IMG/VR virus record: IMGVR_UViG_3300047095_000752
Location: 1 to 64,000 of that record
DNA: 64,000 bases
Reading direction: 5' to 3' (one strand)
Origin: a virus
Positions 1-64,000 of this stretch are shown here, in pieces. The notes below the pieces were generated by a model that saw only the letters and a program-made list of their open reading frames with translations, was not told where the DNA came from and did not search any database. How positions within the stretch are numbered: position 1 is the stretch's first letter; the number at the start of each line of letters is the position of its first letter. A program made the position numbers and the translations under genes.

Positions 1-348
1 CATTGAGAATATTGGAATTCTATATCCGGCGGTCCTGATATAATATCGAGACCCATTGTTTATTCTATTAAACATATCGGATGAATCAAATATACCATAA
101 TGATACGCATCTTTTATTTCGAATGTCTTTACTTCACCATCGTATAGATCATATGCTGCTACCCGATAATCTTCCATTTTAATATTATGATCTTTTACTT
201 CAATGATATATTGGTCGAAATGGACATTTAATCCAAATGATATTAATATAACTAAATAACATGTCAACTTCCAATATTTAAAATCACCATCTTTATCAAT
301 CCAATTTCCAAATATAAACTGTATAATCCCACTTAGTACTTTTTTCAT
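1..348 (-). CDS. Small membrane protein, 3' end outside window
   Basis: The reading frame stays open for 116 codons from an ATG at 348 to the left window edge, so the C-terminus is missing. An AGGAA ribosome site precedes the ATG. The N-terminus (MKKVLSGIIQFIFGNW) is followed by a hydrophobic stretch at about residues 29-40 (CYLVILISFGLNV) that could be one membrane segment. The rest is charged and tyrosine-rich. I do not recognise the family. It is the last visible gene of the leftward block that begins upstream with the RNA-repair genes. Confidence 0.6.
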   Translation of the reverse strand, partial: MKKVLSGIIQFIFGNWIDKDGDFKYWKLTCYLVILISFGLNVHFDQYIIEVKDHNIKMEDYRVAAYDLYDGEVKTFEIKDAYHYGIFDSSDMFNRINNGSRYYIRTAGYRIPIFSM

Positions 349-372
349 TTAACATTTCCTTTTTCAGTCGTA

Positions 373-504
373 TTATTCGCCGCGATATAGTTTTATGTTA
401 GATACAAGCGCAATTCTTATAAATATCAATGTTATGCTTTTTGAATATATTGTTGTATTGTAGGTAATATAACCGAACTGGTTGAAGGTTATAACTAAAC
501 TCAT
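373..504 (-). CDS. Small hypothetical protein, 43 aa
   Basis: Short frame starting MSLVITFNQF and ending KLYRGE, with an AAAGAAAGG ribosome site 7 nt before the ATG. A TATATATATTTTAA promoter-like element lies about 30 nt upstream, directly after the stop of the DUF5662 gene, so this looks like the first gene of a new short unit. The central part is hydrophobic (ITLIFIRIALV), possibly a membrane helix. No family recognised. Confidence 0.5.
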   Translation of the reverse strand: MSLVITFNQFGYITYNTTIYSKSITLIFIRIALVSNIKLYRGE

Positions 505-530
505 TGTCGCGCCTTTCTTTACACTCTTGT

Positions 531-548
531 TAAAATATATATAGTCAG
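531..548 (-). promoter_or_regulatory. Promoter-like AT element, TGACTATATATATTTTAA type
   Basis: On the - strand the sequence reads TGACTATATATATTTTAAC and overlaps the 3' end of the DUF5662 gene. A near-identical copy lies at 40595-40612 upstream of another leftward gene. It shares the TATATATT core of the main phage promoter motif but has a different downstream half, so it may be a subclass. Confidence 0.4.
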
Positions 549-1084
549 TATCGTTTCAAGTATTCTGTGAATAAATCTGGCTCGGACATTAGAGTTTGTT
601 TATAATGAATTTCTTGAAATATTTTATCTAATCCTTTAATTGTATTTGGATGTAGTCTCCCCTTCATTTTCTTTATACCATGGGTTTTCAACCAACACCA
701 ATTATAAACTTGTGCCCAGTCTTTCTCTTTACCGTAGGTTCGACTAGCCGCCATCCAATCTGCAACCATTTCTCGTATATATTTTTCGGGCATTTCGATT
801 GGGGTTTCTCGTATGGATACACCTTCGTTACCGTGCCCGGTTCTTGATAGCCAATATTCCCAGTGATGGTGATTATGATTTTGATGATTTAACCACGCGG
901 TTTCCATATCAAGTATATCAAATGATAACATCTGATGTTTTTTACGGTAACAATTAAATTCAACAGGTGTGAATTTACTCCAGTCATGAATTATTAATTG
1001 GTACAATGGTGTTTTTGTATATATAAAACCTGCAAGAAACACATACCATTTATGTTTCAGTAAAAATAGGAAAAACTTTAACAC
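545..1084 (-). CDS. DUF5662 family protein
   Basis: 179 aa, GTG start with an AAAGGAG site 6 nt upstream. The sequence has the family hallmarks I recognise: a hydrophobic N-terminus (FLFLLKHKWYVFLAG), then IIHDWSKFTPVEF near residues 31-43, and a histidine-rich HQNHNHHHWEYWL block near residues 67-79. The His/Asp pattern resembles a metal-binding hydrolase core, but no activity is established for this family to my knowledge. DUF5662 proteins are common in large phages. It follows three small genes downstream of the HD-Pnk gene in the same direction. Confidence 0.75.
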   Translation of the reverse strand: MLKFFLFLLKHKWYVFLAGFIYTKTPLYQLIIHDWSKFTPVEFNCYRKKHQMLSFDILDMETAWLNHQNHNHHHWEYWLSRTGHGNEGVSIRETPIEMPEKYIREMVADWMAASRTYGKEKDWAQVYNWCWLKTHGIKKMKGRLHPNTIKGLDKIFQEIHYKQTLMSEPDLFTEYLKRY

Positions 1085-1096
1085 TATGAACTCCTT

Positions 1097-1414
1097 TTAG
1101 AATATATATTTACGGAAAAGTCTAATATCATTACGTGCGTGAAACGATTCGCTGTATAAACTTAATGAATTCATCCAATCCACAAAGAATATATGAGTAT
1201 GAGACTTTTTGAAAAATCTACATGTACCTAAACTTGGTGAATCAAATAAAATAGTAGCAAATATTTTTATATTGAATGAAGTGGGGTATTTATATATTAT
1301 GATATCAAGCCCATATCTATTATTTACTACAACGCGGGACTTCATTAATATTTTTGTTATTAATTTTTTAAAACAATATGTTGTATGTACAAATTTTTCT
1401 GGTTGGTATTTCAT
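1097..1414 (-). CDS. Small hypothetical protein, 105 aa
   Basis: ATG with GGAAA upstream; overlaps the stop of the gene before it by 4 bases (ATGA-type coupling). Basic and rich in Phe, Tyr and Ile, with a mixed helix then strand look (FKKLITKILMKSR near the N-terminus). No family recognised. It belongs to the run of tiny overlapping genes downstream of HD-Pnk. Confidence 0.55.
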   Translation of the reverse strand: MKYQPEKFVHTTYCFKKLITKILMKSRVVVNNRYGLDIIIYKYPTSFNIKIFATILFDSPSLGTCRFFKKSHTHIFFVDWMNSLSLYSESFHARNDIRLFRKYIF

Positions 1415-1659
1415 GCGGATTTCCGTTTAAGTCTATATAATTCAGTGTATTCACCGATATACCACTTACTCGCACTACACACACCTACCCGCCGTAGTTT
1501 ATCTATTAGATCTTCGGGTCGATCTGATGGGTTGCTGCCACGCCAATGTGACCAGTAAAATACATATAGAATATTAGGTGCCAACCTTTGTATAAAATAT
1601 TCAATTGAATTTAAAATATTGTATATAGTATCGTATATTAATTTTTTGAAACTAACCAT
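1411..1659 (-). CDS. Small hypothetical protein, 82 aa
   Basis: ATG with AAAGGTG ribosome site. The N-terminal half looks like one amphipathic helix (FKKLIYDTIYNILNSIEYFI), and the C-terminal half is basic and polar. This helix-first layout recurs in many tiny genes of this window. It overlaps both neighbours by a few bases, which suggests translational coupling. Function unknown. Confidence 0.55.
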   Translation of the reverse strand: MVSFKKLIYDTIYNILNSIEYFIQRLAPNILYVFYWSHWRGSNPSDRPEDLIDKLRRVGVCSASKWYIGEYTELYRLKRKSA

Positions 1660-1882
1660 CGTTCACCTTTGTAAACCATATACATTTTACCGTATACTTT
1701 GATGACCGAAGTCGGTCGACTATAAATTCAATTTTACGCCCAACATTATTTCCAAGTTCATCAGAAATGTCCGTTGTATAAAATAAATAAAATAAAGTCT
1801 TCGCAAATTTTAGAATTAATTGTTCAAGACTACAACATAGTTCGTATATAATAACACTGAGTTTATAATTACACTGCGTCAT
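1652..1882 (-). CDS. Small hypothetical protein, 76 aa
   Basis: I place the start at the ATG at 1882 (MTQCNYKLSV), which overlaps the 3' end of the HD-Pnk gene; a longer frame to 1936 is also open. The N-terminal half is a likely helix (LEQLILKFAKTLFYLF) and the C-terminus is basic. Function unknown. Confidence 0.5.
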   Translation of the reverse strand: MTQCNYKLSVIIYELCCSLEQLILKFAKTLFYLFYTTDISDELGNNVGRKIEFIVDRLRSSKYTVKCIWFTKVNDG

Positions 1883-3074
1883 AACTTGTTTTAAACCATA
1901 TACCATCAAAATTTTCGTTATAAGTAGGTATTTCAATTCTTTTCATAATCTTGAATGTTTCTTCACCTACCGTGTGATCGGTTCGATTACGGTCGTTGAG
2001 TTTACACGTATCTTCATTTAAAATTATAAATGTACATCCTATAGTTACATCTCGATATCTATTCTTCAAATAATTTAAAATGACTCTTCTATTATCTTTT
2101 TTAAGGTTAGTATTACAAACTGCTATTTTATTCCTAAACCCATTTATACTTATTTCGTTATTTATATCTTCAATTAGTAATTGCTCTAATGGTGTATTTT
2201 TCGACAGGCAGTACTCAAATGCTTGTTTGGCGACCTCTTTAGGGTCGTTGAGTATAACTCTTGAGTTTAAATCTGATGATAAATTGTCTTTGAATACTCG
2301 CTCCCGAATTATATCGAATGAAAATATTTTACGGTCAGCCTGAGTTGCTCGGAAATCCTTACCAGATCCGGGTAGACCACAGTAGAACATGATATCTACA
2401 TCGTCCGACGTCAGATTACTTTTAGTATATTTACGTCCGGTGAAATTTATATTAACAACATGTTTAGATTTATGGGAATCGGAGTCTTTGGAAGCTACAC
2501 TTCCCAACTCATCAATTTCTTTGAATAATTTGAATTTATTGTATAGGGAACTCTCATACCTAACCATCTTAGCCAACTTATCGGGTATATTAATTAGATC
2601 GTAGAACACCATATGATTTGACACTAAATCACAAACGTCAACTATAATAGAAGATTGTTTATCGGTATCAACACAGAATTCAGCCAACACATCATACACA
2701 ACATTTGAGGCGTGTTTTGTACTCATAAATGCATGGTTATAGAATGTAACTTTATTATCATCTTTTATTTTTCTGGTAAATACTTTTCCGTAATCGTGAG
2801 TTAAAATTGCAACAGTCATTGTCATCAAATCTTCAACGGATTCAATCTTGATTGTGTTATAACTAAGGTATGCTTTATACGCCCCTAGCATGGCGGTGAC
2901 ATGTGCCCATACATCACCCTCACCGTGCCATGGGTTGTGGTTCACTATAGTTTGACCATCGTATAAATGATGTGAAGTGACTCTCATTTCTTGAACTTCG
3001 GATTCATATTTTTTGCAATAAAAAGAAATTATTTTATTCATATATTTTATGTTTTGTGCGTTTGATGTTGCCAC
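1869..3074 (-). CDS. HD-domain phosphatase / 5'-OH polynucleotide kinase (HD-Pnk type)
   Basis: 401 aa bifunctional RNA/DNA end-healing enzyme. Residues about 45-165 form an HD phosphohydrolase domain, with conserved His residues in a NHNPWHGEGDVWAHV segment and the HD pair in ILTHDYGK (about 91-97). Residues about 230-400 form a P-loop kinase with Walker A GLPGSGKD (about 233-240) and a C-terminal arginine-containing lid (DRNRTDHTVGEE) ending in a YNENFDGIWF segment typical of phage polynucleotide kinases. The known Runella HD-Pnk has this order: the HD domain removes 2',3'-cyclic or 2'/3' phosphates and the kinase phosphorylates 5'-OH ends, making ends ligatable. The start is the GTG at 3074, because AAGGAG lies 6 nt upstream; the longer frame to 3101 would run into the promoter element. 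It has its own phage promoter and follows an RNA ligase gene. A plain HD protein fused to an unrelated kinase is less likely. Confidence 0.85.
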   Translation of the reverse strand: MATSNAQNIKYMNKIISFYCKKYESEVQEMRVTSHHLYDGQTIVNHNPWHGEGDVWAHVTAMLGAYKAYLSYNTIKIESVEDLMTMTVAILTHDYGKVFTRKIKDDNKVTFYNHAFMSTKHASNVVYDVLAEFCVDTDKQSSIIVDVCDLVSNHMVFYDLINIPDKLAKMVRYESSLYNKFKLFKEIDELGSVASKDSDSHKSKHVVNINFTGRKYTKSNLTSDDVDIMFYCGLPGSGKDFRATQADRKIFSFDIIRERVFKDNLSSDLNSRVILNDPKEVAKQAFEYCLSKNTPLEQLLIEDINNEISINGFRNKIAVCNTNLKKDNRRVILNYLKNRYRDVTIGCTFIILNEDTCKLNDRNRTDHTVGEETFKIMKRIEIPTYNENFDGIWFKTSYDAV

Positions 3075-3098
3075 GAAAAACTCCTTAAAGGTTGGATA

Positions 3099-3118
3099 CA
3101 CTATTCAATATATATAAT
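3099..3118 (-). promoter_or_regulatory. Phage promoter motif upstream of HD-Pnk
   Basis: The - strand reads TTATATATATTGAATAGTG, a copy of the recurrent TATATATWWAWTAKTG element. It lies between the stop of the RNA ligase gene (3120) and the ribosome site of HD-Pnk, so the transcript leader would be very short. Confidence 0.65.
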
Positions 3119-3119
3119 G

Positions 3120-4406
3120 CTAATGAGATTCCGTTTGTTCACCAGATCGAATTATGTAAAATACTGATATCAATTTAAATATTTTTCGCATCAAATGTGT
3201 CTTATTGGTTACTGGATCTATATGTTCATATAAGTCATTTTCCAAAGAGCGAACCACAATTCCTTCCCGACCTTTGAATTGATTCTTGTTCAACATACTA
3301 TGGTGCACTAAGGTGGTCGGACCATCTACATATTCTTCAAGGACACCTTCGTAGTACGGACCTTTATATAGACACTTCACACATGGTAAATTAAATGCTT
3401 TTGTATACGATTCTAATATATCGATGTGTTGATATTTACCATTAATTGTAATATCGAAGAATTTATATTCTTTAGCTGTACAACCATAATTCATATCTTG
3501 AACGCCGTTACCATATATTTCACCATATAGAACAATGTCATCACCCCCAGATCCGCCATGTCCCTGTGATATAGATTCTGCGAATCCCCTATTATTATTC
3601 CTAAGATTATACAATAGATCTTTAACTCGTGAATCTAATATCGGTAGTAAATATAGATCGACGTATGGTGTTTCGGCTATGTTAAAAATAGTATTGAAAT
3701 AGGGCACATTATTATATAGAGAATTTATAATTTTACTTTTCCAGCAGTTATTAAATATATTGGTATGGTATTTGAATAAGGTTTTCTTTTTAAATTTTAC
3801 ACTGAATTCTCTAACAATCTTTAACTGAGTGGTATGACTTCCTGCAACAAATTCAAATTTACCTTTAGGGTTCTTAACATACCCCGCCCGGAAGTTTGTA
3901 CCGTGTATTTTCTCAGTTATATAAATCGTTTCACCTCCACTAAAAGCTCCGGGATAATTTCTATAATTTTCAATACCAGTGTAATTCGTGAACGTACCAT
4001 ATTGATTTACGATATACACATTAGAGTCGTACCCAGCAGTTTCATAATTATATGCGTTATAATATTTAGTTTTATCATCACCTACCTTGTCACCGGCTTC
4101 AATGTGTATGGCAAATCCAAAACTGGGTTCCGCCCTTATATTCGCCGCCATTATTCTAACGTGTGTATCAGCCATAACATGCCCCGAAGGGAGTGTCCCA
4201 CAATATTTGGTTATCTCCCATTTATCCGTCCATTCTCTTGGGACTAGACTGTTCGGTGGGAAATATATAATTGGATCATTTACTTTATACTTACCTTTTG
4301 GTACAATTACCCACCACCCATTGATTCGGATCTTCTCTAATAAATCCGCATTTGGGTGTTTTTGTACATCTGATATAGTTTCTACTTTTACAGCAAAAGT
4401 TGACAT
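3120..4406 (-). CDS. RNA ligase, DraRnl (Rnl5) type
   Basis: 429 aa ATP-dependent RNA ligase. The N-terminal ~110 residues look like the OB-fold module specific to the Deinococcus DraRnl/Rnl5 group (start MSTFAVKVETISDVQ, then GWWVIVPKGKYKVNDPI). The nucleotidyltransferase core follows. Motif I is EKIHGTNFR, with the AMP-accepting lysine at about residue 166. A motif III/IV region reads DIVLYGEIYGNGVQ, and motif V reads EGIVVRSL. The family seals nicks bearing a 3'-OH on RNA, using 5'-phosphate ends. The start is the ATG at 4406, 5 nt after AAAGGAAC; the frame upstream to 4433 is unlikely to be used. It sits between the Hen1-ligase fusion and HD-Pnk, whose kinase and phosphatase would prepare its substrate ends. 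It is a second RNA ligase of a different family from the Pnkp-type one at 4784-6982. Confidence 0.88.
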   Translation of the reverse strand: MSTFAVKVETISDVQKHPNADLLEKIRINGWWVIVPKGKYKVNDPIIYFPPNSLVPREWTDKWEITKYCGTLPSGHVMADTHVRIMAANIRAEPSFGFAIHIEAGDKVGDDKTKYYNAYNYETAGYDSNVYIVNQYGTFTNYTGIENYRNYPGAFSGGETIYITEKIHGTNFRAGYVKNPKGKFEFVAGSHTTQLKIVREFSVKFKKKTLFKYHTNIFNNCWKSKIINSLYNNVPYFNTIFNIAETPYVDLYLLPILDSRVKDLLYNLRNNNRGFAESISQGHGGSGGDDIVLYGEIYGNGVQDMNYGCTAKEYKFFDITINGKYQHIDILESYTKAFNLPCVKCLYKGPYYEGVLEEYVDGPTTLVHHSMLNKNQFKGREGIVVRSLENDLYEHIDPVTNKTHLMRKIFKLISVFYIIRSGEQTESH

Positions 4407-4419
4407 GAAGTTCCTTTCT

Positions 4420-4731
4420 TTACCGATATCCATGATTTTGAGTATAAATTTGAGCTACACTTTTCCGGCGAGTATATAACACTTGTGCAATCGGACCTGC
4501 TATATTAGCACTATATGTAACCCCGAGTATTATACTACGAGTGAAATAATTTAATTTTAAAAAACTTAATGTAAATATACGATTTTTATATTTTCGGCGA
4601 CTATTACATCTTGATGTTATACACATATCATTTTTAGATTTTGTTATAACTTTAGACATGAGAAATATTAATTTACGAATTGAACTCAAACATAAGTTTT
4701 TGTCAACCTGCGATAAAATGGATTTATTCAT
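4420..4731 (-). CDS. Small basic hypothetical protein, 103 aa
   Basis: ATG with an AGGAG site, directly after a strong GC-rich hairpin. Strongly basic (Lys/Arg-rich throughout, for example SRCNSRRKYKNRIF). It lies between the two RNA ligase genes, so an RNA-binding accessory role is conceivable, but nothing in the sequence proves it. Its 3' end runs to just before the RNA ligase start. Confidence 0.55.
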   Translation of the reverse strand: MNKSILSQVDKNLCLSSIRKLIFLMSKVITKSKNDMCITSRCNSRRKYKNRIFTLSFLKLNYFTRSIILGVTYSANIAGPIAQVLYTRRKSVAQIYTQNHGYR

Positions 4732-4741
4732 GAGTTCTCCT

Positions 4742-4774
4742 ATGGGCGCGGATCTAATATTGATCCGCGCCCAT
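4742..4774 (-). repeat. 13-bp perfect GC-rich hairpin between repair genes
   Basis: ATGGGCGCGGATC and its exact complement flank a 7-nt loop (TAATATT on the + strand). It lies between the stop of the Hen1-ligase gene and the ribosome site of the next gene. There is no U-run after it on the - strand, so it is more likely an mRNA processing or stabilising hairpin, or an attenuator, than a classical terminator. Confidence 0.7.
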
Positions 4775-4783
4775 CTATTTATA

Positions 4784-6982
4784 TTACAACGTTTTATCGA
4801 CTACACCAACAGAACTCATTCCGAGAAATGCAGCCACATACTTGAGTCTAGTCTCATGCCGATTATTCAAGAATGCATCTAATATTATTTTAGAGCATTC
4901 AAATTCTTGAATAGCAAGTCCACGCTTTTTAGCGACTTGGCGATGTGTTATATTTTTGAAATATTCTTCATTTTCATATAGAGGGAGTCCGTAAGTCAAA
5001 TTTAAATACTTATGTCCCCGGACTTTAAGAGCGGGTTGGATATAATATCCGGATGGTAATACACTTGAAAAATTATTCAATGGTTTATATACAAACCCTT
5101 CGAGTAAAGGTAGATCTGGATATGTATTGAAGGTAAGAGTTTCAGAAGGAGAACTACCGCAACGAGAGAGCCAGTCCAGTGTATTGTTTGCCATATCGTG
5201 TTCATCCGTTATAACGGTATATTTGCATGGCTTTAGTATTTTACAATCATCTGATATGATATCTATGTATTTCATCATATCCAAATTAGACATTGTATAA
5301 CCGTGTATAAGAGATCTTTTATGCTTGGTACCGATAGCAAGTACATGAAATGGTCGAATTTCAATATCAGTTTCTTTAGTAAATTCGTTGAGTGTATTCA
5401 ACACGGTCTCAACATACGCCGTATCCTTACCAGAATGTATATTGGATAGATATTGGGATTCGATTGCTGCGTAGAATTGCTCGTTAAGCATTGTTTTTGC
5501 AGCGTACGACCAAGGTAGAAGCTCAGCATCCAGAATAATAAAGGACACTTCCATCCCGATTTTTTCTTCAAGGGCGCTTATATTTTTTGATATTTCTGAA
5601 TGTAGGACGAGCTTTATATTTTGTTCATCTTCATTCTTGAAAAATTCAAATCCACCACGAGAATTTATTATAAGGGTTTTATCGTACCCTTTTTCTTGAG
5701 CAGCTTCAAAATTCTTAAACCACAATATTTGAGTTCGAGAACCCATATACTTAGTCTGTTGAATTAATTTAGTTACGCCACGCTCTCTGTAGTATTTAAA
5801 CGCACCCAGAGGATGTTCAATATAAGAGTCGAATTGTCCGTATAAAGTTCTATAATAGTCGAGTTTATTTTCTGGAAGTAGATGCTCCTTAAGAGTCTCA
5901 ACCGGAGACACTGTAGGTGCCATGTAAAATATATTCTTCGAGTTACTTATGAATGCACGTGACGTATACCCACGCCCAATTTCCTTCTGAGATACAGAGT
6001 AATCAGACACAGGGAGGTATATGTTACCTTGCATTTTATTCAAATTTTTAAGAGATTTAAAGTCGATCTGTCGTTCAATTTTATTTTTTCGAGGTTTTCT
6101 ATAATCGGTTGTGTCAAGAGTCCATTCGAGAATTCGCTCAGGACTCCATTCGGTTGGATCAACTTGTATTGAAAATATCCTATCTTCAACTTCACCTTCT
6201 TTTGGCGGATATGGTTTTGATATTGTTATCTTGTTATCTATAAGAGATTTATGTGTAGCGAATATACAGAAGGAGGGCTGCATATTCTCAAATTCTTCAG
6301 TCGGTTCTATTATATCAATATATTCAATATTGTATAAGTCGGATAGATAACTAACCACTTCGCGGCTAAATTGGTCTTTTGTGTATTCGACGCAATGGTC
6401 TCGCCGACGGAGGCTACCCGGCTCTATCGAATAGAATTTATTGAATTCAATATTAGGGGTAGTTAGATATAAATACTTCGGTACAAATATGTTTTTAATT
6501 AAATCTAAAATTTTAATACGATCACCATATTCAAAGTGCTCAATAGCTTCCACACAAGTCAATAGATCGGGGAGACAATCGCTTATAGTTATATTTGGGT
6601 ATAGTATATTACTTTCAATTACACGAACTTTATCAGTTGTTTTTATCTTTTTTATTTTATAAAAATCCTTTTCAATTCCAAGGATTCTAAGTTTCGGATG
6701 TTCTTTTACCAACATCTCCAACAGTTTACCTTCGGAAGTACACAGGTCCACCATGTACTCAATTTCAGGCATATCATTGAGTTTATTACATATCAATTCA
6801 TGTCTTTTCTGATGTAACGATATCTTCTTATCAACCAGTTCAGCTACAGATACTGGTGGGGTATATCCAAATTCTTGCTTAAATTTTTGCTTTAATGTTT
6901 TGTTATCTTGACAGAATTTGTTCATAATCATAGAGAAGTTTTTAGAATATCTTCTAACCGTAGTTGAATCGTTATCCGACAT
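4784..6982 (-). CDS. Fusion: Hen1 3'-terminal 2'-O-methyltransferase + Pnkp-type RNA ligase
   Basis: 732 aa RNA-repair fusion. Residues about 60-250 match the bacterial Hen1 methyltransferase: SAM-binding VDLCTSEGK (about 78-86), metal-binding EAIEH (about 145-149), TTPNIEFN (about 174-181) and RRRDHCVEYTKDQF (about 192-205). Hen1 methylates the 2'-OH of the 3' end at an RNA break before sealing. Residues about 310-732 match the ligase domain of bacterial Pnkp: APTVSPVET upstream, then motif I TKYMGSR (nucleotidyl lysine about 411), LDAELLPWS, LEGFVYKPL, and a QPALKVRGHKYL motif V with a KKRGLAIQEFE segment near the end. The kinase and metallophosphatase domains of normal Pnkp are absent, and so is the usual N-terminal half of Hen1. 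Both appear to be supplied by separate genes here (HD-Pnk and 6972-7610). I use the ATG at 6982, 6 nt after AAGGAA; ATG at 6988 is the alternative. It overlaps the upstream gene by 11 bases. Confidence 0.88.
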   Translation of the reverse strand: MSDNDSTTVRRYSKNFSMIMNKFCQDNKTLKQKFKQEFGYTPPVSVAELVDKKISLHQKRHELICNKLNDMPEIEYMVDLCTSEGKLLEMLVKEHPKLRILGIEKDFYKIKKIKTTDKVRVIESNILYPNITISDCLPDLLTCVEAIEHFEYGDRIKILDLIKNIFVPKYLYLTTPNIEFNKFYSIEPGSLRRRDHCVEYTKDQFSREVVSYLSDLYNIEYIDIIEPTEEFENMQPSFCIFATHKSLIDNKITISKPYPPKEGEVEDRIFSIQVDPTEWSPERILEWTLDTTDYRKPRKNKIERQIDFKSLKNLNKMQGNIYLPVSDYSVSQKEIGRGYTSRAFISNSKNIFYMAPTVSPVETLKEHLLPENKLDYYRTLYGQFDSYIEHPLGAFKYYRERGVTKLIQQTKYMGSRTQILWFKNFEAAQEKGYDKTLIINSRGGFEFFKNEDEQNIKLVLHSEISKNISALEEKIGMEVSFIILDAELLPWSYAAKTMLNEQFYAAIESQYLSNIHSGKDTAYVETVLNTLNEFTKETDIEIRPFHVLAIGTKHKRSLIHGYTMSNLDMMKYIDIISDDCKILKPCKYTVITDEHDMANNTLDWLSRCGSSPSETLTFNTYPDLPLLEGFVYKPLNNFSSVLPSGYYIQPALKVRGHKYLNLTYGLPLYENEEYFKNITHRQVAKKRGLAIQEFECSKIILDAFLNNRHETRLKYVAAFLGMSSVGVVDKTL

Positions 6983-7610
6983 CTTCATTTCCTTCGTCGA
7001 GCCAAGTTTTAGAGATTGTAATTAATTTATCAACAAATGCTTCATGTGCTGTATATATTCCACCGCGCCGGATAGTCAAAAATAACGATAATACATATGC
7101 CTTCTGTATGAATTCCGATGTCGTCATAGCTTCTTTTGGATTTAATTTCAACATAAAGCACGAACGCATTTCAATCGTCGATTCAACACTTGATGCATTA
7201 ATGTTGTAATCATCAAATAGCTTTACCGAGAATTCTAAGTCGTTCACAATCGGACCAATTATTATTTCTTGATTTTGCGTTTTTTGAAAAAATTGTTCGT
7301 CGGTTATATCACCTTTCGGTGGTCGTCCCGCGATGCAAGACCGTAGGGTTTCCCATAGTGCTTTTAGATGATACGGACATGCTGCAGCAACTTCTGAATT
7401 CAAATAGAAATCTAAATTCAATTGTCGTGCAACTTTTAAGAATTGCATATCATCTAATTCGGTTTTAATTTCATATTGCGTATCTACCCCGTTGACGAAT
7501 TGACCCGTGAATTTAAGTCCACGCAGGTCCTGTTCAAATGGGGGAGAATTTGGATTCTTAACTAATATATAAGATAAATGTGGTATATCACTTTTTATTG
7601 AAAAATACAT
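6972..7610 (-). CDS. Stand-alone Hen1 N-terminal domain (Pnkp ligase activator)
   Basis: 212 aa. Bacterial Hen1 has an N-terminal half that activates the Pnkp ligase and a C-terminal methyltransferase. This protein resembles that N-terminal half along its length: HLSYILVKNPNSPPFEQ near residues 11-27, a middle GRPPKGDITDEQFF segment, and a closing KLNPKEAM…FIQKAYVLSLFLTIRR…EAFVDKLITISKTWL stretch that matches the Hen1 pattern of a basic-hydrophobic helix pair ending the domain. It ends by overlapping the Hen1-methyltransferase/ligase fusion, so the two could act as a complex equivalent to a split Hen1. The match is by memory of the family, not alignment. The ribosome site AAAGGG overlaps the end of the DNA ligase gene. 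Confidence 0.72.
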   Translation of the reverse strand: MYFSIKSDIPHLSYILVKNPNSPPFEQDLRGLKFTGQFVNGVDTQYEIKTELDDMQFLKVARQLNLDFYLNSEVAAACPYHLKALWETLRSCIAGRPPKGDITDEQFFQKTQNQEIIIGPIVNDLEFSVKLFDDYNINASSVESTIEMRSCFMLKLNPKEAMTTSEFIQKAYVLSLFLTIRRGGIYTAHEAFVDKLITISKTWLDEGNEDVG

Positions 7611-7611
7611 A

Positions 7612-9603
7612 TCAACCCTTTCCTATTCGTTCCAAAAATTCATCTTCAGATATAATTGTAATACCCTTAGATGCGGCTTTGGCTAACTTTGCCCCGGCAT
7701 TCTCACCGACTACAAGAAGAGTAGTCTTTGACGTTACCGATTTATCAACTTTACCACCGTTCTCCAAAATGAGTTCGTGGATACGGGGGCGGGGAGTGAA
7801 CAAGACCCCTGTCACACAAACCAGTTCACCAGCGAAGGCGTCCGATTTTGCTACAGTATTCATAGTCTCATTTTCATCAACTTTCATGTTAAATCCATAA
7901 GATACAAGATCTAATATAAGCTTTTCATTTTTATATTCTCTAAACCAATTATAAATACTATTTGCAACAACATCACCAATTCCATCTATAGACTTTAAAT
8001 CTTCTACTTTCTGAGATCTTAATGTTTGAATATCCTTGAATGTATTTGCAAGAAGAGAAGATGTTGTTTTACCAGTATTGGGAATTTGTAACCCAGCTAA
8101 TACTTTTTCAAATGGCATATTTTTTGATTTTTGAATGCTATTATATATATTTTTAGAAGACTTTTCAGCCATACCGTCGAGTTGGCAAATATCATCCGGT
8201 GTCATATCATATAGATCTATTATGTTATGAATCATATTTGCATCATACATTTTATCAACTATAGCGTCACCAAGACCATCAATGTCCATCACATCTTTGG
8301 ATGCCCAGTATAACACTTTACCTACGATTTTTCCAAGACAATCTGGATTCTGACATATAAGAGCTACATTATCATTATCATTAGCAACATCAAAACAACA
8401 TACCGGACATAATTCTGGTCGTTCAAATTTTTCCAAATTTTTCCCAATACGATTTTCCATGTTAACATATAATATCTGAGGGATAATTTCACCGGCTTTT
8501 TTAATACCGACAATATCTCCGATTCTTATATCCAGTTTCTCTACTTGATCAAAATTGTGGAGAGAAGCCTTAGCTACAACGGATCCACATATCTCAACAG
8601 GTTCAAGTATAGCTACCGGAGTCAGTGCGCCGGACTTACCAACCTGAACATCTATGTTCAATACTTTAGTTTCTTCAATTTCTTCTGCATATTTATAAGC
8701 GACTAACCATTTCGGGTGACTTGATGTATCTTTGAATTTAGAGCGACTTGCTATATCATTTATCTTAACGACAACACCATCAACCGGGTACGGAAGTGTA
8801 GTTTTATTTGCACCAAATTTATCAATAACAGATTTTAAGTTATCACCACCATTTACAATTTCATACTCGGGAGTCTTAAACCCAAGATCTTTTATTGTGC
8901 TTAATACTTGAAATTGATTTGTTAAGCCATGTTGTAACGGATCAACGATATCATATGCTATCATTGATAATTTACTTTGTTTCGATATTTTTGAATCTTT
9001 TCTTTTCAATGCTCCGGCGGCTGCATTTCTTGGATTTGCTAATAATTGTTCACCATTCAATTTTTTGTTACGATTTAATCCTTCAAATACTTTAAATGAC
9101 ATATATACTTCACCACGAATTTCAACGATATTATTCATACTATTAGGAATACTTAATGGAACTCCATTAATAACTTTTACATTTTCAATAACATTTTCAC
9201 CGATAGTTCCATTACCCCGAGTGAGAGCTTTAGTCAAAATTGAATTTTCATATATCAATGATATAGCCAACCCATCGATTTTATACTCAACCGAATATTC
9301 ATCTGATACTAATTTTGATTTTTTAGTAAATGAGTCCAATTCTTTAACCGAATATACCTTTTCTATACTCATCATCTTTTTAGAATGTTTTATTTTTTCG
9401 AATTCACTTACAGGGTCAGAGCCAATTCGTTGGGATGGAGAATCTGATATATAAGCACTGGGGTTATTTCTCTCATATTCAAGTAATTGATTGAACTTTT
9501 TATCATATTCTTCATCTGATATAATTGGATTAGAATCGTTATAGTATAAACAACTGTGTTTGTTCAACTCACTCTTAAGACTGCAGTACTCTTGGTTTGT
9601 CAT
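7612..9603 (-). CDS. ligA: NAD+-dependent DNA ligase
   Basis: 663 aa, close to the bacterial LigA length, with the full domain order. The N-terminal Ia region has YNDSNPIISDEEYD. The adenylation domain has motif I EYKIDGLA (lysine near residue 108). An OB fold follows, then a four-cysteine zinc finger (CPVCC…CQNPDC), helix-hairpin-helix repeats (QLDGMAEKSS, SIDGIGDVVANS) and a C-terminal BRCT domain (LVCVTGVL…ENGGKVDKSVTSKTTLLV). It seals nicks in DNA using NAD+. The start is the ATG at 9603 (MTNQEYCSLK) after AAGGAA; the longer frame to 9654 runs through a terminator. It is the first gene of the leftward repair block. Strong hairpin terminators isolate it from the GC-rich gene upstream. Confidence 0.95.
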   Translation of the reverse strand: MTNQEYCSLKSELNKHSCLYYNDSNPIISDEEYDKKFNQLLEYERNNPSAYISDSPSQRIGSDPVSEFEKIKHSKKMMSIEKVYSVKELDSFTKKSKLVSDEYSVEYKIDGLAISLIYENSILTKALTRGNGTIGENVIENVKVINGVPLSIPNSMNNIVEIRGEVYMSFKVFEGLNRNKKLNGEQLLANPRNAAAGALKRKDSKISKQSKLSMIAYDIVDPLQHGLTNQFQVLSTIKDLGFKTPEYEIVNGGDNLKSVIDKFGANKTTLPYPVDGVVVKINDIASRSKFKDTSSHPKWLVAYKYAEEIEETKVLNIDVQVGKSGALTPVAILEPVEICGSVVAKASLHNFDQVEKLDIRIGDIVGIKKAGEIIPQILYVNMENRIGKNLEKFERPELCPVCCFDVANDNDNVALICQNPDCLGKIVGKVLYWASKDVMDIDGLGDAIVDKMYDANMIHNIIDLYDMTPDDICQLDGMAEKSSKNIYNSIQKSKNMPFEKVLAGLQIPNTGKTTSSLLANTFKDIQTLRSQKVEDLKSIDGIGDVVANSIYNWFREYKNEKLILDLVSYGFNMKVDENETMNTVAKSDAFAGELVCVTGVLFTPRPRIHELILENGGKVDKSVTSKTTLLVVGENAGAKLAKAASKGITIISEDEFLERIGKG

Positions 9604-9617
9604 ACATTTTTTCCTTA

Positions 9618-9660
9618 AAAAAATAAGGAGGGAGTAATAGCAAAATGCTATCACTCCCTC
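9618..9660 (-). terminator. Rho-independent terminator after the GC-rich gene
   Basis: On the - strand GAGGGAGTGATAGC, a short loop and GCTATTACTCCCTC are followed by TTATTTTTTT. It ends the transcript of the 9739-10740 gene, immediately before the ligA ribosome site. Confidence 0.85.
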
Positions 9661-9738
9661 TATATCACAGGGGATGCTGCTGATGTTTATATTTTGTTTT
9701 TATTTTTGGGATATATGTATCAAAGACTGTATGGGATG

Positions 9739-10740
9739 TCAGTCTTCGGCATTCAACTTTTTATGTTGCCCGATCTTGGGGACGTTGAAACCCAAGTCGG
9801 TCAGGAGGGCACCCATCGCGGAGTGTCCCTCGTAGCGAGATGCACCCTTCGCGACCGCGCCCTCATCCATGCGGGTCGCAATCATGCGACGCCACACGGC
9901 GAACATCGCAGCCAGTTGCTGCGACTGGGCGGTGACAAATACCCCGGTGTCCACCACAATGCTGGTGGTGTGGTGGTAATTGCCCTCCAGCCATGGACGC
10001 GAACGCCATGCGTTGGGATCGAGATCCCAGCCGCAGTTACTGTACATGGCGGGCACGTACCCTGCCGCCTTCATGAACGCATCCGAGCCGTGCTGCTCGT
10101 ATGCCTTCAAGACCCAACCCGCGTGACCGGAGATGACAGACATCTCCTCAACATGGTGAGCCATGTTGCGGTGGTCATTGAACGACTTCATGATGTTGAG
10201 GCGTTCCTTCCAGTTCGCCTTGATGGCGACTTGGTACGTGCAGTGCGCTGCACAGCGCACTCGGAAGGACATGACCTGCCCATCCGCGCTGAACTCTCCC
10301 CGCATGATGGGGGAAGACAACGTCCGCTGGGCGTTGTCCGGTTTCGTGTAGACCACACGCATCTGCTGCTGCAGATGCCCCGCACCGGCGGGGATGGACT
10401 CGGGAAAGCGAGACCGGTGCGGATCAAGCTGCCACCCGTTCGCTTCCACGAACTCGTGGAGCTTCCTGTCGTATTGACACGACAGCAACTCCGCCGGGAT
10501 GATGGGGTAGTTCTTCAGAACCACCTCTTCCGCCACAGCGTTGAACTCTTTCTTGGTCAGCTTGTACTGACCATCACTGTTGTGCGCCACCTTTCGAATG
10601 GCATGGCTGGACACCGGGTCCAACGCCACGTTGTCGAAGGCGAGCACCGTATCCGACAACGGGCTGAACGTCAGTCCGTGGTGGGCGATGTCTGCTTCGG
10701 GCGTGTTGTTGATTGCGTCCATCAGATTGTTGAATTGCAT
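9739..10740 (-). CDS. GC-rich hypothetical protein, 333 aa, single-gene unit
   Basis: The ATG at 10740 (MQFNNLMDAINN) follows AGGAG by 9 nt; the frame is open to 10773 but that start is not supported. A phage promoter motif lies about 62 nt upstream and a strong terminator about 80 nt downstream, so it is a single-gene transcription unit, probably made in quantity. Base composition and codon choice (GCC, GGC, CTG, CGC) differ sharply from the AT-rich neighbours. I recognise no domain. The protein is mixed alpha/beta in look, soluble, with several His and Trp and no signal peptide or membrane helix. The composition could mean recent transfer or codon adaptation to a GC-richer host. A long antisense frame over the same bases exists but lacks start signals. 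Confidence 0.75.
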   Translation of the reverse strand: MQFNNLMDAINNTPEADIAHHGLTFSPLSDTVLAFDNVALDPVSSHAIRKVAHNSDGQYKLTKKEFNAVAEEVVLKNYPIIPAELLSCQYDRKLHEFVEANGWQLDPHRSRFPESIPAGAGHLQQQMRVVYTKPDNAQRTLSSPIMRGEFSADGQVMSFRVRCAAHCTYQVAIKANWKERLNIMKSFNDHRNMAHHVEEMSVISGHAGWVLKAYEQHGSDAFMKAAGYVPAMYSNCGWDLDPNAWRSRPWLEGNYHHTTSIVVDTGVFVTAQSQQLAAMFAVWRRMIATRMDEGAVAKGASRYEGHSAMGALLTDLGFNVPKIGQHKKLNAED

Positions 10741-10801
10741 GCTTAACATCTCCTGTAAAGATTTTACCGACACATAGAATCTATCCCATAAGATTCTTTT
10801 A

Positions 10802-10822
10802 CAATAATTTATATATATAATA
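10802..10822 (-). promoter_or_regulatory. Phage promoter motif upstream of the GC-rich gene
   Basis: The - strand reads TATTATATATATAAATTATTG. Identical or near-identical 20-mers occur at 17481-17501 and 49782-49803. A further TACTATATATATTTT element just downstream of the 10846 gene may belong to the same control region. Confidence 0.7.
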
Positions 10823-10845
10823 GAATCAAAAATACTATATATATT

Positions 10846-11229
10846 TTAAAAAGATAATTTCAAAATCTCATCCAAACTTAACTTCGAGAAGTCATCCAGT
10901 GTTGGAATTTTAATCTTAGTTTCACTTTTCGAATTATATTCATTTGCAATTTGACTCAATTCATTATGTTTTAATCCAATCTGTGCTATATATTGTTGCT
11001 GTATTTTTATATTAGTTTCGGACTTATACGATTCCATAAGACTTTTTAATTCGGAGCATGATTGTGTATACGTATTTATAATACCATTTAATTCTAAAGA
11101 CACATGACCTTTATCAGTTGGAGTTGGAGTGTCTGAATGATATACGTAATAAAATACACCCAATCCAATTATAAGTATAACCAATACAATATTTACACGG
11201 ACAGATCTACTTTGCAAGAACTTACGCAT
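10846..11229 (-). CDS. Membrane-anchored hypothetical protein, 127 aa
   Basis: ATG with AGGAG 7 nt upstream. A basic N-terminus is followed by one clear membrane helix (VNIVLVILIIGLGVFYYVY, about residues 12-30), then a polar, helical, probably coiled-coil tail facing the other side of the membrane. The layout suits a spanin-like or membrane-tethered adaptor protein, but there is no lipobox and no partner, so function is unknown. Its start overlaps the end of the preceding gene by 37 bases. Confidence 0.65.
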   Translation of the reverse strand: MRKFLQSRSVRVNIVLVILIIGLGVFYYVYHSDTPTPTDKGHVSLELNGIINTYTQSCSELKSLMESYKSETNIKIQQQYIAQIGLKHNELSQIANEYNSKSETKIKIPTLDDFSKLSLDEILKLSF

Positions 11230-11579
11230 GGGGGTTCTCCTACTGTGGTTTTTGGATTTTGTTTTACGTCAAATGTGAGAATGCCATCAACATATGTATG
11301 TGTTATGATGGGTTTATAATGGAATATTGGAGATAATGGTAAATAGACTTTTTCGATTGTATGTTGGTACGAATATATAGTAGTAATGTCTTCATTATCA
11401 ACAACTTTATACAATACAATGCTACCATCAAAGTACTCATATAAAATCTTGCTCACACCGGGGTATATGTATTTCACTGTACAACTGTATGTACCGTCGC
11501 CACCACATTTACTATATACCCTTGCCCCATATGGTATCGGGTATTGTCCGAATAAAAACTTAAAAATTTTATTTAACAT
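11193..11579 (-). CDS. Small hypothetical protein, 128 aa
   Basis: ATG with AAAGGAATTCT upstream. A short hydrophobic N-terminal helix (LNKIFKFLFG) precedes a strand-rich Tyr/Val-rich body with scattered cysteines. No family recognised. Coupled by overlap to the membrane-anchored protein downstream. Confidence 0.6.
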   Translation of the reverse strand: MLNKIFKFLFGQYPIPYGARVYSKCGGDGTYSCTVKYIYPGVSKILYEYFDGSIVLYKVVDNEDITTIYSYQHTIEKVYLPLSPIFHYKPIITHTYVDGILTFDVKQNPKTTVGEPPCVSSCKVDLSV

Positions 11580-11618
11580 AGAATTCCTTTCATGTTGAAG
11601 TTGTTGATAATTTTTTAC

Positions 11619-11646
11619 TAAAAAATGGGGGACCGAAATCCCCCAT
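11619..11646 (-). terminator. Terminator after 11652 gene
   Basis: The - strand has TGGGGGATTTCGGTCCCCCA followed by TTTTTAGT: a G/C-rich stem with a T-run, placed just after the stop of the small zinc-binding-like protein gene. Confidence 0.8.
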
Positions 11647-11651
11647 AAAAC

Positions 11652-11837
11652 TTACTTCTTGGCGCTGTGTTTGGGGCAGTAGTACAACTTACCCTCATTC
11701 GTCCACCCAGCCGGTGCCGCCTTCAGGAACGCCGCCTGTTCCGACGCCGCCCTCCCCGACTTTTGTCCGCATTTCTTATTGGACTTTGGATCTCGGTGGG
11801 AACAGTTGATTGCTACTTTCTTTGCGGTTACTGCCAT
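11652..11837 (-). CDS. Small basic Cys/His protein, 61 aa
   Basis: ATG with AAGGAG. Contains spaced Cys and His residues (INCSHRDPKSNKKCGQ, then YYCPKHSAKK at the end) that could bind one zinc ion, and a basic, Ala/Lys-rich composition. Bases are clearly GC-richer than the neighbours, like the 9739-10740 gene. Probably a small nucleic-acid binding protein; no family recognised. Confidence 0.6.
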   Translation of the reverse strand: MAVTAKKVAINCSHRDPKSNKKCGQKSGRAASEQAAFLKAAPAGWTNEGKLYYCPKHSAKK

Positions 11838-11883
11838 TTTTATTCTCCTTGTTAATGTAAATCCACATAATGTGGGTGCAGGG

Positions 11884-12408
11884 TCAATGTTCCTTGTACA
11901 GTATTTTCAACTTATTTATATTCTTCAGCGGGACATCCACCCCACGCGAAGTCTTCGTAGACCCAATCTGCTCGTCCTCTACACTCATGATCAAGTCCTT
12001 CAAGGTCTTCGAAGAAATTTGACCATGATACAGGGATATTTTCTTGGGTTTGGATTTGCTGATGAATTTCTTCATTTTGGTTGCTGTGTTCAATATATAT
12101 TTGTAGAGATACAAGCAGGGTAGCCTTTCCGATTGTATCATCCGGTAGTGGTTCGAGAAGATGCTAGACTTCGATACCGAATCGACTATATTCCCAAGGG
12201 AATCGCCTCTTGGTATAATGTTGTTTATAATCTTTAGTTGATTGTCAACATATTCGACGAGACTTTTATTCGAAGTCTTATCCCGGTTATTCACAATGAG
12301 ATTAACCGTTAGCTTCGGGTCGTTATGAAGGAGTTGATTTAGTATGAAGAATTTCGGATTCCCAGCAAACTTGATAAATAACACATCCAACTTAGCAACT
12401 GTGTTCAA
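11884..12408 (-). CDS. Hypothetical protein, 174 aa
   Basis: Starts at a TTG with a GAGGAG site 9 nt upstream. Mostly helical, ending with a basic region (KKFISKSKPKKIS) and a GSTKTSRGVDVPLK segment. No recognised domain. It follows a terminator hairpin that separates it from the tiny gene upstream. Confidence 0.6.
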   Translation of the reverse strand: MNTVAKLDVLFIKFAGNPKFFILNQLLHNDPKLTVNLIVNNRDKTSNKSLVEYVDNQLKIINNIIPRGDSLGNIVDSVSKSSIFSNHYRMIQSERLPCLYLYKYILNTATKMKKFISKSKPKKISLYHGQISSKTLKDLIMSVEDEQIGSTKTSRGVDVPLKNINKLKILYKEH

Positions 12409-12423
12409 TCTATGATTCTCCTC

Positions 12424-12456
12424 GAAAAAAAGCGCCCTCGGAATTGAGGGCGCTAC
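12424..12456 (-). terminator. Terminator after small gene 12466
   Basis: The - strand AGCGCCCTCAATTCCGAGGGCGCT hairpin is followed by TTTTTTTCG. It closes the unit that starts at the promoter motif 12805-12824. Confidence 0.85.
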
Positions 12457-12465
12457 GGCTGGTGG

Positions 12466-12579
12466 TTAGATTAAGGCATTCTCGCCGTCATCGCGAGCAC
12501 GAGACCGGAACTTGTTATAGTTACGATCCATTTTCCGCCCATATATTAGATTATACAACCAATAACTTACGTACCGCAT
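12466..12579 (-). CDS. Very small basic protein, 37 aa
   Basis: MRYVSYWLYNLIYG start with GGAG 8 nt upstream, ending in a basic-acidic tail (DRNYNKFRSRARDD). Terminator directly after it. Short but with good start and stop context. Function unknown. Confidence 0.5.
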   Translation of the reverse strand: MRYVSYWLYNLIYGRKMDRNYNKFRSRARDDGENALI

Positions 12580-12621
12580 TTTCAATCTCCTACGAGTTTG
12601 AATTGGTCCCCGGTGAGAAAC

Positions 12622-12756
12622 TCAGGTACTTGCGAAACCTGTTTCTTCTTTTCCCATGAATTCGTGTACTTGTACACACCGAAGCCCAAGCTTACCACCC
12701 GCCCTAGAAGGACTCACGAAGTGGAATGTGTCATACAAGCGGGACCTCAAATTCAT
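12622..12756 (-). CDS. Possible 44-aa protein
   Basis: Frame MNLRSRLYDTFHFV… ending EETGFAST, between a promoter motif and the 37-aa gene. It has no good ribosome site, so it may instead be an untranslated leader. Bases are GC-richer than the surroundings. Confidence 0.3.
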   Translation of the reverse strand: MNLRSRLYDTFHFVSPSRAGGKLGLRCVQVHEFMGKEETGFAST

Positions 12757-12804
12757 GCTCTGGTGGATTATCCAGTTGGACCGGAGTTAGTACATAGTCC
12801 AGAT

Positions 12805-12824
12805 TCAATAATTAATATATATAG
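12805..12824 (-). promoter_or_regulatory. Phage promoter motif
   Basis: The - strand reads CTATATATATTAATTATTGA, just after the stop of the exonuclease gene and before the tiny-gene unit. Confidence 0.65.
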
Positions 12825-12855
12825 TTTAAAATGTTATTTTGAAAGGGTTATTAAG

Positions 12856-13494
12856 TTAAAGTCCACGGCTCATAATATCACTTAAACGTTTGTAGCAAGT
12901 GATTGTAGTCTTAACATCATCCAACGCACTGTGTGCATTTTCATTCACTACACCACAAAATTGAGCTATTGTTCCTAATTGATTATTTTCCAGAGTTTTA
13001 TAATGCCTCTGTTCGGTTTGGAATTTTAATTCATTTATCGGTCGAATCCAGTTTGTAAAGTCCATAGCTTTCCAACGTAAATCTATAGTCTGTCGCAATA
13101 AATGTCGATTAAACAAAGACTTCTCCGGAGTTCGATCAAAGTCTAGAAATGGCTCCATAAACTTTGTATCAAACCCATAGTAGTTTTGACCGAATGGATC
13201 TATAATTTGACAGACCGGAGAAATCTTTTTAATCCAATCTACAAACAAATCTCGAACTACACTTTGGGGTGGATATTGAGTTAACATCTCAGGTGTAATT
13301 TTTGTTACGTTTTGAGCTTCTTGGGTGAATCTATCTGGATACTGGATAGAAATGTAATGTTGAAATATATCTTCAGTTGCGTTGAAATTTTCATCTACTC
13401 TTATAGCTGCAATTTGAAATATTTCGTTATATCCAGCTTTTAATCCTGTTGTTTCGAAATCAATACATACAAGAGGTATATTTAAATCTGACAT
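12856..13494 (-). CDS. DEDD-family 3'-5' exonuclease (DnaQ/RNase T-like)
   Basis: 212 aa. Exo I motif is VCIDFETTGL (residues 9-18: Asp and Glu metal ligands), and Exo III is NAHSALDDVKTT near residues 185-196 with the histidine-aspartate pair of the DEDDh subgroup. A middle segment (YGFDTKFMEPFL) supplies the Exo II aspartate. Such proteins trim 3' ends of DNA or RNA; next to a tRNA cluster it could serve tRNA 3' maturation, or it may be a DexA-like or proofreading-type DNA exonuclease. The ATG follows AAAGGACC. The promoter motif overlaps the T-run of the tRNA-cluster terminator just upstream. Confidence 0.85.
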   Translation of the reverse strand: MSDLNIPLVCIDFETTGLKAGYNEIFQIAAIRVDENFNATEDIFQHYISIQYPDRFTQEAQNVTKITPEMLTQYPPQSVVRDLFVDWIKKISPVCQIIDPFGQNYYGFDTKFMEPFLDFDRTPEKSLFNRHLLRQTIDLRWKAMDFTNWIRPINELKFQTEQRHYKTLENNQLGTIAQFCGVVNENAHSALDDVKTTITCYKRLSDIMSRGL

Positions 13495-13514
13495 TTACGG
13501 TGGTCCTTTTGGTT

Positions 13515-13530
13515 GTAATATTTATATATA
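13515..13530 (-). promoter_or_regulatory. Phage promoter motif upstream of exonuclease
   Basis: The - strand reads TATATATAAATATTAC, overlapping the T-run of the tRNA-array terminator. The exonuclease ribosome site starts about 8 nt downstream. Confidence 0.6.
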
Positions 13531-13563
13531 AAAAAATAACCTAATCTTTTGGATTTGGTTATT
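13527..13563 (-). terminator. Terminator of the tRNA array
   Basis: The - strand stem AATAACC…GGTTATT is followed by TTTTTTT. It ends the RNA unit that starts near 15660. Confidence 0.75.
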
Positions 13564-13571
13564 GAATTTGT

Positions 13572-13647
13572 TGGTACGAACGGTGTGAATCGAACACACG
13601 ACTCAGAGTATATAAGACTCCGCTTCTCACCACTGAATTACGTTCGC
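13572..13647 (-). tRNA. tRNA-Ile(UAU), copy 1
   Basis: Cloverleaf seen by eye. The acceptor stem is GCGAACG/CGTTCGT and the anticodon stem is GGAGT/ACTCT around loop CTTATAT, giving anticodon UAU, which reads AUA. The T-arm is GTGTG-TTCGATT-CACAC, and a discriminator A plus CCA is encoded. A related copy lies at 16787-16862. AUA appears common in the genes here, so this tRNA would supply a codon usually read by lysidine-modified CAU tRNA. Confidence 0.85.
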
Positions 13648-13690
13648 ATAAAAATAGGTGGGGAGGCTATCCTTTATGACAGACTCCCCA

Positions 13691-13767
13691 TGGTGATCGC
13701 GGTGGAATTCGAATCCACACTGTAAGATTTTTAAGATCTTTGCCTCGACCAGTTGGGCTACGCGACC
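13691..13767 (-). tRNA. tRNA-Leu(UAA) with a short variable loop
   Basis: The acceptor is GGTCGCG/CGCGATC, the anticodon stem is AAGAT/ATCTT around loop CTTAAAA (anticodon UAA), and the T-arm is GTGGA-TTCGAAT-TCCAC, with CCA encoded. The variable loop is only 5 nt (ACAGT), whereas bacterial tRNA-Leu normally has a long variable arm. The amino acid identity is inferred from the anticodon only. Confidence 0.75.
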
Positions 13768-13785
13768 ATTATTAAACTTTCTAAA

Positions 13786-13862
13786 ATAACCCGACAGGAC
13801 TTTCACCTGCAGTTCGTAACCATTTAGTAGGAGTGTGTTTAATATTTTCACCACGGGTTATT
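13786..13862 (-). tRNA. Divergent tRNA-like element
   Basis: The size and ends fit a tRNA: a perfect 7-bp acceptor (TAACCCG/CGGGTTA), a short D-arm (GTG…CAC) and a 5-bp T-stem (GCAGG/CCTGT). The T-loop is TGAAAGT rather than TTCRAAT, the anticodon arm cannot be paired cleanly, and no CCA is encoded. It may be a degenerate tRNA or a non-translating tRNA mimic. Confidence 0.45.
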
Positions 13863-13864
13863 CT

Positions 13865-13937
13865 TGAGAATGACTGGATTTGAACCAGCGACACGACGAT
13901 GACTTTCGTCTGCTCTACCAGACTGAGCTACAATCTC
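13865..13937 (-). tRNA. tRNA-like element, possibly Asp(GUC), with 6-nt anticodon loop
   Basis: The acceptor is GAGATTG/CATTCTC (one mismatch), the D-arm GCTC/GAGC is good, the anticodon stem GACGA/TCGTC is perfect and the T-arm GCTGG-TTCAAAT-CCAGT is canonical. The loop between the anticodon stem strands is AAGTCA, six bases without U33; GUC would be the anticodon. CCA is not encoded. Confidence 0.55.
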
Positions 13938-13973
13938 AATAGTTTTAATAGAGAATTAACTCTATGTTTTTGA

Positions 13974-14048
13974 TGGCTCTAGGGATTCGAGTCGAACGAA
14001 TAACGGGGAATTTAACAGATTCCTGCTCTCCCATTGAGCTACCCTAGA
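13974..14048 (-). tRNA. tRNA-Asn(GUU)
   Basis: The acceptor is TCTAGGG/CCCTAGA, the D-arm is GCTC/GAGC, and the anticodon stem GGAAT/ATTCC encloses CTGTTAA (anticodon GUU). The T-arm is ATTCG-TTCGACT-CGAAT, with a discriminator G and encoded CCA. Confidence 0.9.
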
Positions 14049-14058
14049 AAAGTTTTAT

Positions 14059-14760
14059 TCAAATATGAGACCACGTTTTTCTTTGAATTATTTTTTTAAT
14101 GTTATTATCGCTAACATTAAACATTTCACCTAATTTAACATAATTCTTTATTTCTGGGTATAACTTACGTATTTCTAATACTTGTTGTTTGGTGAGTTTG
14201 TTTGATATATAATTTGGATTGCCTTTTCTAGAGATTTTTTCTTTCGGCGGTATAGGTTCCCAGTGTAAATGTTTCCATCTTCTATTGTTAACAACTTCAC
14301 ATATAGTGCGTTGACCGACACCAAATAATTTACTTAATTTTTTCTGTGATATGTTATTGTTATTGTATATTTTTCTTATTTCTAATACTTGGTTATCGGT
14401 TAATCTAGAGCTTTTGCTATCTATACCTACGGCGTGGGTAATTAAATTATTTTTATGCGCATGTGTATTATTTTCTTTGACCGTACACCATTCTAGATTT
14501 TTGAGATCATTATTTGATTTATTACAATCCATATGATTTACAACGGCATCTTCGAACCAAGAGTCTGGATTAAAAGCGAACATTAGTAACCGATGGACCC
14601 GTAATTTTCTTCTTTTTGGTTTTAATGCTAAATGAACTGTATAATATCCACTATCTAAACTTGCTTTAACAAATTTACCACTATCATTATTCCGAACTCG
14701 ACCTAAATTACTAATAGAATATTTATCGGTTAAATGACAATCTCTCCAAATTTCTTCCAT
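14059..14760 (-). CDS. HNH homing endonuclease with NUMOD4-like N-terminus
   Basis: 233 aa. It starts with a NUMOD4-like segment (EIWRDCHLTDKYSISNLGRVRN). An HNH nuclease core follows (VHRLLMFAFNP, VVNHMDCNKSNNDLKNLEW), then two repeated helix-turn-helix-like segments (LTDNQVLEIRKIYNN and LTKQQVLEIRKLYPE) that would read DNA. Freestanding endonucleases of this kind move between phage genomes by cutting a related site. This one is inserted inside the tRNA array, between tRNA-Asn and tRNA-Arg, in the same direction. Confidence 0.88.
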   Translation of the reverse strand: MEEIWRDCHLTDKYSISNLGRVRNNDSGKFVKASLDSGYYTVHLALKPKRRKLRVHRLLMFAFNPDSWFEDAVVNHMDCNKSNNDLKNLEWCTVKENNTHAHKNNLITHAVGIDSKSSRLTDNQVLEIRKIYNNNNISQKKLSKLFGVGQRTICEVVNNRRWKHLHWEPIPPKEKISRKGNPNYISNKLTKQQVLEIRKLYPEIKNYVKLGEMFNVSDNNIKKIIQRKTWSHI

Positions 14761-14789
14761 ATATGATCCAATGCTACAATAAAAAATAA

Positions 14790-14866
14790 TGGTGCCAACA
14801 ACTGGATTTAAACCAGTAACTTACGATTTAGAAGATCGTTTCTCTATTCAATTGAGATATGCTGGC
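14790..14866 (-). tRNA. tRNA-Arg(UCU)
   Basis: The acceptor is GCCAGCA/TGTTGGC, the D-arm is TCTC/GAGA, and the anticodon stem ACGAT/ATCGT encloses CTTCTAA (anticodon UCU, reads AGA). The T-arm is ACTGG-TTTAAAT-CCAGT, and CCA is encoded. Confidence 0.88.
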
Positions 14867-14883
14867 ATAGAAAACTTAAAAAG

Positions 14884-14956
14884 ATATGGTGGTATGAATT
14901 ACACATACCGTCACACGGACCCGATGTCCGGTGTTTTATCCTTAAACTAACCATAT
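14884..14956 (-). tRNA. Divergent tRNA-like element with 13-bp acceptor/T helix
   Basis: The acceptor ATATGGT/ACCATAT is perfect and the D-arm GTTT/AAAC is good. The T-stem has six pairs (GGTATG/CATACC) around a non-canonical TGTAATT loop, so the acceptor plus T helix is 13 bp rather than 12. The anticodon loop CATCGGG lacks U33. No CCA is encoded. Anticodon and identity cannot be assigned. Confidence 0.45.
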
Positions 14957-14964
14957 CTAAAATT

Positions 14965-15042
14965 TGGAGCAGCGCCACTGACTTGCACAATGGATCATCC
15001 AACTGGAGTGCTGGATGGTTTTACTATTAAACTACGATCTGC
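14965..15042 (-). tRNA. Divergent tRNA-like element with no normal anticodon loop
   Basis: CCA is encoded and the outer acceptor pairs are good (GCAG/CTGC), but the inner ones mismatch. The D-arm GTTT/AAAC is good. The T-arm is CATTG-TGCAAGT-CAGTG. The anticodon arm is ATCCA/TGGAT around a 10-nt loop that can itself pair (ACT/AGT). Identity cannot be assigned. Confidence 0.4.
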
Positions 15043-15053
15043 ATTGTAGATTC

Positions 15054-15440
15054 AATTGTTTCGGTCCCTGAAGACTTCTGGACCGACTTCACCATATGAC
15101 CGGGTAACTACGATGTCGGTATGTTAGCGACTCCGTCTACGCGACCGTCTTCGTGTGTATAAATAGTAGCATACCTCAAAAGCCCAAGTCAAGAGGTTTC
15201 TAAAATTTCACTTACACTGGTGAATCCGAACTGAGTTATAAATGGGAAAAAGCATCCGAAACCCGTTTACACACACTCAGCCATAATTTATAAGAGTACC
15301 GGTAAACGCAAGGCATTTACATCCCCGGTACTCCAAACCAAGCCACGTAGCTCAGTAAAGTCAAATAAAACATCGGGTATACCATAAAGTATACCCGATG
15401 GCTTCGCACCGATAGGGTACGAAAAATCCCACCAAGCCCA
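15054..15440 (-). ncRNA. Unidentified structured RNA segment in tRNA unit
   Basis: No convincing frame covers this stretch, but it carries strong hairpins. One is TCGGTCC…GGACCGA at about 15055-15083. Another is a GGTATG/CATACC-closed element at about 15117-15177. A GAGTACCGG…CCGGTACTC hairpin with a second internal stem lies at 15294-15333, and a perfect 12-bp CATCGGGTATAC hairpin at 15371-15400. It lies within the leftward RNA unit between the promoter near 15661 and the terminator near 13530, so it should be transcribed. None of the folds matches an RNA family I know. Confidence 0.5.
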
Positions 15441-15477
15441 CATGCGCTCCATGATGTTTATGATGGGATCAAAAAGG

Positions 15478-15640
15478 TACCCGGATATCGGATTTGAACC
15501 GACGATCCACCTCTATCTATAGTTCGAGGTGACCCCTAGCTTCTATCAACACCTCATGTGACTAGCAAGGGTGTCTTCAAGATTCTTGTCTGACGTTCGG
15601 GAAGTCACTCCTTATATCAGACTCCTTTAGGACCGGGATA
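15478..15640 (-). ncRNA. 163-nt closed RNA with a tRNA-like T-arm end
   Basis: The two ends pair as an acceptor-like helix (TATCCCGG with CCGGGTA, one bulged base). Next to the 3' strand is a textbook T-arm, GTCGG-TTCAAAT-CCGAT. Instead of D and anticodon arms, the interior holds several hairpins: GTCTGA/TCAGAC, a GACACCC…GGGGTC pairing, and ACCTC/GAGGT. This is the topology of a tRNA-like domain with a large insert, as in tmRNA, but I see no clear tag frame and no encoded CCA. It is the first RNA after the promoter motif at 15661-15681. Alternatives: a tRNA with an intron, or a tRNA-derived regulatory RNA. Confidence 0.45.
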
Positions 15641-15660
15641 GTTTAAACTTAAACTGTATA

Positions 15661-15681
15661 CAATATTTAATATATATAATA
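15661..15681 (-). promoter_or_regulatory. Phage promoter motif of the tRNA array
   Basis: The - strand reads TATTATATATATTAAATATTG and abuts the stop codon of the VWA gene. The leftward unit downstream is entirely RNA genes plus one homing endonuclease. Confidence 0.7.
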
Positions 15682-16263
15682 CTAAGCTCGTAAAGAAGCT
15701 ACACTAGCACTCATACTAGCGTATGCCGAGCGGGTTCCAACAGATGTAGGATCGTACTGTACAGTGTTATGAGTTTTGATCCCAAGACCACTACCAACGG
15801 CAAATGCGTCGATATTTGCGCCGGAGAAAATAAATTGCCAGTTGTATACTTCTTCTTGATGTGTGATTTTATTTTTAATATCATTCAATGTGAAATGACG
15901 ACTTGCATTTTCGTCACCATCTGTAATAATACAAATGATAACTTTTTCAGGTCTCTCTGGTTCCGGTAGTTTATTCAAATATACACCAATGTGATCTACA
16001 GTCTTTCCAATAGCATCGAATAAAGCTGTATACCCATTAGGTTGATAATTTTCTTTACTTAATAGTTCACAACTATTTAGATTTTCTACTTCACCGATAT
16101 CAACTTGAGTATCAAATATAGTTTTAATAATTTGAGCGGTTCCGGGTATTTTTCTTTGATCTTCAATAAGTGAATTATACCCGCCAATCGCATCATCTGT
16201 TAAAGAATGCATTGATCCGGACTTATCAACAATCATTCCAATTAGAGTATGGTCTTTCTTCAT
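15682..16263 (-). CDS. VWA domain protein
   Basis: 193 aa, a single von Willebrand factor A domain. The MIDAS metal site is visible as IVDKSGSMHSL (about residues 11-21), with later partners (NGYTALFDAIGKT near 79-91, and CIITDGDENAS). Such domains bind metal-dependent protein partners; stand-alone phage copies have no fixed function. The ATG follows AAGGAA. Upstream is a host-like sigma70 promoter rather than the phage motif, which suggests early expression. Confidence 0.85.
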   Translation of the reverse strand: MKKDHTLIGMIVDKSGSMHSLTDDAIGGYNSLIEDQRKIPGTAQIIKTIFDTQVDIGEVENLNSCELLSKENYQPNGYTALFDAIGKTVDHIGVYLNKLPEPERPEKVIICIITDGDENASRHFTLNDIKNKITHQEEVYNWQFIFSGANIDAFAVGSGLGIKTHNTVQYDPTSVGTRSAYASMSASVASLRA

Positions 16264-16305
16264 TGTGTTGTTCCTTGTGTGTTTTGTTGTTAGTTGCTTA
16301 TATGG

Positions 16306-16334
16306 ATTGTATCACATGATTTGTAGATTTGCAA
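16306..16334 (-). promoter_or_regulatory. Sigma70-like promoter for the VWA gene
   Basis: On the - strand TTGCAA (16334-16329), a 17-nt spacer and TACAAT (16311-16306) match the bacterial -35/-10 layout. It lies about 45 nt before the VWA start codon. Confidence 0.5.
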
Positions 16335-16377
16335 GTGGATTAAAATAACTTTACTATAATTTTCATTATTATTTACT

Positions 16378-16410
16378 ACAAAAAAGAATGGCTTTGCTAG
16401 AGCCATTCTT
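16378..16410 (-). terminator. Terminator after 53-aa gene
   Basis: The - strand AGAATGGCT…AGCCATTCT hairpin is followed by TTTTTTG; it closes the unit starting at 16686-16706. Confidence 0.8.
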
Positions 16411-16448
16411 CCAACCATTCTTTCTAACCTAACTATACAACCGGCGAA

Positions 16449-16610
16449 CTACAACCGGCGACCCTTCTCCAGCGCCTTCTCCAGTTCTTTTTCGCGATTA
16501 GACCCCCATTTTTCCTCCCTCAAATTCCTGCAAAAGGCGTCGCGCTGCGCCTTTTCTTCGTCCCGCCGCTGTTCGTTCCGCGCCTTTTCTTCATCTGCAC
16601 GCTCTGACAT
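16449..16610 (-). CDS. Small highly charged coiled-coil protein, 53 aa
   Basis: Starts MSERADEEKARNEQ with AAAGGG upstream and is almost entirely Glu/Lys/Arg/Gln/Ala, so probably one long charged helix. It forms its own unit, with a phage promoter before and a terminator after. Codon use is GC-rich (GCG, CGC, GAG), like the 9739 and 11652 genes. Function unknown. Confidence 0.6.
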   Translation of the reverse strand: MSERADEEKARNEQRRDEEKAQRDAFCRNLREEKWGSNREKELEKALEKGRRL

Positions 16611-16685
16611 TTTTATACCCTTTCATCGTTTGTTTATAATATCTCAGTTCACATGAGCCGAGGATATCGAATAACTTCATGATAG

Positions 16686-16706
16686 CACTAATTAATATAT
16701 ATAATT
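16686..16706 (-). promoter_or_regulatory. Phage promoter motif for the 53-aa gene
   Basis: The - strand reads AATTATATATATTAATTAGTG. A leader of about 75 nt separates it from the start codon. Confidence 0.65.
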
Positions 16707-16737
16707 AAATACTATATAATATAAACTAAAAATAGAT

Positions 16738-16778
16738 CAAAAAATAAACCATTATAACTTGTTAGGTTATAATGGTTT
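16738..16778 (-). terminator. Terminator of the second RNA unit
   Basis: The - strand AAACCATTATAAC…GTTATAATGGTTT hairpin is followed by ATTTTTTG. It ends the unit carrying tRNA-Ile copy 2 and the structured RNAs. Confidence 0.8.
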
Positions 16779-16786
16779 ACGAGTAT

Positions 16787-16862
16787 TGGTAGACCGTGTA
16801 AGAATTGAACTTACGACTCCGTGTATATAAGACGCGGCTTCTAACCACTGAATTAACGGTCC
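16787..16862 (-). tRNA. tRNA-Ile(UAU), copy 2
   Basis: The acceptor is GGACCGT/ACGGTCT and the D-arm is nearly the same as copy 1 (TAATTCAGTGGTTAGAAG). The anticodon stem CGCGT/ACACG (one mismatch) encloses CTTATAT (anticodon UAU). The T-arm is GTAAG-TTCAATT-CTTAC, and CCA is encoded. It is the last element of its unit, directly before the terminator. A diverged duplicate of 13572-13647. Confidence 0.82.
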
Positions 16863-16869
16863 ATCGAAT

Positions 16870-17475
16870 GGTTGTAAAACCCTGAGTGCTATCCGGCGAA
16901 GGCTAGCACTCAGGGGGTCTGACTACACATTCCTATGCACTGGGAGTCGCACATAGGTCTTTCGTAGGAGCCCTCGCCAAAGAGCCTACTAGTGTAGAAA
17001 TATCATAGCCCGGTGAGTAGGCGGGGATAGACGCTACTCACCGGGTGGTGCTCTTGGACTTAGTCTGTGTGGACTTAGTCACTGAGCAAGATTTTAAAGA
17101 CTTTCGTCTTGAGTTGAAATTTACGACTTCTTGAAATCTTAGAGAAGTCGTAGTATCGTATACCATCTCGTGCACCGTCGAATCCAAAGGGCTGCATTCC
17201 CCTTTGCGGAAGGATTCGATGGTATGGTGATTTCCGGAACACTGTTCCGCGATACCGTTGTGTGGATTCGCGTGGAGTCAGTCACGCTGGTAGTGCGGCT
17301 GGGGGACAGCCGATGAGGGGAAAAGAAAGTCCAGCCAAGGAGTTATGTGCAGGGCTTTGGCAAACCCTTTGGGAGACTCCTTGGCTGGATAATTAAAAAG
17401 CTTCAACCCAGACAATGACTCTGAACCCAAGTGGAAGGAAATGGGTTATGCGACCAGAATCTTTAATCTAAGTTT
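16870..17475 (-). ncRNA. About 600 nt of densely folded unidentified RNA
   Basis: No credible coding frame is present. The stretch holds a chain of strong hairpins. 16880-16915 has a perfect 12-bp CCCTGAGTGCTA stem, and 17009-17045 a perfect 12-bp CCCGGTGAGTAG stem. 17127-17155 has an ACGACTTCT stem, and 17176-17223 CCGTCGAATCC with its near-complement. 17331-17388 has a 13-bp CCAGCCAAGGAGT stem with an inner hairpin, and CGGCTG/CAGCCG lies near 17297-17313. A direct repeat GACTTAGTC occurs near 17055 and 17073. A phage promoter motif lies immediately upstream (17481-17501), and tRNA-Ile plus a terminator lie downstream, so it is expected to be transcribed with the tRNA. No match to RNase P RNA, tmRNA or a group I intron could be made. 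Confidence 0.6.
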
Positions 17476-17480
17476 TGCTT

Positions 17481-17501
17481 TCAATAATTTATATATATAG
17501 T
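17481..17501 (-). promoter_or_regulatory. Phage promoter motif of the structured-RNA unit
   Basis: The - strand reads CTATATATATAAATTATTGA, four bases after the stop codon of the 17506 gene. Confidence 0.7.
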
Positions 17502-17505
17502 GGAT

Positions 17506-17772
17506 TTAATTATCTTTACAATTATTAGTTTCCATACACATATAAGATAACCACATGTTAAATTCATTACAAGCCCTGAGACTATTTATTAATACTTTCT
17601 TTTTTATACTAGATATCTCAACCGTAAAGTCCGGATGATCTTTTAACCTGACTTTATATGCTGGTATTAAATTTCGTGTTATAGGAAGTATGTCTATGTG
17701 ATCATAAATATTATCTAAAATGTTATTATATCGAGTTAAGTATGCTGAGTGTAAATTAGATGAGAGATTCAA
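17506..17772 (-). CDS. Small hypothetical protein, 88 aa
   Basis: Starts at a TTG inside the end of the preceding gene, with AAGGAG 13 nt upstream. Helical N-terminus, a KVRLKDHPDFTVEISS middle and two Cys near the end. No family recognised. Confidence 0.5.
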   Translation of the reverse strand: MNLSSNLHSAYLTRYNNILDNIYDHIDILPITRNLIPAYKVRLKDHPDFTVEISSIKKKVLINSLRACNEFNMWLSYMCMETNNCKDN

Positions 17773-18517
17773 GTTCTTGTTTAAACTCCTTTAATAGTAA
17801 TTGTTTATTTACATTTTTTTGTCTTATTTTTTTAAGAGTTGGTCGGTTTAGACAATCATCGGACGGGAACTCGTACTGAGTTCTTATACCGGGTGTATTT
17901 GAATTTATATATAATGTAATCAACCCATCGTTATAATTACTGTGTTTATTACGAACTGTAAATAAAAACTTTACTGTATATATACTTTCTATAAACTTTA
18001 ACAATTTGCTATAAGAACTACCATAAGCATACACAAATAACTTCATGTGGGTTTTTATATAATTTTTACTTATTTCAACCTTATTTGAATTTCTATACAA
18101 TATTATATTAATTAGACTGTACCCAATAGGTGTTATACTTGCTAATGTTAAATTTCGGGTGGTCCATCGAGTTCCCATATATGGATTTAGTACAGCATAC
18201 ATACCATTATGTTCATCGTTTTTTATAAAATAATTTTCGAAAAACCCATATGATATGGATATTATATTCCTAGATCTTTCTTTTAAAAAATCAATAGGTT
18301 TAGTCCAGAGCCAAGAATTATCTAAATCAACCTTTGTGAATAACGTGTGATTAATTGTATCTACATATAATAACTGTTTTATAAAAGATATAGTGAGAAC
18401 TTTTTGTTCATAATTTTTACTATATGTGGAAACCTGAGCTAGATTCGAAAGAGTTTTTATGCAGGTATGTATCAAGCTCATGTATTTCTGAGGCGAAGTT
18501 ACTATTATATGTTTCAA
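17756..18517 (-). CDS. Hypothetical protein, 253 aa
   Basis: Tyr/Ile/Asn-rich protein without signal peptide or clear membrane segment. It starts at a weakly supported TTG; an in-frame ATG lies 12 codons in (MSLIHTCIKTL). The C-terminus is basic (KKIRQKNVNKQLLLKEFKQE). In composition it resembles the unknown proteins at 58054-60189. No domain recognised. Confidence 0.55.
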   Translation of the reverse strand: MKHIIVTSPQKYMSLIHTCIKTLSNLAQVSTYSKNYEQKVLTISFIKQLLYVDTINHTLFTKVDLDNSWLWTKPIDFLKERSRNIISISYGFFENYFIKNDEHNGMYAVLNPYMGTRWTTRNLTLASITPIGYSLINIILYRNSNKVEISKNYIKTHMKLFVYAYGSSYSKLLKFIESIYTVKFLFTVRNKHSNYNDGLITLYINSNTPGIRTQYEFPSDDCLNRPTLKKIRQKNVNKQLLLKEFKQELESLI

Positions 18518-18525
18518 TGTAAATA

Positions 18526-18822
18526 TTATTTCATAGTTTTAATGTGGTCTTCATAATAAGCCAATGCTTCATCGAACTCAGTAAATACTTGTATTTCCAG
18601 TTGAGTGTGGGTCAACGATAATTTAACGGTACTATCAACCATAATTTCAACGTATGATGTTTTTTCTTTTTCATTGTGTCGAAAGCTCATGCTACGAATC
18701 GTATACGGACCTGAAAGGGAATAAACCTTTTTACCTTCAATCATGCTGTTTGATATTTTATAGCAATTGTACATGGGAAAAGATTCTATAGTAAGTTCTT
18801 TTACACACTTGTTAATATGCAT
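18526..18822 (-). CDS. Hypothetical protein, 98 aa
   Basis: The ATG at 18822 (MHINKCVKELTIES) follows AAGGACC and overlaps the end of the upstream gene. It looks like a small strand-rich fold (KKVYSLSGPYTIRSMSF, SYVEIMVDSTVKLSLT) ending in a helix (FDEALAYYEDHIKTMK). No family recognised. Confidence 0.6.
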   Translation of the reverse strand: MHINKCVKELTIESFPMYNCYKISNSMIEGKKVYSLSGPYTIRSMSFRHNEKEKTSYVEIMVDSTVKLSLTHTQLEIQVFTEFDEALAYYEDHIKTMK

Positions 18823-19102
18823 TTGGAGGTCCTTGTCTTTTGTTGGTTTTGTGGAAGTTGTGGGTATAACGCATTGCAGTGTCATAACCAACGACTAAAG
18901 GAAATAAACTTATGCGAAGTACCATTTCTAGTACGGGTGTTTGAATTATTAATCTTCTATAGTAATTATAAGGTGAGCCGGTTCCGGGGCGTAGAGATAC
19001 ATACACAACAGCCCCTGATAACCCAATTACGGATATTAGATACGTGATAAATAAAAATAGGCTTACATAATAGAAGCCCATAAATAAAATGTTAAATATC
19101 AT
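18812..19102 (-). CDS. Small membrane protein, 96 aa
   Basis: The N-terminal ~35 residues are strongly hydrophobic (LFMGFYYVSLFLFITYLISV), and a second hydrophobic stretch lies near residues 60-72. Polar, basic C-terminus. Holin-like in size, but the layout gives no proof. Overlaps the next gene by 11 bases. Confidence 0.55.
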   Translation of the reverse strand: MIFNILFMGFYYVSLFLFITYLISVIGLSGAVVYVSLRPGTGSPYNYYRRLIIQTPVLEMVLRISLFPLVVGYDTAMRYTHNFHKTNKRQGPPNAY

Positions 19103-19103
19103 A

Positions 19104-19496
19104 CTAATCTTCGTCTAAACCGAACTCCTCACCCAATGTAATACTTTCTTCTAGATTATCGCTTTCATCGTATGGTTCGGAGTCTGCAATATCAGCTTCA
19201 ATGTCTTGGTCTAGATTCTGAATAAATTTGGTCATATATTCAATATATTTTTCTTTGATGATACATACCGAACATAGCTTATCAGATAGTTCAAAAATAT
19301 TAGTTTGTTCGTTTATACTCTTAACAACATCATTATCTTTAAATTCATCCATAGTTTTTGCAATGTCGATAACATATTGTAGTGGCATTAGAGTGTCAAG
19401 AATAATTCGGATTTCATCTACCTTTTCAATCAGTAGGTCGGAATTATTTTCATATAGTGCTAAGATTTGTTCAATGTTTTGATTTGTTGCGGGCAT
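19104..19496 (-). CDS. Acidic hypothetical protein, 130 aa
   Basis: ATG with GAAAGGAAT upstream. Mostly helical with a very acidic C-terminus (DIEADIADSEPYDESDN). It heads the leftward unit that diverges from the tail tube gene. Function unknown. Confidence 0.6.
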   Translation of the reverse strand: MPATNQNIEQILALYENNSDLLIEKVDEIRIILDTLMPLQYVIDIAKTMDEFKDNDVVKSINEQTNIFELSDKLCSVCIIKEKYIEYMTKFIQNLDQDIEADIADSEPYDESDNLEESITLGEEFGLDED

Positions 19497-19689
19497 TCGT
19501 ATATTCCTTTCAAATAGATGGTGTTATTTGTAATTTGGAAATAGACACTACTATTCCAATTCAAATAATTTTATCAACGGACAAATAATAGTACATTTCA
19601 TATTTATCCTTGTGTGCTAATGAAAATTTAAATCACGCTTTGATGTGTGATCTTCTTTACTCTCACTAACAATCCAATTTTACCATATA

Positions 19690-19705
19690 CGTTTTATAAA
19701 TGCAA
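19690..19705 (+). promoter_or_regulatory. Possible late promoter for the tail tube gene
   Basis: TTTTATAAATGCAAAT lies about 24 nt before the ribosome site and resembles T4-type late promoters (TATAAATA). The 19510-19725 gap holds nothing else I can assign; it should be the divergent control region for the two flanking units. Confidence 0.35.
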
Positions 19706-19725
19706 ATATAGGAGATAGAATTACT

Positions 19726-20484
19726 ATGGCAAAAAACTCTTTCGCCGCCATGGCAAATGGTAGCAATAAATTCACTAGAAAGTTCGGCACTGAAGCCGGT
19801 GAGGTCATGCCTTATATTTCAGGTAGAGGCTTCGTACACTTTTCAACAATTCCCGCAAATTTATATCAAGTTGTAAACTATCACAAGGGTGATGTTCTTA
19901 TTTCAAACAATGATGAAATTAAGAATATTCTTGAATCCGCTGTTATTTCAACCAACGTTCCCGGTAAGCAGGTAAACACCGCCGAGTTCACTGGTTTAGG
20001 TGGTATTACATGGTCCGTACCTACAAGTGTAACCAGCGACAACACCCTCAACATGAGATTCATTGAAACCAGTGGACTTCCCATTCTTTCAATTTTCCAT
20101 GCATGGGTTCGTATGATTCAAGATAACCGTGCTGGTGTGTCTCTCTTAGTTGGTGATAACTATTCTAAGAGCAACTACGCATCAAACGTTTACTACTGGA
20201 CCACAAAGCCCGATGGTGTAACCGTCGAATATGCCGCGTGTTATACCGGCGTTTTCCCAACCAAAGACCCCGCAGATCTATACGGCTACGACTTAGCTTC
20301 ACTTGATAAGGTCGAAGTTGATATGGACTTCCGTTGTGACTGGGTATGGGAAGAAGATTGGGTTTATACCCGTTGTCGCGATCTTGCCCAAGTACGTAAA
20401 GCCAATGCATTCCCTGTGGCTATGGGTCAGCTTAGTTCTACTGCTGGTGAAATCAATACCGCCTACAGACCTAGTGACGCATAA
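19726..20484 (+). CDS. Tail tube protein (T4 gp19-like)
   Basis: 252 aa, probable subunit of the inner tail tube of a contractile tail. Seen: a glycine/asparagine-rich start, then a strand-rich body with SGLPILSIFHAWVRMI (about residues 115-130), a YYWTTKPDGVTVEYAACYTG segment and an alternating acidic-hydrophobic DKVEVDMDFRCDWV stretch. This is the pattern I associate with gp19-like tube proteins of myoviruses. Strong AGGAG site, a long untranslated leader, richer codon use than the neighbours and a strong terminator directly after all fit a highly expressed structural gene transcribed alone. The tail sheath gene is not in the window. Confidence 0.65.
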   Translation: MAKNSFAAMANGSNKFTRKFGTEAGEVMPYISGRGFVHFSTIPANLYQVVNYHKGDVLISNNDEIKNILESAVISTNVPGKQVNTAEFTGLGGITWSVPTSVTSDNTLNMRFIETSGLPILSIFHAWVRMIQDNRAGVSLLVGDNYSKSNYASNVYYWTTKPDGVTVEYAACYTGVFPTKDPADLYGYDLASLDKVEVDMDFRCDWVWEEDWVYTRCRDLAQVRKANAFPVAMGQLSSTAGEINTAYRPSDA

Positions 20485-20505
20485 TTAATAAATACAATAT
20501 ATAAT

Positions 20506-20545
20506 GGAAATCTCCCACCAACTAAATGGTGGGAGATTTTTTTAT
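20506..20545. terminator. Bidirectional terminator
   Basis: AATCTCCCACCA…TGGTGGGAGATT hairpin, T-run on the + side and A-run on the other. It serves the rightward tail tube gene and lies at the end of the leftward 20542 gene. Confidence 0.85.
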
Positions 20546-20991
20546 TTGTTATAAATTTCGTCGGGATTCTTGACTTCGTGAGCCTTGAATAGATCGTATA
20601 ACAACTTTATACCATGCTTTAATTGTCGAATCCGGAATTCTTTACATCGCTCACCGAATGTATCAATAATTTGATCCCTTAAATTTTCATCATAGTAATA
20701 CTCTCGCAACTCCGCTTGTAGTACAACGAGTTCTTCTTTGAGTTCCTCATTTGTTTCCTTGTCGGATTCATCCATAGTGCTGAAGTCATCGTTAGTCTCT
20801 TTGTCAAAGACATCCTGAATGGTGTTGGGGGCTACGAATACCTGCTTTACATGTTCCTCCAGTGGGATCAAGTCCATCTTAGCAAGCTGTTCGGATTGAA
20901 TGCTTTCTAAAGTTTTATTCGGCATATCGAAAAAAATAGACAATCGTTCTAATACAATATCTTTAACATTTGGGTTTTTTTCTACATCCAT
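20542..20991 (-). CDS. Acidic helical hypothetical protein, 149 aa
   Basis: Long helical Glu/Asp/Lys-rich protein, with probable coiled coil in ESDKETNEELKEELVVLQAE and a C-terminal helical domain. It is the last gene of the leftward run of small genes from 23753. Function unknown. Confidence 0.65.
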   Translation of the reverse strand: MDVEKNPNVKDIVLERLSIFFDMPNKTLESIQSEQLAKMDLIPLEEHVKQVFVAPNTIQDVFDKETNDDFSTMDESDKETNEELKEELVVLQAELREYYYDENLRDQIIDTFGERCKEFRIRQLKHGIKLLYDLFKAHEVKNPDEIYNK

Positions 20992-20992
20992 T

Positions 20993-21313
20993 TTAAATTC
21001 CTTGTAGGTAGTAATATTTGTAGTTAAGGTCGTCTATCATAAAATACTTAGGTCCGTGTAAAATACATAATATAAATGCCACGGCGCGATTAAATATGAT
21101 AGAGAATATTCTTTTATTATCAGAGATATATGATTTTGTAGTATATTTAGACCAATAATTAGCTTCAATGAAATCATACAATATTGTACTGTATATAAAT
21201 CTATTTCGAAATAAATATGGGTATGATATCTGTTCACTCGACCATAATGATATATTCATAACTTTATTTAAATACTTGACTCGACCGTCTGATTTATTTC
21301 GAAGTGTAAACAT
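20993..21313 (-). CDS. Small hypothetical protein, 106 aa
   Basis: AAGGAGTATT site before the ATG. Aromatic and basic, with a hydrophobic segment (AVAFILCILHGP). Member of the ten-gene tandem run 20993-23753. Confidence 0.5.
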   Translation of the reverse strand: MFTLRNKSDGRVKYLNKVMNISLWSSEQISYPYLFRNRFIYSTILYDFIEANYWSKYTTKSYISDNKRIFSIIFNRAVAFILCILHGPKYFMIDDLNYKYYYLQGI

Positions 21314-21321
21314 AATACTCC

Positions 21322-21579
21322 TTAGACATAGGCGCTCGGATCTCGGTTTAAATACCGTATAATATCATAAAATAAATAAGAGGTCTTTGTCCACACATCC
21401 AGAAATATCTTCACATGAGATCTAAGTTCAAAATAATTTCTAAGTACAATTCCACTCAAAACAGTTCGTAACATTAAATCGTTTTTAATATTCAATTTGT
21501 ATTGGATATATTTTATAACGAAAAAATCATTATTTGATAAGCATTTGTTTTTTACTAAAATTAAATAGCAATCTCTCAT
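21322..21579 (-). CDS. Small hypothetical protein, 85 aa
   Basis: GAGGATTACCT before the ATG. Helical; contains LSGIVLRNYFELRSHVKIF. No family recognised. Confidence 0.5.
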   Translation of the reverse strand: MRDCYLILVKNKCLSNNDFFVIKYIQYKLNIKNDLMLRTVLSGIVLRNYFELRSHVKIFLDVWTKTSYLFYDIIRYLNRDPSAYV

Positions 21580-21592
21580 AGGTAATCCTCAT

Positions 21593-21946
21593 TTAAACAT
21601 CACCATTATATATGAAATCGTATTGTATCTGCAATATTAAGATTCTTAAATCTGACAGAGCACATAAGTATAATCGAAAGAATTTTCCTATATTTGATAA
21701 ATTTTGGTTTTCAACAAAATAACGCCAAGTTAAATACTTTGTTCGTATATGAAAATCTTTTGTACTTAACTTTATTTTAAATCTTGGGGCATCGATTATA
21801 ATATAATGTGATTGTAACGAATAAATATCAAATACACCGGGAACCCAGCAACTTATATGATGTGATATTATTTCTTCTAGACGTTGTACGGATTGGAAAT
21901 AATTATTATACATATAATAATTTCTCATTTTATTTATTGGTGCCAT
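21593..21946 (-). CDS. Small hypothetical protein, 117 aa
   Basis: GGAGGTTACCC before the ATG. A helical N-terminus (FQSVQRLEEIISHHIS) precedes strands (SHYIIIDAPRFKIKLSTK) and a helical end. Same helix-then-strand layout as many tiny neighbours. Confidence 0.5.
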   Translation of the reverse strand: MAPINKMRNYYMYNNYFQSVQRLEEIISHHISCWVPGVFDIYSLQSHYIIIDAPRFKIKLSTKDFHIRTKYLTWRYFVENQNLSNIGKFFRLYLCALSDLRILILQIQYDFIYNGDV

Positions 21947-22218
21947 GGGTAACCTCCGTTAGGTTTAAACATGTAGTTTTCATATGCGTCTGTCATTATA
22001 CATCTAACAAACAATCGGAATATATAATGTAGAGTATACATATAACCAGTCATGCTAATACCCATGGAGTATGGGCTTGATGGTATTCGTGGTAATATAA
22101 TTTTAGAACCAAATCTATATATGGTTACCATAGTATATTCCATTAAATCATGCCTGTAATTATATGGTAGAAATGTATATTTTCTAAAGTCACATCGAGT
22201 TTTTACTTCTACATACAT
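21934..22218 (-). CDS. Small hypothetical protein, 94 aa
   Basis: AGGATCGTAAA before the ATG; overlaps the next gene by 13 bases. Tyr- and Met-rich, no recognised domain. Confidence 0.45.
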   Translation of the reverse strand: MYVEVKTRCDFRKYTFLPYNYRHDLMEYTMVTIYRFGSKIILPRIPSSPYSMGISMTGYMYTLHYIFRLFVRCIMTDAYENYMFKPNGGYPWHQ

Positions 22219-22261
22219 TTTACGATCCTACGATTTTCAAGCATAAGTTTCCTCTTTTTTG

Positions 22262-22540
22262 TTATCTGAATATTTGTTTTATATTGAAAACCATTAATAA
22301 TATTAAAAAACTATATTTTATACAAATATTAATATAGTGATAAATCCATGGTACATGGCTTGGTATAATAGATACTAATGCAGCCCTGATAGTCCAAAGA
22401 CTTCCTTTGGTGAGTCGAGGTAATGCAAATAGGCTATATGTTAGATTTAAATAATTGTAACCATATATATTTCTGTACAAAATTTCTCTGGAGTATATAG
22501 TCACGTTATATCTTATCTCGCTTAATTGCTCTATTCTCAC
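22262..22540 (-). CDS. Small membrane-like protein, 92 aa
   Basis: GTG start with GGAG upstream. The C-terminal third is hydrophobic (YSFLILLMVFNI), a possible membrane anchor. Unknown function. Confidence 0.45.
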   Translation of the reverse strand: MRIEQLSEIRYNVTIYSREILYRNIYGYNYLNLTYSLFALPRLTKGSLWTIRAALVSIIPSHVPWIYHYINICIKYSFLILLMVFNIKQIFR

Positions 22541-22794
22541 CTGAAAACTCCAATTATGTTACCAATGAAACTAGATTTAGGATATTTCCTAACATAGAAA
22601 AGTACACTTTGTATCAACCGTACTAGGAAATGTCCAATCCGCCGCAAGATGTGATTATAATTTAAAAGAGCATTAAATACTCTATAACACACAACCCTCG
22701 ATGCTTGTACGTGTAGTGTGTTTATGTTATATATTATTTCTTTGTTAAATACAATGGGTGCAATCAATTGAAACTTAATTCCTTGGGCGATCAT
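22537..22794 (-). CDS. Small hypothetical protein, 85 aa
   Basis: Overlaps both neighbours by 4 bases, indicating coupled translation. Contains a basic helical region (LRRIGHFLVRLIQSVLFYVR). Unknown function. Confidence 0.45.
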   Translation of the reverse strand: MIAQGIKFQLIAPIVFNKEIIYNINTLHVQASRVVCYRVFNALLNYNHILRRIGHFLVRLIQSVLFYVRKYPKSSFIGNIIGVFR

Positions 22795-23054
22795 CTGTTG
22801 TATATCAAGAGCATGGCGATGTTTCTAATGAATGATATTAGAATTAATGATGCTACATCGGCGGTTGTGTCTGTAAATTTACCCCCCGAATATATTATTA
22901 ATTTTATACCCATCACACCGTAATATAAAACATTAAAATCTCGTACATATAGTTTTTCACAAATTTCAACGGGTAATAGGTATAAATTTTGAGTTAAAAA
23001 TCCAGATTCGTATATCCCGTGCCCACTCACATTACGTCTTATAATTTTTATCAT
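22791..23054 (-). CDS. Small hypothetical protein, 87 aa
   Basis: ATG after GGAGACAAAGATTCC. A strand-like middle and a hydrophobic end (ASLILISFIRNIAMLLIY) that may be a membrane helix. Unknown function. Confidence 0.45.
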   Translation of the reverse strand: MIKIIRRNVSGHGIYESGFLTQNLYLLPVEICEKLYVRDFNVLYYGVMGIKLIIYSGGKFTDTTADVASLILISFIRNIAMLLIYNR

Positions 23055-23259
23055 GGAATCTTTGTCTCCACAAGTCTCGTATAAGGGACCGCAGTTTGTT
23101 CACGGACAGTCTAATATAAGTATCAGAAATAGATAGAATAAATGATGTAAATCTAGCTGACATTATATAATCGATAAAAGTAATATACAAATTAAAGGTA
23201 TAACTTTTAGTATAAACGGTGTATGAATCGAATCTCAATTGTAGTTTATGAATCCACAT
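23032..23259 (-). CDS. Small hypothetical protein, 75 aa
   Basis: GGGG-type ribosome site before the ATG. Strand-rich start (KLQLRFDSYTVYTKSYTF) and a basic end. Unknown function. Confidence 0.45.
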   Translation of the reverse strand: MWIHKLQLRFDSYTVYTKSYTFNLYITFIDYIMSARFTSFILSISDTYIRLSVNKLRSLIRDLWRQRFHDKNYKT

Positions 23260-23518
23260 TTAAATTACCCCATATAAGTATATCGTCGGCGCACCCGGTT
23301 ATATAACATATCAGCATAATTATAGGAGCCAATATATATGATTGTCGAACCGGACCCAAGCGGATCATTTTGAAGTATGTTTTCAAATAATGTTCTCTGC
23401 TATTGAATGTTGATGTCGGTTCATATCTACCCATTACTTTTCGGATTTTATTACGTTTATACATTTTAGATAGAATTCTAATCGGATAAGTATATATAAC
23501 AAAATTTTCAACGAACAT
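23246..23518 (-). CDS. Small hypothetical protein, 90 aa
   Basis: I choose the ATG at 23518 (MFVENFVIYTYP) because AAGGAAC lies upstream; the longer frame to 23632 overlaps the previous gene far more. Basic centre (KMYKRNKIRKVMGR) and a hydrophobic stretch (ILAPIIMLICYITG). Confidence 0.45.
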   Translation of the reverse strand: MFVENFVIYTYPIRILSKMYKRNKIRKVMGRYEPTSTFNSREHYLKTYFKMIRLGPVRQSYILAPIIMLICYITGCADDILIWGNLNVDS

Positions 23519-23753
23519 AAGTAAGTTCCTTTTTAGGATTTTGTTTATAATGCCTCCAAACCCAGAATATACATGATATGATGTGGCGAATACAGCTTGT
23601 GGATGTCCTAAATAGTTTTGTTGTAGACCCATATAAGTTTATATGAGTTATGCTCGCCCACATGTAATATTTAGGAGATGTTCGACCGAATATAAAAGAT
23701 ATCTCTTTTTTATATAATAATTGACTTACGTAGTCTGATGAGAATTCTTCCAC
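23508..23753 (-). CDS. Small hypothetical protein, 81 aa
   Basis: GTG start after GGAGGTTGTAGC. First gene of the leftward run, about 60 nt downstream of a phage promoter motif. Basic C-terminus (RHYKQNPKKELTYVR). Unknown function. Confidence 0.5.
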   Translation of the reverse strand: MEEFSSDYVSQLLYKKEISFIFGRTSPKYYMWASITHINLYGSTTKLFRTSTSCIRHIISCIFWVWRHYKQNPKKELTYVR

Positions 23754-23810
23754 GCTACAACCTCCAATTTCAATATTCTAAACTAAAAAATCATGTTCAT
23801 GATTTATATA

Positions 23811-23831
23811 CAATATTTAATATATATAATA
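23811..23831 (-). promoter_or_regulatory. Phage promoter motif for the small-gene run
   Basis: The - strand reads TATTATATATATTAAATATTG, identical over its length to the copy at 15661-15681. It points left, away from the tail chaperone gene. Confidence 0.65.
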
Positions 23832-23871
23832 CTTGCGTTCCATGGTATAAGCCGTGTAAAATAAGGACAAA

Positions 23872-23889
23872 TTTATATAAATTAATTTC
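23872..23889 (+). promoter_or_regulatory. Possible rightward promoter for the baseplate operon
   Basis: TTTATATAAATTAATTTC on the + strand is a partial match to the TATATATAAATTATTG form of the phage motif, about 20 nt before the ribosome site of the 23922 gene. Confidence 0.35.
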
Positions 23890-23921
23890 ATTAGCTAAAC
23901 ACACAATTAGGAGGATATCCA

Positions 23922-25073
23922 ATGGCTAACAAGCGTTTTTCCGGTTTTAAGACTTATAAGGCACCTGTTTTTACAGTGACTTGCCCCCAATCTGGGAATC
24001 AATATGAAGTACGGAGCCTTAACGTAGGTGAAGTAACTCGTATTAAAGAAAGTCTAATCACCCAGAATAGAATTTCAGAAACTATCAATGACATTTTATG
24101 GGATGCCGTCCAGAAGGAAACCCTACCCAATTACATTCGGGATAAGGAAGATTTCGAGAACTATACAACCCTAAATGACCGTACGGCACTGGTTTACGGA
24201 CTTTACACAATCACATTCGGATCATCTAAAGAGTATGAGTTGATGTGTGGTCATTGTTCACAGAAGTCACTCAATAAAATTGATTATTCGAATTTCATCT
24301 CCATCCTACAATATCCAAAGTCTTCAAATGTAGTTGATTCATATATCGCATCTACTGTAAATAATGAAGCTAATGTTAACCCCGAGATGGAAGAAATTGT
24401 TGATACCATAAGTATCGATTCTATTCTGAGTGAGTACTCCGGACCAATCCCATCATCGGGTCAACCCGAAGGTATAGCTAGATCTGAGCAGGAATTTAAT
24501 AATTTCTTCGAATTTATTGATTCTAAGAAGGATGAAATTAAGCTTCCATATGTAGATGTAGTTCAACTTATTTCAAATCTTGAGAAAAATAAGAAAAATC
24601 TTAAGAAAAGTAAGAAAGCCGCAATTCCAAAGGATGTTACGGTACTATCAAATCCCAATGACATCCTTAATAAGAGAGTTGAAGTTACCTTACCTGAAAC
24701 TAAGATTCTTGTCATCATGAAGGCTCCTGTTATGATTGAGGAAATTAAGCTCAATAACAGACTTATCATGAACGACGCTGAGCAGCTTTCTATTGCCACT
24801 GACATCATTTTCATTGATCGTATTGAAGAGTATGAAGCTGGTAGTAAAAGCCCCGTACAGGTCATCTCAGACCCCGTAGACATCCTTAGCGCCTACTATT
24901 CCCTTCCAATCGAAGACCGTAAGTACCTTGTTGCTCAATATGAAGAAGAGTTCGGTAAGTATGGTATTACTATTAATATTAACTGGAAATGTCCTGACGC
25001 TCACTGTGGACAAAACAATGAGTTGGAGGTGGACATTCTCCATCAGTTTTTTCGCACCGTTACATCAACATAA
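23922..25073 (+). CDS. Tail/baseplate assembly chaperone (T4 gp26/gp51-like), zero-frame product
   Basis: 383 aa. The start (FTVTCPQSGNQYEVRSLNVGEVTRIKE) matches the opening of T4-type baseplate hub assembly proteins, which in other myoviruses act as tail assembly chaperones for the tape measure. Two Cys pairs are visible (MCGHCSQK near residues 107-114 and KCPDAHCGQ near 358-366), possibly binding zinc. The last codons run into TTT TTT CGC at 25047-25055. Sliding +1 there continues for about 100 more residues, so a longer product is likely (see next entry). Strong AGGAGG site. Confidence 0.7.
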   Translation: MANKRFSGFKTYKAPVFTVTCPQSGNQYEVRSLNVGEVTRIKESLITQNRISETINDILWDAVQKETLPNYIRDKEDFENYTTLNDRTALVYGLYTITFGSSKEYELMCGHCSQKSLNKIDYSNFISILQYPKSSNVVDSYIASTVNNEANVNPEMEEIVDTISIDSILSEYSGPIPSSGQPEGIARSEQEFNNFFEFIDSKKDEIKLPYVDVVQLISNLEKNKKNLKKSKKAAIPKDVTVLSNPNDILNKRVEVTLPETKILVIMKAPVMIEEIKLNNRLIMNDAEQLSIATDIIFIDRIEEYEAGSKSPVQVISDPVDILSAYYSLPIEDRKYLVAQYEEEFGKYGITININWKCPDAHCGQNNELEVDILHQFFRTVTST

Positions 25074-25356
25074 CTTAGTTGACTCTTTTTACGAAGACCG
25101 TAAGGCTAGAATATTCACTCTTATGGAATTGACAGGGCAGTCGTACGACACTTTCATGGAAATGCCTTGGCTATTTTTTGAAGACTTTTATAAATGGAAA
25201 GTCGACATGGAAAAAGAAAAAAATAAGAGAAATAAAGCCGAACTTGAAAATCAACAAAGTTTACAGCGAAAAATTAAAGCAGAACAATCACAAAGAAATA
25301 CAAGGCAGCGATTACACGCGGAGGCTGCATCCAAAAATAGTCCACGCAGGAGATAA
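25053..25356 (+). CDS. Frameshift extension of the tail assembly chaperone
   Basis: Open in the +1 frame from the T6 run at 25047-25052. The product reads FAPLHQHNLVDSFYEDRKARIFTLM… and contains LTGQSYDTFMEMPWLFFEDF, then a long charged coiled coil (MEKEKNKRNKAELENQQ). There is no good ribosome site at its internal ATGs. The arrangement of two overlapping frames just before baseplate genes is the classic tail-chaperone layout, where a minority of ribosomes shift frame. The exact boundary is inferred. Confidence 0.6.
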
Positions 25357-25358
25357 TT

Positions 25359-25781
25359 ATGTCATACAACAAAACATCCGAGTTTTATGCTAGCGTCCCC
25401 GGATCGAACTATCAATTAAAAGATATTGATAGTTCTATTAACGGATACGGCGATCTAACTGAACTATTCGATGTCGATGTTATTGTTAATAGTATTAATA
25501 AAATCCTACGTATTAATCGCGGTACCTATTTAGACGATCCACAATTTGGGTTAGGTCTTGAAAAGTATTTATTCGAACCATCAGATCGAATAACACAAGA
25601 AGCCATAACTCAAGATGTCCGACATGCAATAGCCAGCTACGAAAAAAGAGCTAGAATTGCTGTTGAGGTTGCTTTTTATAGCGATATGAAAGGATTTGAA
25701 ATAAAAATATTTATTGAAAAAGATGGTGTAAAAAAAGAAACTCGGGTTAAAGTTACCGAAAATTTAATAAAAAATTTATAA
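25359..25781 (+). CDS. Baseplate wedge protein, gp25-like
   Basis: 140 aa. It matches the gp25/GPW lysozyme-like baseplate family: INKILRINRGTYLDDPQFG (about residues 43-61), then GLEKYLFEPSDRITQEAI and a C-terminal strand region. In T4, gp25 joins sheath and wedge and nucleates the sheath. The ATG follows GGAG and the stop of the chaperone extension by 2 bases. Confidence 0.88.
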   Translation: MSYNKTSEFYASVPGSNYQLKDIDSSINGYGDLTELFDVDVIVNSINKILRINRGTYLDDPQFGLGLEKYLFEPSDRITQEAITQDVRHAIASYEKRARIAVEVAFYSDMKGFEIKIFIEKDGVKKETRVKVTENLIKNL

Positions 25782-25791
25782 GGTATTTAAC

Positions 25792-26475
25792 ATGTCAGAT
25801 TCGTATTTTCAAAGTTATGTAAGAAAATATAACTATATACAGGATTATTTTCATACCGTTTACGAACGGTACATAACAACATATCCTGCCTACCCAGTCA
25901 ACTATTATGCGGTTGATAGAGATAATACGATATGGCACGACACTGAGTTTCGAGGGGGTACATATGATAAAAATGGAGTGGGTGAATTATCGGGTAAGAA
26001 GTTTAAAAAAATATTAGAACTTCCGGTATTTCAATTAACATCAATTCAACCTACTACAGATTCTGCTGAGTTTGGTATAACAACTAAAGCGTCTTTACAA
26101 GGATCATTATGTATCCCGCAAGCGTATAACCTAAAGCCAACCATGGAGGATGTGATCGATATAAACTCCGGTCTCAAAAATACAGGAAATCCGAGTAAGG
26201 TATTATATATAATATCAAATATCGATTATGCTCACTATGGGGATGAATTTAATATTTATAAGTGTACAATACAAGTTGCATCATTTGATAAAGTAGATAT
26301 TGAAACTCAGTTGTCTAGTATATGGAGATTCTACGGACCATCCAAAACTATAATACCAGCGAGTAACGCAGCAACTCTATATAAAATGATAGGGCGGGCT
26401 GAGAAAATATCAACTGATGTTAAAGCTATGTATCACTGCAACTCAAGTTTATATTTAGATAAATTATACATATAA
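25792..26475 (+). CDS. Probable baseplate protein, 227 aa
   Basis: Lies between gp25-like and gp6/J-like genes with tight spacing, so a baseplate wedge role (such as gp53) is likely from position. It is Tyr-rich at the N-terminus (SYVRKYNYIQDYFHTVYERY), then strand-rich. I do not recognise the sequence itself. Confidence 0.55.
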   Translation: MSDSYFQSYVRKYNYIQDYFHTVYERYITTYPAYPVNYYAVDRDNTIWHDTEFRGGTYDKNGVGELSGKKFKKILELPVFQLTSIQPTTDSAEFGITTKASLQGSLCIPQAYNLKPTMEDVIDINSGLKNTGNPSKVLYIISNIDYAHYGDEFNIYKCTIQVASFDKVDIETQLSSIWRFYGPSKTIIPASNAATLYKMIGRAEKISTDVKAMYHCNSSLYLDKLYI

Positions 26476-26487
26476 GGAAAATACATT

Positions 26488-26946
26488 GTGTTAGATGAAA
26501 AATCAATTGAAATTTACTCATCCAGAGATAAGATAAGAGAACAATTAATTTCTCTAAGTAAAGACTATTTACAATTAGACAACTTTGATTTTAGTAAATC
26601 TTCATATTTATCATACATCGTAAATATGCTGGCTTCCTTAGATTCTAATTTATTGTATTATATAAGTTCGGTGTATAGAGAACAGTTTTTAACCAAAGCT
26701 GTGCAGCGCGAGTCTGTTCTAAACTTGGCTAATATCATCGGGTATAAACCATTACTTGCCATCCCCGCCCGTTGTAAGATTTTGATCGAATTCCCTCTAG
26801 CATCCACAGCTACCCGTACAGATCGCCTATTGGAGCTAATAGGTCGAAATAATGATAACTCAAATGATGAAGAAGGTGTTGAAAAAACTGTTTTAAAGTT
26901 TATTCATCTGATAACGTATTATTTTCCCTTGAGAATTCTGTTGTAA
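26488..26946 (+). CDS. Baseplate wedge protein gp6/J-like, N-terminal frame
   Basis: Starts with a GTG after AAGGAA. The sequence has the J-like N-terminal helix bundle (DKIREQLISLSKDYLQLDNF, then SYIVNMLASLDSNLLYYISS and RESVLNLANIIGYKP). The frame ends early, while the rest of the protein continues in the -1 frame from an A6 run at 26882-26887. See the following entry for the remainder. Confidence 0.75.
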   Translation: MLDEKSIEIYSSRDKIREQLISLSKDYLQLDNFDFSKSSYLSYIVNMLASLDSNLLYYISSVYREQFLTKAVQRESVLNLANIIGYKPLLAIPARCKILIEFPLASTATRTDRLLELIGRNNDNSNDEEGVEKTVLKFIHLITYYFPLRILL

Positions 26947-29240
26947 TCACAGTGAGTCCCCAAGATATAGTACAAGTTAAACAACAAGTTTACGTGTCAA
27001 ATGGAGGATCTACAAGTGTCGGTTGGAAAACTATCGAACACAGAGTTAGTAATGGAAACGTACAATTCTTTGCAGATTTTATTCAATTAGTCGATATTTC
27101 AGAAACCTTTACAGTCCCGGAACTCCTACCGAATGAATTCCATTCGATCAATTATAATTTTAATAAAACTGGTAGTATCGCCGATGTTGATTTATTTACA
27201 ATCACAACTACTACCAATGGAGTTCTTGATAAGTGGCTTCGTAAGGAGTCTATTTTCGGAATCGGTCCGGATGAAAAAGCCTTTACATATCGCGAGACCG
27301 AAAAAGGAATTACAATATCTTTTGGTAACGGAGTAATAGGTAAACAACCACGTAAGGGGACGAATGTCATCGTTACCGTTGGGTTAACCAGAGGTGACAA
27401 AGGAAATGTGATATCAGGTAACATCAAACGGTCGGATGCTGCTAGAATGTTAGTTACTTTCGCCAACGGTCAGACCGGTGTTAAGTTTGTTAATTTAAAA
27501 GTAATTAATAAAGAGCCATCACAGTTTGGTGTAAATCCACCCACAATCGACGAAGTTAGATCCAATGCTATAAACAGTGTGTCTGCAAACTCACGGCTAG
27601 TAAGTCAACGAGATTTTCAAAATGCTGATATTATTGTACAAGGACTTCCGATTAAAAATGTATTTCAAGTATTAAAAAGAAGTGATCTTAAAAGAAATGA
27701 AATAACATTATTCACTGAACTGGTTTATAATAATGTTGTCGTTCCAACCCGCAATGCCACCTTGACGATAGAAGCCAGTGATATTGAAAATTCATCATCA
27801 TATCAAATTAAATCTGAAGAGACGGTAGTTACAATCGATAACGAACAATACATAACTATATTCGACTTGTTCTTGAATCAATATACAAATGAAGTTGGGT
27901 ATTATTATTTTATATCCGAAACCGAATTACCAGTGACTCTACTCACCCAAGAACCTTCGCTCGACCCTACGAAGATTTTTCCTGTATTCTCATATTACTC
28001 AAGTGATAGGACTTCAGATCCGGAACAACTTAAAGTTGAACTTCACTGTAATATATTAGATACCACATCCAATTTTTCATGCAAGGTATCCGTTGACTGG
28101 CCGAGTATAAACGGTGTATCAGAATATATGTTATTCGATACAACTTCACAATTAAGTTCGGAATTCTCATCAGTCAAGATATTTTCCACCCATCCAGATC
28201 CCGGTGAAACACAGATTGATACCATGGATTTGACTTATGTCCCCGATGGTAAGCCAGTTGAATTCACATATACTATCTATAAGAACCCCGCAAATTCCGC
28301 CCCAATTGAAATATGTACTTGTAGGAATTCAATTATACTCAAGCGGGATCTTTCCGATTTCATGTACAGTCAAGTTACACCAAACTCCAGCGGGGATGAT
28401 ATAACAACATATACGCTATATGATGTACCTGTTATTAAAAAGGATTATTTTGATAATTTATTAAATAAGAGTTTATTCACATCAAGTGTACTTCAAAAAA
28501 TAATTGAATTTGATGTATATGATTATAAAATGGTTACGGATTATGTAAATCTAAAATTTGCAAATACTACTGGATTTTCAACTAATATGAAATATAGAGA
28601 TATTAGTCGGACCCCGGTGATTGATTTAAACCCGTCCATATCCAATATAAATGCGGTTACGGTCGCCGTACATGGCACTCGCTATGTAATAACAGATGCC
28701 AACAACCCGTGGAACGAAGAGACCGGATATCCGGGCACTGGGTGTATAGCCTATTTCTCAGATGGTAATAATAAATGGAACTTTGAAAAATTAAAAGTTA
28801 ACGATATTATTGAAGTCACAAACCTTAATAATATAAACTCTGGGGTTGCTCTCCAAAATCGTGTAACTACGAAAATGATTTACACTGGTATTGAACTTAT
28901 AGAGCCAAGATTTTCAATTCCACTTCAAATTCGTATGACTATTATACCGAGCGATTCAATAACAATTACAAACCAAGTATTAATAAGAAATATCAAAGAT
29001 ACGCTTATAAATAAGTTAGCGCCATCATTTGGATATAATAAGAGTTTGTTAAGATCCGTTATTGTTAAAGTCGTTCAAGATATACCCGGTGTTGAACATT
29101 GTGAATTGCTGGAGCCGTCGTTCAATATTAAATTTGAATTCGATCCTTATAAAAATATGACTCAAGATCAACTACTTAGATATACCCCGGAACTTATATT
29201 CTTTTCCTCCGAAAACATTATTATTGATGTGAAAGATTAA
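26883..29240 (+). CDS. Baseplate wedge protein gp6/J-like, main part in shifted frame
   Basis: Open from 26883. Joined by a -1 step in the A6 run, the sequence continues smoothly as KNCFKVYSSDNVLFSLENSV…, as expected for a J-like wedge protein. Downstream signs are EKGITISFGNGVIGKQPRKG, VNPPTIDEVRSNAI and SANSRLVSQRDFQNADIIVQ (the J-like core), and a C-terminal DPYKNMTQDQLLRY. The combined length of about 915 aa is large for the family because of an inserted strand-rich region. Whether the split is programmed frameshifting, a real mutation or a sequence error cannot be settled here. The GTG at 26952 lacks a ribosome site. Confidence 0.75.
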   Translation, partial: KNCFKVYSSDNVLFSLENSVVITVSPQDIVQVKQQVYVSNGGSTSVGWKTIEHRVSNGNVQFFADFIQLVDISETFTVPELLPNEFHSINYNFNKTGSIADVDLFTITTTTNGVLDKWLRKESIFGIGPDEKAFTYRETEKGITISFGNGVIGKQPRKGTNVIVTVGLTRGDKGNVISGNIKRSDAARMLVTFANGQTGVKFVNLKVINKEPSQFGVNPPTIDEVRSNAINSVSANSRLVSQRDFQNADIIVQGLPIKNVFQVLKRSDLKRNEITLFTELVYNNVVVPTRNATLTIEASDIENSSSYQIKSEETVVTIDNEQYITIFDLFLNQYTNEVGYYYFISETELPVTLLTQEPSLDPTKIFPVFSYYSSDRTSDPEQLKVELHCNILDTTSNFSCKVSVDWPSINGVSEYMLFDTTSQLSSEFSSVKIFSTHPDPGETQIDTMDLTYVPDGKPVEFTYTIYKNPANSAPIEICTCRNSIILKRDLSDFMYSQVTPNSSGDDITTYTLYDVPVIKKDYFDNLLNKSLFTSSVLQKIIEFDVYDYKMVTDYVNLKFANTTGFSTNMKYRDISRTPVIDLNPSISNINAVTVAVHGTRYVITDANNPWNEETGYPGTGCIAYFSDGNNKWNFEKLKVNDIIEVTNLNNINSGVALQNRVTTKMIYTGIELIEPRFSIPLQIRMTIIPSDSITITNQVLIRNIKDTLINKLAPSFGYNKSLLRSVIVKVVQDIPGVEHCELLEPSFNIKFEFDPYKNMTQDQLLRYTPELIFFSSENIIIDVKD

Positions 29241-29242
29241 CT

Positions 29243-30316
29243 ATGATTGTAATTCCCAATAAACTCAAAGATAGCCCTCCTGAACTGAAGGAACTTAATA
29301 ACTTCTTGGTTCGCACCAATGGTAAAGAGTTAACTTCAATTCATACCCCGTGTTATCAACCGACCATGATCAAATACCATGTCGATTTAAAGCGGCTTAC
29401 TGGGGTTGAAAAATATGAGATGGATTCGTTTTTTAAGAATTTAACAGCACAGTATATGTCTAGCTTTAAAATCCTTCAAAATGACATCACATCAATTCTT
29501 GTTATTGGTATTATATATTATTCTCGTCATAAAAGATATGATATTGCCGAGTCACTTTATATATTATTGGCTATTCGATTTTACACTAACCGAGCGAGCT
29601 TACACTGGAAAAAGTATTGTAAAAATGACGTATGGGATTTAGCATTAAGAAATTTATCGCAAAAACATTTATTCAAAGTCAAGAATGGTATATCTAATTC
29701 AATTTATTATTTAGCTATAACGGAATACAATAAACATAAACTTAAGTTAGGGTCAAATCGAATTACCGATAAGGAAGTGTTAGATCTGGTATATGCGTTA
29801 CGACACAGAATTGCACAATCTGTACGTTCATTTGCGAATAGATATTTTGACATCGAGCAAGGTGGTAATACATCAGTTGAAGATTCTAAAGAACAAACCG
29901 GTGAAGTTGAGAATGTCAATCAATTAGCGAATGTAATATCAGAACGTATATGCACATATTCACAGGTCGATAAAGAATCTCTGGATGAATCAATACTTAA
30001 ATCTAGAATTAAGCGAGATATAGCAACATCCATTATAGCGGAACTTTCAACAATACAATATAAAGATAATATAAGATTTATGATTGTATTATTATTTAAA
30101 GTTAATAATTTAAAAGACATATGTACTAAACAAAGTTACATGTTAAGAAAAATAATAACCAACACAATGAAGGTTGGTGGTTACTCAATTAAAGGTGAAT
30201 TATTAAAAATTGCAGATGAGATGAAAAATCCATTAATTAAAAATATGAATAAAGATCAAATTGTTCTTTTACTTGCCGCCTACATCACAACCTACATACG
30301 TCGTAAAGTTTGTTAA
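29243..30316 (+). CDS. Hypothetical protein of the baseplate operon, 357 aa
   Basis: Starts 2 bases after the J-like stop, so it is probably co-translated. Mostly helical (SSFKILQNDITSILVIGIIY, LRHRIAQSVRSFANRYF), no recognised domain. It closes the rightward operon before a bidirectional terminator. A baseplate or tail-completion role is likely from position only. Confidence 0.6.
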   Translation: MIVIPNKLKDSPPELKELNNFLVRTNGKELTSIHTPCYQPTMIKYHVDLKRLTGVEKYEMDSFFKNLTAQYMSSFKILQNDITSILVIGIIYYSRHKRYDIAESLYILLAIRFYTNRASLHWKKYCKNDVWDLALRNLSQKHLFKVKNGISNSIYYLAITEYNKHKLKLGSNRITDKEVLDLVYALRHRIAQSVRSFANRYFDIEQGGNTSVEDSKEQTGEVENVNQLANVISERICTYSQVDKESLDESILKSRIKRDIATSIIAELSTIQYKDNIRFMIVLLFKVNNLKDICTKQSYMLRKIITNTMKVGGYSIKGELLKIADEMKNPLIKNMNKDQIVLLLAAYITTYIRRKVC

Positions 30317-30333
30317 ATCAATAGCTTACACTT

Positions 30334-30377
30334 AAAAATTGTCCCGAAAGTATATAGCTTTTCGGGACAATTTTTTT
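30334..30377. terminator. Bidirectional terminator between converging operons
   Basis: AAATTGTCCCGAAA…TTTCGGGACAATTTTTTT hairpin. It lies between the rightward baseplate operon and the leftward tape-measure operon. Confidence 0.88.
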
Positions 30378-30386
30378 CGTTTATTT

Positions 30387-32198
30387 TTAGAATGTAGATG
30401 TTTGTATTGCGGGTACTTTACTCGATAATGTGTAATTACTTTGAAATAACCCCATATCAAAATTATTACCTGCTGTTTTGGGTTCAATTCCGGGTTCTTC
30501 TAATTCTTTAACCAGACCTTTAGTTAATGTATCAAAGGTATCGATATTATTCCAGAACCAGTTTGACAATTCTCTTGGGACTGGAAGTCCGGTTTTAAGT
30601 TTTAGTGCTACACGGTCTTGTATAGACACACCTATTTCAGACAGTTCTCTTTCCAGCTTTAAAGATTCGTACTCATTTTTATATTTACCCATAATATCAA
30701 TATTAAAGTCGGTTAGTAATTCATTTGCGCCCATTATTGATGTTATAAGTGGATCTGAAAATGCATCTAATGTGTCGAGACCCGTTCGCACAGTATTAAG
30801 CCCCGTATCAATTAGATCTAGTGAACTTGTAAATATAGAGTCTCTAGAGAATCCGGGGGATTTGATATTATTTCTAATAAGGCTAATATCCCCTAGATTT
30901 ACGATTGGATTATTCCCCGATGAGTTGCCGCCGCTAGGACCTTCACTTATTGTAGATGGTATTTCTGTAGTTCCTCTTAAATCACGGATGTAGGTATCCA
31001 GTGCTGGGCGCTCTTCCGTCACATCTTCGTTACCACGAGCTACCATCGAATTGTATAGAGATGTTATTGTGAATCGAACATCGATCGTTCCGGGTCTCTG
31101 CGTATACGATATATCGGAACTTTCACCGGAACCACCTTTAATAACATCAATTTGTTGAACGTAGGCAGCGTCCAGCCCAGCAATACCCGGACATTTCATA
31201 CGACATAACAATGGGAATCCGAATGTAAAGTTAGAGTCAGAAGCAGGGCAAACAAACAGTAGCAAGTGAGCAAGTGGCGTTAAAACGTAAGTCTCATATG
31301 CTTTATTATCATTGGGATATGGGTTGTATAATCTAAGTGTGAATTGATACGATGGTGAAAACTCACAGCCTTGCCATATTTGTGGAAAGTCAATCTTACT
31401 ACCGGCGGCAGCTTTAATTAAACCTTTACCTAAAGGTGAACTTCCTTCTATTCCATTTTCAAGCCTCTTACCTGTCTCTGCCATTTGTGTGGCACCAGAG
31501 TTCATGACATTGGCTGCAGTCTCCCCAAATAACATCCCACCAACTTCACCTAAGTCTTTCATTATTTCACCGAGACCTTCGGAAATTGAATTTTTACCGC
31601 TTATAAATCTAATTTCTTGACCCAAAGAAGATCCAACGTTTGCTACAGATTCTGACTTAGATTCGCCGAACTGGTTTGACCAAGATTCCGTGAAGTTCGA
31701 TTCGTTTTGTACTGCTAACTTTAGAGGCATAGTCAGTGGTTTAATACCTGTACCTTCAAGTAAATTTGATAAGCTACCTTGCCCTGACGTTGGAATATCT
31801 TGAAGCTTATATAGGTCAAGTCCAACGTCACCATCAATACCCTGATATGCTGGAATACAAGGTTCTAGGGTTACAACTAACATTGTTTGTAGTATTTTAT
31901 TAACGGTATACTTTAACGATTCATCATCTTGACCTTCCAAATATACGAAAGGAGGTAACCCCCATATATTTGTAATTTCAGTTTTACTTCCTTGGGGTGC
32001 TTGTTTTACTTTTGTCTTTGTTCCGGGTGCCGTAATATTACCACCCCCGTTACCCTTAGTGAATATACTAAAAGACGACTTAGCTTCATCTATGAAATCT
32101 GAGACCATAGATTTACCATCTTGAGCCATCTTATTGATGTCCCCTAAACTACTTTTAGCAGTTTCAACATAATTTTTTATATCTCCAGGAATTGGCAT
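30387..32198 (-). CDS. Tail/baseplate structural protein, 603 aa
   Basis: Follows the tape measure gene. Long Gly/Ser-rich N- and C-terminal regions flank a folded middle (about residues 75-400) with EITNIWGLPPFVYLEGQDDE, a CEFSPSYQFTLRLYNPYPND segment and PLLCRMKCPGIAGLDAAYVQ. Phage tail hub or tail-tip proteins next to the tape measure look like this, but I cannot name the family. ATG after AAAGGAT. Confidence 0.55.
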   Translation of the reverse strand: MPIPGDIKNYVETAKSSLGDINKMAQDGKSMVSDFIDEAKSSFSIFTKGNGGGNITAPGTKTKVKQAPQGSKTEITNIWGLPPFVYLEGQDDESLKYTVNKILQTMLVVTLEPCIPAYQGIDGDVGLDLYKLQDIPTSGQGSLSNLLEGTGIKPLTMPLKLAVQNESNFTESWSNQFGESKSESVANVGSSLGQEIRFISGKNSISEGLGEIMKDLGEVGGMLFGETAANVMNSGATQMAETGKRLENGIEGSSPLGKGLIKAAAGSKIDFPQIWQGCEFSPSYQFTLRLYNPYPNDNKAYETYVLTPLAHLLLFVCPASDSNFTFGFPLLCRMKCPGIAGLDAAYVQQIDVIKGGSGESSDISYTQRPGTIDVRFTITSLYNSMVARGNEDVTEERPALDTYIRDLRGTTEIPSTISEGPSGGNSSGNNPIVNLGDISLIRNNIKSPGFSRDSIFTSSLDLIDTGLNTVRTGLDTLDAFSDPLITSIMGANELLTDFNIDIMGKYKNEYESLKLERELSEIGVSIQDRVALKLKTGLPVPRELSNWFWNNIDTFDTLTKGLVKELEEPGIEPKTAGNNFDMGLFQSNYTLSSKVPAIQTSTF

Positions 32199-32210
32199 AT
32201 TTTAAATCCT

Positions 32211-35200
32211 TTAGTCAAACTGACCAAAAAGTAAGTCTTGTAGTGATGCTGGTAAATCTCCAAGTCCAGCGTCCTTGGCGTCCGCAGCATTAGCTGTATT
32301 AGCAGCAATTGAAGAAGCAGACTTGGATACACTGGTGCTCATTTGTGCTACGTTAGATACAATTGAACCGATTTGATTTCCTAAGTTATCCATACCATCG
32401 CCCATTTTACCAGCCATACCAGCAACGGAATTAGATACTCCATTTGAAGTCATTAATGAACCTAATTTGGATGTTACTTCTTGAGAACTTATTAAATCAT
32501 CTATACTCATCCCGGATGCTTTTTCCATTTTCTCTTGGAGTCCGGGAACTGCTAATATCTTTTCTTTTAATTCACTTTTCAATGTATCCATTGATGTTAT
32601 ACCACTAGTGGCACTTTTAATTGAAGTTCCTATGGTTTCCATCCCACCCATGGCGGTCTCAGTGGCTGCTGCAACGTCAATTCCCTTTACAGCGTCCGAT
32701 ACCATACCTGCAGCATTTGATGCCTTTACAGCCGTCTCAGCACCTATTTGTTTTGCTGTTGTTACTGCGTTATGTGCTGAGATACCAGCGGAACGAGCAG
32801 TTGAAGTGGAACCGCCCAACCAACCCATAATCTTTGCGACGTATTTTTCAGTTTCGCCATTTTGGGGAATTTGACCAGCTTGGATTGTTTTATTGTATGG
32901 TCCTGCGTTATACGAAGCTAAAGCAAGCGGAAGATTTCCGTTTCTCATTGCAAGCACTTTAGCAAAATACGCGGTACCACCCATGATTGCCTTTTCAGGA
33001 TCTGTCCGCTCATGAGGTTGTACATTAACGTCCTTACCGGTACCCGGCATCAATTGCATAAGACCAACTGCCCCGGCTGGTGATTTTGCATTTGGATTGA
33101 AATTACTTTCAGCCTTAATAATAGCAGCAACTACGTTTGGATCTAATCCATTTAGTTTAGAATATTTTTCAATTAATGGTTTTAAGTTATCGGGAGCTTG
33201 ATCGAATATCGCGCCGCCACCGGCACCAGTATAACCACCAGCCGCTTGATTGTACATTTCCGCCCCGCTTGCTGCAGCACCGGTAGCCCAATCATACGCC
33301 TTTGTACCATACGAACCAACCGTACCCATAAAGCCAGTAGCAGGAGGCGGTGCTGGGGCTGATTCTATGGTTGCTTCTGTGGCTTTTTCCTTAAAACCGT
33401 CTTTGGTGTAATCCATTTCACGCATTTCGCCAAGGGCGGTTCTTTGGTCTTCATAATATTTTACATTATCTTCTTTCTTTTTGGACCATGCTCCGCGAGC
33501 CTTAGAATCTTCTGCAACTCTACTGTATGCACGATCTGAGGCGGCCGCCGTAAAACTTTGGGCGGGGGCACCGGCTCCACCGGCTAGAGCCTCGACGATA
33601 GACCTGAAGTCTGTTAGTCCCGGTATATAATCCCTTACCAACTCCGGCGTTTTATCTATCATCATAAGAATACCCGATGCAATCATAGGGATAACACCAA
33701 TAATACAATCGAACAACCCAGCGAACATGAAATCCATTTTATTTACACCGGCTGTTATACCTTCCCATACAGACAACCAAATACCTTCAATTCCCGTCAT
33801 CATCCCGGTGAAATTTTCTCGAATTGCAAGTCCCATTTCATCTACATAAAATGCAATAGTACTTGTTAGTTGTTTACCATAAAATGAATCTAATAATACA
33901 CTACCAAGAGCACCGACCACACTACCAATTATACCACCTATAGCAGTACCAACAATTGGAAATACAGAACCGAGGGCAGCACCAATTGCACCACCTGATG
34001 CACCACCGGCTAAAGCGAGTCCGGCGGTAGTCGCGGATTCACCCATGTCTTTACCACTATAAATGTCATACGCAAGACCACCGGCAGACATAAGGGCACC
34101 GGTTGCCCCACCGACAACTTTGGTCGCGCCACTCATTGCGGCACCACCCATTTTACCGACTACACCGGGAGTAGCCTTAGCCATACCACTAGCAAGTCCG
34201 CCCGCCTTAGACATAAATCCTTTACCAAGCCCTTTTGCAAATTGACCCCAAGATTGATCTGGTATAGCACCGGTAACATCGTCACCAATAGATGATAGAA
34301 TTCCATGGGCGCTAGTACCCGGATGGGCAGCAGCCCGTTGTGCTATAGATTTACCCTCTGCCGCCATCACTTCATCACCCATCAGCCCGAATGCATTGGC
34401 TGCTTTTGGGTAGAATGTTGTGCGCCCCATAGTTTGTCTATTACCGACGTTACCCGCCATATCTCTCAATCCACCAAACATACCTTTAGCAGAACTACCA
34501 ATACGACTCCCAAATCCCTTCATAGCATCTAAGCCGCCTTTAAAGGATCTTTGCTTTCTCATAAATCCCATGAAGCCGCCACTTTGTACTATATTCTTAG
34601 CGGCACCTTTGGTTAACATTTTAAGACCTAATAAGGCACCCAGCCCACCTAAAGTTTTACCCATTAGTCCGGTTATTGCCGTAACTCCAGTCTGGACCGT
34701 GTCACTTATAACTTGAATACCAGTTTGTAAAGCAGGAATAGCAACACCAGCGAGTCCGCCCATGGCATCAGTGAAATAATCCCACTTTCTCCACCATGAA
34801 GCTTCTTTAGCTTCTTTCTTCTGAATCATTAACGCTTCTTTATCCATATCGTAAGTTAATCGTTCAGTCTTGCGAGATTTTACTGTAATATCAATAATTT
34901 CATTTTGATGCTTTTTATCTCTGGTATTAGATATAATTAATTCTTGTACCATTTTTTCCATTAATGATACTTTACGATCTTGATATTTATCATCTCGACC
35001 GGTATTCATTTTAAGCTGATTTAATATTTCAGTTAATTTTTCTACAGTGGGTTCACAACAATCCCCCATCGTAGTTTTTCTAGAGCCACCACCCCCACCA
35101 GTAGATCCATCATCGTCATCAGTCATCATATATTTTTTTCTAAATCCACTTAAACTATTATGGATGGATCCTAATTTCGATTGTTGATACCATTTACCAG

Positions 35201-36752
35201 CTTTGGTGTCTTTTAATTTACCTTCTCTTAAACTACGGGCAAGCATTGAACCACCCTTGAGAGCACCCGCACCCATTACCAAACCACCAAGTGGTCCGGG
35301 TCCCATAGTCATAGCTTTCAGACCAAGTTTACCAGCGCCCATCATCATACTAAGTGGGCTAACGCCCATCATTGCACCCAATGGACCACCAGACAGTAAA
35401 CTACCGGCAGCGCCCGCCGCCATCTTACCCGCACCTAAAATAGTCATCGGGTCAACACCAAGAGCTAATGCGGCAAGGAGTCCGATTCCACCCATCTTAG
35501 CACCTTTACCAACGGCGGATTTAATTGGTGAAAAAAGTTCACCAGTTGTCTTCATTCTACGACCGGGTGGCTGTTTAGATTTACCACCTCCCCCGCCACG
35601 GCCATTTCTTTTTAGTAAATCTAAAATACCAGCATTTCTAACATCATCCTCAGACGAAAATCCAATAATATTTGAAAGTAAAGCCTTCGCCCCCGTATAT
35701 GGGGATTTGGCTATCGTTTTAAGCTTACCCGCAATAAATTCGGAAGCGGCCGTAACGTCAGTCGGTGGTTTTATTTTAAGTTTAGTCCCCAGTCCGGTTT
35801 GCGTTACTCTGATAAGATCGTACATCAATCTATTTGTTTCACTAGACGTAGCACGACCTGCTGTATAAATCATACCAAGGGTAGTATTCATAGCGGCAAA
35901 TACACCAACCTTTTTAGGATTAGGTAGCTGAGATGAATAACGACCTGCGTTAAATACACGCATTGCTGGGATGATAAGGTTTACTGCAGTTTCCCCAAAG
36001 AATCTTAGCGTACTATTTGTAAATCGCGTTGAAAATTTCTTTTCTTCATTATGTTCTAACTTAGCGGCAATACTTTTAGATAAGTGAGTTATAAATGAAA
36101 GATCTTTTTTACTCAATTGATCCTTAGACCCACCATAACGAGCACTATCATTTAAACTGTTCTTATTAACCGAACTTGCAAATTCAGTATTTCCAGAATA
36201 ACCACCACTACGGATAAGTGAATTACTGGAGGACGATCTACGACCATTACCTTTATGGCTTATAGTCTTCTCTGTATATTCAATAGTTTGCTTTTTACCA
36301 GAACGTCTTACTCTTGCTCTACGCTTTACAGTACCCGCATCATCGGATTTAAATATTTCTTCAATCTCTTCAATCCCATCACCAATTCCGCGCATCCCCT
36401 TACCGTCAGATTGAGCATTTGATACATCATAACCACCACCCATTGAATAAGGACTCATACCACCCTTAATACCACTGAGTTTATTACCAACAGCCCCTGC
36501 CGCCTTACCCAACAGAGGTTTTAAGAACATTGAACCTAAAGGACCGCCTAAAAGTAACGAGGCGGCATCTCTGTGGGACTTTACTAATTCCGGGGAATCC
36601 TCACCAAGCGCAAAGTTATAAGCACCTCGCCCAGCACCCATAGCAGCACGACCCGCCATAGCAGGTGCCGCTTGCATTCTATTAATAATCGAATTTCGTC
36701 TGGATGAAGTTGAAGAAATCTCTCCACTACCGTACATTGCCTTGGGATCCAT
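32211..36752 (-). CDS. Tape measure protein with lytic transglycosylase domain
   Basis: 1513 aa. The very long, Ala/Gly/Met-rich sequence with several hydrophobic segments (IGLLAALALGVDPMTILGAG, GGASGGAIGAALGSVFPIVG) fits a tape measure that sets tail length. Residues about 1184-1290 form a soluble lytic transglycosylase domain: LNGLDPNVVAAIIKAESNFN (catalytic Glu), KSPAGAVGLMQLMPGT and LPLALASYNAGP. This would cut peptidoglycan during DNA injection. It lies between the structural protein 30387-32198 and the metalloprotease-like gene, all in one leftward operon. Confidence 0.9.
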   Translation of the reverse strand: MDPKAMYGSGEISSTSSRRNSIINRMQAAPAMAGRAAMGAGRGAYNFALGEDSPELVKSHRDAASLLLGGPLGSMFLKPLLGKAAGAVGNKLSGIKGGMSPYSMGGGYDVSNAQSDGKGMRGIGDGIEEIEEIFKSDDAGTVKRRARVRRSGKKQTIEYTEKTISHKGNGRRSSSSNSLIRSGGYSGNTEFASSVNKNSLNDSARYGGSKDQLSKKDLSFITHLSKSIAAKLEHNEEKKFSTRFTNSTLRFFGETAVNLIIPAMRVFNAGRYSSQLPNPKKVGVFAAMNTTLGMIYTAGRATSSETNRLMYDLIRVTQTGLGTKLKIKPPTDVTAASEFIAGKLKTIAKSPYTGAKALLSNIIGFSSEDDVRNAGILDLLKRNGRGGGGGKSKQPPGRRMKTTGELFSPIKSAVGKGAKMGGIGLLAALALGVDPMTILGAGKMAAGAAGSLLSGGPLGAMMGVSPLSMMMGAGKLGLKAMTMGPGPLGGLVMGAGALKGGSMLARSLREGKLKDTKAGKWYQQSKLGSIHNSLSGFRKKYMMTDDDDGSTGGGGGSRKTTMGDCCEPTVEKLTEILNQLKMNTGRDDKYQDRKVSLMEKMVQELIISNTRDKKHQNEIIDITVKSRKTERLTYDMDKEALMIQKKEAKEASWWRKWDYFTDAMGGLAGVAIPALQTGIQVISDTVQTGVTAITGLMGKTLGGLGALLGLKMLTKGAAKNIVQSGGFMGFMRKQRSFKGGLDAMKGFGSRIGSSAKGMFGGLRDMAGNVGNRQTMGRTTFYPKAANAFGLMGDEVMAAEGKSIAQRAAAHPGTSAHGILSSIGDDVTGAIPDQSWGQFAKGLGKGFMSKAGGLASGMAKATPGVVGKMGGAAMSGATKVVGGATGALMSAGGLAYDIYSGKDMGESATTAGLALAGGASGGAIGAALGSVFPIVGTAIGGIIGSVVGALGSVLLDSFYGKQLTSTIAFYVDEMGLAIRENFTGMMTGIEGIWLSVWEGITAGVNKMDFMFAGLFDCIIGVIPMIASGILMMIDKTPELVRDYIPGLTDFRSIVEALAGGAGAPAQSFTAAASDRAYSRVAEDSKARGAWSKKKEDNVKYYEDQRTALGEMREMDYTKDGFKEKATEATIESAPAPPPATGFMGTVGSYGTKAYDWATGAAASGAEMYNQAAGGYTGAGGGAIFDQAPDNLKPLIEKYSKLNGLDPNVVAAIIKAESNFNPNAKSPAGAVGLMQLMPGTGKDVNVQPHERTDPEKAIMGGTAYFAKVLAMRNGNLPLALASYNAGPYNKTIQAGQIPQNGETEKYVAKIMGWLGGSTSTARSAGISAHNAVTTAKQIGAETAVKASNAAGMVSDAVKGIDVAAATETAMGGMETIGTSIKSATSGITSMDTLKSELKEKILAVPGLQEKMEKASGMSIDDLISSQEVTSKLGSLMTSNGVSNSVAGMAGKMGDGMDNLGNQIGSIVSNVAQMSTSVSKSASSIAANTANAADAKDAGLGDLPASLQDLLFGQFD

Positions 36753-36758
36753 ACTTTA

Positions 36759-37736
36759 TTACCTCGTCATCTTTAATTTATTAATACTAGATACAATATT
36801 CGAATGCAATCCGTTTTGATTAGTTATACATACAATTTCACTTGGATATATAACTTCTTGTCCGGGCAATGTAGTTACATTTTTAAATCCAATTTTTTCA
36901 TACGCTTTTATTATTGAATTTCCAATCATATTAACATTTAATCTAACTGGATTTCCAAGAAAGTTTTTATCATATACCCCAGTTACATGCTCCGTTAAAT
37001 TCATAACCGATTCTAAAGGTAGATCTTCAAATAATTTTCTAAAAAATGCACCCCATACCACTTTGGCTGTTTTTACCTTCATATGGTTATAATGTAACTC
37101 TTTATTAATATCAAATTTTACAGTCATATCTTGAAATAATTCAGTTAGGGTATTTACATTATTTTTTAATATATTATTAACTTTTTCTTTGGGGTATAAC
37201 TTTAAACCATCTTCAGATACAATATGTGATATAAAGTTACTATAAAATGGTAAATAATATTCTGATATAGCAGGTCTTATAAATCCTGTTGTTTTAGTAT
37301 GTCTTGCTGCCATATGGCAAATTTCATGTGCAACAACACTGGATATATCATATCTGGAGTTACCAAGAATACCTATATTATCGTCTAAGATTATGTAGAC
37401 AGTATCGTCTAAATGGTCGTAAAACCCAAGTGCCCATTCTTTCTTTATTCCGAATGAATGTTTAATCTTAGTATATAAAAATTGAAATTTAGATGGATTT
37501 ACATAACCTATGATTATTTTCTTATTATCTATACCTTTGTAAACAGTGGATTTGATTGGCTTTAGTACAGACGATTCATCGATTTGTTTTTTAAACTTAT
37601 TTTCAATATTTTCGCTTGAGTATATTTCAAATGGAGCGATGTCAAAACTGTCCATTTTCGTATATGGTATAAGACCAACTGGAGAAAATCGAAATTCATT
37701 TATATTATATTTATCAGCGGCTATCTCAAAATCCAT
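36759..37736 (-). CDS. Putative zinc metalloprotease, 325 aa
   Basis: Contains SSVVAHEICHMAARH, so an HExxH zinc site at about residues 137-141 (His, Glu, His). The segment before it, LDDTVYIILDDNIG, is a typical edge strand. No signal peptide. Its place between tape measure and terminase suggests a virion or morphogenesis role, perhaps processing a structural protein or acting at infection. The metalloprotease call rests on this motif. Confidence 0.6.
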   Translation of the reverse strand: MDFEIAADKYNINEFRFSPVGLIPYTKMDSFDIAPFEIYSSENIENKFKKQIDESSVLKPIKSTVYKGIDNKKIIIGYVNPSKFQFLYTKIKHSFGIKKEWALGFYDHLDDTVYIILDDNIGILGNSRYDISSVVAHEICHMAARHTKTTGFIRPAISEYYLPFYSNFISHIVSEDGLKLYPKEKVNNILKNNVNTLTELFQDMTVKFDINKELHYNHMKVKTAKVVWGAFFRKLFEDLPLESVMNLTEHVTGVYDKNFLGNPVRLNVNMIGNSIIKAYEKIGFKNVTTLPGQEVIYPSEIVCITNQNGLHSNIVSSINKLKMTR

Positions 37737-37772
37737 CTATAAATCCTTATTTTATATACATTTGTCCTCAGT

Positions 37773-39593
37773 TTAAAGGTCTGCCATCATGTCTATGAAG
37801 TCCATTATATCTTCTTCTTTATCATTATCATAGTCATTTCCAATAATTATATCAAATGCGTCATCTGTAAAATCTTTTTCTGCATTTTTTGGTTTTAATG
37901 CGTATTGCATTTGATTATATTCTTGAGTCGTTATTCCGTATTTATAATGATCTGGATATGTATTTGTAACGTCCATACTCATGGCTGCAGCAAATTCATC
38001 AGCGTCTTCGTTGCCGGGGCTTCGTAGATAATCTACCATACTTTGCCCCTTCTTTAAGTTACCTAAAATATCTTGATATGATTCCGGTGAATATTTTCGA
38101 ACATAAAAACAAAATGCGAAGGCCATGACTAAGTCGTCTGTGTTACCAACGGACGCCTGAACTTTACCATTCTTGTTAGTTAGGGCTAACAATTCAGATG
38201 CCAGTCTAGGCGATTTAATTAGATCTAAGTTACTTTTAACATGATCATACATAGATTCAATTATAAGTGGGCGTGTCTTTGAAGAAGTTGTTATCCCGGC
38301 TACAAACTTCATTCTCTTTTTAGTGCCTACCCCAGTCATGCGAGTTTCACCATAAATATTAAAATTGGAGTCATCATTATTTAATATATTCAGAATCGCC
38401 AATCCAAACCCACCTGTATTTTCAATTATAAGAAGGTTATTGGGAAACATTATGGCGATGTCTTTTACAATTTGTGTGAATTTTAATATTTCTAATTTAC
38501 CTACATATTCTGCGATTTGTTCACAAGTTTCAAAATCAATTACCTGAATAACGCTATTATCGGATCCGTTTTCACTTGCGATATCAACTCCGATTAAATA
38601 AAACTTAGTAACATCGAAATTGAATTTAAATAGGGTTAGTCGCCCACCATCCATATAATCGATTACTTTTGTGGCTGGGTCCGGCTCTGAGTTCATAAGA
38701 TTATTTAAAGCGATCTGAACTTCATCCGACCAGAAAGATCCATCACTAGAAATAAATGCCATCTCCATTTCTTGCTGAATTCGTTTTGGATCATTATCCA
38801 TAGCATCACATTGGATCTTGTACCACGCATCGTCAAGCCCCGGTATATCGCGCCAGTGGATCTTGCATGCTTTATATGCAGATTTCTCGGTTTTAGCTTT
38901 TGACCATTGTTTATAGTACCATTCGCCGCGACCGCGCATTCCGTTGGGTGTTGAAATTATGAAATTACCATATGGGATATTATTATCGGCTGCATATTTC
39001 TGTGCTATCGATGTGGCGGGCGTTAAGGCTGTAAAGGCAGTATCGATATGGTCAATGAAAGCCGTTTCATCGATGATTAAACAGACTATACTGTTACCCC
39101 GCAAGATCCCTTCCGGCTTTTGTTGGGAGACGGCTTGACTGATCAATTTAGATCCGGTAGTTTTTAATGTAAATGATTGTTGATTTCTTTCAGCATAATC
39201 CCAACCTGCAGGTCTTAAGAAATCCTGTGGGATCACGTCAAGAATGTCTAAAACTTTTTTGTTATAGGAGCTTGATTCCGGTCCGGATCTACTAACTACA
39301 CCGATTACATAGTTATCTTGAAATAATACAAGCCAGGCGCATAGTGCTTGTGTTGTGAACGATGCACCTGTTTGTCTTGACTTATTCAGTATCAAAAAAT
39401 GATGATCCATGAAAGTTTGGACAATATGTTTTTGTGGCTCATATAAAGTTACATGCGCATAGCCCCCAACAGTCGGTGCTAAAACGCAGTTCTCTATGAA
39501 GAAATTTGGATCTTCTTTGCACCGGATGTAGAAGTATGCTTTTTCTTCATTGCTCATCGCGTTATATTCTTCGTTTGAATTTTTATATCTCAT
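37773..39593 (-). CDS. Terminase large subunit (T4 gp17-like)
   Basis: 606 aa, about the length of T4 gp17. The packaging ATPase has a Walker A-like LNKSRQTGASF (about residues 74-84), adenine-binding EPQKHIVQ upstream, and Walker B CLIIDETAFID near residue 170 with the catalytic Glu. The nuclease domain has LIGVDIASENGSD, NLLIIENTGGFG and NTDDLVMAFAF, supplying the acidic metal ligands. It cuts concatemeric DNA and drives it into the prohead. Its start overlaps the 3' end of an HNH endonuclease gene by 11 bases. Confidence 0.92.
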   Translation of the reverse strand: MRYKNSNEEYNAMSNEEKAYFYIRCKEDPNFFIENCVLAPTVGGYAHVTLYEPQKHIVQTFMDHHFLILNKSRQTGASFTTQALCAWLVLFQDNYVIGVVSRSGPESSSYNKKVLDILDVIPQDFLRPAGWDYAERNQQSFTLKTTGSKLISQAVSQQKPEGILRGNSIVCLIIDETAFIDHIDTAFTALTPATSIAQKYAADNNIPYGNFIISTPNGMRGRGEWYYKQWSKAKTEKSAYKACKIHWRDIPGLDDAWYKIQCDAMDNDPKRIQQEMEMAFISSDGSFWSDEVQIALNNLMNSEPDPATKVIDYMDGGRLTLFKFNFDVTKFYLIGVDIASENGSDNSVIQVIDFETCEQIAEYVGKLEILKFTQIVKDIAIMFPNNLLIIENTGGFGLAILNILNNDDSNFNIYGETRMTGVGTKKRMKFVAGITTSSKTRPLIIESMYDHVKSNLDLIKSPRLASELLALTNKNGKVQASVGNTDDLVMAFAFCFYVRKYSPESYQDILGNLKKGQSMVDYLRSPGNEDADEFAAAMSMDVTNTYPDHYKYGITTQEYNQMQYALKPKNAEKDFTDDAFDIIIGNDYDNDKEEDIMDFIDMMADL

Positions 39594-40578
39594 TTTTAAG
39601 TCTCTCTATTTCATCTAAGTATCCATTTTCTTTCATGTATAGATTGAATTTATTTTTGTTATATTTATGCCACTTATTTCGATTACGAGATCGATCCATT
39701 AGTTGTAGATTTGATATTTGGTTTACAACATTTTCTCGCAGATACATGTGTACATTTTCATTTTCTATTAGATTATTTTCTTCTAAAAATGTAACAAAGG
39801 CGGCCACTGGGTATATATGATCGACCCCGTATCGACTCGGATCTGAAATCCAGTTATTATAATTCTTATCTATATTTAAATGTTTATTGATAAAATTATG
39901 TGTACCTGTAGATTTCCGTAACATTAAAAATAAATGTTTATTTGAATTCCAACGTGGGTGTTCAGGTCCCCTGTTCCTAGATAACCAACATTCTCTGCAT
40001 CGTTTATTTTTGTTTACAAAATTATCATAATTGGACCACAATATGTGATCATCTTTACATTTAATTTTCAAAGGGGATCTAACATTTAGATTGGCGTTTT
40101 TATATTCGACCTCAGATGTCAATAATGTGAACCCATCGACTTCGATTTTTAATTTTATATCCGAGTACATTTTCTTAAAATTCAAACTACATTCATAACA
40201 GCCTCGTCGCCTGAGTTGGTTATATGATTTTACCACTTTATGACCTATTGGGCAGAACATGGATATCTTTTTCATAGTATTTAGATTTTTTTCATCCCAT
40301 TCGATTTCAGATGTGTTTAGTTTATATCCCATATTTTCTATATCATTGCGTATGGTTTCATACGATTTAGTTTTATTTTTAGCACACTCACCACATCGCC
40401 TACCATGATTTTTAAAATTATGAAAATTCATTTTTATATTATGATCTTTAGGACAGATCATAGGAAATTTATCTATGACTTTAATGTTTTGTTTTACAAA
40501 TTCTTCCTCGGTTATATCTAAAATATACCCAGAACCTTCAACATAATTTTTAATGTCTTCATAACTAGTTCTTTTCAT
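39583..40578 (-). CDS. HNH endonuclease with zinc-finger repeats
   Basis: About 331 aa. Three repeats of about 55 residues each carry a CP-x-x-H or C-x-x-H…RCxEC zinc site (MICPKDHNIKMNF, RRCGECAKNK, RGCYECSLNF, RCRECWLSR). An HNH-like nuclease follows (YGVDHIYPVAAFV and NLQLMDRSRNRNKW). It is related in layout to 50336-51244 and 54326-55270. Probably a freestanding homing endonuclease inserted next to the terminase. I use the ATG at 40578; TTG at 40584 is the alternative. Confidence 0.75.
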   Translation of the reverse strand: MKRTSYEDIKNYVEGSGYILDITEEEFVKQNIKVIDKFPMICPKDHNIKMNFHNFKNHGRRCGECAKNKTKSYETIRNDIENMGYKLNTSEIEWDEKNLNTMKKISMFCPIGHKVVKSYNQLRRRGCYECSLNFKKMYSDIKLKIEVDGFTLLTSEVEYKNANLNVRSPLKIKCKDDHILWSNYDNFVNKNKRCRECWLSRNRGPEHPRWNSNKHLFLMLRKSTGTHNFINKHLNIDKNYNNWISDPSRYGVDHIYPVAAFVTFLEENNLIENENVHMYLRENVVNQISNLQLMDRSRNRNKWHKYNKNKFNLYMKENGYLDEIERLKNEI

Positions 40579-40594
40579 ATCCAAAATCTCTTTT

Positions 40595-40612
40595 TAAAAT
40601 ATATATAGTCAA
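40595..40612 (-). promoter_or_regulatory. Promoter-like element, TGACTATATATATTTTAA type
   Basis: The - strand reads GTTGACTATATATATTTTAA, the same as the element at 531-548. It lies directly upstream of the HNH endonuclease and terminase operon. Confidence 0.45.
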
Positions 40613-40615
40613 CTT

Positions 40616-40777
40616 TCAATAATCATCCGAATCGCCATAAGATTGTACTTCAAGTCTATCTGTAGTGCTTTTCAATTCCTTCAACTCCGACTCCAATGTA
40701 TTTATTTTTGTAGTTAATTTGGCTACTTCATTTTGAAGTTCTGTGAATGCGATTGACGCCGAAAGGGTGTATTGCAT
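40616..40777 (-). CDS. Small coiled-coil protein, 53 aa
   Basis: Starts MQYTLSASIAFTELQ, then a clear heptad region (VAKLTTKINTLESELKEL) and an acidic end. The ribosome site is weak. It may be a small structural or assembly factor ahead of the terminase operon. Confidence 0.45.
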   Translation of the reverse strand: MQYTLSASIAFTELQNEVAKLTTKINTLESELKELKSTTDRLEVQSYGDSDDY

Positions 40778-40807
40778 GATCTAAATCCAGTTTAAAGTTA
40801 AAGTTGA

Positions 40808-40839
40808 ACAAAAAAAGAAAGGGAGTGTATAAACTCCCA
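40808..40839 (-). terminator. Terminator of the hub/small-gene operon
   Basis: The - strand GGGAGTTTATACACTCCC hairpin is followed by TTTCTTTTTTT. Confidence 0.85.
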
Positions 40840-40848
40840 GTTAAAATA

Positions 40849-41154
40849 TCACGTTATATAACTTACACACGATTTATATTTAAAGTTTACTCCGAATGTG
40901 TATATATCAGTTCCGTTATTTATATTATACGATCCCACATCCATATATTCTATTACAAATAATTTTCGAGAATAGTAATCAAACGGTTGTGAAAAGTTTC
41001 TTCTAATGTGATTGGGTGGATTGTATAATATACGAATAAATACTTTAGTTAATGTAAGTGAAATTCGTCTAAACGTATTTGAAAGTTTTTTATAAACTGG
41101 ATCTGAATTACTATAAATAATTGTAAATGCTAATGATGTAGGTGAGTATTCCAT
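40849..41154 (-). CDS. Small hypothetical protein, 101 aa
   Basis: The ATG at 41154 overlaps the TGA of the preceding gene (TGATG), with GGAG 11 nt upstream. A helical basic middle (LSNTFRRISLTLTKVFIRIL) is followed by Tyr-rich strands. Unknown function. Confidence 0.5.
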   Translation of the reverse strand: MEYSPTSLAFTIIYSNSDPVYKKLSNTFRRISLTLTKVFIRILYNPPNHIRRNFSQPFDYYSRKLFVIEYMDVGSYNINNGTDIYTFGVNFKYKSCVSYIT

Positions 41155-41411
41155 CAGCAGCATCGCTCCAAGTATTCTATTCTTTTTAGATTTACACCGA
41201 CGACCAATCGCTTTTGCTGGGGTCTAAATGTAGTATATAGAGTATATATTTCAGAGTCGTGCCGTTGGTACTCACCAGTATATGCTGGAATTCCGAATCT
41301 ATATAAAATAGAATTTAGTATTGCACTTAAATTTTGAATTTCTTTTAATATAAGACTGTAAAGTTTATTACTCGAATAAAAGTTTATTAATATATAGTGT
41401 AATTGTATCAT
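41154..41411 (-). CDS. Small hypothetical protein, 85 aa
   Basis: Overlaps both neighbours. A helical start (YSLILKEIQNLSAILNSILY) is followed by strands (SEIYTLYTTFRP) and a basic end with a Cys pair. Confidence 0.5.
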   Translation of the reverse strand: MIQLHYILINFYSSNKLYSLILKEIQNLSAILNSILYRFGIPAYTGEYQRHDSEIYTLYTTFRPQQKRLVVGVNLKRIEYLERCC

Positions 41412-41689
41412 GGTCGATAATACCTAAATGTATATGTGCTGGATGGATTTAGGTGACCACTATAATATGATATATAATTATTCAATACAAATTGTTGGAA
41501 GTGCTTTATTACATTATCAGTATAAAGTATAAATGTTAAGTTCATTGGTTGGTTATTTCTTCCCCAATGGTGAACTATTTGCGGAGTTTTAGTTATACAA
41601 TTAATCAAATATACAATAGAATTTGCTACGTTATATAAAGATGAGTCTACGTCATATGCGCCCCTGACTGCTTGTAATTTAAAACTCAA
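41408..41689 (-). CDS. Small hypothetical protein, 93 aa
   Basis: TTG start after AAAGGTG. Helix-then-strand layout (YNVANSIVYLINCITK, then MNLTFILYTDN). Unknown function. Confidence 0.5.
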   Translation of the reverse strand: MSFKLQAVRGAYDVDSSLYNVANSIVYLINCITKTPQIVHHWGRNNQPMNLTFILYTDNVIKHFQQFVLNNYISYYSGHLNPSSTYTFRYYRP

Positions 41690-41727
41690 TTTAAAACACC
41701 TTTGAAGTTGAAGTTTTATGTATTGAA

Positions 41728-41955
41728 TTATTTCTTTGAGCGATTATTGCGGCGTGCTTTCTTTTGCATCTTTGCATTTTGTTTATACTTCTTGGAACGC
41801 TTGATGATGTCAGACCGTGTATGGCAGTTATACTTAAACGAATTATCAGGTTTATCTTCGGTTGGCGCTGGAGATGATGTAATACGTTCTTCTGTTGCTA
41901 ATTGTTTCGCGTATGGGACGAGAGAATTCGTTGCGTTTTTTGTTGTTTCTACCAT
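41728..41955 (-). CDS. Small basic protein, 75 aa
   Basis: ATG after GGAG. The C-terminal half is very Lys/Arg-rich (IIKRSKKYKQNAKMQKKARR), so nucleic-acid binding is plausible. Less AT-rich than its tiny neighbours. Confidence 0.55.
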   Translation of the reverse strand: MVETTKNATNSLVPYAKQLATEERITSSPAPTEDKPDNSFKYNCHTRSDIIKRSKKYKQNAKMQKKARRNNRSKK

Positions 41956-41961
41956 TGTGTT

Positions 41962-42213
41962 TTAAACTCCGTTGTAGTAAAGTAATGCAATTTTCTTATT
42001 ATTGGTGTATTGTCCATCGTAATTTAAGATAATAGTATATCTAAAGTATGTGGTCATTAGTCTAAAATAAGTTGTGTAACCACCAACCATTCGTTTTCTA
42101 GCTTTTATTTGATATAACCTAACATGTATACCATAATGTACTCTGGACAGTATTCTTTCTATTATATTATACACGGTTATGACTAGATTCTGCAAATGTT
42201 CTTTGGAGTCCAT
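41962..42213 (-). CDS. Small hypothetical protein, 83 aa
   Basis: TAATG overlap with the gene before. An amphipathic N-terminal helix (LVITVYNIIERILSRV) is followed by Tyr-rich strands (TTYFRYTIILNYDG). Confidence 0.5.
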   Translation of the reverse strand: MDSKEHLQNLVITVYNIIERILSRVHYGIHVRLYQIKARKRMVGGYTTYFRLMTTYFRYTIILNYDGQYTNNKKIALLYYNGV

Positions 42214-42518
42214 TATACCATATCGACTATAATTGGTATAGCTAAATGCATTGGGCTATTAAAGCTTGAATCATTATACCACCCTTCAGTTATATACCAA
42301 CGTTGCTTTTTAAATTGTATGATATTGTAGTGGGTAGGGTGTTCGAACATAAATTTTTTTAATTCCGATGATATATTTTCAAATCTGGCGCGAATAAATA
42401 ATATTGTAATTGGATTGGAGTATAGTTTGAATATATTTTCTAATATGTATTTTATATTTCGTATTGCTTCCTTAAACTTAAAATCAATTTTTTGTTGAAA
42501 CTCTGACCACTTAGACAT
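42213..42518 (-). CDS. Small hypothetical protein, 101 aa
   Basis: AGGACG site, overlaps the gene before. Helical start (FKEAIRNIKYILENIFKLY) and a strand-rich end (KQRWYITEGWYND). Unknown function. Confidence 0.5.
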   Translation of the reverse strand: MSKWSEFQQKIDFKFKEAIRNIKYILENIFKLYSNPITILFIRARFENISSELKKFMFEHPTHYNIIQFKKQRWYITEGWYNDSSFNSPMHLAIPIIVDMV

Positions 42519-42738
42519 ACGATCTTTTCGTCCTTCTTATTTCGAATAATGGTACGAATTTCCAATTGTCATAATATGATAAAGTATAACTATTATTACT
42601 CGGGTAGTTTGTATATGTTAGTGAACCAAATTCGAAATGATATCCCCATTTGTTATTTAAGTTGTATAACAAATTTAATATATCCTTCATTATGCTATAT
42701 ACTATCCTAATTTCAACTAAGGTTTGAGTAGCACTCAT
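42511..42738 (-). CDS. Small hypothetical protein, 75 aa
   Basis: TTGGAG site; its ATG overlaps the stop of the hub gene. Helix-then-strand layout (YSIMKDILNLLYNL, then SYTLSYYDNWKFVP). Confidence 0.5.
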   Translation of the reverse strand: MSATQTLVEIRIVYSIMKDILNLLYNLNNKWGYHFEFGSLTYTNYPSNNSYTLSYYDNWKFVPLFEIRRTKRSYV

Positions 42739-44648
42739 TAAGACTCCAAGCTTTCCCTAAAGCAAGTTACTTCGACGGAACATGAATAGTGACCAGTTTC
42801 TTCTCTGGATAATTTAAGGGCGGATGATCCTACTATATACTTCCCGCTATATTTTAGGTATTCAGTGATATGAGGGATCAATTCAACACATGCTCCAACT
42901 TTACATAATTTCTTTATAGGTAATTTATTACCATTTAATTTGAATGTGAAAGTAGAACATGAAGCAATATATGATGCTAACTTTGAAGTCATGTATGCAT
43001 CATCCGAATCGTCTTCACTTGAGTAGCCGGTTGTATTTGAAATAATCTTATTCTTTTTAGCTACCTCATTACATATAAGTGCGGGATTTTGTATGATCTT
43101 AAACCCTTTCGCTACATCATCGAGAGTTTTCTTAACCGTCTCTGTAAATTTATTTCTTGGTTTTTTAATTAATATATGTTCAAACCCAGCTTTCATCATA
43201 CTGGCATTTGTATTATTCTTAACCTTCAATGGGTTGTATGTGTAAAACTTATTATCACCTTCGATAGTCTTTTTCATGATTTCAGATGCATCTGCACCTA
43301 TCGCCAAGAAATCTACCGTATATAAAACTTCTTGTTCACTCGCTTTTGTTATATCCCAAATGTTAACACTATTTTCAAGATCACAAAATACCATCATGGG
43401 ACCTTTGAATAGACCGTACTTGTCATTAATGTGCCGAACACAACCAATGAATGAGCGTGGAGGTATAACAGCTTGTTTAATTTCAATTGGGTTACAATTA
43501 TTAAAATCTATGTTCTTTTTAATTTCGCCTGATGTTACATATTTATCGAACAGTGTGGATACCATATTAATCGGGGTATTTTTTCCACCAGATCCACCAT
43601 CGGCACCCTGTCCTGCGGGTTTGTTGTTTTTATTATTTAACTTTTTGGTTTGACCTGATATTTCATTAAAAGATCCATTACCGATTGTCCCTAATCCAAA
43701 CCCACTACCGGTGTCTATAGTCGTTTCCATTCCACCTATATCAGTCGGAGAACTCACTTGACTTCCATCGGCGTTATATGACGTTTTATACGGAGAATCT
43801 GTAACGGGGCCGCCGCCCGGATAACCAAATGTTGGATTGTCTTTTATAAATTGTTCCTGTCCCGGACTATAGCCGGTAGGTGCTGCGACTACGGGATCGG
43901 CTGTCGGCACACTGAATGTTGGGTTGTCTATTAAAAATTGTTCTTGCCCCGGACTATAGCCAGTAGACTTCGCCCCTGCTGTTGCTTTTTTAGGAGCGGT
44001 ACCGGGATATCCAAATGATGGATTATCTCTTATAAATTGTTCTTGACCCGGACTAAAACCGACCGGCGCGGGAGCGGGGGGAGGATCTGGGGTCGCCACT
44101 CTAAATGTCGGATTATCTATCAGAAATTGATCGTAGCCCGGTGGGTTCGGTGGTGCTATTGTAGTACCGACCGGTTTAAATCCACCGTTGACAGTTTCTG
44201 TTATTTTTTTCTGCTCTCCGGAATTGGATTTACTTTCTGTGAATAAAAAATTAACAGTTTTGGAAAATGCCAGATAAGGTTCTTTCATGAGTGCGATTAC
44301 ATTCACTGTATCTTCAAGTTGGTTCGTTTCATTGTTGGTGTCTGAATTCTTTTGAGATGACACTTTATTATCCATATGGACAACAATTAAATCGACTTCC
44401 GTAGTTTCTGTCGCTTGAGAATCTTCATTGGTTACAACGATTTGTATGCGAGCATCTTCTTGCCCATATAACTGTTCCAAAAAATAATCCTTAGATGATA
44501 ATAAAATCTTAATTAAAAATACAGGATATATCGTTTTAATCGAATTTATTATAATAATATTCTGGACACGCATGGTTAAGTCAATCTTTCCTATGAAAAA
44601 TTGAATAGTGTACTGTGGTCTAATTACACGAGTCGATGGTTTTGCCAT
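42738..44648 (-). CDS. Probable baseplate hub protein with four inserted repeats
   Basis: About 636 aa. The N-terminal ~95 residues and the C-terminal ~280 residues look like a phage hub or tail-tip protein: a strand-rich start, FFIGKIDLTMRVQNIIIINS, and an end RSFIGCVRHINDKYGLFKGP. Between them is a Pro/Gly-rich segment with four copies of about 30 residues of the form GYSPGQEQFIxDNPTFgyPg (copies begin GYDQFLIDNPTF, GFSPGQEQFIRD, GYSPGQEQFLID, GYSPGQEQFIKD), followed by a Gly/Ser-rich linker. The repeats could bind a partner in the virion or the cell wall. I use the ATG at 44648 for ribosome-site spacing. Confidence 0.55.
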   Translation of the reverse strand: MAKPSTRVIRPQYTIQFFIGKIDLTMRVQNIIIINSIKTIYPVFLIKILLSSKDYFLEQLYGQEDARIQIVVTNEDSQATETTEVDLIVVHMDNKVSSQKNSDTNNETNQLEDTVNVIALMKEPYLAFSKTVNFLFTESKSNSGEQKKITETVNGGFKPVGTTIAPPNPPGYDQFLIDNPTFRVATPDPPPAPAPVGFSPGQEQFIRDNPSFGYPGTAPKKATAGAKSTGYSPGQEQFLIDNPTFSVPTADPVVAAPTGYSPGQEQFIKDNPTFGYPGGGPVTDSPYKTSYNADGSQVSSPTDIGGMETTIDTGSGFGLGTIGNGSFNEISGQTKKLNNKNNKPAGQGADGGSGGKNTPINMVSTLFDKYVTSGEIKKNIDFNNCNPIEIKQAVIPPRSFIGCVRHINDKYGLFKGPMMVFCDLENSVNIWDITKASEQEVLYTVDFLAIGADASEIMKKTIEGDNKFYTYNPLKVKNNTNASMMKAGFEHILIKKPRNKFTETVKKTLDDVAKGFKIIQNPALICNEVAKKNKIISNTTGYSSEDDSDDAYMTSKLASYIASCSTFTFKLNGNKLPIKKLCKVGACVELIPHITEYLKYSGKYIVGSSALKLSREETGHYSCSVEVTCFRESLES

Positions 44649-44679
44649 ATTCATATCCTTTTTTATATAAATTTGTCCT

Positions 44680-44711
44680 AAAAAATAGGGTTGGTGTATA
44701 ATCCAAACCCT
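44680..44711 (-). terminator. Terminator after 44742 gene
   Basis: The - strand AGGGTTTGGATTATACACCAACCCT hairpin is followed by ATTTTTTA. Confidence 0.8.
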
Positions 44712-44741
44712 TGCAAATGCTTATTTTATCTTAAATTTGTG

Positions 44742-45173
44742 TTATTTTAGGACTGATAAAACAATGGATCCTAAAGTACACGCAAGTGCTAGGATTGCAA
44801 AGAATGTTAATATAATCACGAACAATACACCCCATGTGATGGCATACACTATATCCCCTGTTAATCCGATAAAGTTAGCTGCTATTTTATCGGACAACTC
44901 GGATATAAACTCAATGGCTGACTCAAACGAATTTAATAATTTTGAGATCCAGCTAAATGTAAACCCTTCTGTGTGCGCCTTCTCTTCTTTGGTTGGTTCT
45001 TCCATTGGTTCATCTTCAATGAAAGTATACAGTGCTTCGTTTAGTTTTACAATATTTTCGTTTTCATCTATACACTTGGATATACCTTCCTTAATGGCTT
45101 CCCTCTCATCGGACGTGTATAAAGTACTTCCATCTTCACTATGGTATTCGAGGGGTTCTTCGGTTCCAAACAT
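44742..45173 (-). CDS. Membrane protein with acidic N-terminus, 143 aa
   Basis: The start at 45173 (MFGTEEPLEYHSEDG) follows AAGGAG by about 12 nt; the open frame upstream runs into the promoter. An acidic helical N-terminal domain is followed by one long or two short membrane helices at the C-terminus (WGVLFVIILTFFAILALACT). Size and C-terminal anchoring are compatible with a holin or an inner-membrane virion protein, but this is not shown. It is a single-gene unit between promoter and terminator. Confidence 0.6.
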   Translation of the reverse strand: MFGTEEPLEYHSEDGSTLYTSDEREAIKEGISKCIDENENIVKLNEALYTFIEDEPMEEPTKEEKAHTEGFTFSWISKLLNSFESAIEFISELSDKIAANFIGLTGDIVYAITWGVLFVIILTFFAILALACTLGSIVLSVLK

Positions 45174-45190
45174 GTATACATAGTCTCCTT

Positions 45191-45211
45191 TCAATATTAA
45201 ATATATATAGT
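45191..45211 (-). promoter_or_regulatory. Phage promoter motif
   Basis: The - strand reads CTATATATATTTAATATTGA, directly after the terminator of the MoxR/VWA operon and about 20 nt before the 44742-45173 start. Confidence 0.7.
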
Positions 45212-45217
45212 ATTTAC

Positions 45218-45252
45218 AAAAAAATAACTCACCGATAATCACGGTGAGTTAC
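45218..45252 (-). terminator. Terminator of the MoxR/VWA operon
   Basis: The - strand TAACTCACCGTGATTATCGGTGAGTTA hairpin is followed by TTTTTTTG, just after the VWA gene stop. Confidence 0.85.
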
Positions 45253-45265
45253 AAATATATTTTAA

Positions 45266-47140
45266 TTATGCTTTCGTTTTACTTATGTTTACCGTAAAGG
45301 TCGGGTACGGAATATCAACTTGGAACTTATCGCTCCGCCCATTGATGCACCATATTGTTTCCATATGTTTAAAGAACTCGTAGTTACCGCAGAGTTCTTC
45401 AACATCGGATTCATAGTCGGTAAAGAACATCACAGTGCTGAGAATATTGTTTTCAAACAAATCTTGAATTTGCTCAAACACTTCTCGGTGTGATGTGCCG
45501 CCGCGCCCTTTTATATTTTTTATCTTTTGAAAGATTTCGTCTTTTGACGTTGCTTCTTCAATTATGATAGTGTCCACAACTACATAGTCATGAACAAATA
45601 CATATATTTTATCGTACTTACCATGAGAATCACATATGATAGAAACTGCAGTATTCAAATCTTCGTCGGGCATTGAACCCGATGAGTCAATGGCTACACA
45701 TAACAATTCGGGGACCAATCGAGTTGGTGTACCCGGAATTGCTATATTCATTTCTTGCATTAAGTGACCCATGTATTTATTGTATGTCGCGAATGATTTT
45801 TCTTCTGATTTTTGAGTCTTGGTGGCAATGGCATTCTTCAGAAGATAATCCCAAGGATACTTCACTTCGAAGAACTTATCGAATAACGTTCCACCCTCAC
45901 CACCGCCAGTGCCTTTACTCAATACCGAAGATAAAGCTTGAGAGTAATTCTGATAGACGAAGGGTGCTTGCTCGCCTATCCCTTTACCACCGGATGAATT
46001 ATTACCCAAGTCATAAATCGATTCATAACTTTTATGTGATACTTTATCGTATACTTGAATGATGATTACCGTCAAAGTCGGCAGCGCATCCTCTGGGATT
46101 TCCTGAAGGTTTTGTTTGGTATCATCATATTCTTCTTCATCTTCGTCGGATTCGGTGTGAGCATCCGGATCTTCGGGTATATGTATCTTAGCATTTATGT
46201 CGGCTACTTTTGAATTTGTGATAAGTGAATCGATCATCGGATTTACATCATCGACATAATCCGGATCATTCTTATCGAAATCCGCAGCTTTATTAGATTT
46301 TGTGAATTTAGGATTTGAGGATTTTATATAATCATCATCAGTGATAGTAGCATCGTTTACGGCGGACTCAATGGCGTCAGACCCATCGAGTAGGAACTCC
46401 ATGTCGCCAGTTTCGATTGCCTTTTTCACTGCGTTCATTTCAATCGCTAATTTTTGACTAAAATCTTTTTGGGTCAGTATATCTTCAACCGTTATTGGTG
46501 GGGGTTGAAGTCCATTTTGTATGAACATTTGTGGTGGTAATAGTGGTATTTTAATTTTCTTTGCTGATATATCAAACTCATTATTAGTTTCAATTCTATA
46601 TGCTAGCGACTCTACAGATTCGAGAGTGTCTTTATCGTGATATCGGTCGATAAAGATTGACTCTTTTGGAAAATGCATTATGTTTGTCGATTTACTATTT
46701 TTATGAAGATCGTGTAATATACTGTTGACTGTATGATCCGCCGCTACGTTAAACACGAGTGCGGATTTCAAGTCTTCCGGTATTCTATCATTATGTCTGA
46801 ATATGTGGTGGATGATTTCATGTATGATTTTGAATAACAGTTTAAAGGCAAAGAACTCGTCGTTCAAGGCTTTTGGGTCTGCTATTATATTTAGGGTGTT
46901 ATCTTCTATGTATACCATACCCGAGACAAGTTCTTGGAGTTTGGTGGATATTTGTTTCATGTACGAGTTATCTACGAATACCAATTTTCGTTCGAGACCC
47001 ATATAGAAGTGTCCGAAGAACTTCAATTTGGATGCAGGATTTATCAATACAGCTTGGATTATCTCTAAATCTTCTTCATACTTTTTTACTAAATTCGAAG
47101 TAAGATCTAGACGTTCGAATTTCTCTAAATCGAATTTCAT
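45266..47140 (-). CDS. VWA-like metallopeptidase-domain protein (DUF2201 type)
   Basis: 624 aa. The N-terminal domain carries KIIHEIIHHIFRH, an HExxH zinc site at about residues 107-111, followed by FNVAADHTVN, as in the predicted metallopeptidase part of DUF2201 proteins. A long acidic linker follows (for example HTESDEDEEEYDD). The C-terminal VWA-like domain has a MIDAS in CVAIDSSGSMPDED near residue 483. It pairs with the MoxR-type ATPase gene 8 bases upstream. In bacteria such pairs act as a chaperone or remodelling machine; the target here is unknown. Confidence 0.82.
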   Translation of the reverse strand: MKFDLEKFERLDLTSNLVKKYEEDLEIIQAVLINPASKLKFFGHFYMGLERKLVFVDNSYMKQISTKLQELVSGMVYIEDNTLNIIADPKALNDEFFAFKLLFKIIHEIIHHIFRHNDRIPEDLKSALVFNVAADHTVNSILHDLHKNSKSTNIMHFPKESIFIDRYHDKDTLESVESLAYRIETNNEFDISAKKIKIPLLPPQMFIQNGLQPPPITVEDILTQKDFSQKLAIEMNAVKKAIETGDMEFLLDGSDAIESAVNDATITDDDYIKSSNPKFTKSNKAADFDKNDPDYVDDVNPMIDSLITNSKVADINAKIHIPEDPDAHTESDEDEEEYDDTKQNLQEIPEDALPTLTVIIIQVYDKVSHKSYESIYDLGNNSSGGKGIGEQAPFVYQNYSQALSSVLSKGTGGGEGGTLFDKFFEVKYPWDYLLKNAIATKTQKSEEKSFATYNKYMGHLMQEMNIAIPGTPTRLVPELLCVAIDSSGSMPDEDLNTAVSIICDSHGKYDKIYVFVHDYVVVDTIIIEEATSKDEIFQKIKNIKGRGGTSHREVFEQIQDLFENNILSTVMFFTDYESDVEELCGNYEFFKHMETIWCINGRSDKFQVDIPYPTFTVNISKTKA

Positions 47141-47147
47141 GTTATAT

Positions 47148-48497
47148 CTATTTGTTGTTGACTTTGTTGTATCGTTCGGAGAGATTGGAGACGGTGCGAG
47201 TCTTACCCGTCATATCTTGCGTGATGTAGTGAAGAATGCTGTTCGGGATGAGATTGTTGTTTGCCCACTGGCTGATGACATCGAACATGGTAACAGAATC
47301 CGCGCCAATTTGGACCCGGTTGTGTTTGGATGCCAGAGTCATGATTGCGAGTGACGCCAATTCCGTGAGACCGGATTCTTTATAATCCATAACAATCTTG
47401 GTGTAAATGTCGATGATGCGCTTGATTTCTTTGAGTTGCTTAATGTTATCTTGTTCCGAAGGCTTGGATACCTGTCGGGGATCATTATTCTTCTCGATGA
47501 AATCCATGATCTTGGACTTCACATATTCCGTGCAAGCGATGATAACGGGATAACGGTCAGCATTCGAACTGGAGCGAGGCATTTTCCCGCTCTTCTCGAA
47601 AATCTCAACGACCGGAACTTTGGAATATACAAGATAGAAATTGGTCAACTGGGCTGCTGCTTGGTGGGATACTGCACCTTCGGCGAGCGCGGTGAATATG
47701 TCGGTATTCTTGGACAGATCAATATAGTCCGAAATTGCAGTGAATGTGTTTGCAAGTCCTGCCCATGACCGGGGAGTACCATGGGGTGTGCTCGCTTCAG
47801 CTTCGAGAAAGAAGCCATCATTCGCGGAATTGCGGAGAAATGAAAGAACGATGGGATTCAGCCGGTTTGGCTCAGCATATTGGTTGATCCACTCATGGCG
47901 ATTCGGGCGGACATTGATAATCTGCATGCGATTCATGATTGCCGACATGGACTGCTTCGCGCCCGCAAGAGTGGATGCGTTACCAGCAGCACAGAAGCGA
48001 ACATTATTCGGCATCTTATATCCGTGAATCTTGTGATCTGTGAACAATTCGAAACCATAGGACTGAACACTGGCGGGTGCGAGGTGCCAATCGTCAAACA
48101 ATACGATGCTGAATTCATGGTCCTTGGAAAGCTGCTGAATCTGATAGAAAAGTTCAGGAGCAAGCCAATGTGTGTATTTATTCTTCACCTCCTCCCACGT
48201 ACCGTCTTCACGTTCGACCGATGTGAGTGAATCGCTGATGGTCGGGAGACCGGAAAGCTGCTCAATGGGAAGCAGACCAATCGTAACCGAAAATCCGCCG
48301 AATCCGTATTTCTTGAGTACATCCTTGAAGATAGAAGATTTACCGGTACCGGGCTGAGACACGATATACGGAATCAAATAGTCGTTGGTATTTTCCGTAA
48401 AGCGGCGGTGGGCAAGCTTAACCGCCATTTCAAATCCCATGTCGATGTAGATGGGGCTTTTCGGACGGGACAGTTCTTCAGTGGTTTTGGAAGCCAT
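47148..48497 (-). CDS. MoxR-family AAA+ ATPase
   Basis: 449 aa. Walker A SQPGTGKSS (about residues 47-55), Walker B SIVLFDDWHLAP near 131-142, and a sensor segment PNNVRFCAAGNAS followed by arginine-rich NRMQIINVRPNRHEW. The family remodels protein complexes, usually with a VWA-domain partner, here the next gene. The bases are richer in GC and the codons more regular than in the surrounding unknown genes, suggesting high expression. The start overlaps the end of the upstream gene by one base. Confidence 0.88.
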   Translation of the reverse strand: MASKTTEELSRPKSPIYIDMGFEMAVKLAHRRFTENTNDYLIPYIVSQPGTGKSSIFKDVLKKYGFGGFSVTIGLLPIEQLSGLPTISDSLTSVEREDGTWEEVKNKYTHWLAPELFYQIQQLSKDHEFSIVLFDDWHLAPASVQSYGFELFTDHKIHGYKMPNNVRFCAAGNASTLAGAKQSMSAIMNRMQIINVRPNRHEWINQYAEPNRLNPIVLSFLRNSANDGFFLEAEASTPHGTPRSWAGLANTFTAISDYIDLSKNTDIFTALAEGAVSHQAAAQLTNFYLVYSKVPVVEIFEKSGKMPRSSSNADRYPVIIACTEYVKSKIMDFIEKNNDPRQVSKPSEQDNIKQLKEIKRIIDIYTKIVMDYKESGLTELASLAIMTLASKHNRVQIGADSVTMFDVISQWANNNLIPNSILHYITQDMTGKTRTVSNLSERYNKVNNK

Positions 48498-49228
48498 TAA
48501 TAGCGTCTTTCTCTTTCGTTGTACTGAATAAGTAAAGTTTGTACAAAAGGGTAAATATAATTACTATATATCACAAACTTGTCAACATCAGATGAATCTA
48601 TATTAGATAGCATTGATTTACTTATCTTTAATAATGTATCTCCTTTCATTGGGATTGTTATGACCCCATCTTTAGACTCTCTTGCAAACCAGTTCATATT
48701 GTTAGATGCTAAAAAGGTTTTACGTAAATACTCACACCCTTCTAGAATCTTTTTTCGATTAGAAAAATCAATATTGAACATTAGTTTGTAAAAGGATGTA
48801 TCAAGAGGTTTATGGATCATACCTTTAATTGCTACGGTATTATCCATGTATAGTATCAACAACTTTTTATTATCCATTGATTTTATAAGTTTAGTTATAT
48901 TTTTTCTAAATAACAATTTAAATGATATATCCGTTGACTCTAATACCTTATCAACTATGAATCCATCTTTTTGTCTCCATACGAGGTTTTCCTCTTTTAA
49001 ATTATTTTCTTTTACATATAGTCGAATTAATCTTTTCATCCCATCGGACAAAACGTGTTTTAATACTGGATTTTCTTTTTGCATTTGCCCGATTTGTATA
49101 TTTCTTAATTCCTTATTATCATAGTCGATATGAGATAAATCACACTGAATATTATTGAGGAGGTTATATACGCAAGCCTCAAAGTCATACTCGTATAAAT
49201 TATCAAATACTTTTCTATTATCTTTCAC
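48497..49228 (-). CDS. Hypothetical protein, 243 aa
   Basis: GTG start after GGAGGATACA. Helical, Lys/Asp/Asn-rich, without recognised motifs. It is transcribed ahead of the MoxR ATPase and may be an adaptor of that machine, from position only. Confidence 0.6.
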   Translation of the reverse strand: MKDNRKVFDNLYEYDFEACVYNLLNNIQCDLSHIDYDNKELRNIQIGQMQKENPVLKHVLSDGMKRLIRLYVKENNLKEENLVWRQKDGFIVDKVLESTDISFKLLFRKNITKLIKSMDNKKLLILYMDNTVAIKGMIHKPLDTSFYKLMFNIDFSNRKKILEGCEYLRKTFLASNNMNWFARESKDGVITIPMKGDTLLKISKSMLSNIDSSDVDKFVIYSNYIYPFVQTLLIQYNERERRY

Positions 49229-49251
49229 TGTATCCTCCAGTTGACTCCACG

Positions 49252-49656
49252 TTATTTTTTATATTTCATAATTTTCTTTCGTCCAAAAGAATAATTGGGT
49301 AAAAAGTCTATTATCCGAGCATTATATGATTTATTGTGTAAAACGCCAAATATCAATTGAGCGCAGTATTGAATTAATTCGTAAAATGTTTTAACTCTTT
49401 CTTCATGCATGGGGTAATTCATACGTTCATAGAATTCCCATTTAAATTTCGAACACCATCCTTTTGTAAATTCCATCCTTGAATTATATTTTTTATAATT
49501 ATATCTTACGACTTCCCCGTTTAATCGCATAACAGAGTCTGTCCACGCACAGTCTGGCCATCGCCGCGATGACCCACCAACTCTTCTATAAAGATACCCC
49601 CTGAACGGGTAAAATAAAATCTTATATTTTCTATCTATTTTAGGTAGTTTTTTCAT
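49252..49656 (-). CDS. Hypothetical protein, 134 aa
   Basis: Basic, Tyr/Trp/Arg-rich (FRGYLYRRVGGSSRRWPDCAW). Its ATG overlaps the stop of a possible 14-aa leader peptide. No family recognised. Confidence 0.55.
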   Translation of the reverse strand: MKKLPKIDRKYKILFYPFRGYLYRRVGGSSRRWPDCAWTDSVMRLNGEVVRYNYKKYNSRMEFTKGWCSKFKWEFYERMNYPMHEERVKTFYELIQYCAQLIFGVLHNKSYNARIIDFLPNYSFGRKKIMKYKK

Positions 49657-49697
49657 CGTGATACCTTACATATATAATCAAAAAGTTTAGTTTTCAT
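49653..49697 (-). CDS. Possible 14-aa leader peptide
   Basis: MKTKLFDYICKVSR with AAAGGA about 10 nt upstream and an ATGA overlap with the next gene. It could couple translation. Very short, so uncertain. Confidence 0.3.
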   Translation of the reverse strand: MKTKLFDYICKVSR

Positions 49698-49781
49698 ATA
49701 GGTCAATTCCTTTACCGGAAATTCATTCCATTACTTCACACTCCCATTTTAGACGAATAAAAAATAAGTGAAACTATAATT

Positions 49782-49803
49782 TCAATAATTTATATATATA
49801 ATA
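49782..49803 (-). promoter_or_regulatory. Phage promoter motif
   Basis: The - strand reads TTATTATATATATAAATTATTGA, nearly the same as the copies at 10802 and 17481. It starts the unit leading to the MoxR/VWA genes. Confidence 0.7.
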
Positions 49804-49821
49804 AACCTTTATACTGACAAT

Positions 49822-50268
49822 TTAATACGAACTGTAGACGTACGGATCTAATGGTTTAATTAATAGATCTTTTTTCCCAAATATTGATCCTAAAAGTTTA
49901 ACTATTTTAAATACAAAATCAAATCTTAGCTTAGGTAACACTAAAGCCCGTTCATAACTGCTATCGTCTAAATGTGATAAAAATATTTCATGGTGTATAG
50001 ACTTTGGTATAAATTTTATAAAATTCTCAAATATATCTTTATGTATATGGGATGTTCTTATAGCTCGCCCAAACCCTCTTGATGCACTTATACTTAGATC
50101 AATACAATCTATTATAAAGTCAAAATATGATATGCTATGAAGATATACATCATAAGTGATTGTGCGGGGATTATATGTATTTGGTTTATGTGTTTTGGAT
50201 GTATTATAGAATTTATTGAAATTATACTCAAATGATTTTATGGCTGACTTTTTGTTTATTATGAACAC
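49822..50268 (-). CDS. Hypothetical protein, 148 aa
   Basis: GTG start after AAGGGAG. Phe/Tyr/Ser-rich with a basic N-terminus and a helical end (KLRFDFVFKIVKLLGSIFGK). Lies between the RNA polymerase-unit terminator and the promoter at 49782. Unknown function. Confidence 0.55.
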   Translation of the reverse strand: MFIINKKSAIKSFEYNFNKFYNTSKTHKPNTYNPRTITYDVYLHSISYFDFIIDCIDLSISASRGFGRAIRTSHIHKDIFENFIKFIPKSIHHEIFLSHLDDSSYERALVLPKLRFDFVFKIVKLLGSIFGKKDLLIKPLDPYVYSSY

Positions 50269-50285
50269 ATAAACTCCCTTAAAGT

Positions 50286-50319
50286 AAAAATCCCGATCCT
50301 ATAATTAAGATCGGGATTT
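50286..50319 (-). terminator. Terminator of the RNA polymerase unit
   Basis: The - strand ATCCCGATC…GATCGGGAT hairpin is followed by TTTTTACTTT, after the 50336 endonuclease gene. Confidence 0.8.
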
Positions 50320-50335
50320 GAAATGGGTTTGGTGG

Positions 50336-51244
50336 TTAGTCCTCTAATTGTATGCCGTGTTCTAATAAGAATTGTTTGGCTTCTTTCAGGGAACCTTTTG
50401 AACCTTTGGCTGAGTTATCTTTCCAAGTTAATAATTGTATATTTTTTCTTTTGTTGATGGCTGATTTAACTTCAACTTCATTTAGATTGTATTTTACAGT
50501 TAACTTTGAAAATAATTTAACCGGAATTATATGATCTACTACATAAGAATCGGGATCTTTTATAAAGTTATTGTAGTTTGGATCTGATTTCATATGGTTT
50601 TGGATCCATTTTTTAGAATGTGGATTTCTCAATCTTAAATTTAAAGGAATTTCTTCTCGATTTGGGTTCCACCTTGAGTGGGTTTCACCAAAATTTTTTT
50701 CTAACCAGCATTGTTTACATCGATATCCTTGTTGAAAATTATTAAATGAACTAATAGATTCACAACCACATTTACATCTATATTTCATTTTAGTGTAATT
50801 ATTAATATACTCGGTTTCTAATAGTTCATACCCTTCACCTTTGAAGTGATTACAAACTTGTTCATATGTTAATTTTTCGTTACCACCACATTTTGCGCAT
50901 CTTCTATCTCTTTGAAAATTACTAAATGATGTTAAACTTTTGTTACCGCAATTGCATTTATATCGCATTGGAGTTATATTGTTAATATATTCAGTTTCTA
51001 ACAATTCACAGCCTTGTTCTTTGAAAGAATTGTAGACATACTCGAAATTATGTTTCTCATTACCACCACATTTTGCGCATCGGTGACCTCTTTTAAAAGT
51101 ATCGAGTCGTATTTCACTTTTATTACCACAACTACAACGATATTTCATCGAGGTTTTATTATTAATATATTTGGACTCTAACAGTTCACACCCTTCATCA
51201 AAAAAGATCTTTTCAACTTCTTGTTGTGTTAATTTTGTAGACAT
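50336..51244 (-). CDS. HNH endonuclease with zinc-finger repeats
   Basis: 302 aa. Three tandem repeats of about 55 residues (GCELLESKYINNKTSMKY, GCELLETEYINNITPMRY, GYELLETEYINNYTKMKY) each end in a treble-clef-like C-x-C…C-x-x-C site (RCAKCGGNEK). The C-terminus is an HNH-like nuclease (VVDHIIPVKLFSKL, NIQLLTWKDNSAKG). Closely related in repeat sequence to 54326-55270 and more distantly to 39583-40578. It follows RNA polymerase beta by 3 bases. Probably a mobile freestanding homing endonuclease. Confidence 0.78.
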   Translation of the reverse strand: MSTKLTQQEVEKIFFDEGCELLESKYINNKTSMKYRCSCGNKSEIRLDTFKRGHRCAKCGGNEKHNFEYVYNSFKEQGCELLETEYINNITPMRYKCNCGNKSLTSFSNFQRDRRCAKCGGNEKLTYEQVCNHFKGEGYELLETEYINNYTKMKYRCKCGCESISSFNNFQQGYRCKQCWLEKNFGETHSRWNPNREEIPLNLRLRNPHSKKWIQNHMKSDPNYNNFIKDPDSYVVDHIIPVKLFSKLTVKYNLNEVEVKSAINKRKNIQLLTWKDNSAKGSKGSLKEAKQFLLEHGIQLED

Positions 51245-51247
51245 ATA

Positions 51248-54200
51248 TCAGTCCTCTAATTCAAGTCCAATTGTTTTAAACATCGCATTCAGGAGGCTCA
51301 ATGTGCGGGGTTTATCCGGCGCATCGTTCTCAAGAAGGATCTCTTCGTTTTGAAGGATATCTGATAATACTCGGAGCTTCTTTCCGGGCGAATCCGAATG
51401 CGTCGTCAGAAATTCCTCAATTGTGATCTCAGCGCCCTGTGCGCACAATGCCCAGATTTCCATTTCGCCAAGTTTGTGCCCACCAGATAATTTCTTACCA
51501 CCAACCGGTTGGAGTGTTGTATTGACGTATGGTCCAACGGATCGACTGATAATTTTATCTTCACTGCGGTGGATCAGCTTCTGAAAATATATTGATCCAA
51601 CAGCAATTGGATTCTTAAAGCATTTTTTATCGTCTATATACAAGGACTGTTTATATTCAGATCCGGTTAACTTCATGATCTGATCCAATTGTTGTGGAGT
51701 TATGCTGTTAAATGGAGGCTGCACAATCTGTATATCATCCAGAGCTTCGCAGATATCCTTCTCATAGAGAATGTTTTGAAAACGTTTGTAGGTTGTAGCT
51801 GCATAAATCTTATCGTCTGAGTTATCAAACAATTCTAAAAACTTTTGTAACTTCTTGTTCGCTTTATCGGAAAGTTTTCCATTCTTGTGATGATCAGACA
51901 TAAGATAAGTTTTCATATTATACAAGGCTTCGGTGGAATGTAGCTCGTATAACTGCCCACAGTTCATGCGGCTGATAATACCAAGGGGATTCACAATGAT
52001 CTCAACGTGACGACCGTCCGCCAGTTGAGGCATCTGATCCTTTGGGATGATCTTGGATATAATTCCTTTTGCCCCATGCCTGTTCGATACTTTATCCCCA
52101 ACAGAGATCTTAGATTTATGGATCCCTTTTAGGATGATCTTGATCCCTTCGATGTTCTTGCCCTTCTCGCTGTATTTAGCCGATTTCTTTGGGGGCGGTG
52201 CGTCGCTTACATGTAACTTGGACAATTCATAAAAATCAAGAATATTATCAATCTTTTCATTACTCATATATTCGGACAGTTGCTTACGAATTTCATTTAA
52301 CCGACCATTCTGATTTTTGATCAAAGTTTTAATGAAATTATGGAACTGAGGAATTTGTTTGTTCCAAGTATTAGGGTAAAGTTCAATACTAGTTATTTCA
52401 CAATCAATCGGAATTACCATATTATTTGGTTCGGTATTTATACTTTCAATACCGTCATGTCCGATATGCTTTAATTTAGCGTAAATCTCACCCTTTTTTA
52501 GCTTATCTCCAACCGAAGGTAAAGGCTTATAAGAATCATCGAGTAAACTTAGAAGGATCTGACCACCTTCAATTTCAAATGATAATTCTACAGTGTGTAA
52601 CGATGTGTAACGATCCACCACATCTTCTGAAATGACGATACCATCCTCGTAATTATAACCTTCCCAGATCGCGACCGCTGTCGTCAGATTATGCCCCAAT
52701 GTCAAATCGCCATCTTTGAAAAATTTGGAAATAGCAATAACATCATCTTTCTCGAATTTATCACCAACTTGCAAATCAGAATACATATAATCAGCACTAT
52801 TCAAATACATTGGACGATATGACAGCTTAAAAATATCAATATTACCAGACTCGTATTTAATAACAATGAATTCGTGAGATTTATAGGCGACCTCACCATC
52901 TTCCTTGGCAATTTGCTTGAAAGATGTATATTCAAAATATTTATCTTCCCAACCAGTTTTGATGAATGGCTTCGTTGCATTTTCAAGTAAAATTGACTGT
53001 TTCATCTGACCTGATGCCATTTGAAGTCTGGTTTGATCGTTGTTACTTAAAAATGGAACTAAGGTTATAGGATGACTACAGACCATATCCAAATCAGACT
53101 CCGTCATGCGCCCAGTCTCATCAATTTTAGCGCCGGGACAGAAATTTAAAATAACACCACAACCATCTCGATCTGGGGTGTCAGCAGGGCAGAAGATCCC
53201 ATAATGTGATGGATCCAAGTTCTTTAGGTGGCTTGGAGTTTTGCTCTTAGTGAAACTTCCGGGTCCAATAATTGTACTCTGTGTTAATGCTGAGATTTCG
53301 CCAAGTGGATTATAAGGGAAATTATGGTGAATGATTGAACTTACATTACAAGAGTCGAGAAGTATAGTAGTCGGAATTTTGAACTTAACACGCTTATTAT
53401 CATTGAGGATACAGATCATATCAAATACAGATCGGATTAAATTATATAAGACATACTCGGAAAACCGAATTCTTTTATTTTCTAAGGATGTATCAGACTT
53501 TGTACCCTCACTCAGAGAATATAGTAACTCCAGAACTGGAGAATTGGTTTTCATGTATGATTTGGAGAATGTATCAATCTCAACTGAATTTGAGATCGCA
53601 AAAAGAATTGATCTTCCCTTCTTGAGATTATCTGTGATCGCCACATTACTAGTACGGTAAGCTCCGAGTAATTCGATCAGTTTGGATTCTTTATTACCCT
53701 TCCAGAGTGTATTACACCGAGCTACTAACTGCTCGATAGCGGGGTTCTCGTTTGGAAGAGAATCTACGAAGGTTTGAAATTCTTCTCGCTTATACATCGC
53801 ACAAATGATATTTTCAATAGGAATATCTTTATAAAATTTCATATGGTTGAGAAAGATCTTGACAAGAAACGAATCGTCTTTATCAATTCCAGCACGCATG
53901 GAGATTACATTATTCTTGAAATTAAGAATCGTTTTATTCCGAACCACACGGTGAATGACAGGTTCGTCGATTAGCTGGAATACAGGGACTTTTAGTAGAC
54001 CGCCAATATAAAAGAATTGATCTTGGAGGAGTTCTGGTACTTGGATCGTATATACATGTTCTTTTTTAATAGTTTTCTTTTGAGTCAATTCATTTACATG
54101 GATCTTTAAAGTACGATAAATGCTCTTTTTAATTTCTTCCTTGCGCTTGCGCTTATTCTTCGCCCATGTGATTTTTACGAATTTCCAATTTTCTAAGAGA

Positions 54201-54286
54201 TCAATGTTTTGGAATAATCCTCCGATTGCGCCCTTGACTCGATCATAGTCCCATTCGTAACTTCTCTGCTCAAATGTAGTTTTCAT
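51248..54286 (-). CDS. RNA polymerase beta subunit (phage-encoded, single chain)
   Basis: 1012 aa, shorter than cellular RpoB but one polypeptide. Recognisable conserved regions: GIFCPADTPDRDGCGV near residue 360 (fork region), EGYNYEDGIVISEDV, KISVGDKVSNRHGAKGIISK, VNPLGIISRMNCGQLYELHS, and the C-terminal clamp GGKKLSGGHKLGEMEIWALC. Together with beta' it forms the catalytic core; no alpha, omega or sigma gene is visible here. Phage phiKZ- and PBS1/AR9-type polymerases split beta into two genes, whereas this one is intact. ATG after GAGGAA. Endonuclease genes lie on both sides. Confidence 0.93.
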   Translation of the reverse strand: MKTTFEQRSYEWDYDRVKGAIGGLFQNIDLLENWKFVKITWAKNKRKRKEEIKKSIYRTLKIHVNELTQKKTIKKEHVYTIQVPELLQDQFFYIGGLLKVPVFQLIDEPVIHRVVRNKTILNFKNNVISMRAGIDKDDSFLVKIFLNHMKFYKDIPIENIICAMYKREEFQTFVDSLPNENPAIEQLVARCNTLWKGNKESKLIELLGAYRTSNVAITDNLKKGRSILFAISNSVEIDTFSKSYMKTNSPVLELLYSLSEGTKSDTSLENKRIRFSEYVLYNLIRSVFDMICILNDNKRVKFKIPTTILLDSCNVSSIIHHNFPYNPLGEISALTQSTIIGPGSFTKSKTPSHLKNLDPSHYGIFCPADTPDRDGCGVILNFCPGAKIDETGRMTESDLDMVCSHPITLVPFLSNNDQTRLQMASGQMKQSILLENATKPFIKTGWEDKYFEYTSFKQIAKEDGEVAYKSHEFIVIKYESGNIDIFKLSYRPMYLNSADYMYSDLQVGDKFEKDDVIAISKFFKDGDLTLGHNLTTAVAIWEGYNYEDGIVISEDVVDRYTSLHTVELSFEIEGGQILLSLLDDSYKPLPSVGDKLKKGEIYAKLKHIGHDGIESINTEPNNMVIPIDCEITSIELYPNTWNKQIPQFHNFIKTLIKNQNGRLNEIRKQLSEYMSNEKIDNILDFYELSKLHVSDAPPPKKSAKYSEKGKNIEGIKIILKGIHKSKISVGDKVSNRHGAKGIISKIIPKDQMPQLADGRHVEIIVNPLGIISRMNCGQLYELHSTEALYNMKTYLMSDHHKNGKLSDKANKKLQKFLELFDNSDDKIYAATTYKRFQNILYEKDICEALDDIQIVQPPFNSITPQQLDQIMKLTGSEYKQSLYIDDKKCFKNPIAVGSIYFQKLIHRSEDKIISRSVGPYVNTTLQPVGGKKLSGGHKLGEMEIWALCAQGAEITIEEFLTTHSDSPGKKLRVLSDILQNEEILLENDAPDKPRTLSLLNAMFKTIGLELED

Positions 54287-54325
54287 ATTGATATATTTCC
54301 TCGTGTGCTAAGATGAGTGATTATA

Positions 54326-55270
54326 TCAAATAGTATGGTAAACTGTCAATTTTTCGTTGAACCAAGCCATGAATTCTTCTTGGATGTATTTTCCGCCTTT
54401 AGATCCATTTTCTTTTTGAGGTATTATTCTTAAGTTTTCCCGGAGGTTACATATTTCTTTAACAATTGTTTGCCCGTAGATATTATCAAGATCATTATCG
54501 ATAAAAGCTATTCTCGGATAAATATGATCTACCGTATAATCAGATTTATTCCATCGATTTCCCGTTGCCTTGGCTGTTTTTTGTGATTGGGTATAATCCG
54601 TGTATTTTGGATCATCCGATAAAATGTAAAGTTTTTTAAGATCAAACCTTAAATATCCAGCCCTAGCCAGACGTGTTCTATCTTGTTGGAATCTAAAATG
54701 GTTTTTACCGGTATTTTTTTTATATCCACATTCTCTACATCGTTGATCATTTTGAAAATTATTATATGTTATTAAACTTTCCTCCCCACACTCACATCTA
54801 TATTTCATTTTAGTATGATTATTAATGTACTTAGTTTCTAAAAGTTCACAACCTTCATTTTTAAAGATCTTATATACAGTTTCATATGTTAACTTTTCTT
54901 TACCCGAACATTTTCTACACCGTTGTTCCAAATGTTTAAAATTACTATATTCTATCACGCTTATGTTATCACATGAACATCTATACCTCATTTTAGTATG
55001 GGCATTTATATACTCTGTTTCTAGTAGTTCGCAGCCTTTGTCTTTAAAAGAATTGTAAACATCTTCAAATTTAAGTTTTTCAGATCCGCCACATTTAGCG
55101 CATCTTCGATTGTGACTTTTAAAATTATTAAATATTATTTCACTTTTATTACCACATGAACACTGATACCTCATTTTAGTTGCATTATTAATATATTCAG
55201 TTTCTAATAATTCGCAGCCTTGTTCTTTGAAATAATTATAAACAACATCATATGTTAATTTAACCGGCAT
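54326..55270 (-). CDS. HNH endonuclease with zinc-finger repeats, between beta and beta' genes
   Basis: 314 aa. Same plan as 50336-51244: three C-x-C…C-x-x-C repeats (GCELLETEYINNATKMRY, GCELLETEYINAHTKMRY, GCELLETKYINNHTKMKY), then an HNH-like domain (YTVDHIYPRIAFIDND, NLRIIPQKENGSKGG). Inserted between the two RNA polymerase genes in the same orientation. A probable homing endonuclease targeting the polymerase locus of relatives. Confidence 0.8.
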   Translation of the reverse strand: MPVKLTYDVVYNYFKEQGCELLETEYINNATKMRYQCSCGNKSEIIFNNFKSHNRRCAKCGGSEKLKFEDVYNSFKDKGCELLETEYINAHTKMRYRCSCDNISVIEYSNFKHLEQRCRKCSGKEKLTYETVYKIFKNEGCELLETKYINNHTKMKYRCECGEESLITYNNFQNDQRCRECGYKKNTGKNHFRFQQDRTRLARAGYLRFDLKKLYILSDDPKYTDYTQSQKTAKATGNRWNKSDYTVDHIYPRIAFIDNDLDNIYGQTIVKEICNLRENLRIIPQKENGSKGGKYIQEEFMAWFNEKLTVYHTI

Positions 55271-55284
55271 ATCTACAGTCCTAA

Positions 55285-57993
55285 TTAAAGTCTAAACAAT
55301 TTTGAAATAGCGCTCGGGGTGTCTGCACTGGAGCTTGTAACACCATCGAGTAATCGATTCTTTAGTCGGGCGAATGAAATACCCAATAACCATGATGAGA
55401 TCGATGGGATCTTCAAGATACTCTCAAATTTGTATGGAAAGTTATTTCGATTCGGGATCGTGCGCCACATCTTCTTGTCGGACCACATCATCGCGCTTGC
55501 AATCGTCTCGTAATGTACAAGCATTATATTTCCGTACTGACTAAAAATACTATTTAGAGCCAATACGAGATCAATTGGTTCATTCACTTCCTTCAAATCG
55601 GTCGGCTTGTGAAATAACTTATTTACAAGACTCATTCCAGAAATAATATCTTGGTTCTGGTTATTTTCACCAGATCCTTGCGCAACTCCAGAGGTGTGAA
55701 ATGAGCGCAATACTAACTGCGTGATACGTTCACCGATACACTGGGTAGCAACAATGCCAATCTGAGTGCTGTGTAGGATGTTCGACACATTCCCATAACA
55801 CTTCTTGCAAATGTGTTTACTCTTACAATAAATGGGGCTGCGAAGTTGAATTTTACGTCCAATCAGAGCTTTATAATTATCACGAGTTATTAAGAATAAA
55901 GACCCATCCTTACCGACGATATAGCGCCAAATTAAAGTTCTGGCCAAAGCTTCGCTTTTACTATCGTCAATTCGACCAGTCTTATCACGAACAATGACCT
56001 CCAAATTCATGTATTCCGTAGTTTTGCAGTCGTCCACATCTCCCAGTTCCATATTTACGGTACTGTAGATCAATTGGCGGGTGATATAGCCACTGCTTGA
56101 AGTTGAGAGTGCCGTGTCGAGCAGACCCTTACGAGTACCCCAAGCACTGTTGAAATAATCTTTCTGCTTCATACCACGTACAAGACTTGCACGAATGAGA
56201 TCTGGACGAAGCTTGTTAGTCACGTCCGCTACGTACCCACGAGCCACTGTAAGCTGTAGAAGCTGGTCCATCGACCCACGAGCACCAGACTCAGTGAAAA
56301 TGTAATATGGCTTCTTCTTGATCTTAGCGTGAATCTTTTTATTGGTGGATATTTTTAACATATCTTTTTGGATATCACCAGTAAGTGAGTCTGAAAATGC
56401 ATCGAACTCTGGATCATGAAGATCATCAATCGAAAGAGTGTAACCGTATTTTGTCGAAAGTCGAAACCCGAGTTCTTTAACTGCATCTAAAACTTTCATG
56501 CTGACCAATGGACTATACTTAAGAACAATATCATTCAAAATAGTTTTTAGAAGTTTATTGTCAACTGTCTCATTAATAACATGATAATCTTCGGGTAAAC
56601 ATTGATTGAAAAGGAGTCTTTCCTTTGACATGACGACGTTCTTATATTCATATCTTTTATTGGTGTTATTTTTTGTAGCAGTGTAGATCACTAAAATAAG
56701 GTCCTGATTTGGCTTTGGAACGATCTCGCCATCGGCAGGAGATAAAAGATTATTCCAAATTCCGATCTTTTCATTAATATCTTTGGCGCATCGGTCGGTT
56801 ACAGCTATATAAATAGCCATCTGATCGCCGTCAAAATCTGCGTTATAAGCTCCGCAAATAAGGGGGTGAATCATGATAGTATTGCCGGGGTTAATCTTAA
56901 TATGAAATGCCAGTACAGACATTCGGTGGAGTGTCGGTTGGCGATTTAATATGCATACTCGATTCTTAACGAAGTCTTCTAAATAAGTCATTAATTGTGT
57001 GTCATTTTCAACAATACATTTATCAATTAATTCTGAAGCCTTATTATGTCTATTCACAACCTTCCGGTTTACAAGATAAGTAATAAGTTTTGGTTTAAAC
57101 ATTTCAAGCAAGATTAAATATGGGATCCGACATTCATCCAAATGTAATGTCGGATCCGGGCTAATTACCGCGCGACCGGAGAAGTCCACGCGCTTACCAA
57201 GGATATTTCCTCGAATGAGTCCATTCTTCTTGCTTAGCTTATCCATAATATATTCATAAATTTCAATAGCATGGGTTTGAATAGCTCTAAAATATATAAT
57301 ATGAATATCACTATTTTCTTTTATTTCAAAGTTCATATCCCGAATTCGAGATGTTCTCATTAATAACTCTCTATAATTTCGGTTTAAAGCATCGGTTGTA
57401 TAACTACCATTATTATTTTTATTTATATTTCTAAATGCTGGAGGCATAACAATAACATTATTGCAAATCATTATGTCTTCATTATCAGTTATGAATTTAA
57501 GTTCTGGCTTTTCAGAATCTTTACATAGATAAAGTATGTATGATTTTGTACCTTCGACCCCGACCAACTTTTTGGCTGGATCGTCAACATTAGGATCGAA
57601 TTCCACCAGTTCCGCTTCATCATTAAAAATATATTCAACTTTATAAAACAACATATTATAAAGGACTTTTTTAATTCCGGGCTTAGCCTTGAGGATAATC
57701 ATATAAATCAAAGGATTTAGGATAGGAAAAGGTAGTGCAATCTTAGCGTAACGCTTCGCTCGCTCTTCTGAGGACGTTATCTCGACGTTACATACTTTAC
57801 ATACATCCTCGTCACCATGAGGTCCACGGTATATGGATCTTGAACATCCACACTTATAGGATCGAAGTGGACCAAAAATCTGTTGGGAGAACAGACCTGC
57901 GGGTGTAAGCTTACAATTTTCATCGATCTTATCCGCTGTAATTTCTGGTAAATCTTGTGTAAATTCATCGATATTGAAGTGTTTTAGTTTCAC
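55285..57993 (-). CDS. RNA polymerase beta' subunit (phage-encoded, single chain)
   Basis: 902 aa, GTG start after AGGAG. An N-terminal zinc site has Cys at about 48, 50, 65 and 68 (KCGCSRSIYRGP, VCKVC). Then come GKRVDFSGRAVISPDPTL and the active-site loop YNADFDGDQMAIY (about 383-395; three Asp bind catalytic magnesium). The bridge-helix/trigger region is TESGARGSMDQLLQL, a second zinc cluster is KSKHICKKCYG, and the C-terminal segment is LRSFHTSGVAQGSGENN. Smaller than RpoC but unsplit. It would transcribe phage genes with the beta chain, most simply from the TATATATWWAWTAKTG promoters. Confidence 0.94.
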   Translation of the reverse strand: MKLKHFNIDEFTQDLPEITADKIDENCKLTPAGLFSQQIFGPLRSYKCGCSRSIYRGPHGDEDVCKVCNVEITSSEERAKRYAKIALPFPILNPLIYMIILKAKPGIKKVLYNMLFYKVEYIFNDEAELVEFDPNVDDPAKKLVGVEGTKSYILYLCKDSEKPELKFITDNEDIMICNNVIVMPPAFRNINKNNNGSYTTDALNRNYRELLMRTSRIRDMNFEIKENSDIHIIYFRAIQTHAIEIYEYIMDKLSKKNGLIRGNILGKRVDFSGRAVISPDPTLHLDECRIPYLILLEMFKPKLITYLVNRKVVNRHNKASELIDKCIVENDTQLMTYLEDFVKNRVCILNRQPTLHRMSVLAFHIKINPGNTIMIHPLICGAYNADFDGDQMAIYIAVTDRCAKDINEKIGIWNNLLSPADGEIVPKPNQDLILVIYTATKNNTNKRYEYKNVVMSKERLLFNQCLPEDYHVINETVDNKLLKTILNDIVLKYSPLVSMKVLDAVKELGFRLSTKYGYTLSIDDLHDPEFDAFSDSLTGDIQKDMLKISTNKKIHAKIKKKPYYIFTESGARGSMDQLLQLTVARGYVADVTNKLRPDLIRASLVRGMKQKDYFNSAWGTRKGLLDTALSTSSSGYITRQLIYSTVNMELGDVDDCKTTEYMNLEVIVRDKTGRIDDSKSEALARTLIWRYIVGKDGSLFLITRDNYKALIGRKIQLRSPIYCKSKHICKKCYGNVSNILHSTQIGIVATQCIGERITQLVLRSFHTSGVAQGSGENNQNQDIISGMSLVNKLFHKPTDLKEVNEPIDLVLALNSIFSQYGNIMLVHYETIASAMMWSDKKMWRTIPNRNNFPYKFESILKIPSISSWLLGISFARLKNRLLDGVTSSSADTPSAISKLFRL

Positions 57994-58002
57994 TAGAGAA
58001 TT

Positions 58003-58024
58003 CTCCTAAGAATATATATAAATT
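58003..58024 (-). promoter_or_regulatory. AT-rich element upstream of beta' gene
   Basis: The - strand reads TAATTTATATATATTCTTAGGAG, running straight into the ribosome site. A similar TATATATTCTAAAAGGAG precedes the gene at 1084. It may be a promoter with almost no leader, or only an AT-rich gap. Confidence 0.3.
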
Positions 58025-58053
58025 ATACCACCTTCTACCGTTAGATTTCAATA

Positions 58054-58776
58054 CTATATCAAAACATACTTGTCATCGACTTTAAATGGTATCTTAGATG
58101 TACAATCTATAACTTCATGTTTATTAGCTTTTATTACGATATTATTGGTGTAACTAGAGATGCTATCCCATTTACCTAATGTTGGTGCTGGAATTTCATT
58201 TGAAATTATTGCTGTATACGAATCTGTTAATACAGGCTTTGCTTTAACATATACAAATTCTTTAAACAAATCATACATTTTACACATTTCATTCGAATCA
58301 TCATAAACTAAAATATATTCTCTAACATTGAAATGTGATTTATAAACTAATCTTACAGAGTAATCACTAAATATTAGATTATATCTTTCTTTCATATATA
58401 ATCTACTATTTATAAAATCGTGTATAATATTACTTGTGCCCCCTAATATGACATATGAACTAATTTTTTTAGGAGAATATTGTGTGGCACTTATATGAGC
58501 ATTGTGTTCTCTGTCCAAATCTATAAAACAATTGAAGAAATATTTTTTAGGGTATGACATATTGTGTCTTAGTTTATTAGAGGGATTGGTCTTTCTCCCC
58601 ACTGAAGTAAACATATAATGATTTTCAAAAAATATATAACTGGATATGTAAAGTTTAGGGTACACGTCTTTTATATGTTGGTTATTGTTATTTATAAATA
58701 TTGAGTACGATAACATTTGTATATTGTACATAGCCTTTGATATTAAACGACCATTCATAAAATCTGAGACTTGCAT
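58054..58776 (-). CDS. Hypothetical protein, 240 aa
   Basis: Tyr/Ile/Asn-rich, strand-rich protein with no signal peptide. No catalytic pattern seen. It lies downstream of the possible E2-like gene in the same direction. The JAB metal-site pattern expected in some ubiquitin-like cassettes is not present. Confidence 0.55.
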   Translation of the reverse strand: MQVSDFMNGRLISKAMYNIQMLSYSIFINNNNQHIKDVYPKLYISSYIFFENHYMFTSVGRKTNPSNKLRHNMSYPKKYFFNCFIDLDREHNAHISATQYSPKKISSYVILGGTSNIIHDFINSRLYMKERYNLIFSDYSVRLVYKSHFNVREYILVYDDSNEMCKMYDLFKEFVYVKAKPVLTDSYTAIISNEIPAPTLGKWDSISSYTNNIVIKANKHEVIDCTSKIPFKVDDKYVLI

Positions 58777-58781
58777 TATAG

Positions 58782-59417
58782 CTACGAGACCTCCTCACCG
58801 TTTATAAACATATTTGAATAACTAGACGAATCCCACCATTTCATATCAAATAACTTTATTTCTTTATATTTTTTAATATATTTTGTTGTACTTTTCATAT
58901 TTTTTGATGTAAATATATGTTCATGTATTCTATTTTTCGAAAAATGAATTCCATAATACAACGAACCTCCATTTGATTTTACTAATTTATTTTTTTGAGG
59001 CGGAGTATTATCATTCGAATGTGTTGTATATTCACAATTAAATTCAGCATATGTTTTAATTTTAACATTTTTAATATTAGACTTTCTAATATCTATTTTA
59101 CAAAAATGAGGACCTTTATAATTATTATCGTACATCATGGTCGAAAATAGGTAGTCACTCATATCGTAACTATGTAAACCACAGTATAAAGAATAAAATC
59201 TTAACTTTATATTCAAATCTCTAACAAATGAATGCGAAAGAATTCGGTTTAACACAATCGATTTACTTTTATGTTCACCCTTAACGTATATATGTTCAAT
59301 ATAATATTTAATTGAAGGTTTTACTATCCGATTGGATATCCTATCAAAAAATCTATATAAAGCAAGTATTGTATTATCTAATTCCCATATCGTATCTTCG
59401 TTAGTTGGAAGTTGCAT
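58782..59417 (-). CDS. Hypothetical protein, 211 aa
   Basis: Basic, Lys/Ser/Asn-rich; ends SSYSNMFINGEEVS. Overlaps the end of the 59401 gene by 17 bases, so translation is probably coupled. No domain recognised. Confidence 0.55.
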   Translation of the reverse strand: MQLPTNEDTIWELDNTILALYRFFDRISNRIVKPSIKYYIEHIYVKGEHKSKSIVLNRILSHSFVRDLNIKLRFYSLYCGLHSYDMSDYLFSTMMYDNNYKGPHFCKIDIRKSNIKNVKIKTYAEFNCEYTTHSNDNTPPQKNKLVKSNGGSLYYGIHFSKNRIHEHIFTSKNMKSTTKYIKKYKEIKLFDMKWWDSSSYSNMFINGEEVS

Positions 59418-60189
59418 TTAAAAGCGCCTTCAGTGATGGGTCCAGTTTATAATAATTCGTTAAATTGTATATCTTCATAGTTTCTATGACATCTTCAATT
59501 ATTTGCGAATCTATTTTTTTATGTATAAAATTCCCTATACAGTATTTATTGTTTTCATAATTTATATTTGGGTGTATGTTTTTATTTGTAAATGCTTTTA
59601 CCTCAACTAATAGATTCGAGCTATTTGTAGTAAATCTTATCTCACCCACCATAGTCCTTAATTTGACGGGTAGCCGTTTTATCATTCCAGATTCTGACTT
59701 GTACAAGTCGCATTCTATCTTATTATGTATTGTTATATTATTCCTATCAAATATAACTAAATCGTACTTGTATGAAAGTTCTTCGTTAAATGTATTATTT
59801 ACCGTTATGTTTAAAACATAATATAGATGTGTTAATATATTTCTTTTTTCGGGAATACTTATATTAATCTTACTAAACATATCTTTATAATTGTAACAAA
59901 ACTCGTCCAGTGTAGTTATCTCATTTAAAAGACTTGGGGTTATTATGATATGTTTGTTTTCTGATTTGTAAAAGATATAAAAAAAATACAAGTTATTTAA
60001 AACAATAGGGGTGATACTATATTCTTTAATTTCGGATAATATTTGATTTAAGTGTATTGTTTTATATTCGTATATTTCAATATTATGTTCTTTTTTTACA
60101 CAAATTTTATTACAGTTAAATTTATTTAAAAACGCCTTTACATTCAAGTTATTTTGTTTTGGTCTAAATAAGTTCAATAAGTTAATCAT
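59401..60189 (-). CDS. Possible E2-like (PRTRC protein B-type) protein
   Basis: 262 aa. Near residues 205-220 it reads NIHPNINYENNKYCIGNF, which follows the HPNI-x(n)-C signature around the catalytic cysteine of the ubiquitin-conjugating E2 fold and its prokaryotic relatives (candidate Cys at about 217). The preceding strands (MVGEIRFTTNSSNLLVEVKA) fit the E2 meander. Its position two genes from an E1-like ThiF protein supports a ubiquitin-like conjugation or sulfur-transfer cassette, such as the plasmid PRTRC set. The rest of the protein is too diverged for me to confirm. ATG after GAGG. Confidence 0.4.
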   Translation of the reverse strand: MINLLNLFRPKQNNLNVKAFLNKFNCNKICVKKEHNIEIYEYKTIHLNQILSEIKEYSITPIVLNNLYFFYIFYKSENKHIIITPSLLNEITTLDEFCYNYKDMFSKINISIPEKRNILTHLYYVLNITVNNTFNEELSYKYDLVIFDRNNITIHNKIECDLYKSESGMIKRLPVKLRTMVGEIRFTTNSSNLLVEVKAFTNKNIHPNINYENNKYCIGNFIHKKIDSQIIEDVIETMKIYNLTNYYKLDPSLKALLNATSN

Positions 60190-60292
60190 AAAATACCTCG
60201 CTGTTGATTAACTTGATTAGAGTCAGTTAACTTTTCCTTATAGATCAAATACTAATCAGATCCATCCTAAATTATATCAATTATCTCAATTA

Positions 60293-60324
60293 CTCCCCTA
60301 CCCCCATATAAGGGGGTAGGGGAT
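60293..60324 (-). repeat. GC-rich hairpin between cassette genes
   Basis: CCCCTACCCCC and GGGGGTAGGGG form an 11-bp stem around a 6-nt loop, just after the 60332 gene stop. There is no U-run on the - strand; possibly an mRNA processing or attenuation site. Confidence 0.6.
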
Positions 60325-60331
60325 ATAATAT

Positions 60332-60625
60332 TTAAGCTGAAATTACAATAGGAGTTATATAAATTTTAATTATAGATTCATCTTTACATACCTCATATAA
60401 TAAGGTATAGTCTAAATTATTAGTACAATATCTTTTCAATTTATTATAGAAATTTGACGGTTTAATTTTGATATAATCTTCACCACCAACTACGAATAAA
60501 TAAATTTCAAATGTTGGGTAAGTTGAAAAATACAATTCTGCTTCATTGGTGTTATGAATTTTAATGTTTGTAGTAGGATTCAATATAATATGCTCTTCCG
60601 TATTCAATACAGATTGCTTACTCAT
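60332..60625 (-). CDS. Hypothetical protein, 97 aa, in E1/E2-like cassette
   Basis: Small strand-rich protein (YPTFEIYLFVVGGEDYIKIK) between the ThiF-like and E2-like genes; its ATG overlaps the ThiF stop. Size and place would suit a ubiquitin-like protein, but I cannot identify a beta-grasp fold and the C-terminus (PIVISA) lacks a Gly-Gly end. Function unknown. Confidence 0.5.
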   Translation of the reverse strand: MSKQSVLNTEEHIILNPTTNIKIHNTNEAELYFSTYPTFEIYLFVVGGEDYIKIKPSNFYNKLKRYCTNNLDYTLLYEVCKDESIIKIYITPIVISA

Positions 60626-61164
60626 AGGCTGGACATCAGATGATTTAACACAATCTGAGTTTCTTTTCCTTTAACTATAGGAAATTTTATACTAATAATA
60701 TCCTCTATTACATAGGATACGGTTAGTAATGAATAGTAATCTGAATTCTTAATGGAATAACTATGAGGTTCATTCAAGTCATTATTTTTAGGAAATTTTA
60801 TTATATGACCATATGGACCGTCTGACGATATCTTCATATAAAATATATCCGACTGATTTTTATTATCCCTACAATCTATATATACCGTGTTGTTAATTTC
60901 ATTATTGGAGTAATCTTTTAAAAATTCTGGGAATTTATTATTAACCGGTCGTAATCCAAGGAGAGGATTTATCTGATATAACTCATCCTCTAAATGATAT
61001 GATTTAGGATATCCAATTTTATTGTGACCGTCTTCCGTAATTACGTCAGGATCTATAAACTCTAATAATTCAAATTTACATTTGGTTTCTAAACTTCTAG
61101 ATGCAAATAGACGTAATAGAGCAGATCCCACAGTCCCACATCCAACTACACTAAGTTTTTTCAT
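60622..61164 (-). CDS. E1-like ThiF-family adenylyltransferase fold protein
   Basis: About 180 aa. A Rossmann nucleotide-binding loop KLSVVGCGTVGSALL (glycines at about 8, 10 and 13) is followed by LLEFIDPDVITEDGHNK, where ThiF/E1 proteins have their IDxDxVexxN segment. Next is TVYIDCRDNKNQSD, matching the D-x-x-DN strand near the adenylate. Shorter than full E1 enzymes and without an obvious catalytic Cys domain. E1-like proteins adenylate the C-terminus of a ubiquitin-like or sulfur-carrier protein. I use the ATG at 61164 (MKKLSVVG) after GGA; an upstream TTG at 61179 is possible. Confidence 0.7.
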   Translation of the reverse strand: MKKLSVVGCGTVGSALLRLFASRSLETKCKFELLEFIDPDVITEDGHNKIGYPKSYHLEDELYQINPLLGLRPVNNKFPEFLKDYSNNEINNTVYIDCRDNKNQSDIFYMKISSDGPYGHIIKFPKNNDLNEPHSYSIKNSDYYSLLTVSYVIEDIISIKFPIVKGKETQIVLNHLMSSL

Positions 61165-61199
61165 TTGCGCATCCAACAACTTAGCTGGGGGATGTTATA

Positions 61200-62492
61200 T
61201 TAGACTGTTTGAAGTTTTTTGGAATTATAGGCGATAAGGGATTTCGCGATGATCTTACCCGTTACTTGGGTTAGACCACTATGTTCAGCCGCAGTATAAT
61301 TGTCGTTAAGAATTCCGGAGAGGCAGAGAAGATTGTAGTACAGGTTGTTGTATGATTCCGGGAAGTTTTCAAGGATATCATCAAACTTGTTACGATTTTC
61401 TTTGCACATTTTGGACTTGATCTTTTTGATATCACTTTCGGTCAGCTTATATTCTTTCATTGCATGTACAGACTTGATAACTTTTTCTTCTTCGATGCGA
61501 TGGATAGAGTCCTTGATGTCGGCGATTTGAAGACCCTTGTGGATATACTTTGTGGCGAATTGATTGATGGTAAAGAAGTCGCGAATAGACTTATCACCCT
61601 GTTTGAAATGGAAGTTAAAGCTGATATGGAAGGAATTCTTGCCGTCATATGAATTTGAGATACACATTTCAATTACGGTCTTATTTGCGCTGAATACTTC
61701 TTCGGATTTGAATCCGGATACAATGTAGAATAGATCTTTCTGGACTTGAGATTCAATTGTGCGGAGGGTCTTTTCAGTCTCAGCAATCCATTCGATAACG
61801 AAGGGTGATATTTTCAGGTCGATCTGGTCGATTGACATTTCAGACTGGATTTTCTTGATAAGATCGTCCATGTGAATGACAACATAATTGTGGGATAGGA
61901 GGGTATTTGAGGTATGGTAGGTGTCAGATCCCGGTACACGGCTATGGGTGGAATAATAATTACTGGGGTTACCGCTTGGGTCCAGAATCTGCTTATATGT
62001 GACTTCAAGCTTATCGAATTCGTTGAATGAATATTCGTTATTTGAATGTTCCACGTTGCGGAGCTTGCTGGCGAAGTCCGGGAGCGTGGCGAGATTACGC
62101 TGCACTTTCTCCCGTGGTGGAGCCTTGGGCTTGGCGGTTGTGTTTGCGTTTGTAGAACCCTTGGGACGACCGCGACCACGCTTCACCGTAACAACAGGGG
62201 CTTCATGTTGCACTGTTGGTGAAGTGATGGGTTGTGTGGGTTCGGGATCTGATGTGTCGGAATTAATATTGAAGATACCGAGAGCTTTGCTATATTCGAC
62301 ATCGTCGTCGTCTTCTTCTTCGATGTCTTCATCTTCATCTTCGTCAATATCTTCGTCGGGTTCGTATGATATAATCGTGCGGGGTTCAAGAAATGGGTTC
62401 GTATTGTCTTCGACACTATCAAAATTGAATGCGTCGTTGATGTTTGAAATAAGTGAATCGGTATCATTAACTTGGTCTACGTGTTCTGACAT
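61200..62492 (-). CDS. AT-hook DNA-binding protein, 430 aa
   Basis: The acidic N-terminal ~80 residues (DEDIDEDEDEDIEEEDD) are followed by an AT-hook (VKRGRGRPKGSTN, about residues 103-115) and an Ala/Lys/Pro linker, then a folded C-terminal domain of about 290 residues without recognised motifs. AT-hooks bind the minor groove of AT-rich DNA, which this genome offers everywhere, including the promoter motif. It could be a genome-organising or transcription factor. ATG at 62492 chosen for the GGAG site. GC content is higher than in its neighbours. Confidence 0.7.
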   Translation of the reverse strand: MSEHVDQVNDTDSLISNINDAFNFDSVEDNTNPFLEPRTIISYEPDEDIDEDEDEDIEEEDDDDVEYSKALGIFNINSDTSDPEPTQPITSPTVQHEAPVVTVKRGRGRPKGSTNANTTAKPKAPPREKVQRNLATLPDFASKLRNVEHSNNEYSFNEFDKLEVTYKQILDPSGNPSNYYSTHSRVPGSDTYHTSNTLLSHNYVVIHMDDLIKKIQSEMSIDQIDLKISPFVIEWIAETEKTLRTIESQVQKDLFYIVSGFKSEEVFSANKTVIEMCISNSYDGKNSFHISFNFHFKQGDKSIRDFFTINQFATKYIHKGLQIADIKDSIHRIEEEKVIKSVHAMKEYKLTESDIKKIKSKMCKENRNKFDDILENFPESYNNLYYNLLCLSGILNDNYTAAEHSGLTQVTGKIIAKSLIAYNSKKLQTV

Positions 62493-62513
62493 GAAAGTCA
62501 ACTCCAATAACCA

Positions 62514-62906
62514 TTACGAGAATGGCTTAATGTTTGGTGAGAAGTGTTTCTTGGCGTGTAGTTCAAACGATTCAAACTTCGCCTTTGCGATATTACTTAG
62601 ATCTCTTATGCTGTCTATGTCATTTAATTCATCACTTACAAATATAATAATTTCATCTGGAATTAATTTTTGTACTTTTAATACAGCTTTACGGTATGAG
62701 TATGGATTTGGTTTAAATACCTTCCCGCCCGTATATATTTTCACTGGATATATCCCGTGTTTAAAGCACCACCACATTATTTTAAACCGTGAGAATATAG
62801 TCCTATTGGTCACCAAATAATAGTCTATATCGTACTCGTACAATATATTATTTTTTGGATCGAAATTCTTTTGCAATGTTTCGAACGATAGTATTATATT
62901 CTTCAT
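62514..62906 (-). CDS. HAD-like protein, 130 aa
   Basis: Partial HAD phosphatase look: YYLVTNRTIFSRFKIMWW (motif II type), GGKVFKPNPYSYRKAV (motif III lysine) and IIFVSDELNDIDSIRD (motif IV acids). The usual N-terminal DxD nucleophile motif is replaced (IILSFETL), so it may be inactive or binding-only. ATG after GGAATT. First gene after the promoter at 63010. Confidence 0.55.
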   Translation of the reverse strand: MKNIILSFETLQKNFDPKNNILYEYDIDYYLVTNRTIFSRFKIMWWCFKHGIYPVKIYTGGKVFKPNPYSYRKAVLKVQKLIPDEIIIFVSDELNDIDSIRDLSNIAKAKFESFELHAKKHFSPNIKPFS

Positions 62907-63009
62907 AATAATTCCAACAATAAAAATATAGGTTTCATATTATAACAACTATAGACCTTTAAGTAAAGTTGACCCCATCTTTGTAAAAAAGATGAATGAG
63001 ACTTAAGGT

Positions 63010-63030
63010 CAATAATTAATATATATAATA
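63010..63030 (-). promoter_or_regulatory. Phage promoter motif
   Basis: The - strand reads TATTATATATATTAATTATTG, just after the SbcC-like gene stop. A CATCTTT…AAAGATG hairpin lies about 20 nt downstream in the leader. Confidence 0.7.
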
Positions 63031-63043
63031 GCATTGGATTCGT

Positions 63044-64000
63044 TTACATCCGGAGTTCTTCGTCAGCTTGAATCCATTCCTTTTGAGTATGTGTTATTAA
63101 TAATACGAGGTAGTCTTTGGATAGCATTTCAAATATACTCACCACTATAGACGAATTCTCTTCATCGAGGGAATCTAATAATTCGTCAAGTAAAAGTATA
63201 TTAGTTTTATACCCAGACATATATTCTAACAGATATCGTATACACAGTAGAATAATAATATTAGCAAGTTTAGTCTCACCGGCAGATAGGTCGGCGTATT
63301 CGGATAGTTTTGTATTATGTACAACATTTATACTGAATTTATTGTTACTCTTACCAGACTTTAGTGTCTTCTGGCTTGAGAACGTGACACGTAAAACGCC
63401 TATGAACTCCGATAGTTCTCTGGCTTTTTTATTGAGAATTGGAATGGACTCATCCATGAGAACAGACTTTATGCCTACATCCCCGAAAGCCTTCTTCCAA
63501 AATTTAACGATTTCAAGCTCTTCGTTTACGGCTTCGACTGCGGTGTAAAGATTTGCTTTTTCCGCACCCAATATTTTTATATTATCTTTTGTAGTTTTAA
63601 TAAATTCTTTTGTATTTTTCTTTACCGCTAATGTTGTTGATGTGATCACTTCCATCTTTTTAGTTATATCCGACAATTCTTCATTTTTAGAATTTATTGT
63701 ATCTTGTCGCTCATTGAGGGATCTGAGGTCGATATTGATATTCGATTTATCGATTTCGCATTGGTGTATTTGTTGTTCATACGCCTGTATAGATGATATG
63801 TGTCCGCCCTTAAACTCCGCTACTTTAGCTTGAAAGTCTGTATTGAATTTAGTCTTAAGTTTGGTAATTTCATTCTTTATATGATCACCTTTAGTATCCA
63901 ATTGAATTTTTAACTGGTCTAGTTTATTCTTAAGTGTTTCAGTTGATAGTGTGAGTGTAGATTTGAATCCAGTTATATCACCATTAAGTTTAGCTATTTC
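63044..64000 (-). CDS. SbcC/Rad50-like (T4 gp46-type) nuclease ATPase subunit, 5' part outside window
   Basis: The frame is open through the right edge (the last codons read EIAKLNGDITGF), so the N-terminal ATPase half is missing. Visible are a long coiled coil and the C-terminal ABC ATPase half: signature YADLSAGETKLANI, Walker B ILLLDELLDSLDEE, and H-loop LLITHTQKEW. With an SbcD/gp47 partner it processes DNA ends for recombination-dependent replication. The partner gene is not in the window. Confidence 0.88.
   Translation of the reverse strand, partial: EIAKLNGDITGFKSTLTLSTETLKNKLDQLKIQLDTKGDHIKNEITKLKTKFNTDFQAKVAEFKGGHISSIQAYEQQIHQCEIDKSNINIDLRSLNERQDTINSKNEELSDITKKMEVITSTTLAVKKNTKEFIKTTKDNIKILGAEKANLYTAVEAVNEELEIVKFWKKAFGDVGIKSVLMDESIPILNKKARELSEFIGVLRVTFSSQKTLKSGKSNNKFSINVVHNTKLSEYADLSAGETKLANIIILLCIRYLLEYMSGYKTNILLLDELLDSLDEENSSIVVSIFEMLSKDYLVLLITHTQKEWIQADEELRM

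Follow-up and report, generated by a model that had tools for sequence, protein, structure and literature searches.

Rearranged Hen1 and Pnkp domains in a jumbo phage form a putative RNA repair-and-protect module

The stretch of DNA analysed here (hereafter, the window) covers the initial 64 kb of a virus record that is 245,225 bases long and comes from a jumbo phage with genes for terminase, baseplate, and phage RNA polymerase beta. Read 5' to 3' on the minus strand, the locus encodes an NAD+-dependent DNA ligase, a stand-alone Hen1 N-terminal domain protein (hereafter, Hen1_N), a Hen1 methyltransferase (MT) fused to a Pnkp-type ligase (MT-ligase), a second RNA ligase, and a two-domain healing enzyme, HD-Pnk (Table 1). 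All ORFs named in a sequence-only reading of this DNA are present and intact on the minus strand, but that reading had missed the second RNA ligase, an RlaP gene further along the genome, and the relatives described below. The likely gene starts have also moved, to position 3074 for HD-Pnk (a GTG preceded by the Shine-Dalgarno AAGGAG), 4406 for the second RNA ligase, 6982 for MT-ligase, and 9603 for the DNA ligase. A single nucleotide separates the DNA ligase stop codon from the Hen1_N start codon, and the Hen1_N ORF overlaps that of MT-ligase in a different frame; because of this spacing and overlap, the three genes very probably form one transcription unit. A 377-nt gap (4407–4783) lies between MT-ligase and the two downstream genes, and an Rfam search covering this gap and the rest of the first 20 kb gave one chance match and otherwise just the tRNAs located farther on.

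Table 1 Features of the locus and its surroundings (window coordinates).
Feature	Position	Strand	Basis and remarks
HD-Pnk: N-terminal HD phosphohydrolase and C-terminal P-loop polynucleotide kinase	1869–3074	minus	hhalign to RM378 PNK
Second ATP-grasp RNA ligase, Rnl2/Rnl5-like	3120–4406	minus	PF09414 4.7e-15, PF21189 3.8e-8, phrog_968 5e-27
Hen1 methyltransferase–Pnkp-type ligase fusion (MT-ligase)	4784–6982	minus	First in-frame ATG 6988; likely start 6982
Pnkp/Rnl-type RNA ligase domain, aa 346–734	4787–5953	minus	PF16542, motifs, Foldseek 4e6n_A
Predicted adenylylated lysine K413, motif I TKYMGSR	5750–5752	minus	Invariant column K94, alignment A1
Disordered linker between MT and ligase, aa 254–302	6083–6229	minus	pLDDT <50, AF2 model
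Hen1 2'-O-methyltransferase domain, aa 52–235 (from 6988)	6284–6835	minus	phmmer 3jwi, alignment A3, Foldseek 3jwi_B
Stand-alone Hen1 N-terminal (ligase-activating) domain protein, 212 aa	6972–7610	minus	Pfam, AF2 and Foldseek
Shine-Dalgarno GAAGGAA inside the Hen1_N gene end, before ATG 6982	6989–6995	minus	Duplex -4.0 kcal/mol, normal spacing
NAD+-dependent DNA ligase	7612–9603	minus	PF01653 7e-72, phrog_3869 1e-184; likely start 9603; directly upstream of Hen1_N
Six tRNA genes (Ile, Leu, one without assigned type, Asn, Arg, Ile)	13572–16862	minus	ARAGORN, Rfam tRNA

Several other features of this genome were recorded. ARAGORN assigns a two-base anticodon (gt) to one tRNA gene (13864–13938), which Rfam also matches as a tRNA at 48.7 bits; this may be an odd anticodon loop or a misfold. 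The 344-aa ORF at 9739–10773 has no family match, and the opposite strand carries a 350-aa ORF (9694–10746). At least two sets of RNA polymerase beta-subunit genes are present (window 55285–57993; G000:121443–124070), as in phiKZ-like jumbo phages. According to one review, jumbo phages of group 1 encode RNA repair less often than those of groups 2 and 3.

Based on Pfam, Hen1_N matches PF22032 (E = 8.3e-8), which passes the curated cut-off, and it is ~30–36% identical to the N-terminal domain of its nearest fused relatives. Its AF2 model, computed from 25 sequences (the window and contigs), has a pLDDT of 88. When this model was compared to the PDB using Foldseek (E ≤ 1e-3), six chains were found, all of them Hen1 (best match 4e6n_B: E = 7e-10, TM 0.73; 4drf_B [Hen1-N] was also among the matches), in agreement with the earlier proposal that a separate Hen1 activator protein is encoded here.

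The adjoining MT-ligase product matches the PNKP_ligase family (PF16542, E = 8e-42) and the Clostridium thermocellum Pnkp ligase 3ty8 (phmmer, E = 2e-23), and its residues 52–235 match the Hen1 methyltransferase 3jwi (phmmer, E = 4e-12). The best folds of its AF2 model (pLDDT 85) are a Pnkp ligase/Rnl (4e6n_A, 6e-22) and a Hen1 MTase (3jwi_B, 2.6e-11). All of these searches agree with the original claim that one polypeptide joins the two enzymes, and the structural comparison places its N-terminal domain within Hen1 and its C-terminal domain within Pnkp ligases, against both structural grounds for refutation named in the sequence-only reading. The kinase and metallophosphatase of bacterial Pnkp are absent from this chain, the N-terminal half of which is the Hen1 MT, and the window has no single ~460-aa Hen1 chain, Hen1_N and MT lying in separate overlapping ORFs. 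Among 12 phage and plasmid sequences, the nucleotidyl-transfer columns of the ligase (K/E/E/K/K; motifs KxMGSR, E, EGxxxKP, KxR) and the metal-binding ExxEH...H residues of the MT (E147/E150/H151/H198) are invariant.

The SAM motif I of the window MT reads DLCTSEG, as compared to DLGCGEG, with GCG found in nearly all other aligned sequences, so methylation in the window could be weak. The same deviation would fit a methyltransferase half that is structural, with RNA being repaired without a mark. We regard this alternative as quite improbable, given that the MT retains the metal-binding motifs ExxEH and RRDH as well as TTPN, and that motif I also varies among the clade relatives (DLGFSEG, DVGTSEG, DYGCANG), in which the D and the last G are constant; because the relatives vary there too, the clade appears to tolerate change in this motif.

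In bacterial Pnkp, a flexible insertion domain keeps the ligase blocked until Hen1-N takes hold of it and the pocket opens (PMC4411300). Alignment, rather than superposition, places this Hen1-N-contacted insertion between motif III (LDxExxPW) and the PFHxLA strand, a stretch that spans 52–60 residues in the measured members of the clade of fused and split proteins, as compared to 72–78 residues in plasmid Pnkp and 76–107 residues in the separate ligases of cultured phages. The shortened insertion suggests an altered gate in this clade, and because of it the activation step may differ in the window.

To place the fusion, IMG/VR was scanned with alignments and the ORFs of matching contigs were then searched (a scan of IMG/VR with a single sequence gave no match). 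Chains that combine Hen1_N, MT, and ligase were found in several contigs (L013/L014: 877 aa; L015: 870 aa, with a weak Hen1_N part; L016/L017: 833 aa; L038: 884 aa), and more distant single-chain fusions in two others (L018: 809 aa; L057: 871 aa). The sole cellular case in a scan of genome contigs was an 848-aa chain (L084) in a Falkowbacteria MAG (Patescibacteria), a phylum in which one of 380 genomes carries the fusion; read by eye, its neighbours are RtcB, archease, and a recombinase. The region L084:245–7665 (site-specific recombinase, RtcB, archease, and Hen1-ligase fusion) has the appearance of an RNA-repair island in a reduced bacterium. In the maximum-likelihood trees of both the ligase and the MT, the window groups with L013, L015, L016, L038, and L084 in one clade (support 100/98 in both), and L018 and L057 branch elsewhere and may be independent fusions, although their branches are long. 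An RNA polymerase beta subunit is shared, at 50% identity, by the L013 phage and that of the window. One candidate (L043:3024–3906) was set aside; in it, a Hen1_N start runs into the C-terminal end of a ligase, the part between being absent and the frame changed, and it looks like an internally deleted or decayed copy or a misassembly. In L013 (1076–3571), a helicase ORF is seemingly interrupted by an intein-like insertion, as judged by eye.

Because the window and the five fused proteins form one clade, the separate activator of the window looks like a secondary split. In the simplest history, a single fusion occurred at the base of the clade and Hen1_N separated later from a single Hen1_N-MT-ligase chain; it would now be translated from a gene that overlaps, and is translationally coupled to, that of MT-ligase. 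The earlier idea of a separate activator holds for the stand-alone ORF, but this ORF is probably derived from such a chain and is not an original separate protein. We found no second example of the split, and its occurrence in one metagenome record, together with the single ORFs of all five clade relatives, might point to a sequence error, the true product being one Hen1_N-MT-ligase chain. The junction itself makes such an error distinctly unlikely. The conserved W and the next conserved helix are ~9 residues apart in the fused relatives that have the W (e.g., W-IMDCPIKN-MIVNK in L013), as compared to 73 nt (24.3 codons) in the window, and the ~46 extra nt rule out a one-base frameshift or sequencing error. 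In addition, a Shine-Dalgarno sequence and a +1-frame start codon precede the Hen1_N stop codon, and, 11 codons upstream, the MT frame is closed. Ribosomal bypassing of the T4 gene 60 type was also considered (Hen1_N ends in GGA-TAA) and was set aside, with no matching landing codon seen and no RNA structure (z = 0.38); because no RNA structure is found at the split, translational coupling is the plain explanation.

HD-Pnk matches weakly in Pfam (HD: 0.035; AAA_33: 0.0027). Using hhalign, however, its family was found to be clearly homologous to the kinase/phosphatase of Rhodothermus phage RM378 (probability 98.5%, E = 1.7e-15), and the HD motif (H102, D103) and the P-loop (G242..K248, GLPGSGK) are invariant in alignment A5, which confirms the identity first assigned to this gene. 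For the RM378 enzyme, 5'-kinase and 3'-phosphatase activities are reported, as cited in PMC1997131, and we infer 5'-kinase and 2',3'-phosphatase activity of HD-Pnk from such characterised homologues. The second RNA ligase combines a PHA02142 OB domain with PF09414. An RlaP nucleotidyltransferase gene lies at ~188 kb in the window genome and resembles the L013 copy by eye; NADAR was looked for in this genome and was not found.

The role of HD-Pnk as a partner of the fusion, which the sequence-only reading had assumed, gains support from two independent phage lineages in which the two genes lie close together. In L013, the fusion, NADAR, HD-Pnk, and RlaP all occur within 6.5 kb, and in L016, HD-Pnk lies 3 kb upstream of the fusion, with an Rnl1-like ligase downstream. 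The L015 and L038 records carry RlaP too. No HD-Pnk was found in either of these or in L057; two of these three records are short. A tblastn search of plasmids with the L013 HD-Pnk gave no match. In phages without Hen1, HD-Pnk often adjoins a T4 Rnl1-like ligase, which makes it a general partner of ATP-grasp ligases in end healing; in the window, it may serve both ligases or mainly the adjacent second RNA ligase. Many phages pair HD-Pnk with such a ligase, HD-Pnk directly adjoins Rnl in the window, and the L016 phage has an Rnl1-like ligase nearby too, all of which would also suit two side-by-side modules, one of HD-Pnk and an OB-type RNA ligase (T4/Deinococcus style) and one of Hen1_N and MT-ligase, the latter using another healer or ends that need none. 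We consider this arrangement unlikely, because the fusion is the sole RNA ligase gene seen near HD-Pnk in L013, and because a single healing enzyme can feed both ligases.

The Hen1-N, Hen1 MT, and Pnkp ligase folds of the bacterial Pnkp/Hen1 system recur in the window, which is predicted to share all its activities and the use of Hen1-N as the ligase activator; in the window, no kinase-phosphatase-ligase Pnkp exists, the ligase is fused to MT, Hen1 is split, and healing would fall to HD-Pnk. The domain assignments of the sequence-only reading hold, as does its view that the same activities have been redistributed. As in the Capnocytophaga gingivalis Pnkp1-Rnl-Hen1 complex (PMC4411300), the window ligase is free of kinase and phosphatase, the healing enzyme is separate, and Hen1 would be needed; in that complex, however, Rnl and Hen1 are separate and Pnkp1 is T4-Pnkp-like, whereas MT and ligase form one chain in the window and HD-Pnk would heal. 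A putative Pnkp1-Rnl-Hen1 set is also found in Borgs (PMC11208441). When 50,697 deposited phage records were searched with four queries, a Hen1 plus Pnkp-type ligase pair was found in only five phages (Xanthomonas phage XacN1, Stenotrophomonas phages RAS14 and CM1, and Vibrio phages RYC and vB_VpaM_sm033), and in none of these five is Hen1 fused to the ligase. In XacN1, RAS14, and CM1, Hen1 (Hen1_N and MT) lies beside a Pnkp-type ligase that, unlike the one in the window, is unfused and branches elsewhere in the tree; XacN1 and RAS14 have a small P-loop kinase as neighbour. The two Vibrio phages have two adjacent genes (RYC L002:11965–15182; vB_VpaM_sm033 L003:4766–8175), one encoding a Hen1_N-MT-kinase-HAD phosphatase chain (717–726 aa) and the other a separate ligase; this other kind of fusion carries just a 'polynucleotide kinase' annotation. 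HD-Pnk enzymes of the RM378 and Deinococcus DRB0098 type share the order of HD phosphohydrolase followed by P-loop kinase, but no Hen1 is annotated in the RM378 region inspected. T4 Pnkp-Rnl1 likewise combines phage healing and sealing against an anticodon nuclease, but without a methylation step and with another ligase family and a HAD-type phosphatase. Parts of the window fusion also match the folds of Pnkp-like and Hen1-like proteins of giant viruses of eukaryotes in BFVD (Hokovirus A0A1V0SF21/A0A1V0SF26; Yasminevirus A0A5K0UC33/A0A5K0U9Y2).

The statement in the sequence-only reading that no phage system of this form had been described must be narrowed. The occurrence of Hen1 with a Pnkp-type ligase in phages is already known, XacN1 ORF197/ORF198 having been annotated in 2018 as a Hen1 and PNKP pair (PMC5852040). 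The Hen1-ligase fusion clade with HD-Pnk appears to be new within the material searched: we found no description of a Hen1-ligase fusion in the open-access literature, and the fusion itself was found in just one bacterium and a small set of phages that are uncultured.

Taken together, the genes, domains, and evolution of this locus are real, intact, and well supported, and a repair function is probable. We put at roughly two in three the probability that it is a phage RNA repair-and-protect module built from Hen1 and Pnkp parts that heals, methylates, and seals, with activities, substrate, step order, and counter-defence role drawn from characterised homologues. In this proposed working, a host ribonuclease would cut tRNA in the infected cell and leave 2',3'-cyclic phosphate and 5'-OH ends; HD-Pnk would take off the cyclic phosphate and phosphorylate the 5' end, and a lost nucleotide would possibly be restored by RlaP. 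The terminal 2'-OH would be methylated by the Hen1 methyltransferase, and the attached Pnkp-type ligase would seal the RNA once switched on by the separate Hen1_N protein. The 2'-O-methyl at the junction would stop recutting, because transesterifying nucleases need that 2'-OH. In the bacterial complex, the MT site is proposed to receive the 3' end before the ligase does, and SAM speeds ligation at least tenfold (PMC4411300). Repaired tRNA that carries the Hen1 methyl group withstands colicin D, but about half of the repaired RNA is methylated even though ligation needs Hen1 (PMC4411300), and the claim that the fusion guarantees methylation before sealing does not stand on this evidence.

A role of the module in anti-defence is plausible, and RNA repair in jumbo phages has already been read as counter-defence (PMC7824862). 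Bacterial Pnkp-Hen1 has a broad substrate specificity (PMC4411300), which would accord with a module that protects or processes phage or host RNAs generally (3'-end 2'-O-methylation, damage by the phage's own nucleases) and does not counter immunity. We judge this general role rather unlikely, because a ligase, a healing enzyme, and RlaP are the combination with which jumbo phages usually repair tRNase damage (PMC7824862), and because this phage supplies tRNAs as well. For the Hen1-ligase clade as a whole, we tentatively propose, at a little under even odds, a distinct mark-and-seal enzyme (with the activator in cis or coupled, a shortened insertion, and HD-Pnk and RlaP as partners) that serves counter-defence in jumbo phages.

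Known phage answers to tRNA-cutting defences are the provision of tRNAs and plain repair, and plain repair leaves the tRNA open to renewed cutting. If the heal-methylate-seal reading is true, host tRNAs would be left immune to the nuclease that cut them, and, by methylating as it seals, such a phage enzyme would give a single repair event lasting effect. The fusion would also offer a simple one- or two-chain system for the question of how sealing is coupled to methylation in the Pnkp-Hen1 field. A 2016 review of RNA-repair systems reportedly stresses their modular shuffling. In phages, repair domains appear to be freely shuffled, giving Hen1_N-MT-ligase chains, MT-ligase with a separate activator, and Hen1_N-MT-kinase-phosphatase with a separate ligase.

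Follow-up and report, generated by a model that had tools for sequence, protein, structure and literature searches.

The source record is a jumbo phage genome of 245,225 bases, and its first 64 kb, referred to here as the window, were analysed. The window encodes T4-like packaging proteins (terminase) together with the beta and beta' subunits of a multisubunit RNA polymerase. The beta' protein has 179 relatives in IMG/VR, and since the best of these reach only 35-40% identity, the phage stands isolated within a large group of jumbo phages. Of its six tRNA genes, five lie within 13572-14866, and the sixth, a tRNA-Ile with anticodon TAT and an encoded CCA, is found on the minus strand at 16787-16862, at a distance of 2-3.3 kb from the other five. 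It is preceded by a non-coding unit, whose best limits are 17480 to 16863 on the minus strand, and followed by an intrinsic terminator of 15 pairs and a T run (16780-16744, minus strand). The original prediction placed a hairpin-rich non-coding cluster at 16870-17475, and this cluster is borne out by the stem statistics, the fold z-score and the ORF and codon scores, as are the tRNA and the terminator that were said to follow it. The unit was also claimed to contain no gene, in agreement with our finding that all of its ORFs are at most 55 aa long and have codon scores resembling those of shadow ORFs of real genes. The G+C content was correctly described as high (0.49 compared to 0.35 for the genome), but taken alone it does not demonstrate selection on structure, since several protein genes preceded by promoters of this class are equally rich (0.51-0.64). 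The wider interpretation, a structured, promoter-driven non-coding unit ending in a tRNA and a terminator, is supported.

That the unit begins at a phage promoter is backed by a genome-wide motif. The motif, TATATATATAAAYTATTGAA, scores above 15 bits at 28 places in the genome compared to 1-2 in Markov or shuffled genomes, and these class-A sites are nearly all on the minus strand, the majority directly above genes. The copy at 17479-17500 (minus strand, CTATATATATAAATTATTGAAA), about 20 nt upstream of the first hairpin (H1), obtained the top genome score in the PWM scan, although partly by construction, since the PWM was built from five look-alike seed sites including the one at 17500. The copy at 15679, which lies above a second non-coding unit described below, scored 18.6 bits and was not among the seeds. 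Across the record this promoter-like class takes the form TATATATATAAAYTATTGAA/TATATATATTAAWTATTG (e.g., at 17500, 15679, 10820, and 212539), and several class-A copies lie upstream of the unusually G+C-rich genes mentioned above, as if driving accessory cargo. A second promoter-like class, GGACAAAT followed by an (A/G)TAAA-like sequence, was observed upstream of the terminase and structural genes, for example at 37767 and 44678 (minus strand) and at 219900 (plus strand), with 18 of 22 copies located no more than 150 nt from a gene start.

Perfect Watson-Crick pairing produces stems of 14, 12, 12, and 10 bp in the unit, in addition to at least eight smaller ones, consistent with the six or more strong stems that had been claimed; both 12-bp stems were described correctly, whereas the length of the stem given as 13 bp should read 12 or 14 bp. 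Five stems of at least 8 bp were observed, compared to a mean of 0.33 and a maximum of 3 in 300 dinucleotide shuffles, in which the longest stem was 11 bp. Moreover, the unit was alone among 2,447 sampled 606-nt genome windows in having three G+C-rich stems of at least 10 bp, and it is the genome's densest cluster of G+C-rich perfect stems. The minus-strand fold reached -230 kcal/mol compared to -161 +/- 7 for shuffled sequences (z -9.3), and a 150-nt window at 17326 had the lowest G+C-corrected energy among all 6,536 genome windows.

Most single hairpins on the minus strand had z-scores between -3 and -7. H1 (17398-17480; z -3.1), located where the transcript presumably starts, forms a 5'-terminal stepped hairpin of 4+9+8+5 bp, followed by H2 (17330-17389; z -7.0), a perfect 14-bp stem with a 7-bp hairpin inside and a loop sharing a 16-nt match with position 86656 of the record. 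H3 (17296-17312; 6 bp, UCCCC loop) and H4 (17270-17287; 5 bp) are fold predictions, and a nested domain at 17153-17256 (z -3.2) combines H5 (6 bp) with H7 (8+6 bp), a perfect 8-bp inverted repeat being present at 17178-17219. Further downstream are the perfect 10-bp hairpin H8 (17122-17152; z -3.8), two more predicted hairpins, H9 (17097-17110; 5 bp with a GAAA tetraloop on the minus strand) and H10 (17049-17088; 5+8 bp with two copies of GACTAAGTCC), the perfect 12-bp stem H11 (17009-17045; z -6.8), the weaker H12 (16923-16998; z -2.1), a three-way element with a 9-bp hairpin, and finally H13 (16880-16915; z -6.4), a perfect 12-bp stem ending 17 nt upstream of the tRNA. We observed no loop-loop complementarity of six or more pairs that could knit the hairpins into a compact body, and a compact tertiary fold through loop pairing was rejected. 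The minus-strand fold contains two weak long-range helices, each of 5 bp (p 0.87 and 0.96). In these predictions the approximately ten hairpin domains look largely autonomous, which suits a row of binding modules, or a set of small RNAs, no less well than a single compact body.

Minus is the more likely strand of the predicted structured RNA, but the sequence features point both ways, the plus strand folding almost equally well and by some measures better, a point that the original prediction had passed over. The promoter, the tRNA, the terminator, H1 (17392-17475; -22.7 kcal/mol on minus vs. -10.5 on plus), H12 (-26.8 vs. -21.4 kcal/mol), and the GAAA-capped H9 all point to minus, and we infer the RNA strand from the first three of these and not from the fold. 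In contrast, total energy (-244.5 for plus compared to -235.7 for minus in the whole-unit fold), the number of G-U pairs (23 vs. 10), and purine-rich, C-poor loops on plus (purine 0.58 and C 0.15, compared to 0.43 and 0.30 on minus) count against the minus reading. These observations, together with several hairpins that are longer on plus, a GGGA loop exposure that none of 60 shuffles reached, and an 8-bp end-to-end closing helix (16869-16876/17449-17456; p 0.83), would suit a structured RNA on the plus strand at 16869-17456, forming one body and antisense to the tRNA-Ile transcript. The sense-strand loops of phage tmRNAs, used as a yardstick, were likewise purine-rich and C-poor in nine of nine cases; however, shuffling indicated that loop composition in the unit mostly tracks the overall base skew. 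Since, in addition, neither a promoter of either phage class just upstream nor a 3'-terminal terminator was found on plus, and H1 and H12 are lost on this strand, we regard a plus-strand RNA as less likely, though it is the main alternative. Two ideas specific to the plus strand were also considered: a CsrB-like sponge was rejected because ANGGA was not enriched (3 vs. 3.4 expected) even though GGGA is loop-exposed, and an RNase P-like motif read by eye (GAAAGTCC) had no Rfam support.

The sequence, fold statistics, and non-coding nature of the unit, its promoter motif, and the adjoining tRNA and terminator are established, and from these we infer how its RNA may be transcribed, from which strand, how it may be processed, how stable it may be, and any molecular role. 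Our main reading, to which we assign a probability of about one half, is that the unit is a promoter-driven accessory structured RNA gene on the minus strand, whose product RNase P would release by cutting the precursor of the tRNA-Ile. A transcript of approximately 740 nt would start at the phage-specific promoter near 17480 and carry about ten largely independent hairpin domains, the tRNA-Ile, and the intrinsic terminator, in that order. RNase P cleavage at the 5' end of the tRNA (16863/16862) would then free an upstream RNA of approximately 615 nt, closed at its 5' end by H1 and at its 3' end by H13, and since strong hairpins close both ends, this RNA should be long-lived and resist exonucleases. 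Rather than being an mRNA or a tRNA relic, it is most likely a structured RNA that acts by binding a protein or ribosomes, or by sequestering them. The accessory-RNA reading is favoured by the minus-strand z of -9.3, the stem and single-hairpin statistics, the non-coding codon scores, the top promoter copy above H1, the co-linear tRNA and terminator, and the same layout in the second unit. Counting against it are the lack of a homologue in the collections searched, the absence of loop-loop complementarity, and some stems that are free of G-U pairs.

The role of the hairpins might instead be confined to shaping or protecting the leader sequence of the tRNA-Ile precursor. Smaller perfect hairpins do occur between tRNAs of the same phage (e.g., 13660-13692, read by eye), but 600 nt and ten domains far exceed what a leader needs, and the other tRNA-Ile(UAU) copy (85% identical over 54 nt) sits in the plain tRNA cluster, making this explanation rather improbable. 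A role at the DNA level, as an origin, a recombination site, or a G+C-rich mobile insert, would be in keeping with a G+C-rich block that looks like inserted cargo and with long G-U-free stems that fold equally on both strands and equally as DNA. Yet H1, H2, and H12 have G-U pairs inside, no repeated hairpin family was found elsewhere in the genome, and the unit is framed by a promoter and a terminator, and we consider a DNA element very unlikely.

The unit is real, unusual, and an orphan that matches no known family. Searching Rfam over the region at gathering thresholds and at E up to 10 returned only tRNAs and chance matches, and a whole-library cmscan of 16600-17700 (E up to 10) gave no match to ROOL (RF03087), GOLLD, or tmRNA. 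The ROOL model likewise found no match in G000 and 27 relatives, nor in any control genome. Nothing credible was obtained by blastn of the unit against phages and plasmids, exact-stem patterns were not found in viral and genome contigs, no close relatives were found through the neighbouring proteins, and single-sequence covariance models of two domains recovered, among 70 records, only the phage's own record and none of its 69 relatives.

The closest comparisons by setting are ROOL, a large non-coding RNA of ornate structure that is found in phages and prophages, often by tRNA islands, and GOLLD, a large phage RNA that adjoins or contains tRNAs and is induced at lysis; both form RNA cages and can be abundant, and the function of neither is known (PMC12286853). 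A conserved pseudoknotted fold and a homo-oligomeric cage are hallmarks of both families. Like these RNAs, the unit lies in a phage and near tRNA genes, with the tRNA-Ile 17 nt past H13. It shares with ROOL the large, ornate, non-coding style, but the 574-position RF03087 consensus was not recognised in it, and with GOLLD it shares being a large phage RNA candidate beside a tRNA, but without a match in the whole-library scan; by the tests run, it is hence not filed as a member of either family. T4 RNAs C and D are extra stable RNAs co-transcribed with the phage tRNA cluster. Compared by description, the unit is similarly predicted to be transcribed with a tRNA, whereas the T4 RNAs are short and single and the unit comprises 600 nt and about ten domains. 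Staphylococcus RNAIII and other sRNAs with C-rich loops offer a comparison of loop composition, since UCC/UCCC exceeded shuffles in the minus-strand loops of the unit (P 0.02-0.04, a weak statistic picked post hoc), but they belong to another organism and the unit has no known target.

A tmRNA is likewise a structured RNA found within the tRNA islands of related phages, and was detected above the Rfam family cut-off in 9 of 34 related jumbo-phage records (G002, G010, G011, G015, G026, G028, G030, G035, and G037; loci L131-L139), mostly inside such islands, with tags predicted by ARAGORN that include ADDYYTEVALAA and GNTEFAMAA. That the unit is a highly diverged or permuted tmRNA is already disfavoured and hardly credible, since the resemblance of TGGATTCGACGG (17186-17175, minus strand) to the conserved tmRNA 5' motif falls within the H7 palindrome, and neither a tmRNA match (RF00023; E up to 10) nor a T-arm was found in the region. 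Other occupants of the same niche in the relatives are apparently circularly permuted tRNA genes, at 825-878, 964-1019, 1357-1410, and 4289-4344 of locus L004, at 15676-15728 and 16063-16125 of L117, and perhaps at 5674-5738 of L123. In these, a T-arm and the 3' strand of the acceptor precede a linker of 4-17 nt and the 5' strand of the acceptor with the D-arm; the flanks are able to pair, and an ATTACA element recurs. Artificial rejoining can yield tRNA calls by ARAGORN, but many joints and anticodons were tried, so that we present these genes only as a lead. The literature searched contained no mention of phage tRNAs being permuted. A pattern search for permuted tRNAs inside the window gave only background.

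The layout of the unit at 17480-16863 is repeated in unit 2 (14867-15680, minus strand), a non-coding, structured stretch (z -4.2) with a class-A-type promoter at 15679, located upstream of a tRNA-Arg and folding clearly better on minus (-265) than on plus (-227). It is conceivable, and we suggest it only tentatively, that the two units exemplify a novel class of large, structured RNAs in phages, which share a precursor with a tRNA and have no relationship to GOLLD, ROOL, or tmRNA. If an unrelated RNA did occupy a GOLLD/ROOL-like setting, acquisition of such RNAs by jumbo phages would seem to have happened repeatedly, and their function could be probed in an independent system.

Three tRNA-like pieces missed by ARAGORN and Rfam were seen by eye in unit 2: one at 15641-15477, with acceptor-like ends and a T-arm around a long insert, one at about 15075-14965, and one at 14956-14884, with a 7-bp acceptor and an odd T-loop. 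A further tRNA at 13864-13938 (minus strand) has a 6-nt anticodon loop and was left unassigned by ARAGORN; it may lack function or require processing. A vWA-like protein (PHROG 7371) is encoded between the two RNA units, at 15682-16263 (minus strand), and its homologues in records G035 and G038 likewise lie inside the tRNA island. An RNA-repair gene set is encoded on the minus strand at 4784-6988, 3120-4433, and 1869-3101, its members being a protein with partial matches to Hen1 methyltransferase and Pnkp ligase, a DRB0094-type RNA ligase, and a third protein weakly matching a tRNA-CCA enzyme model.
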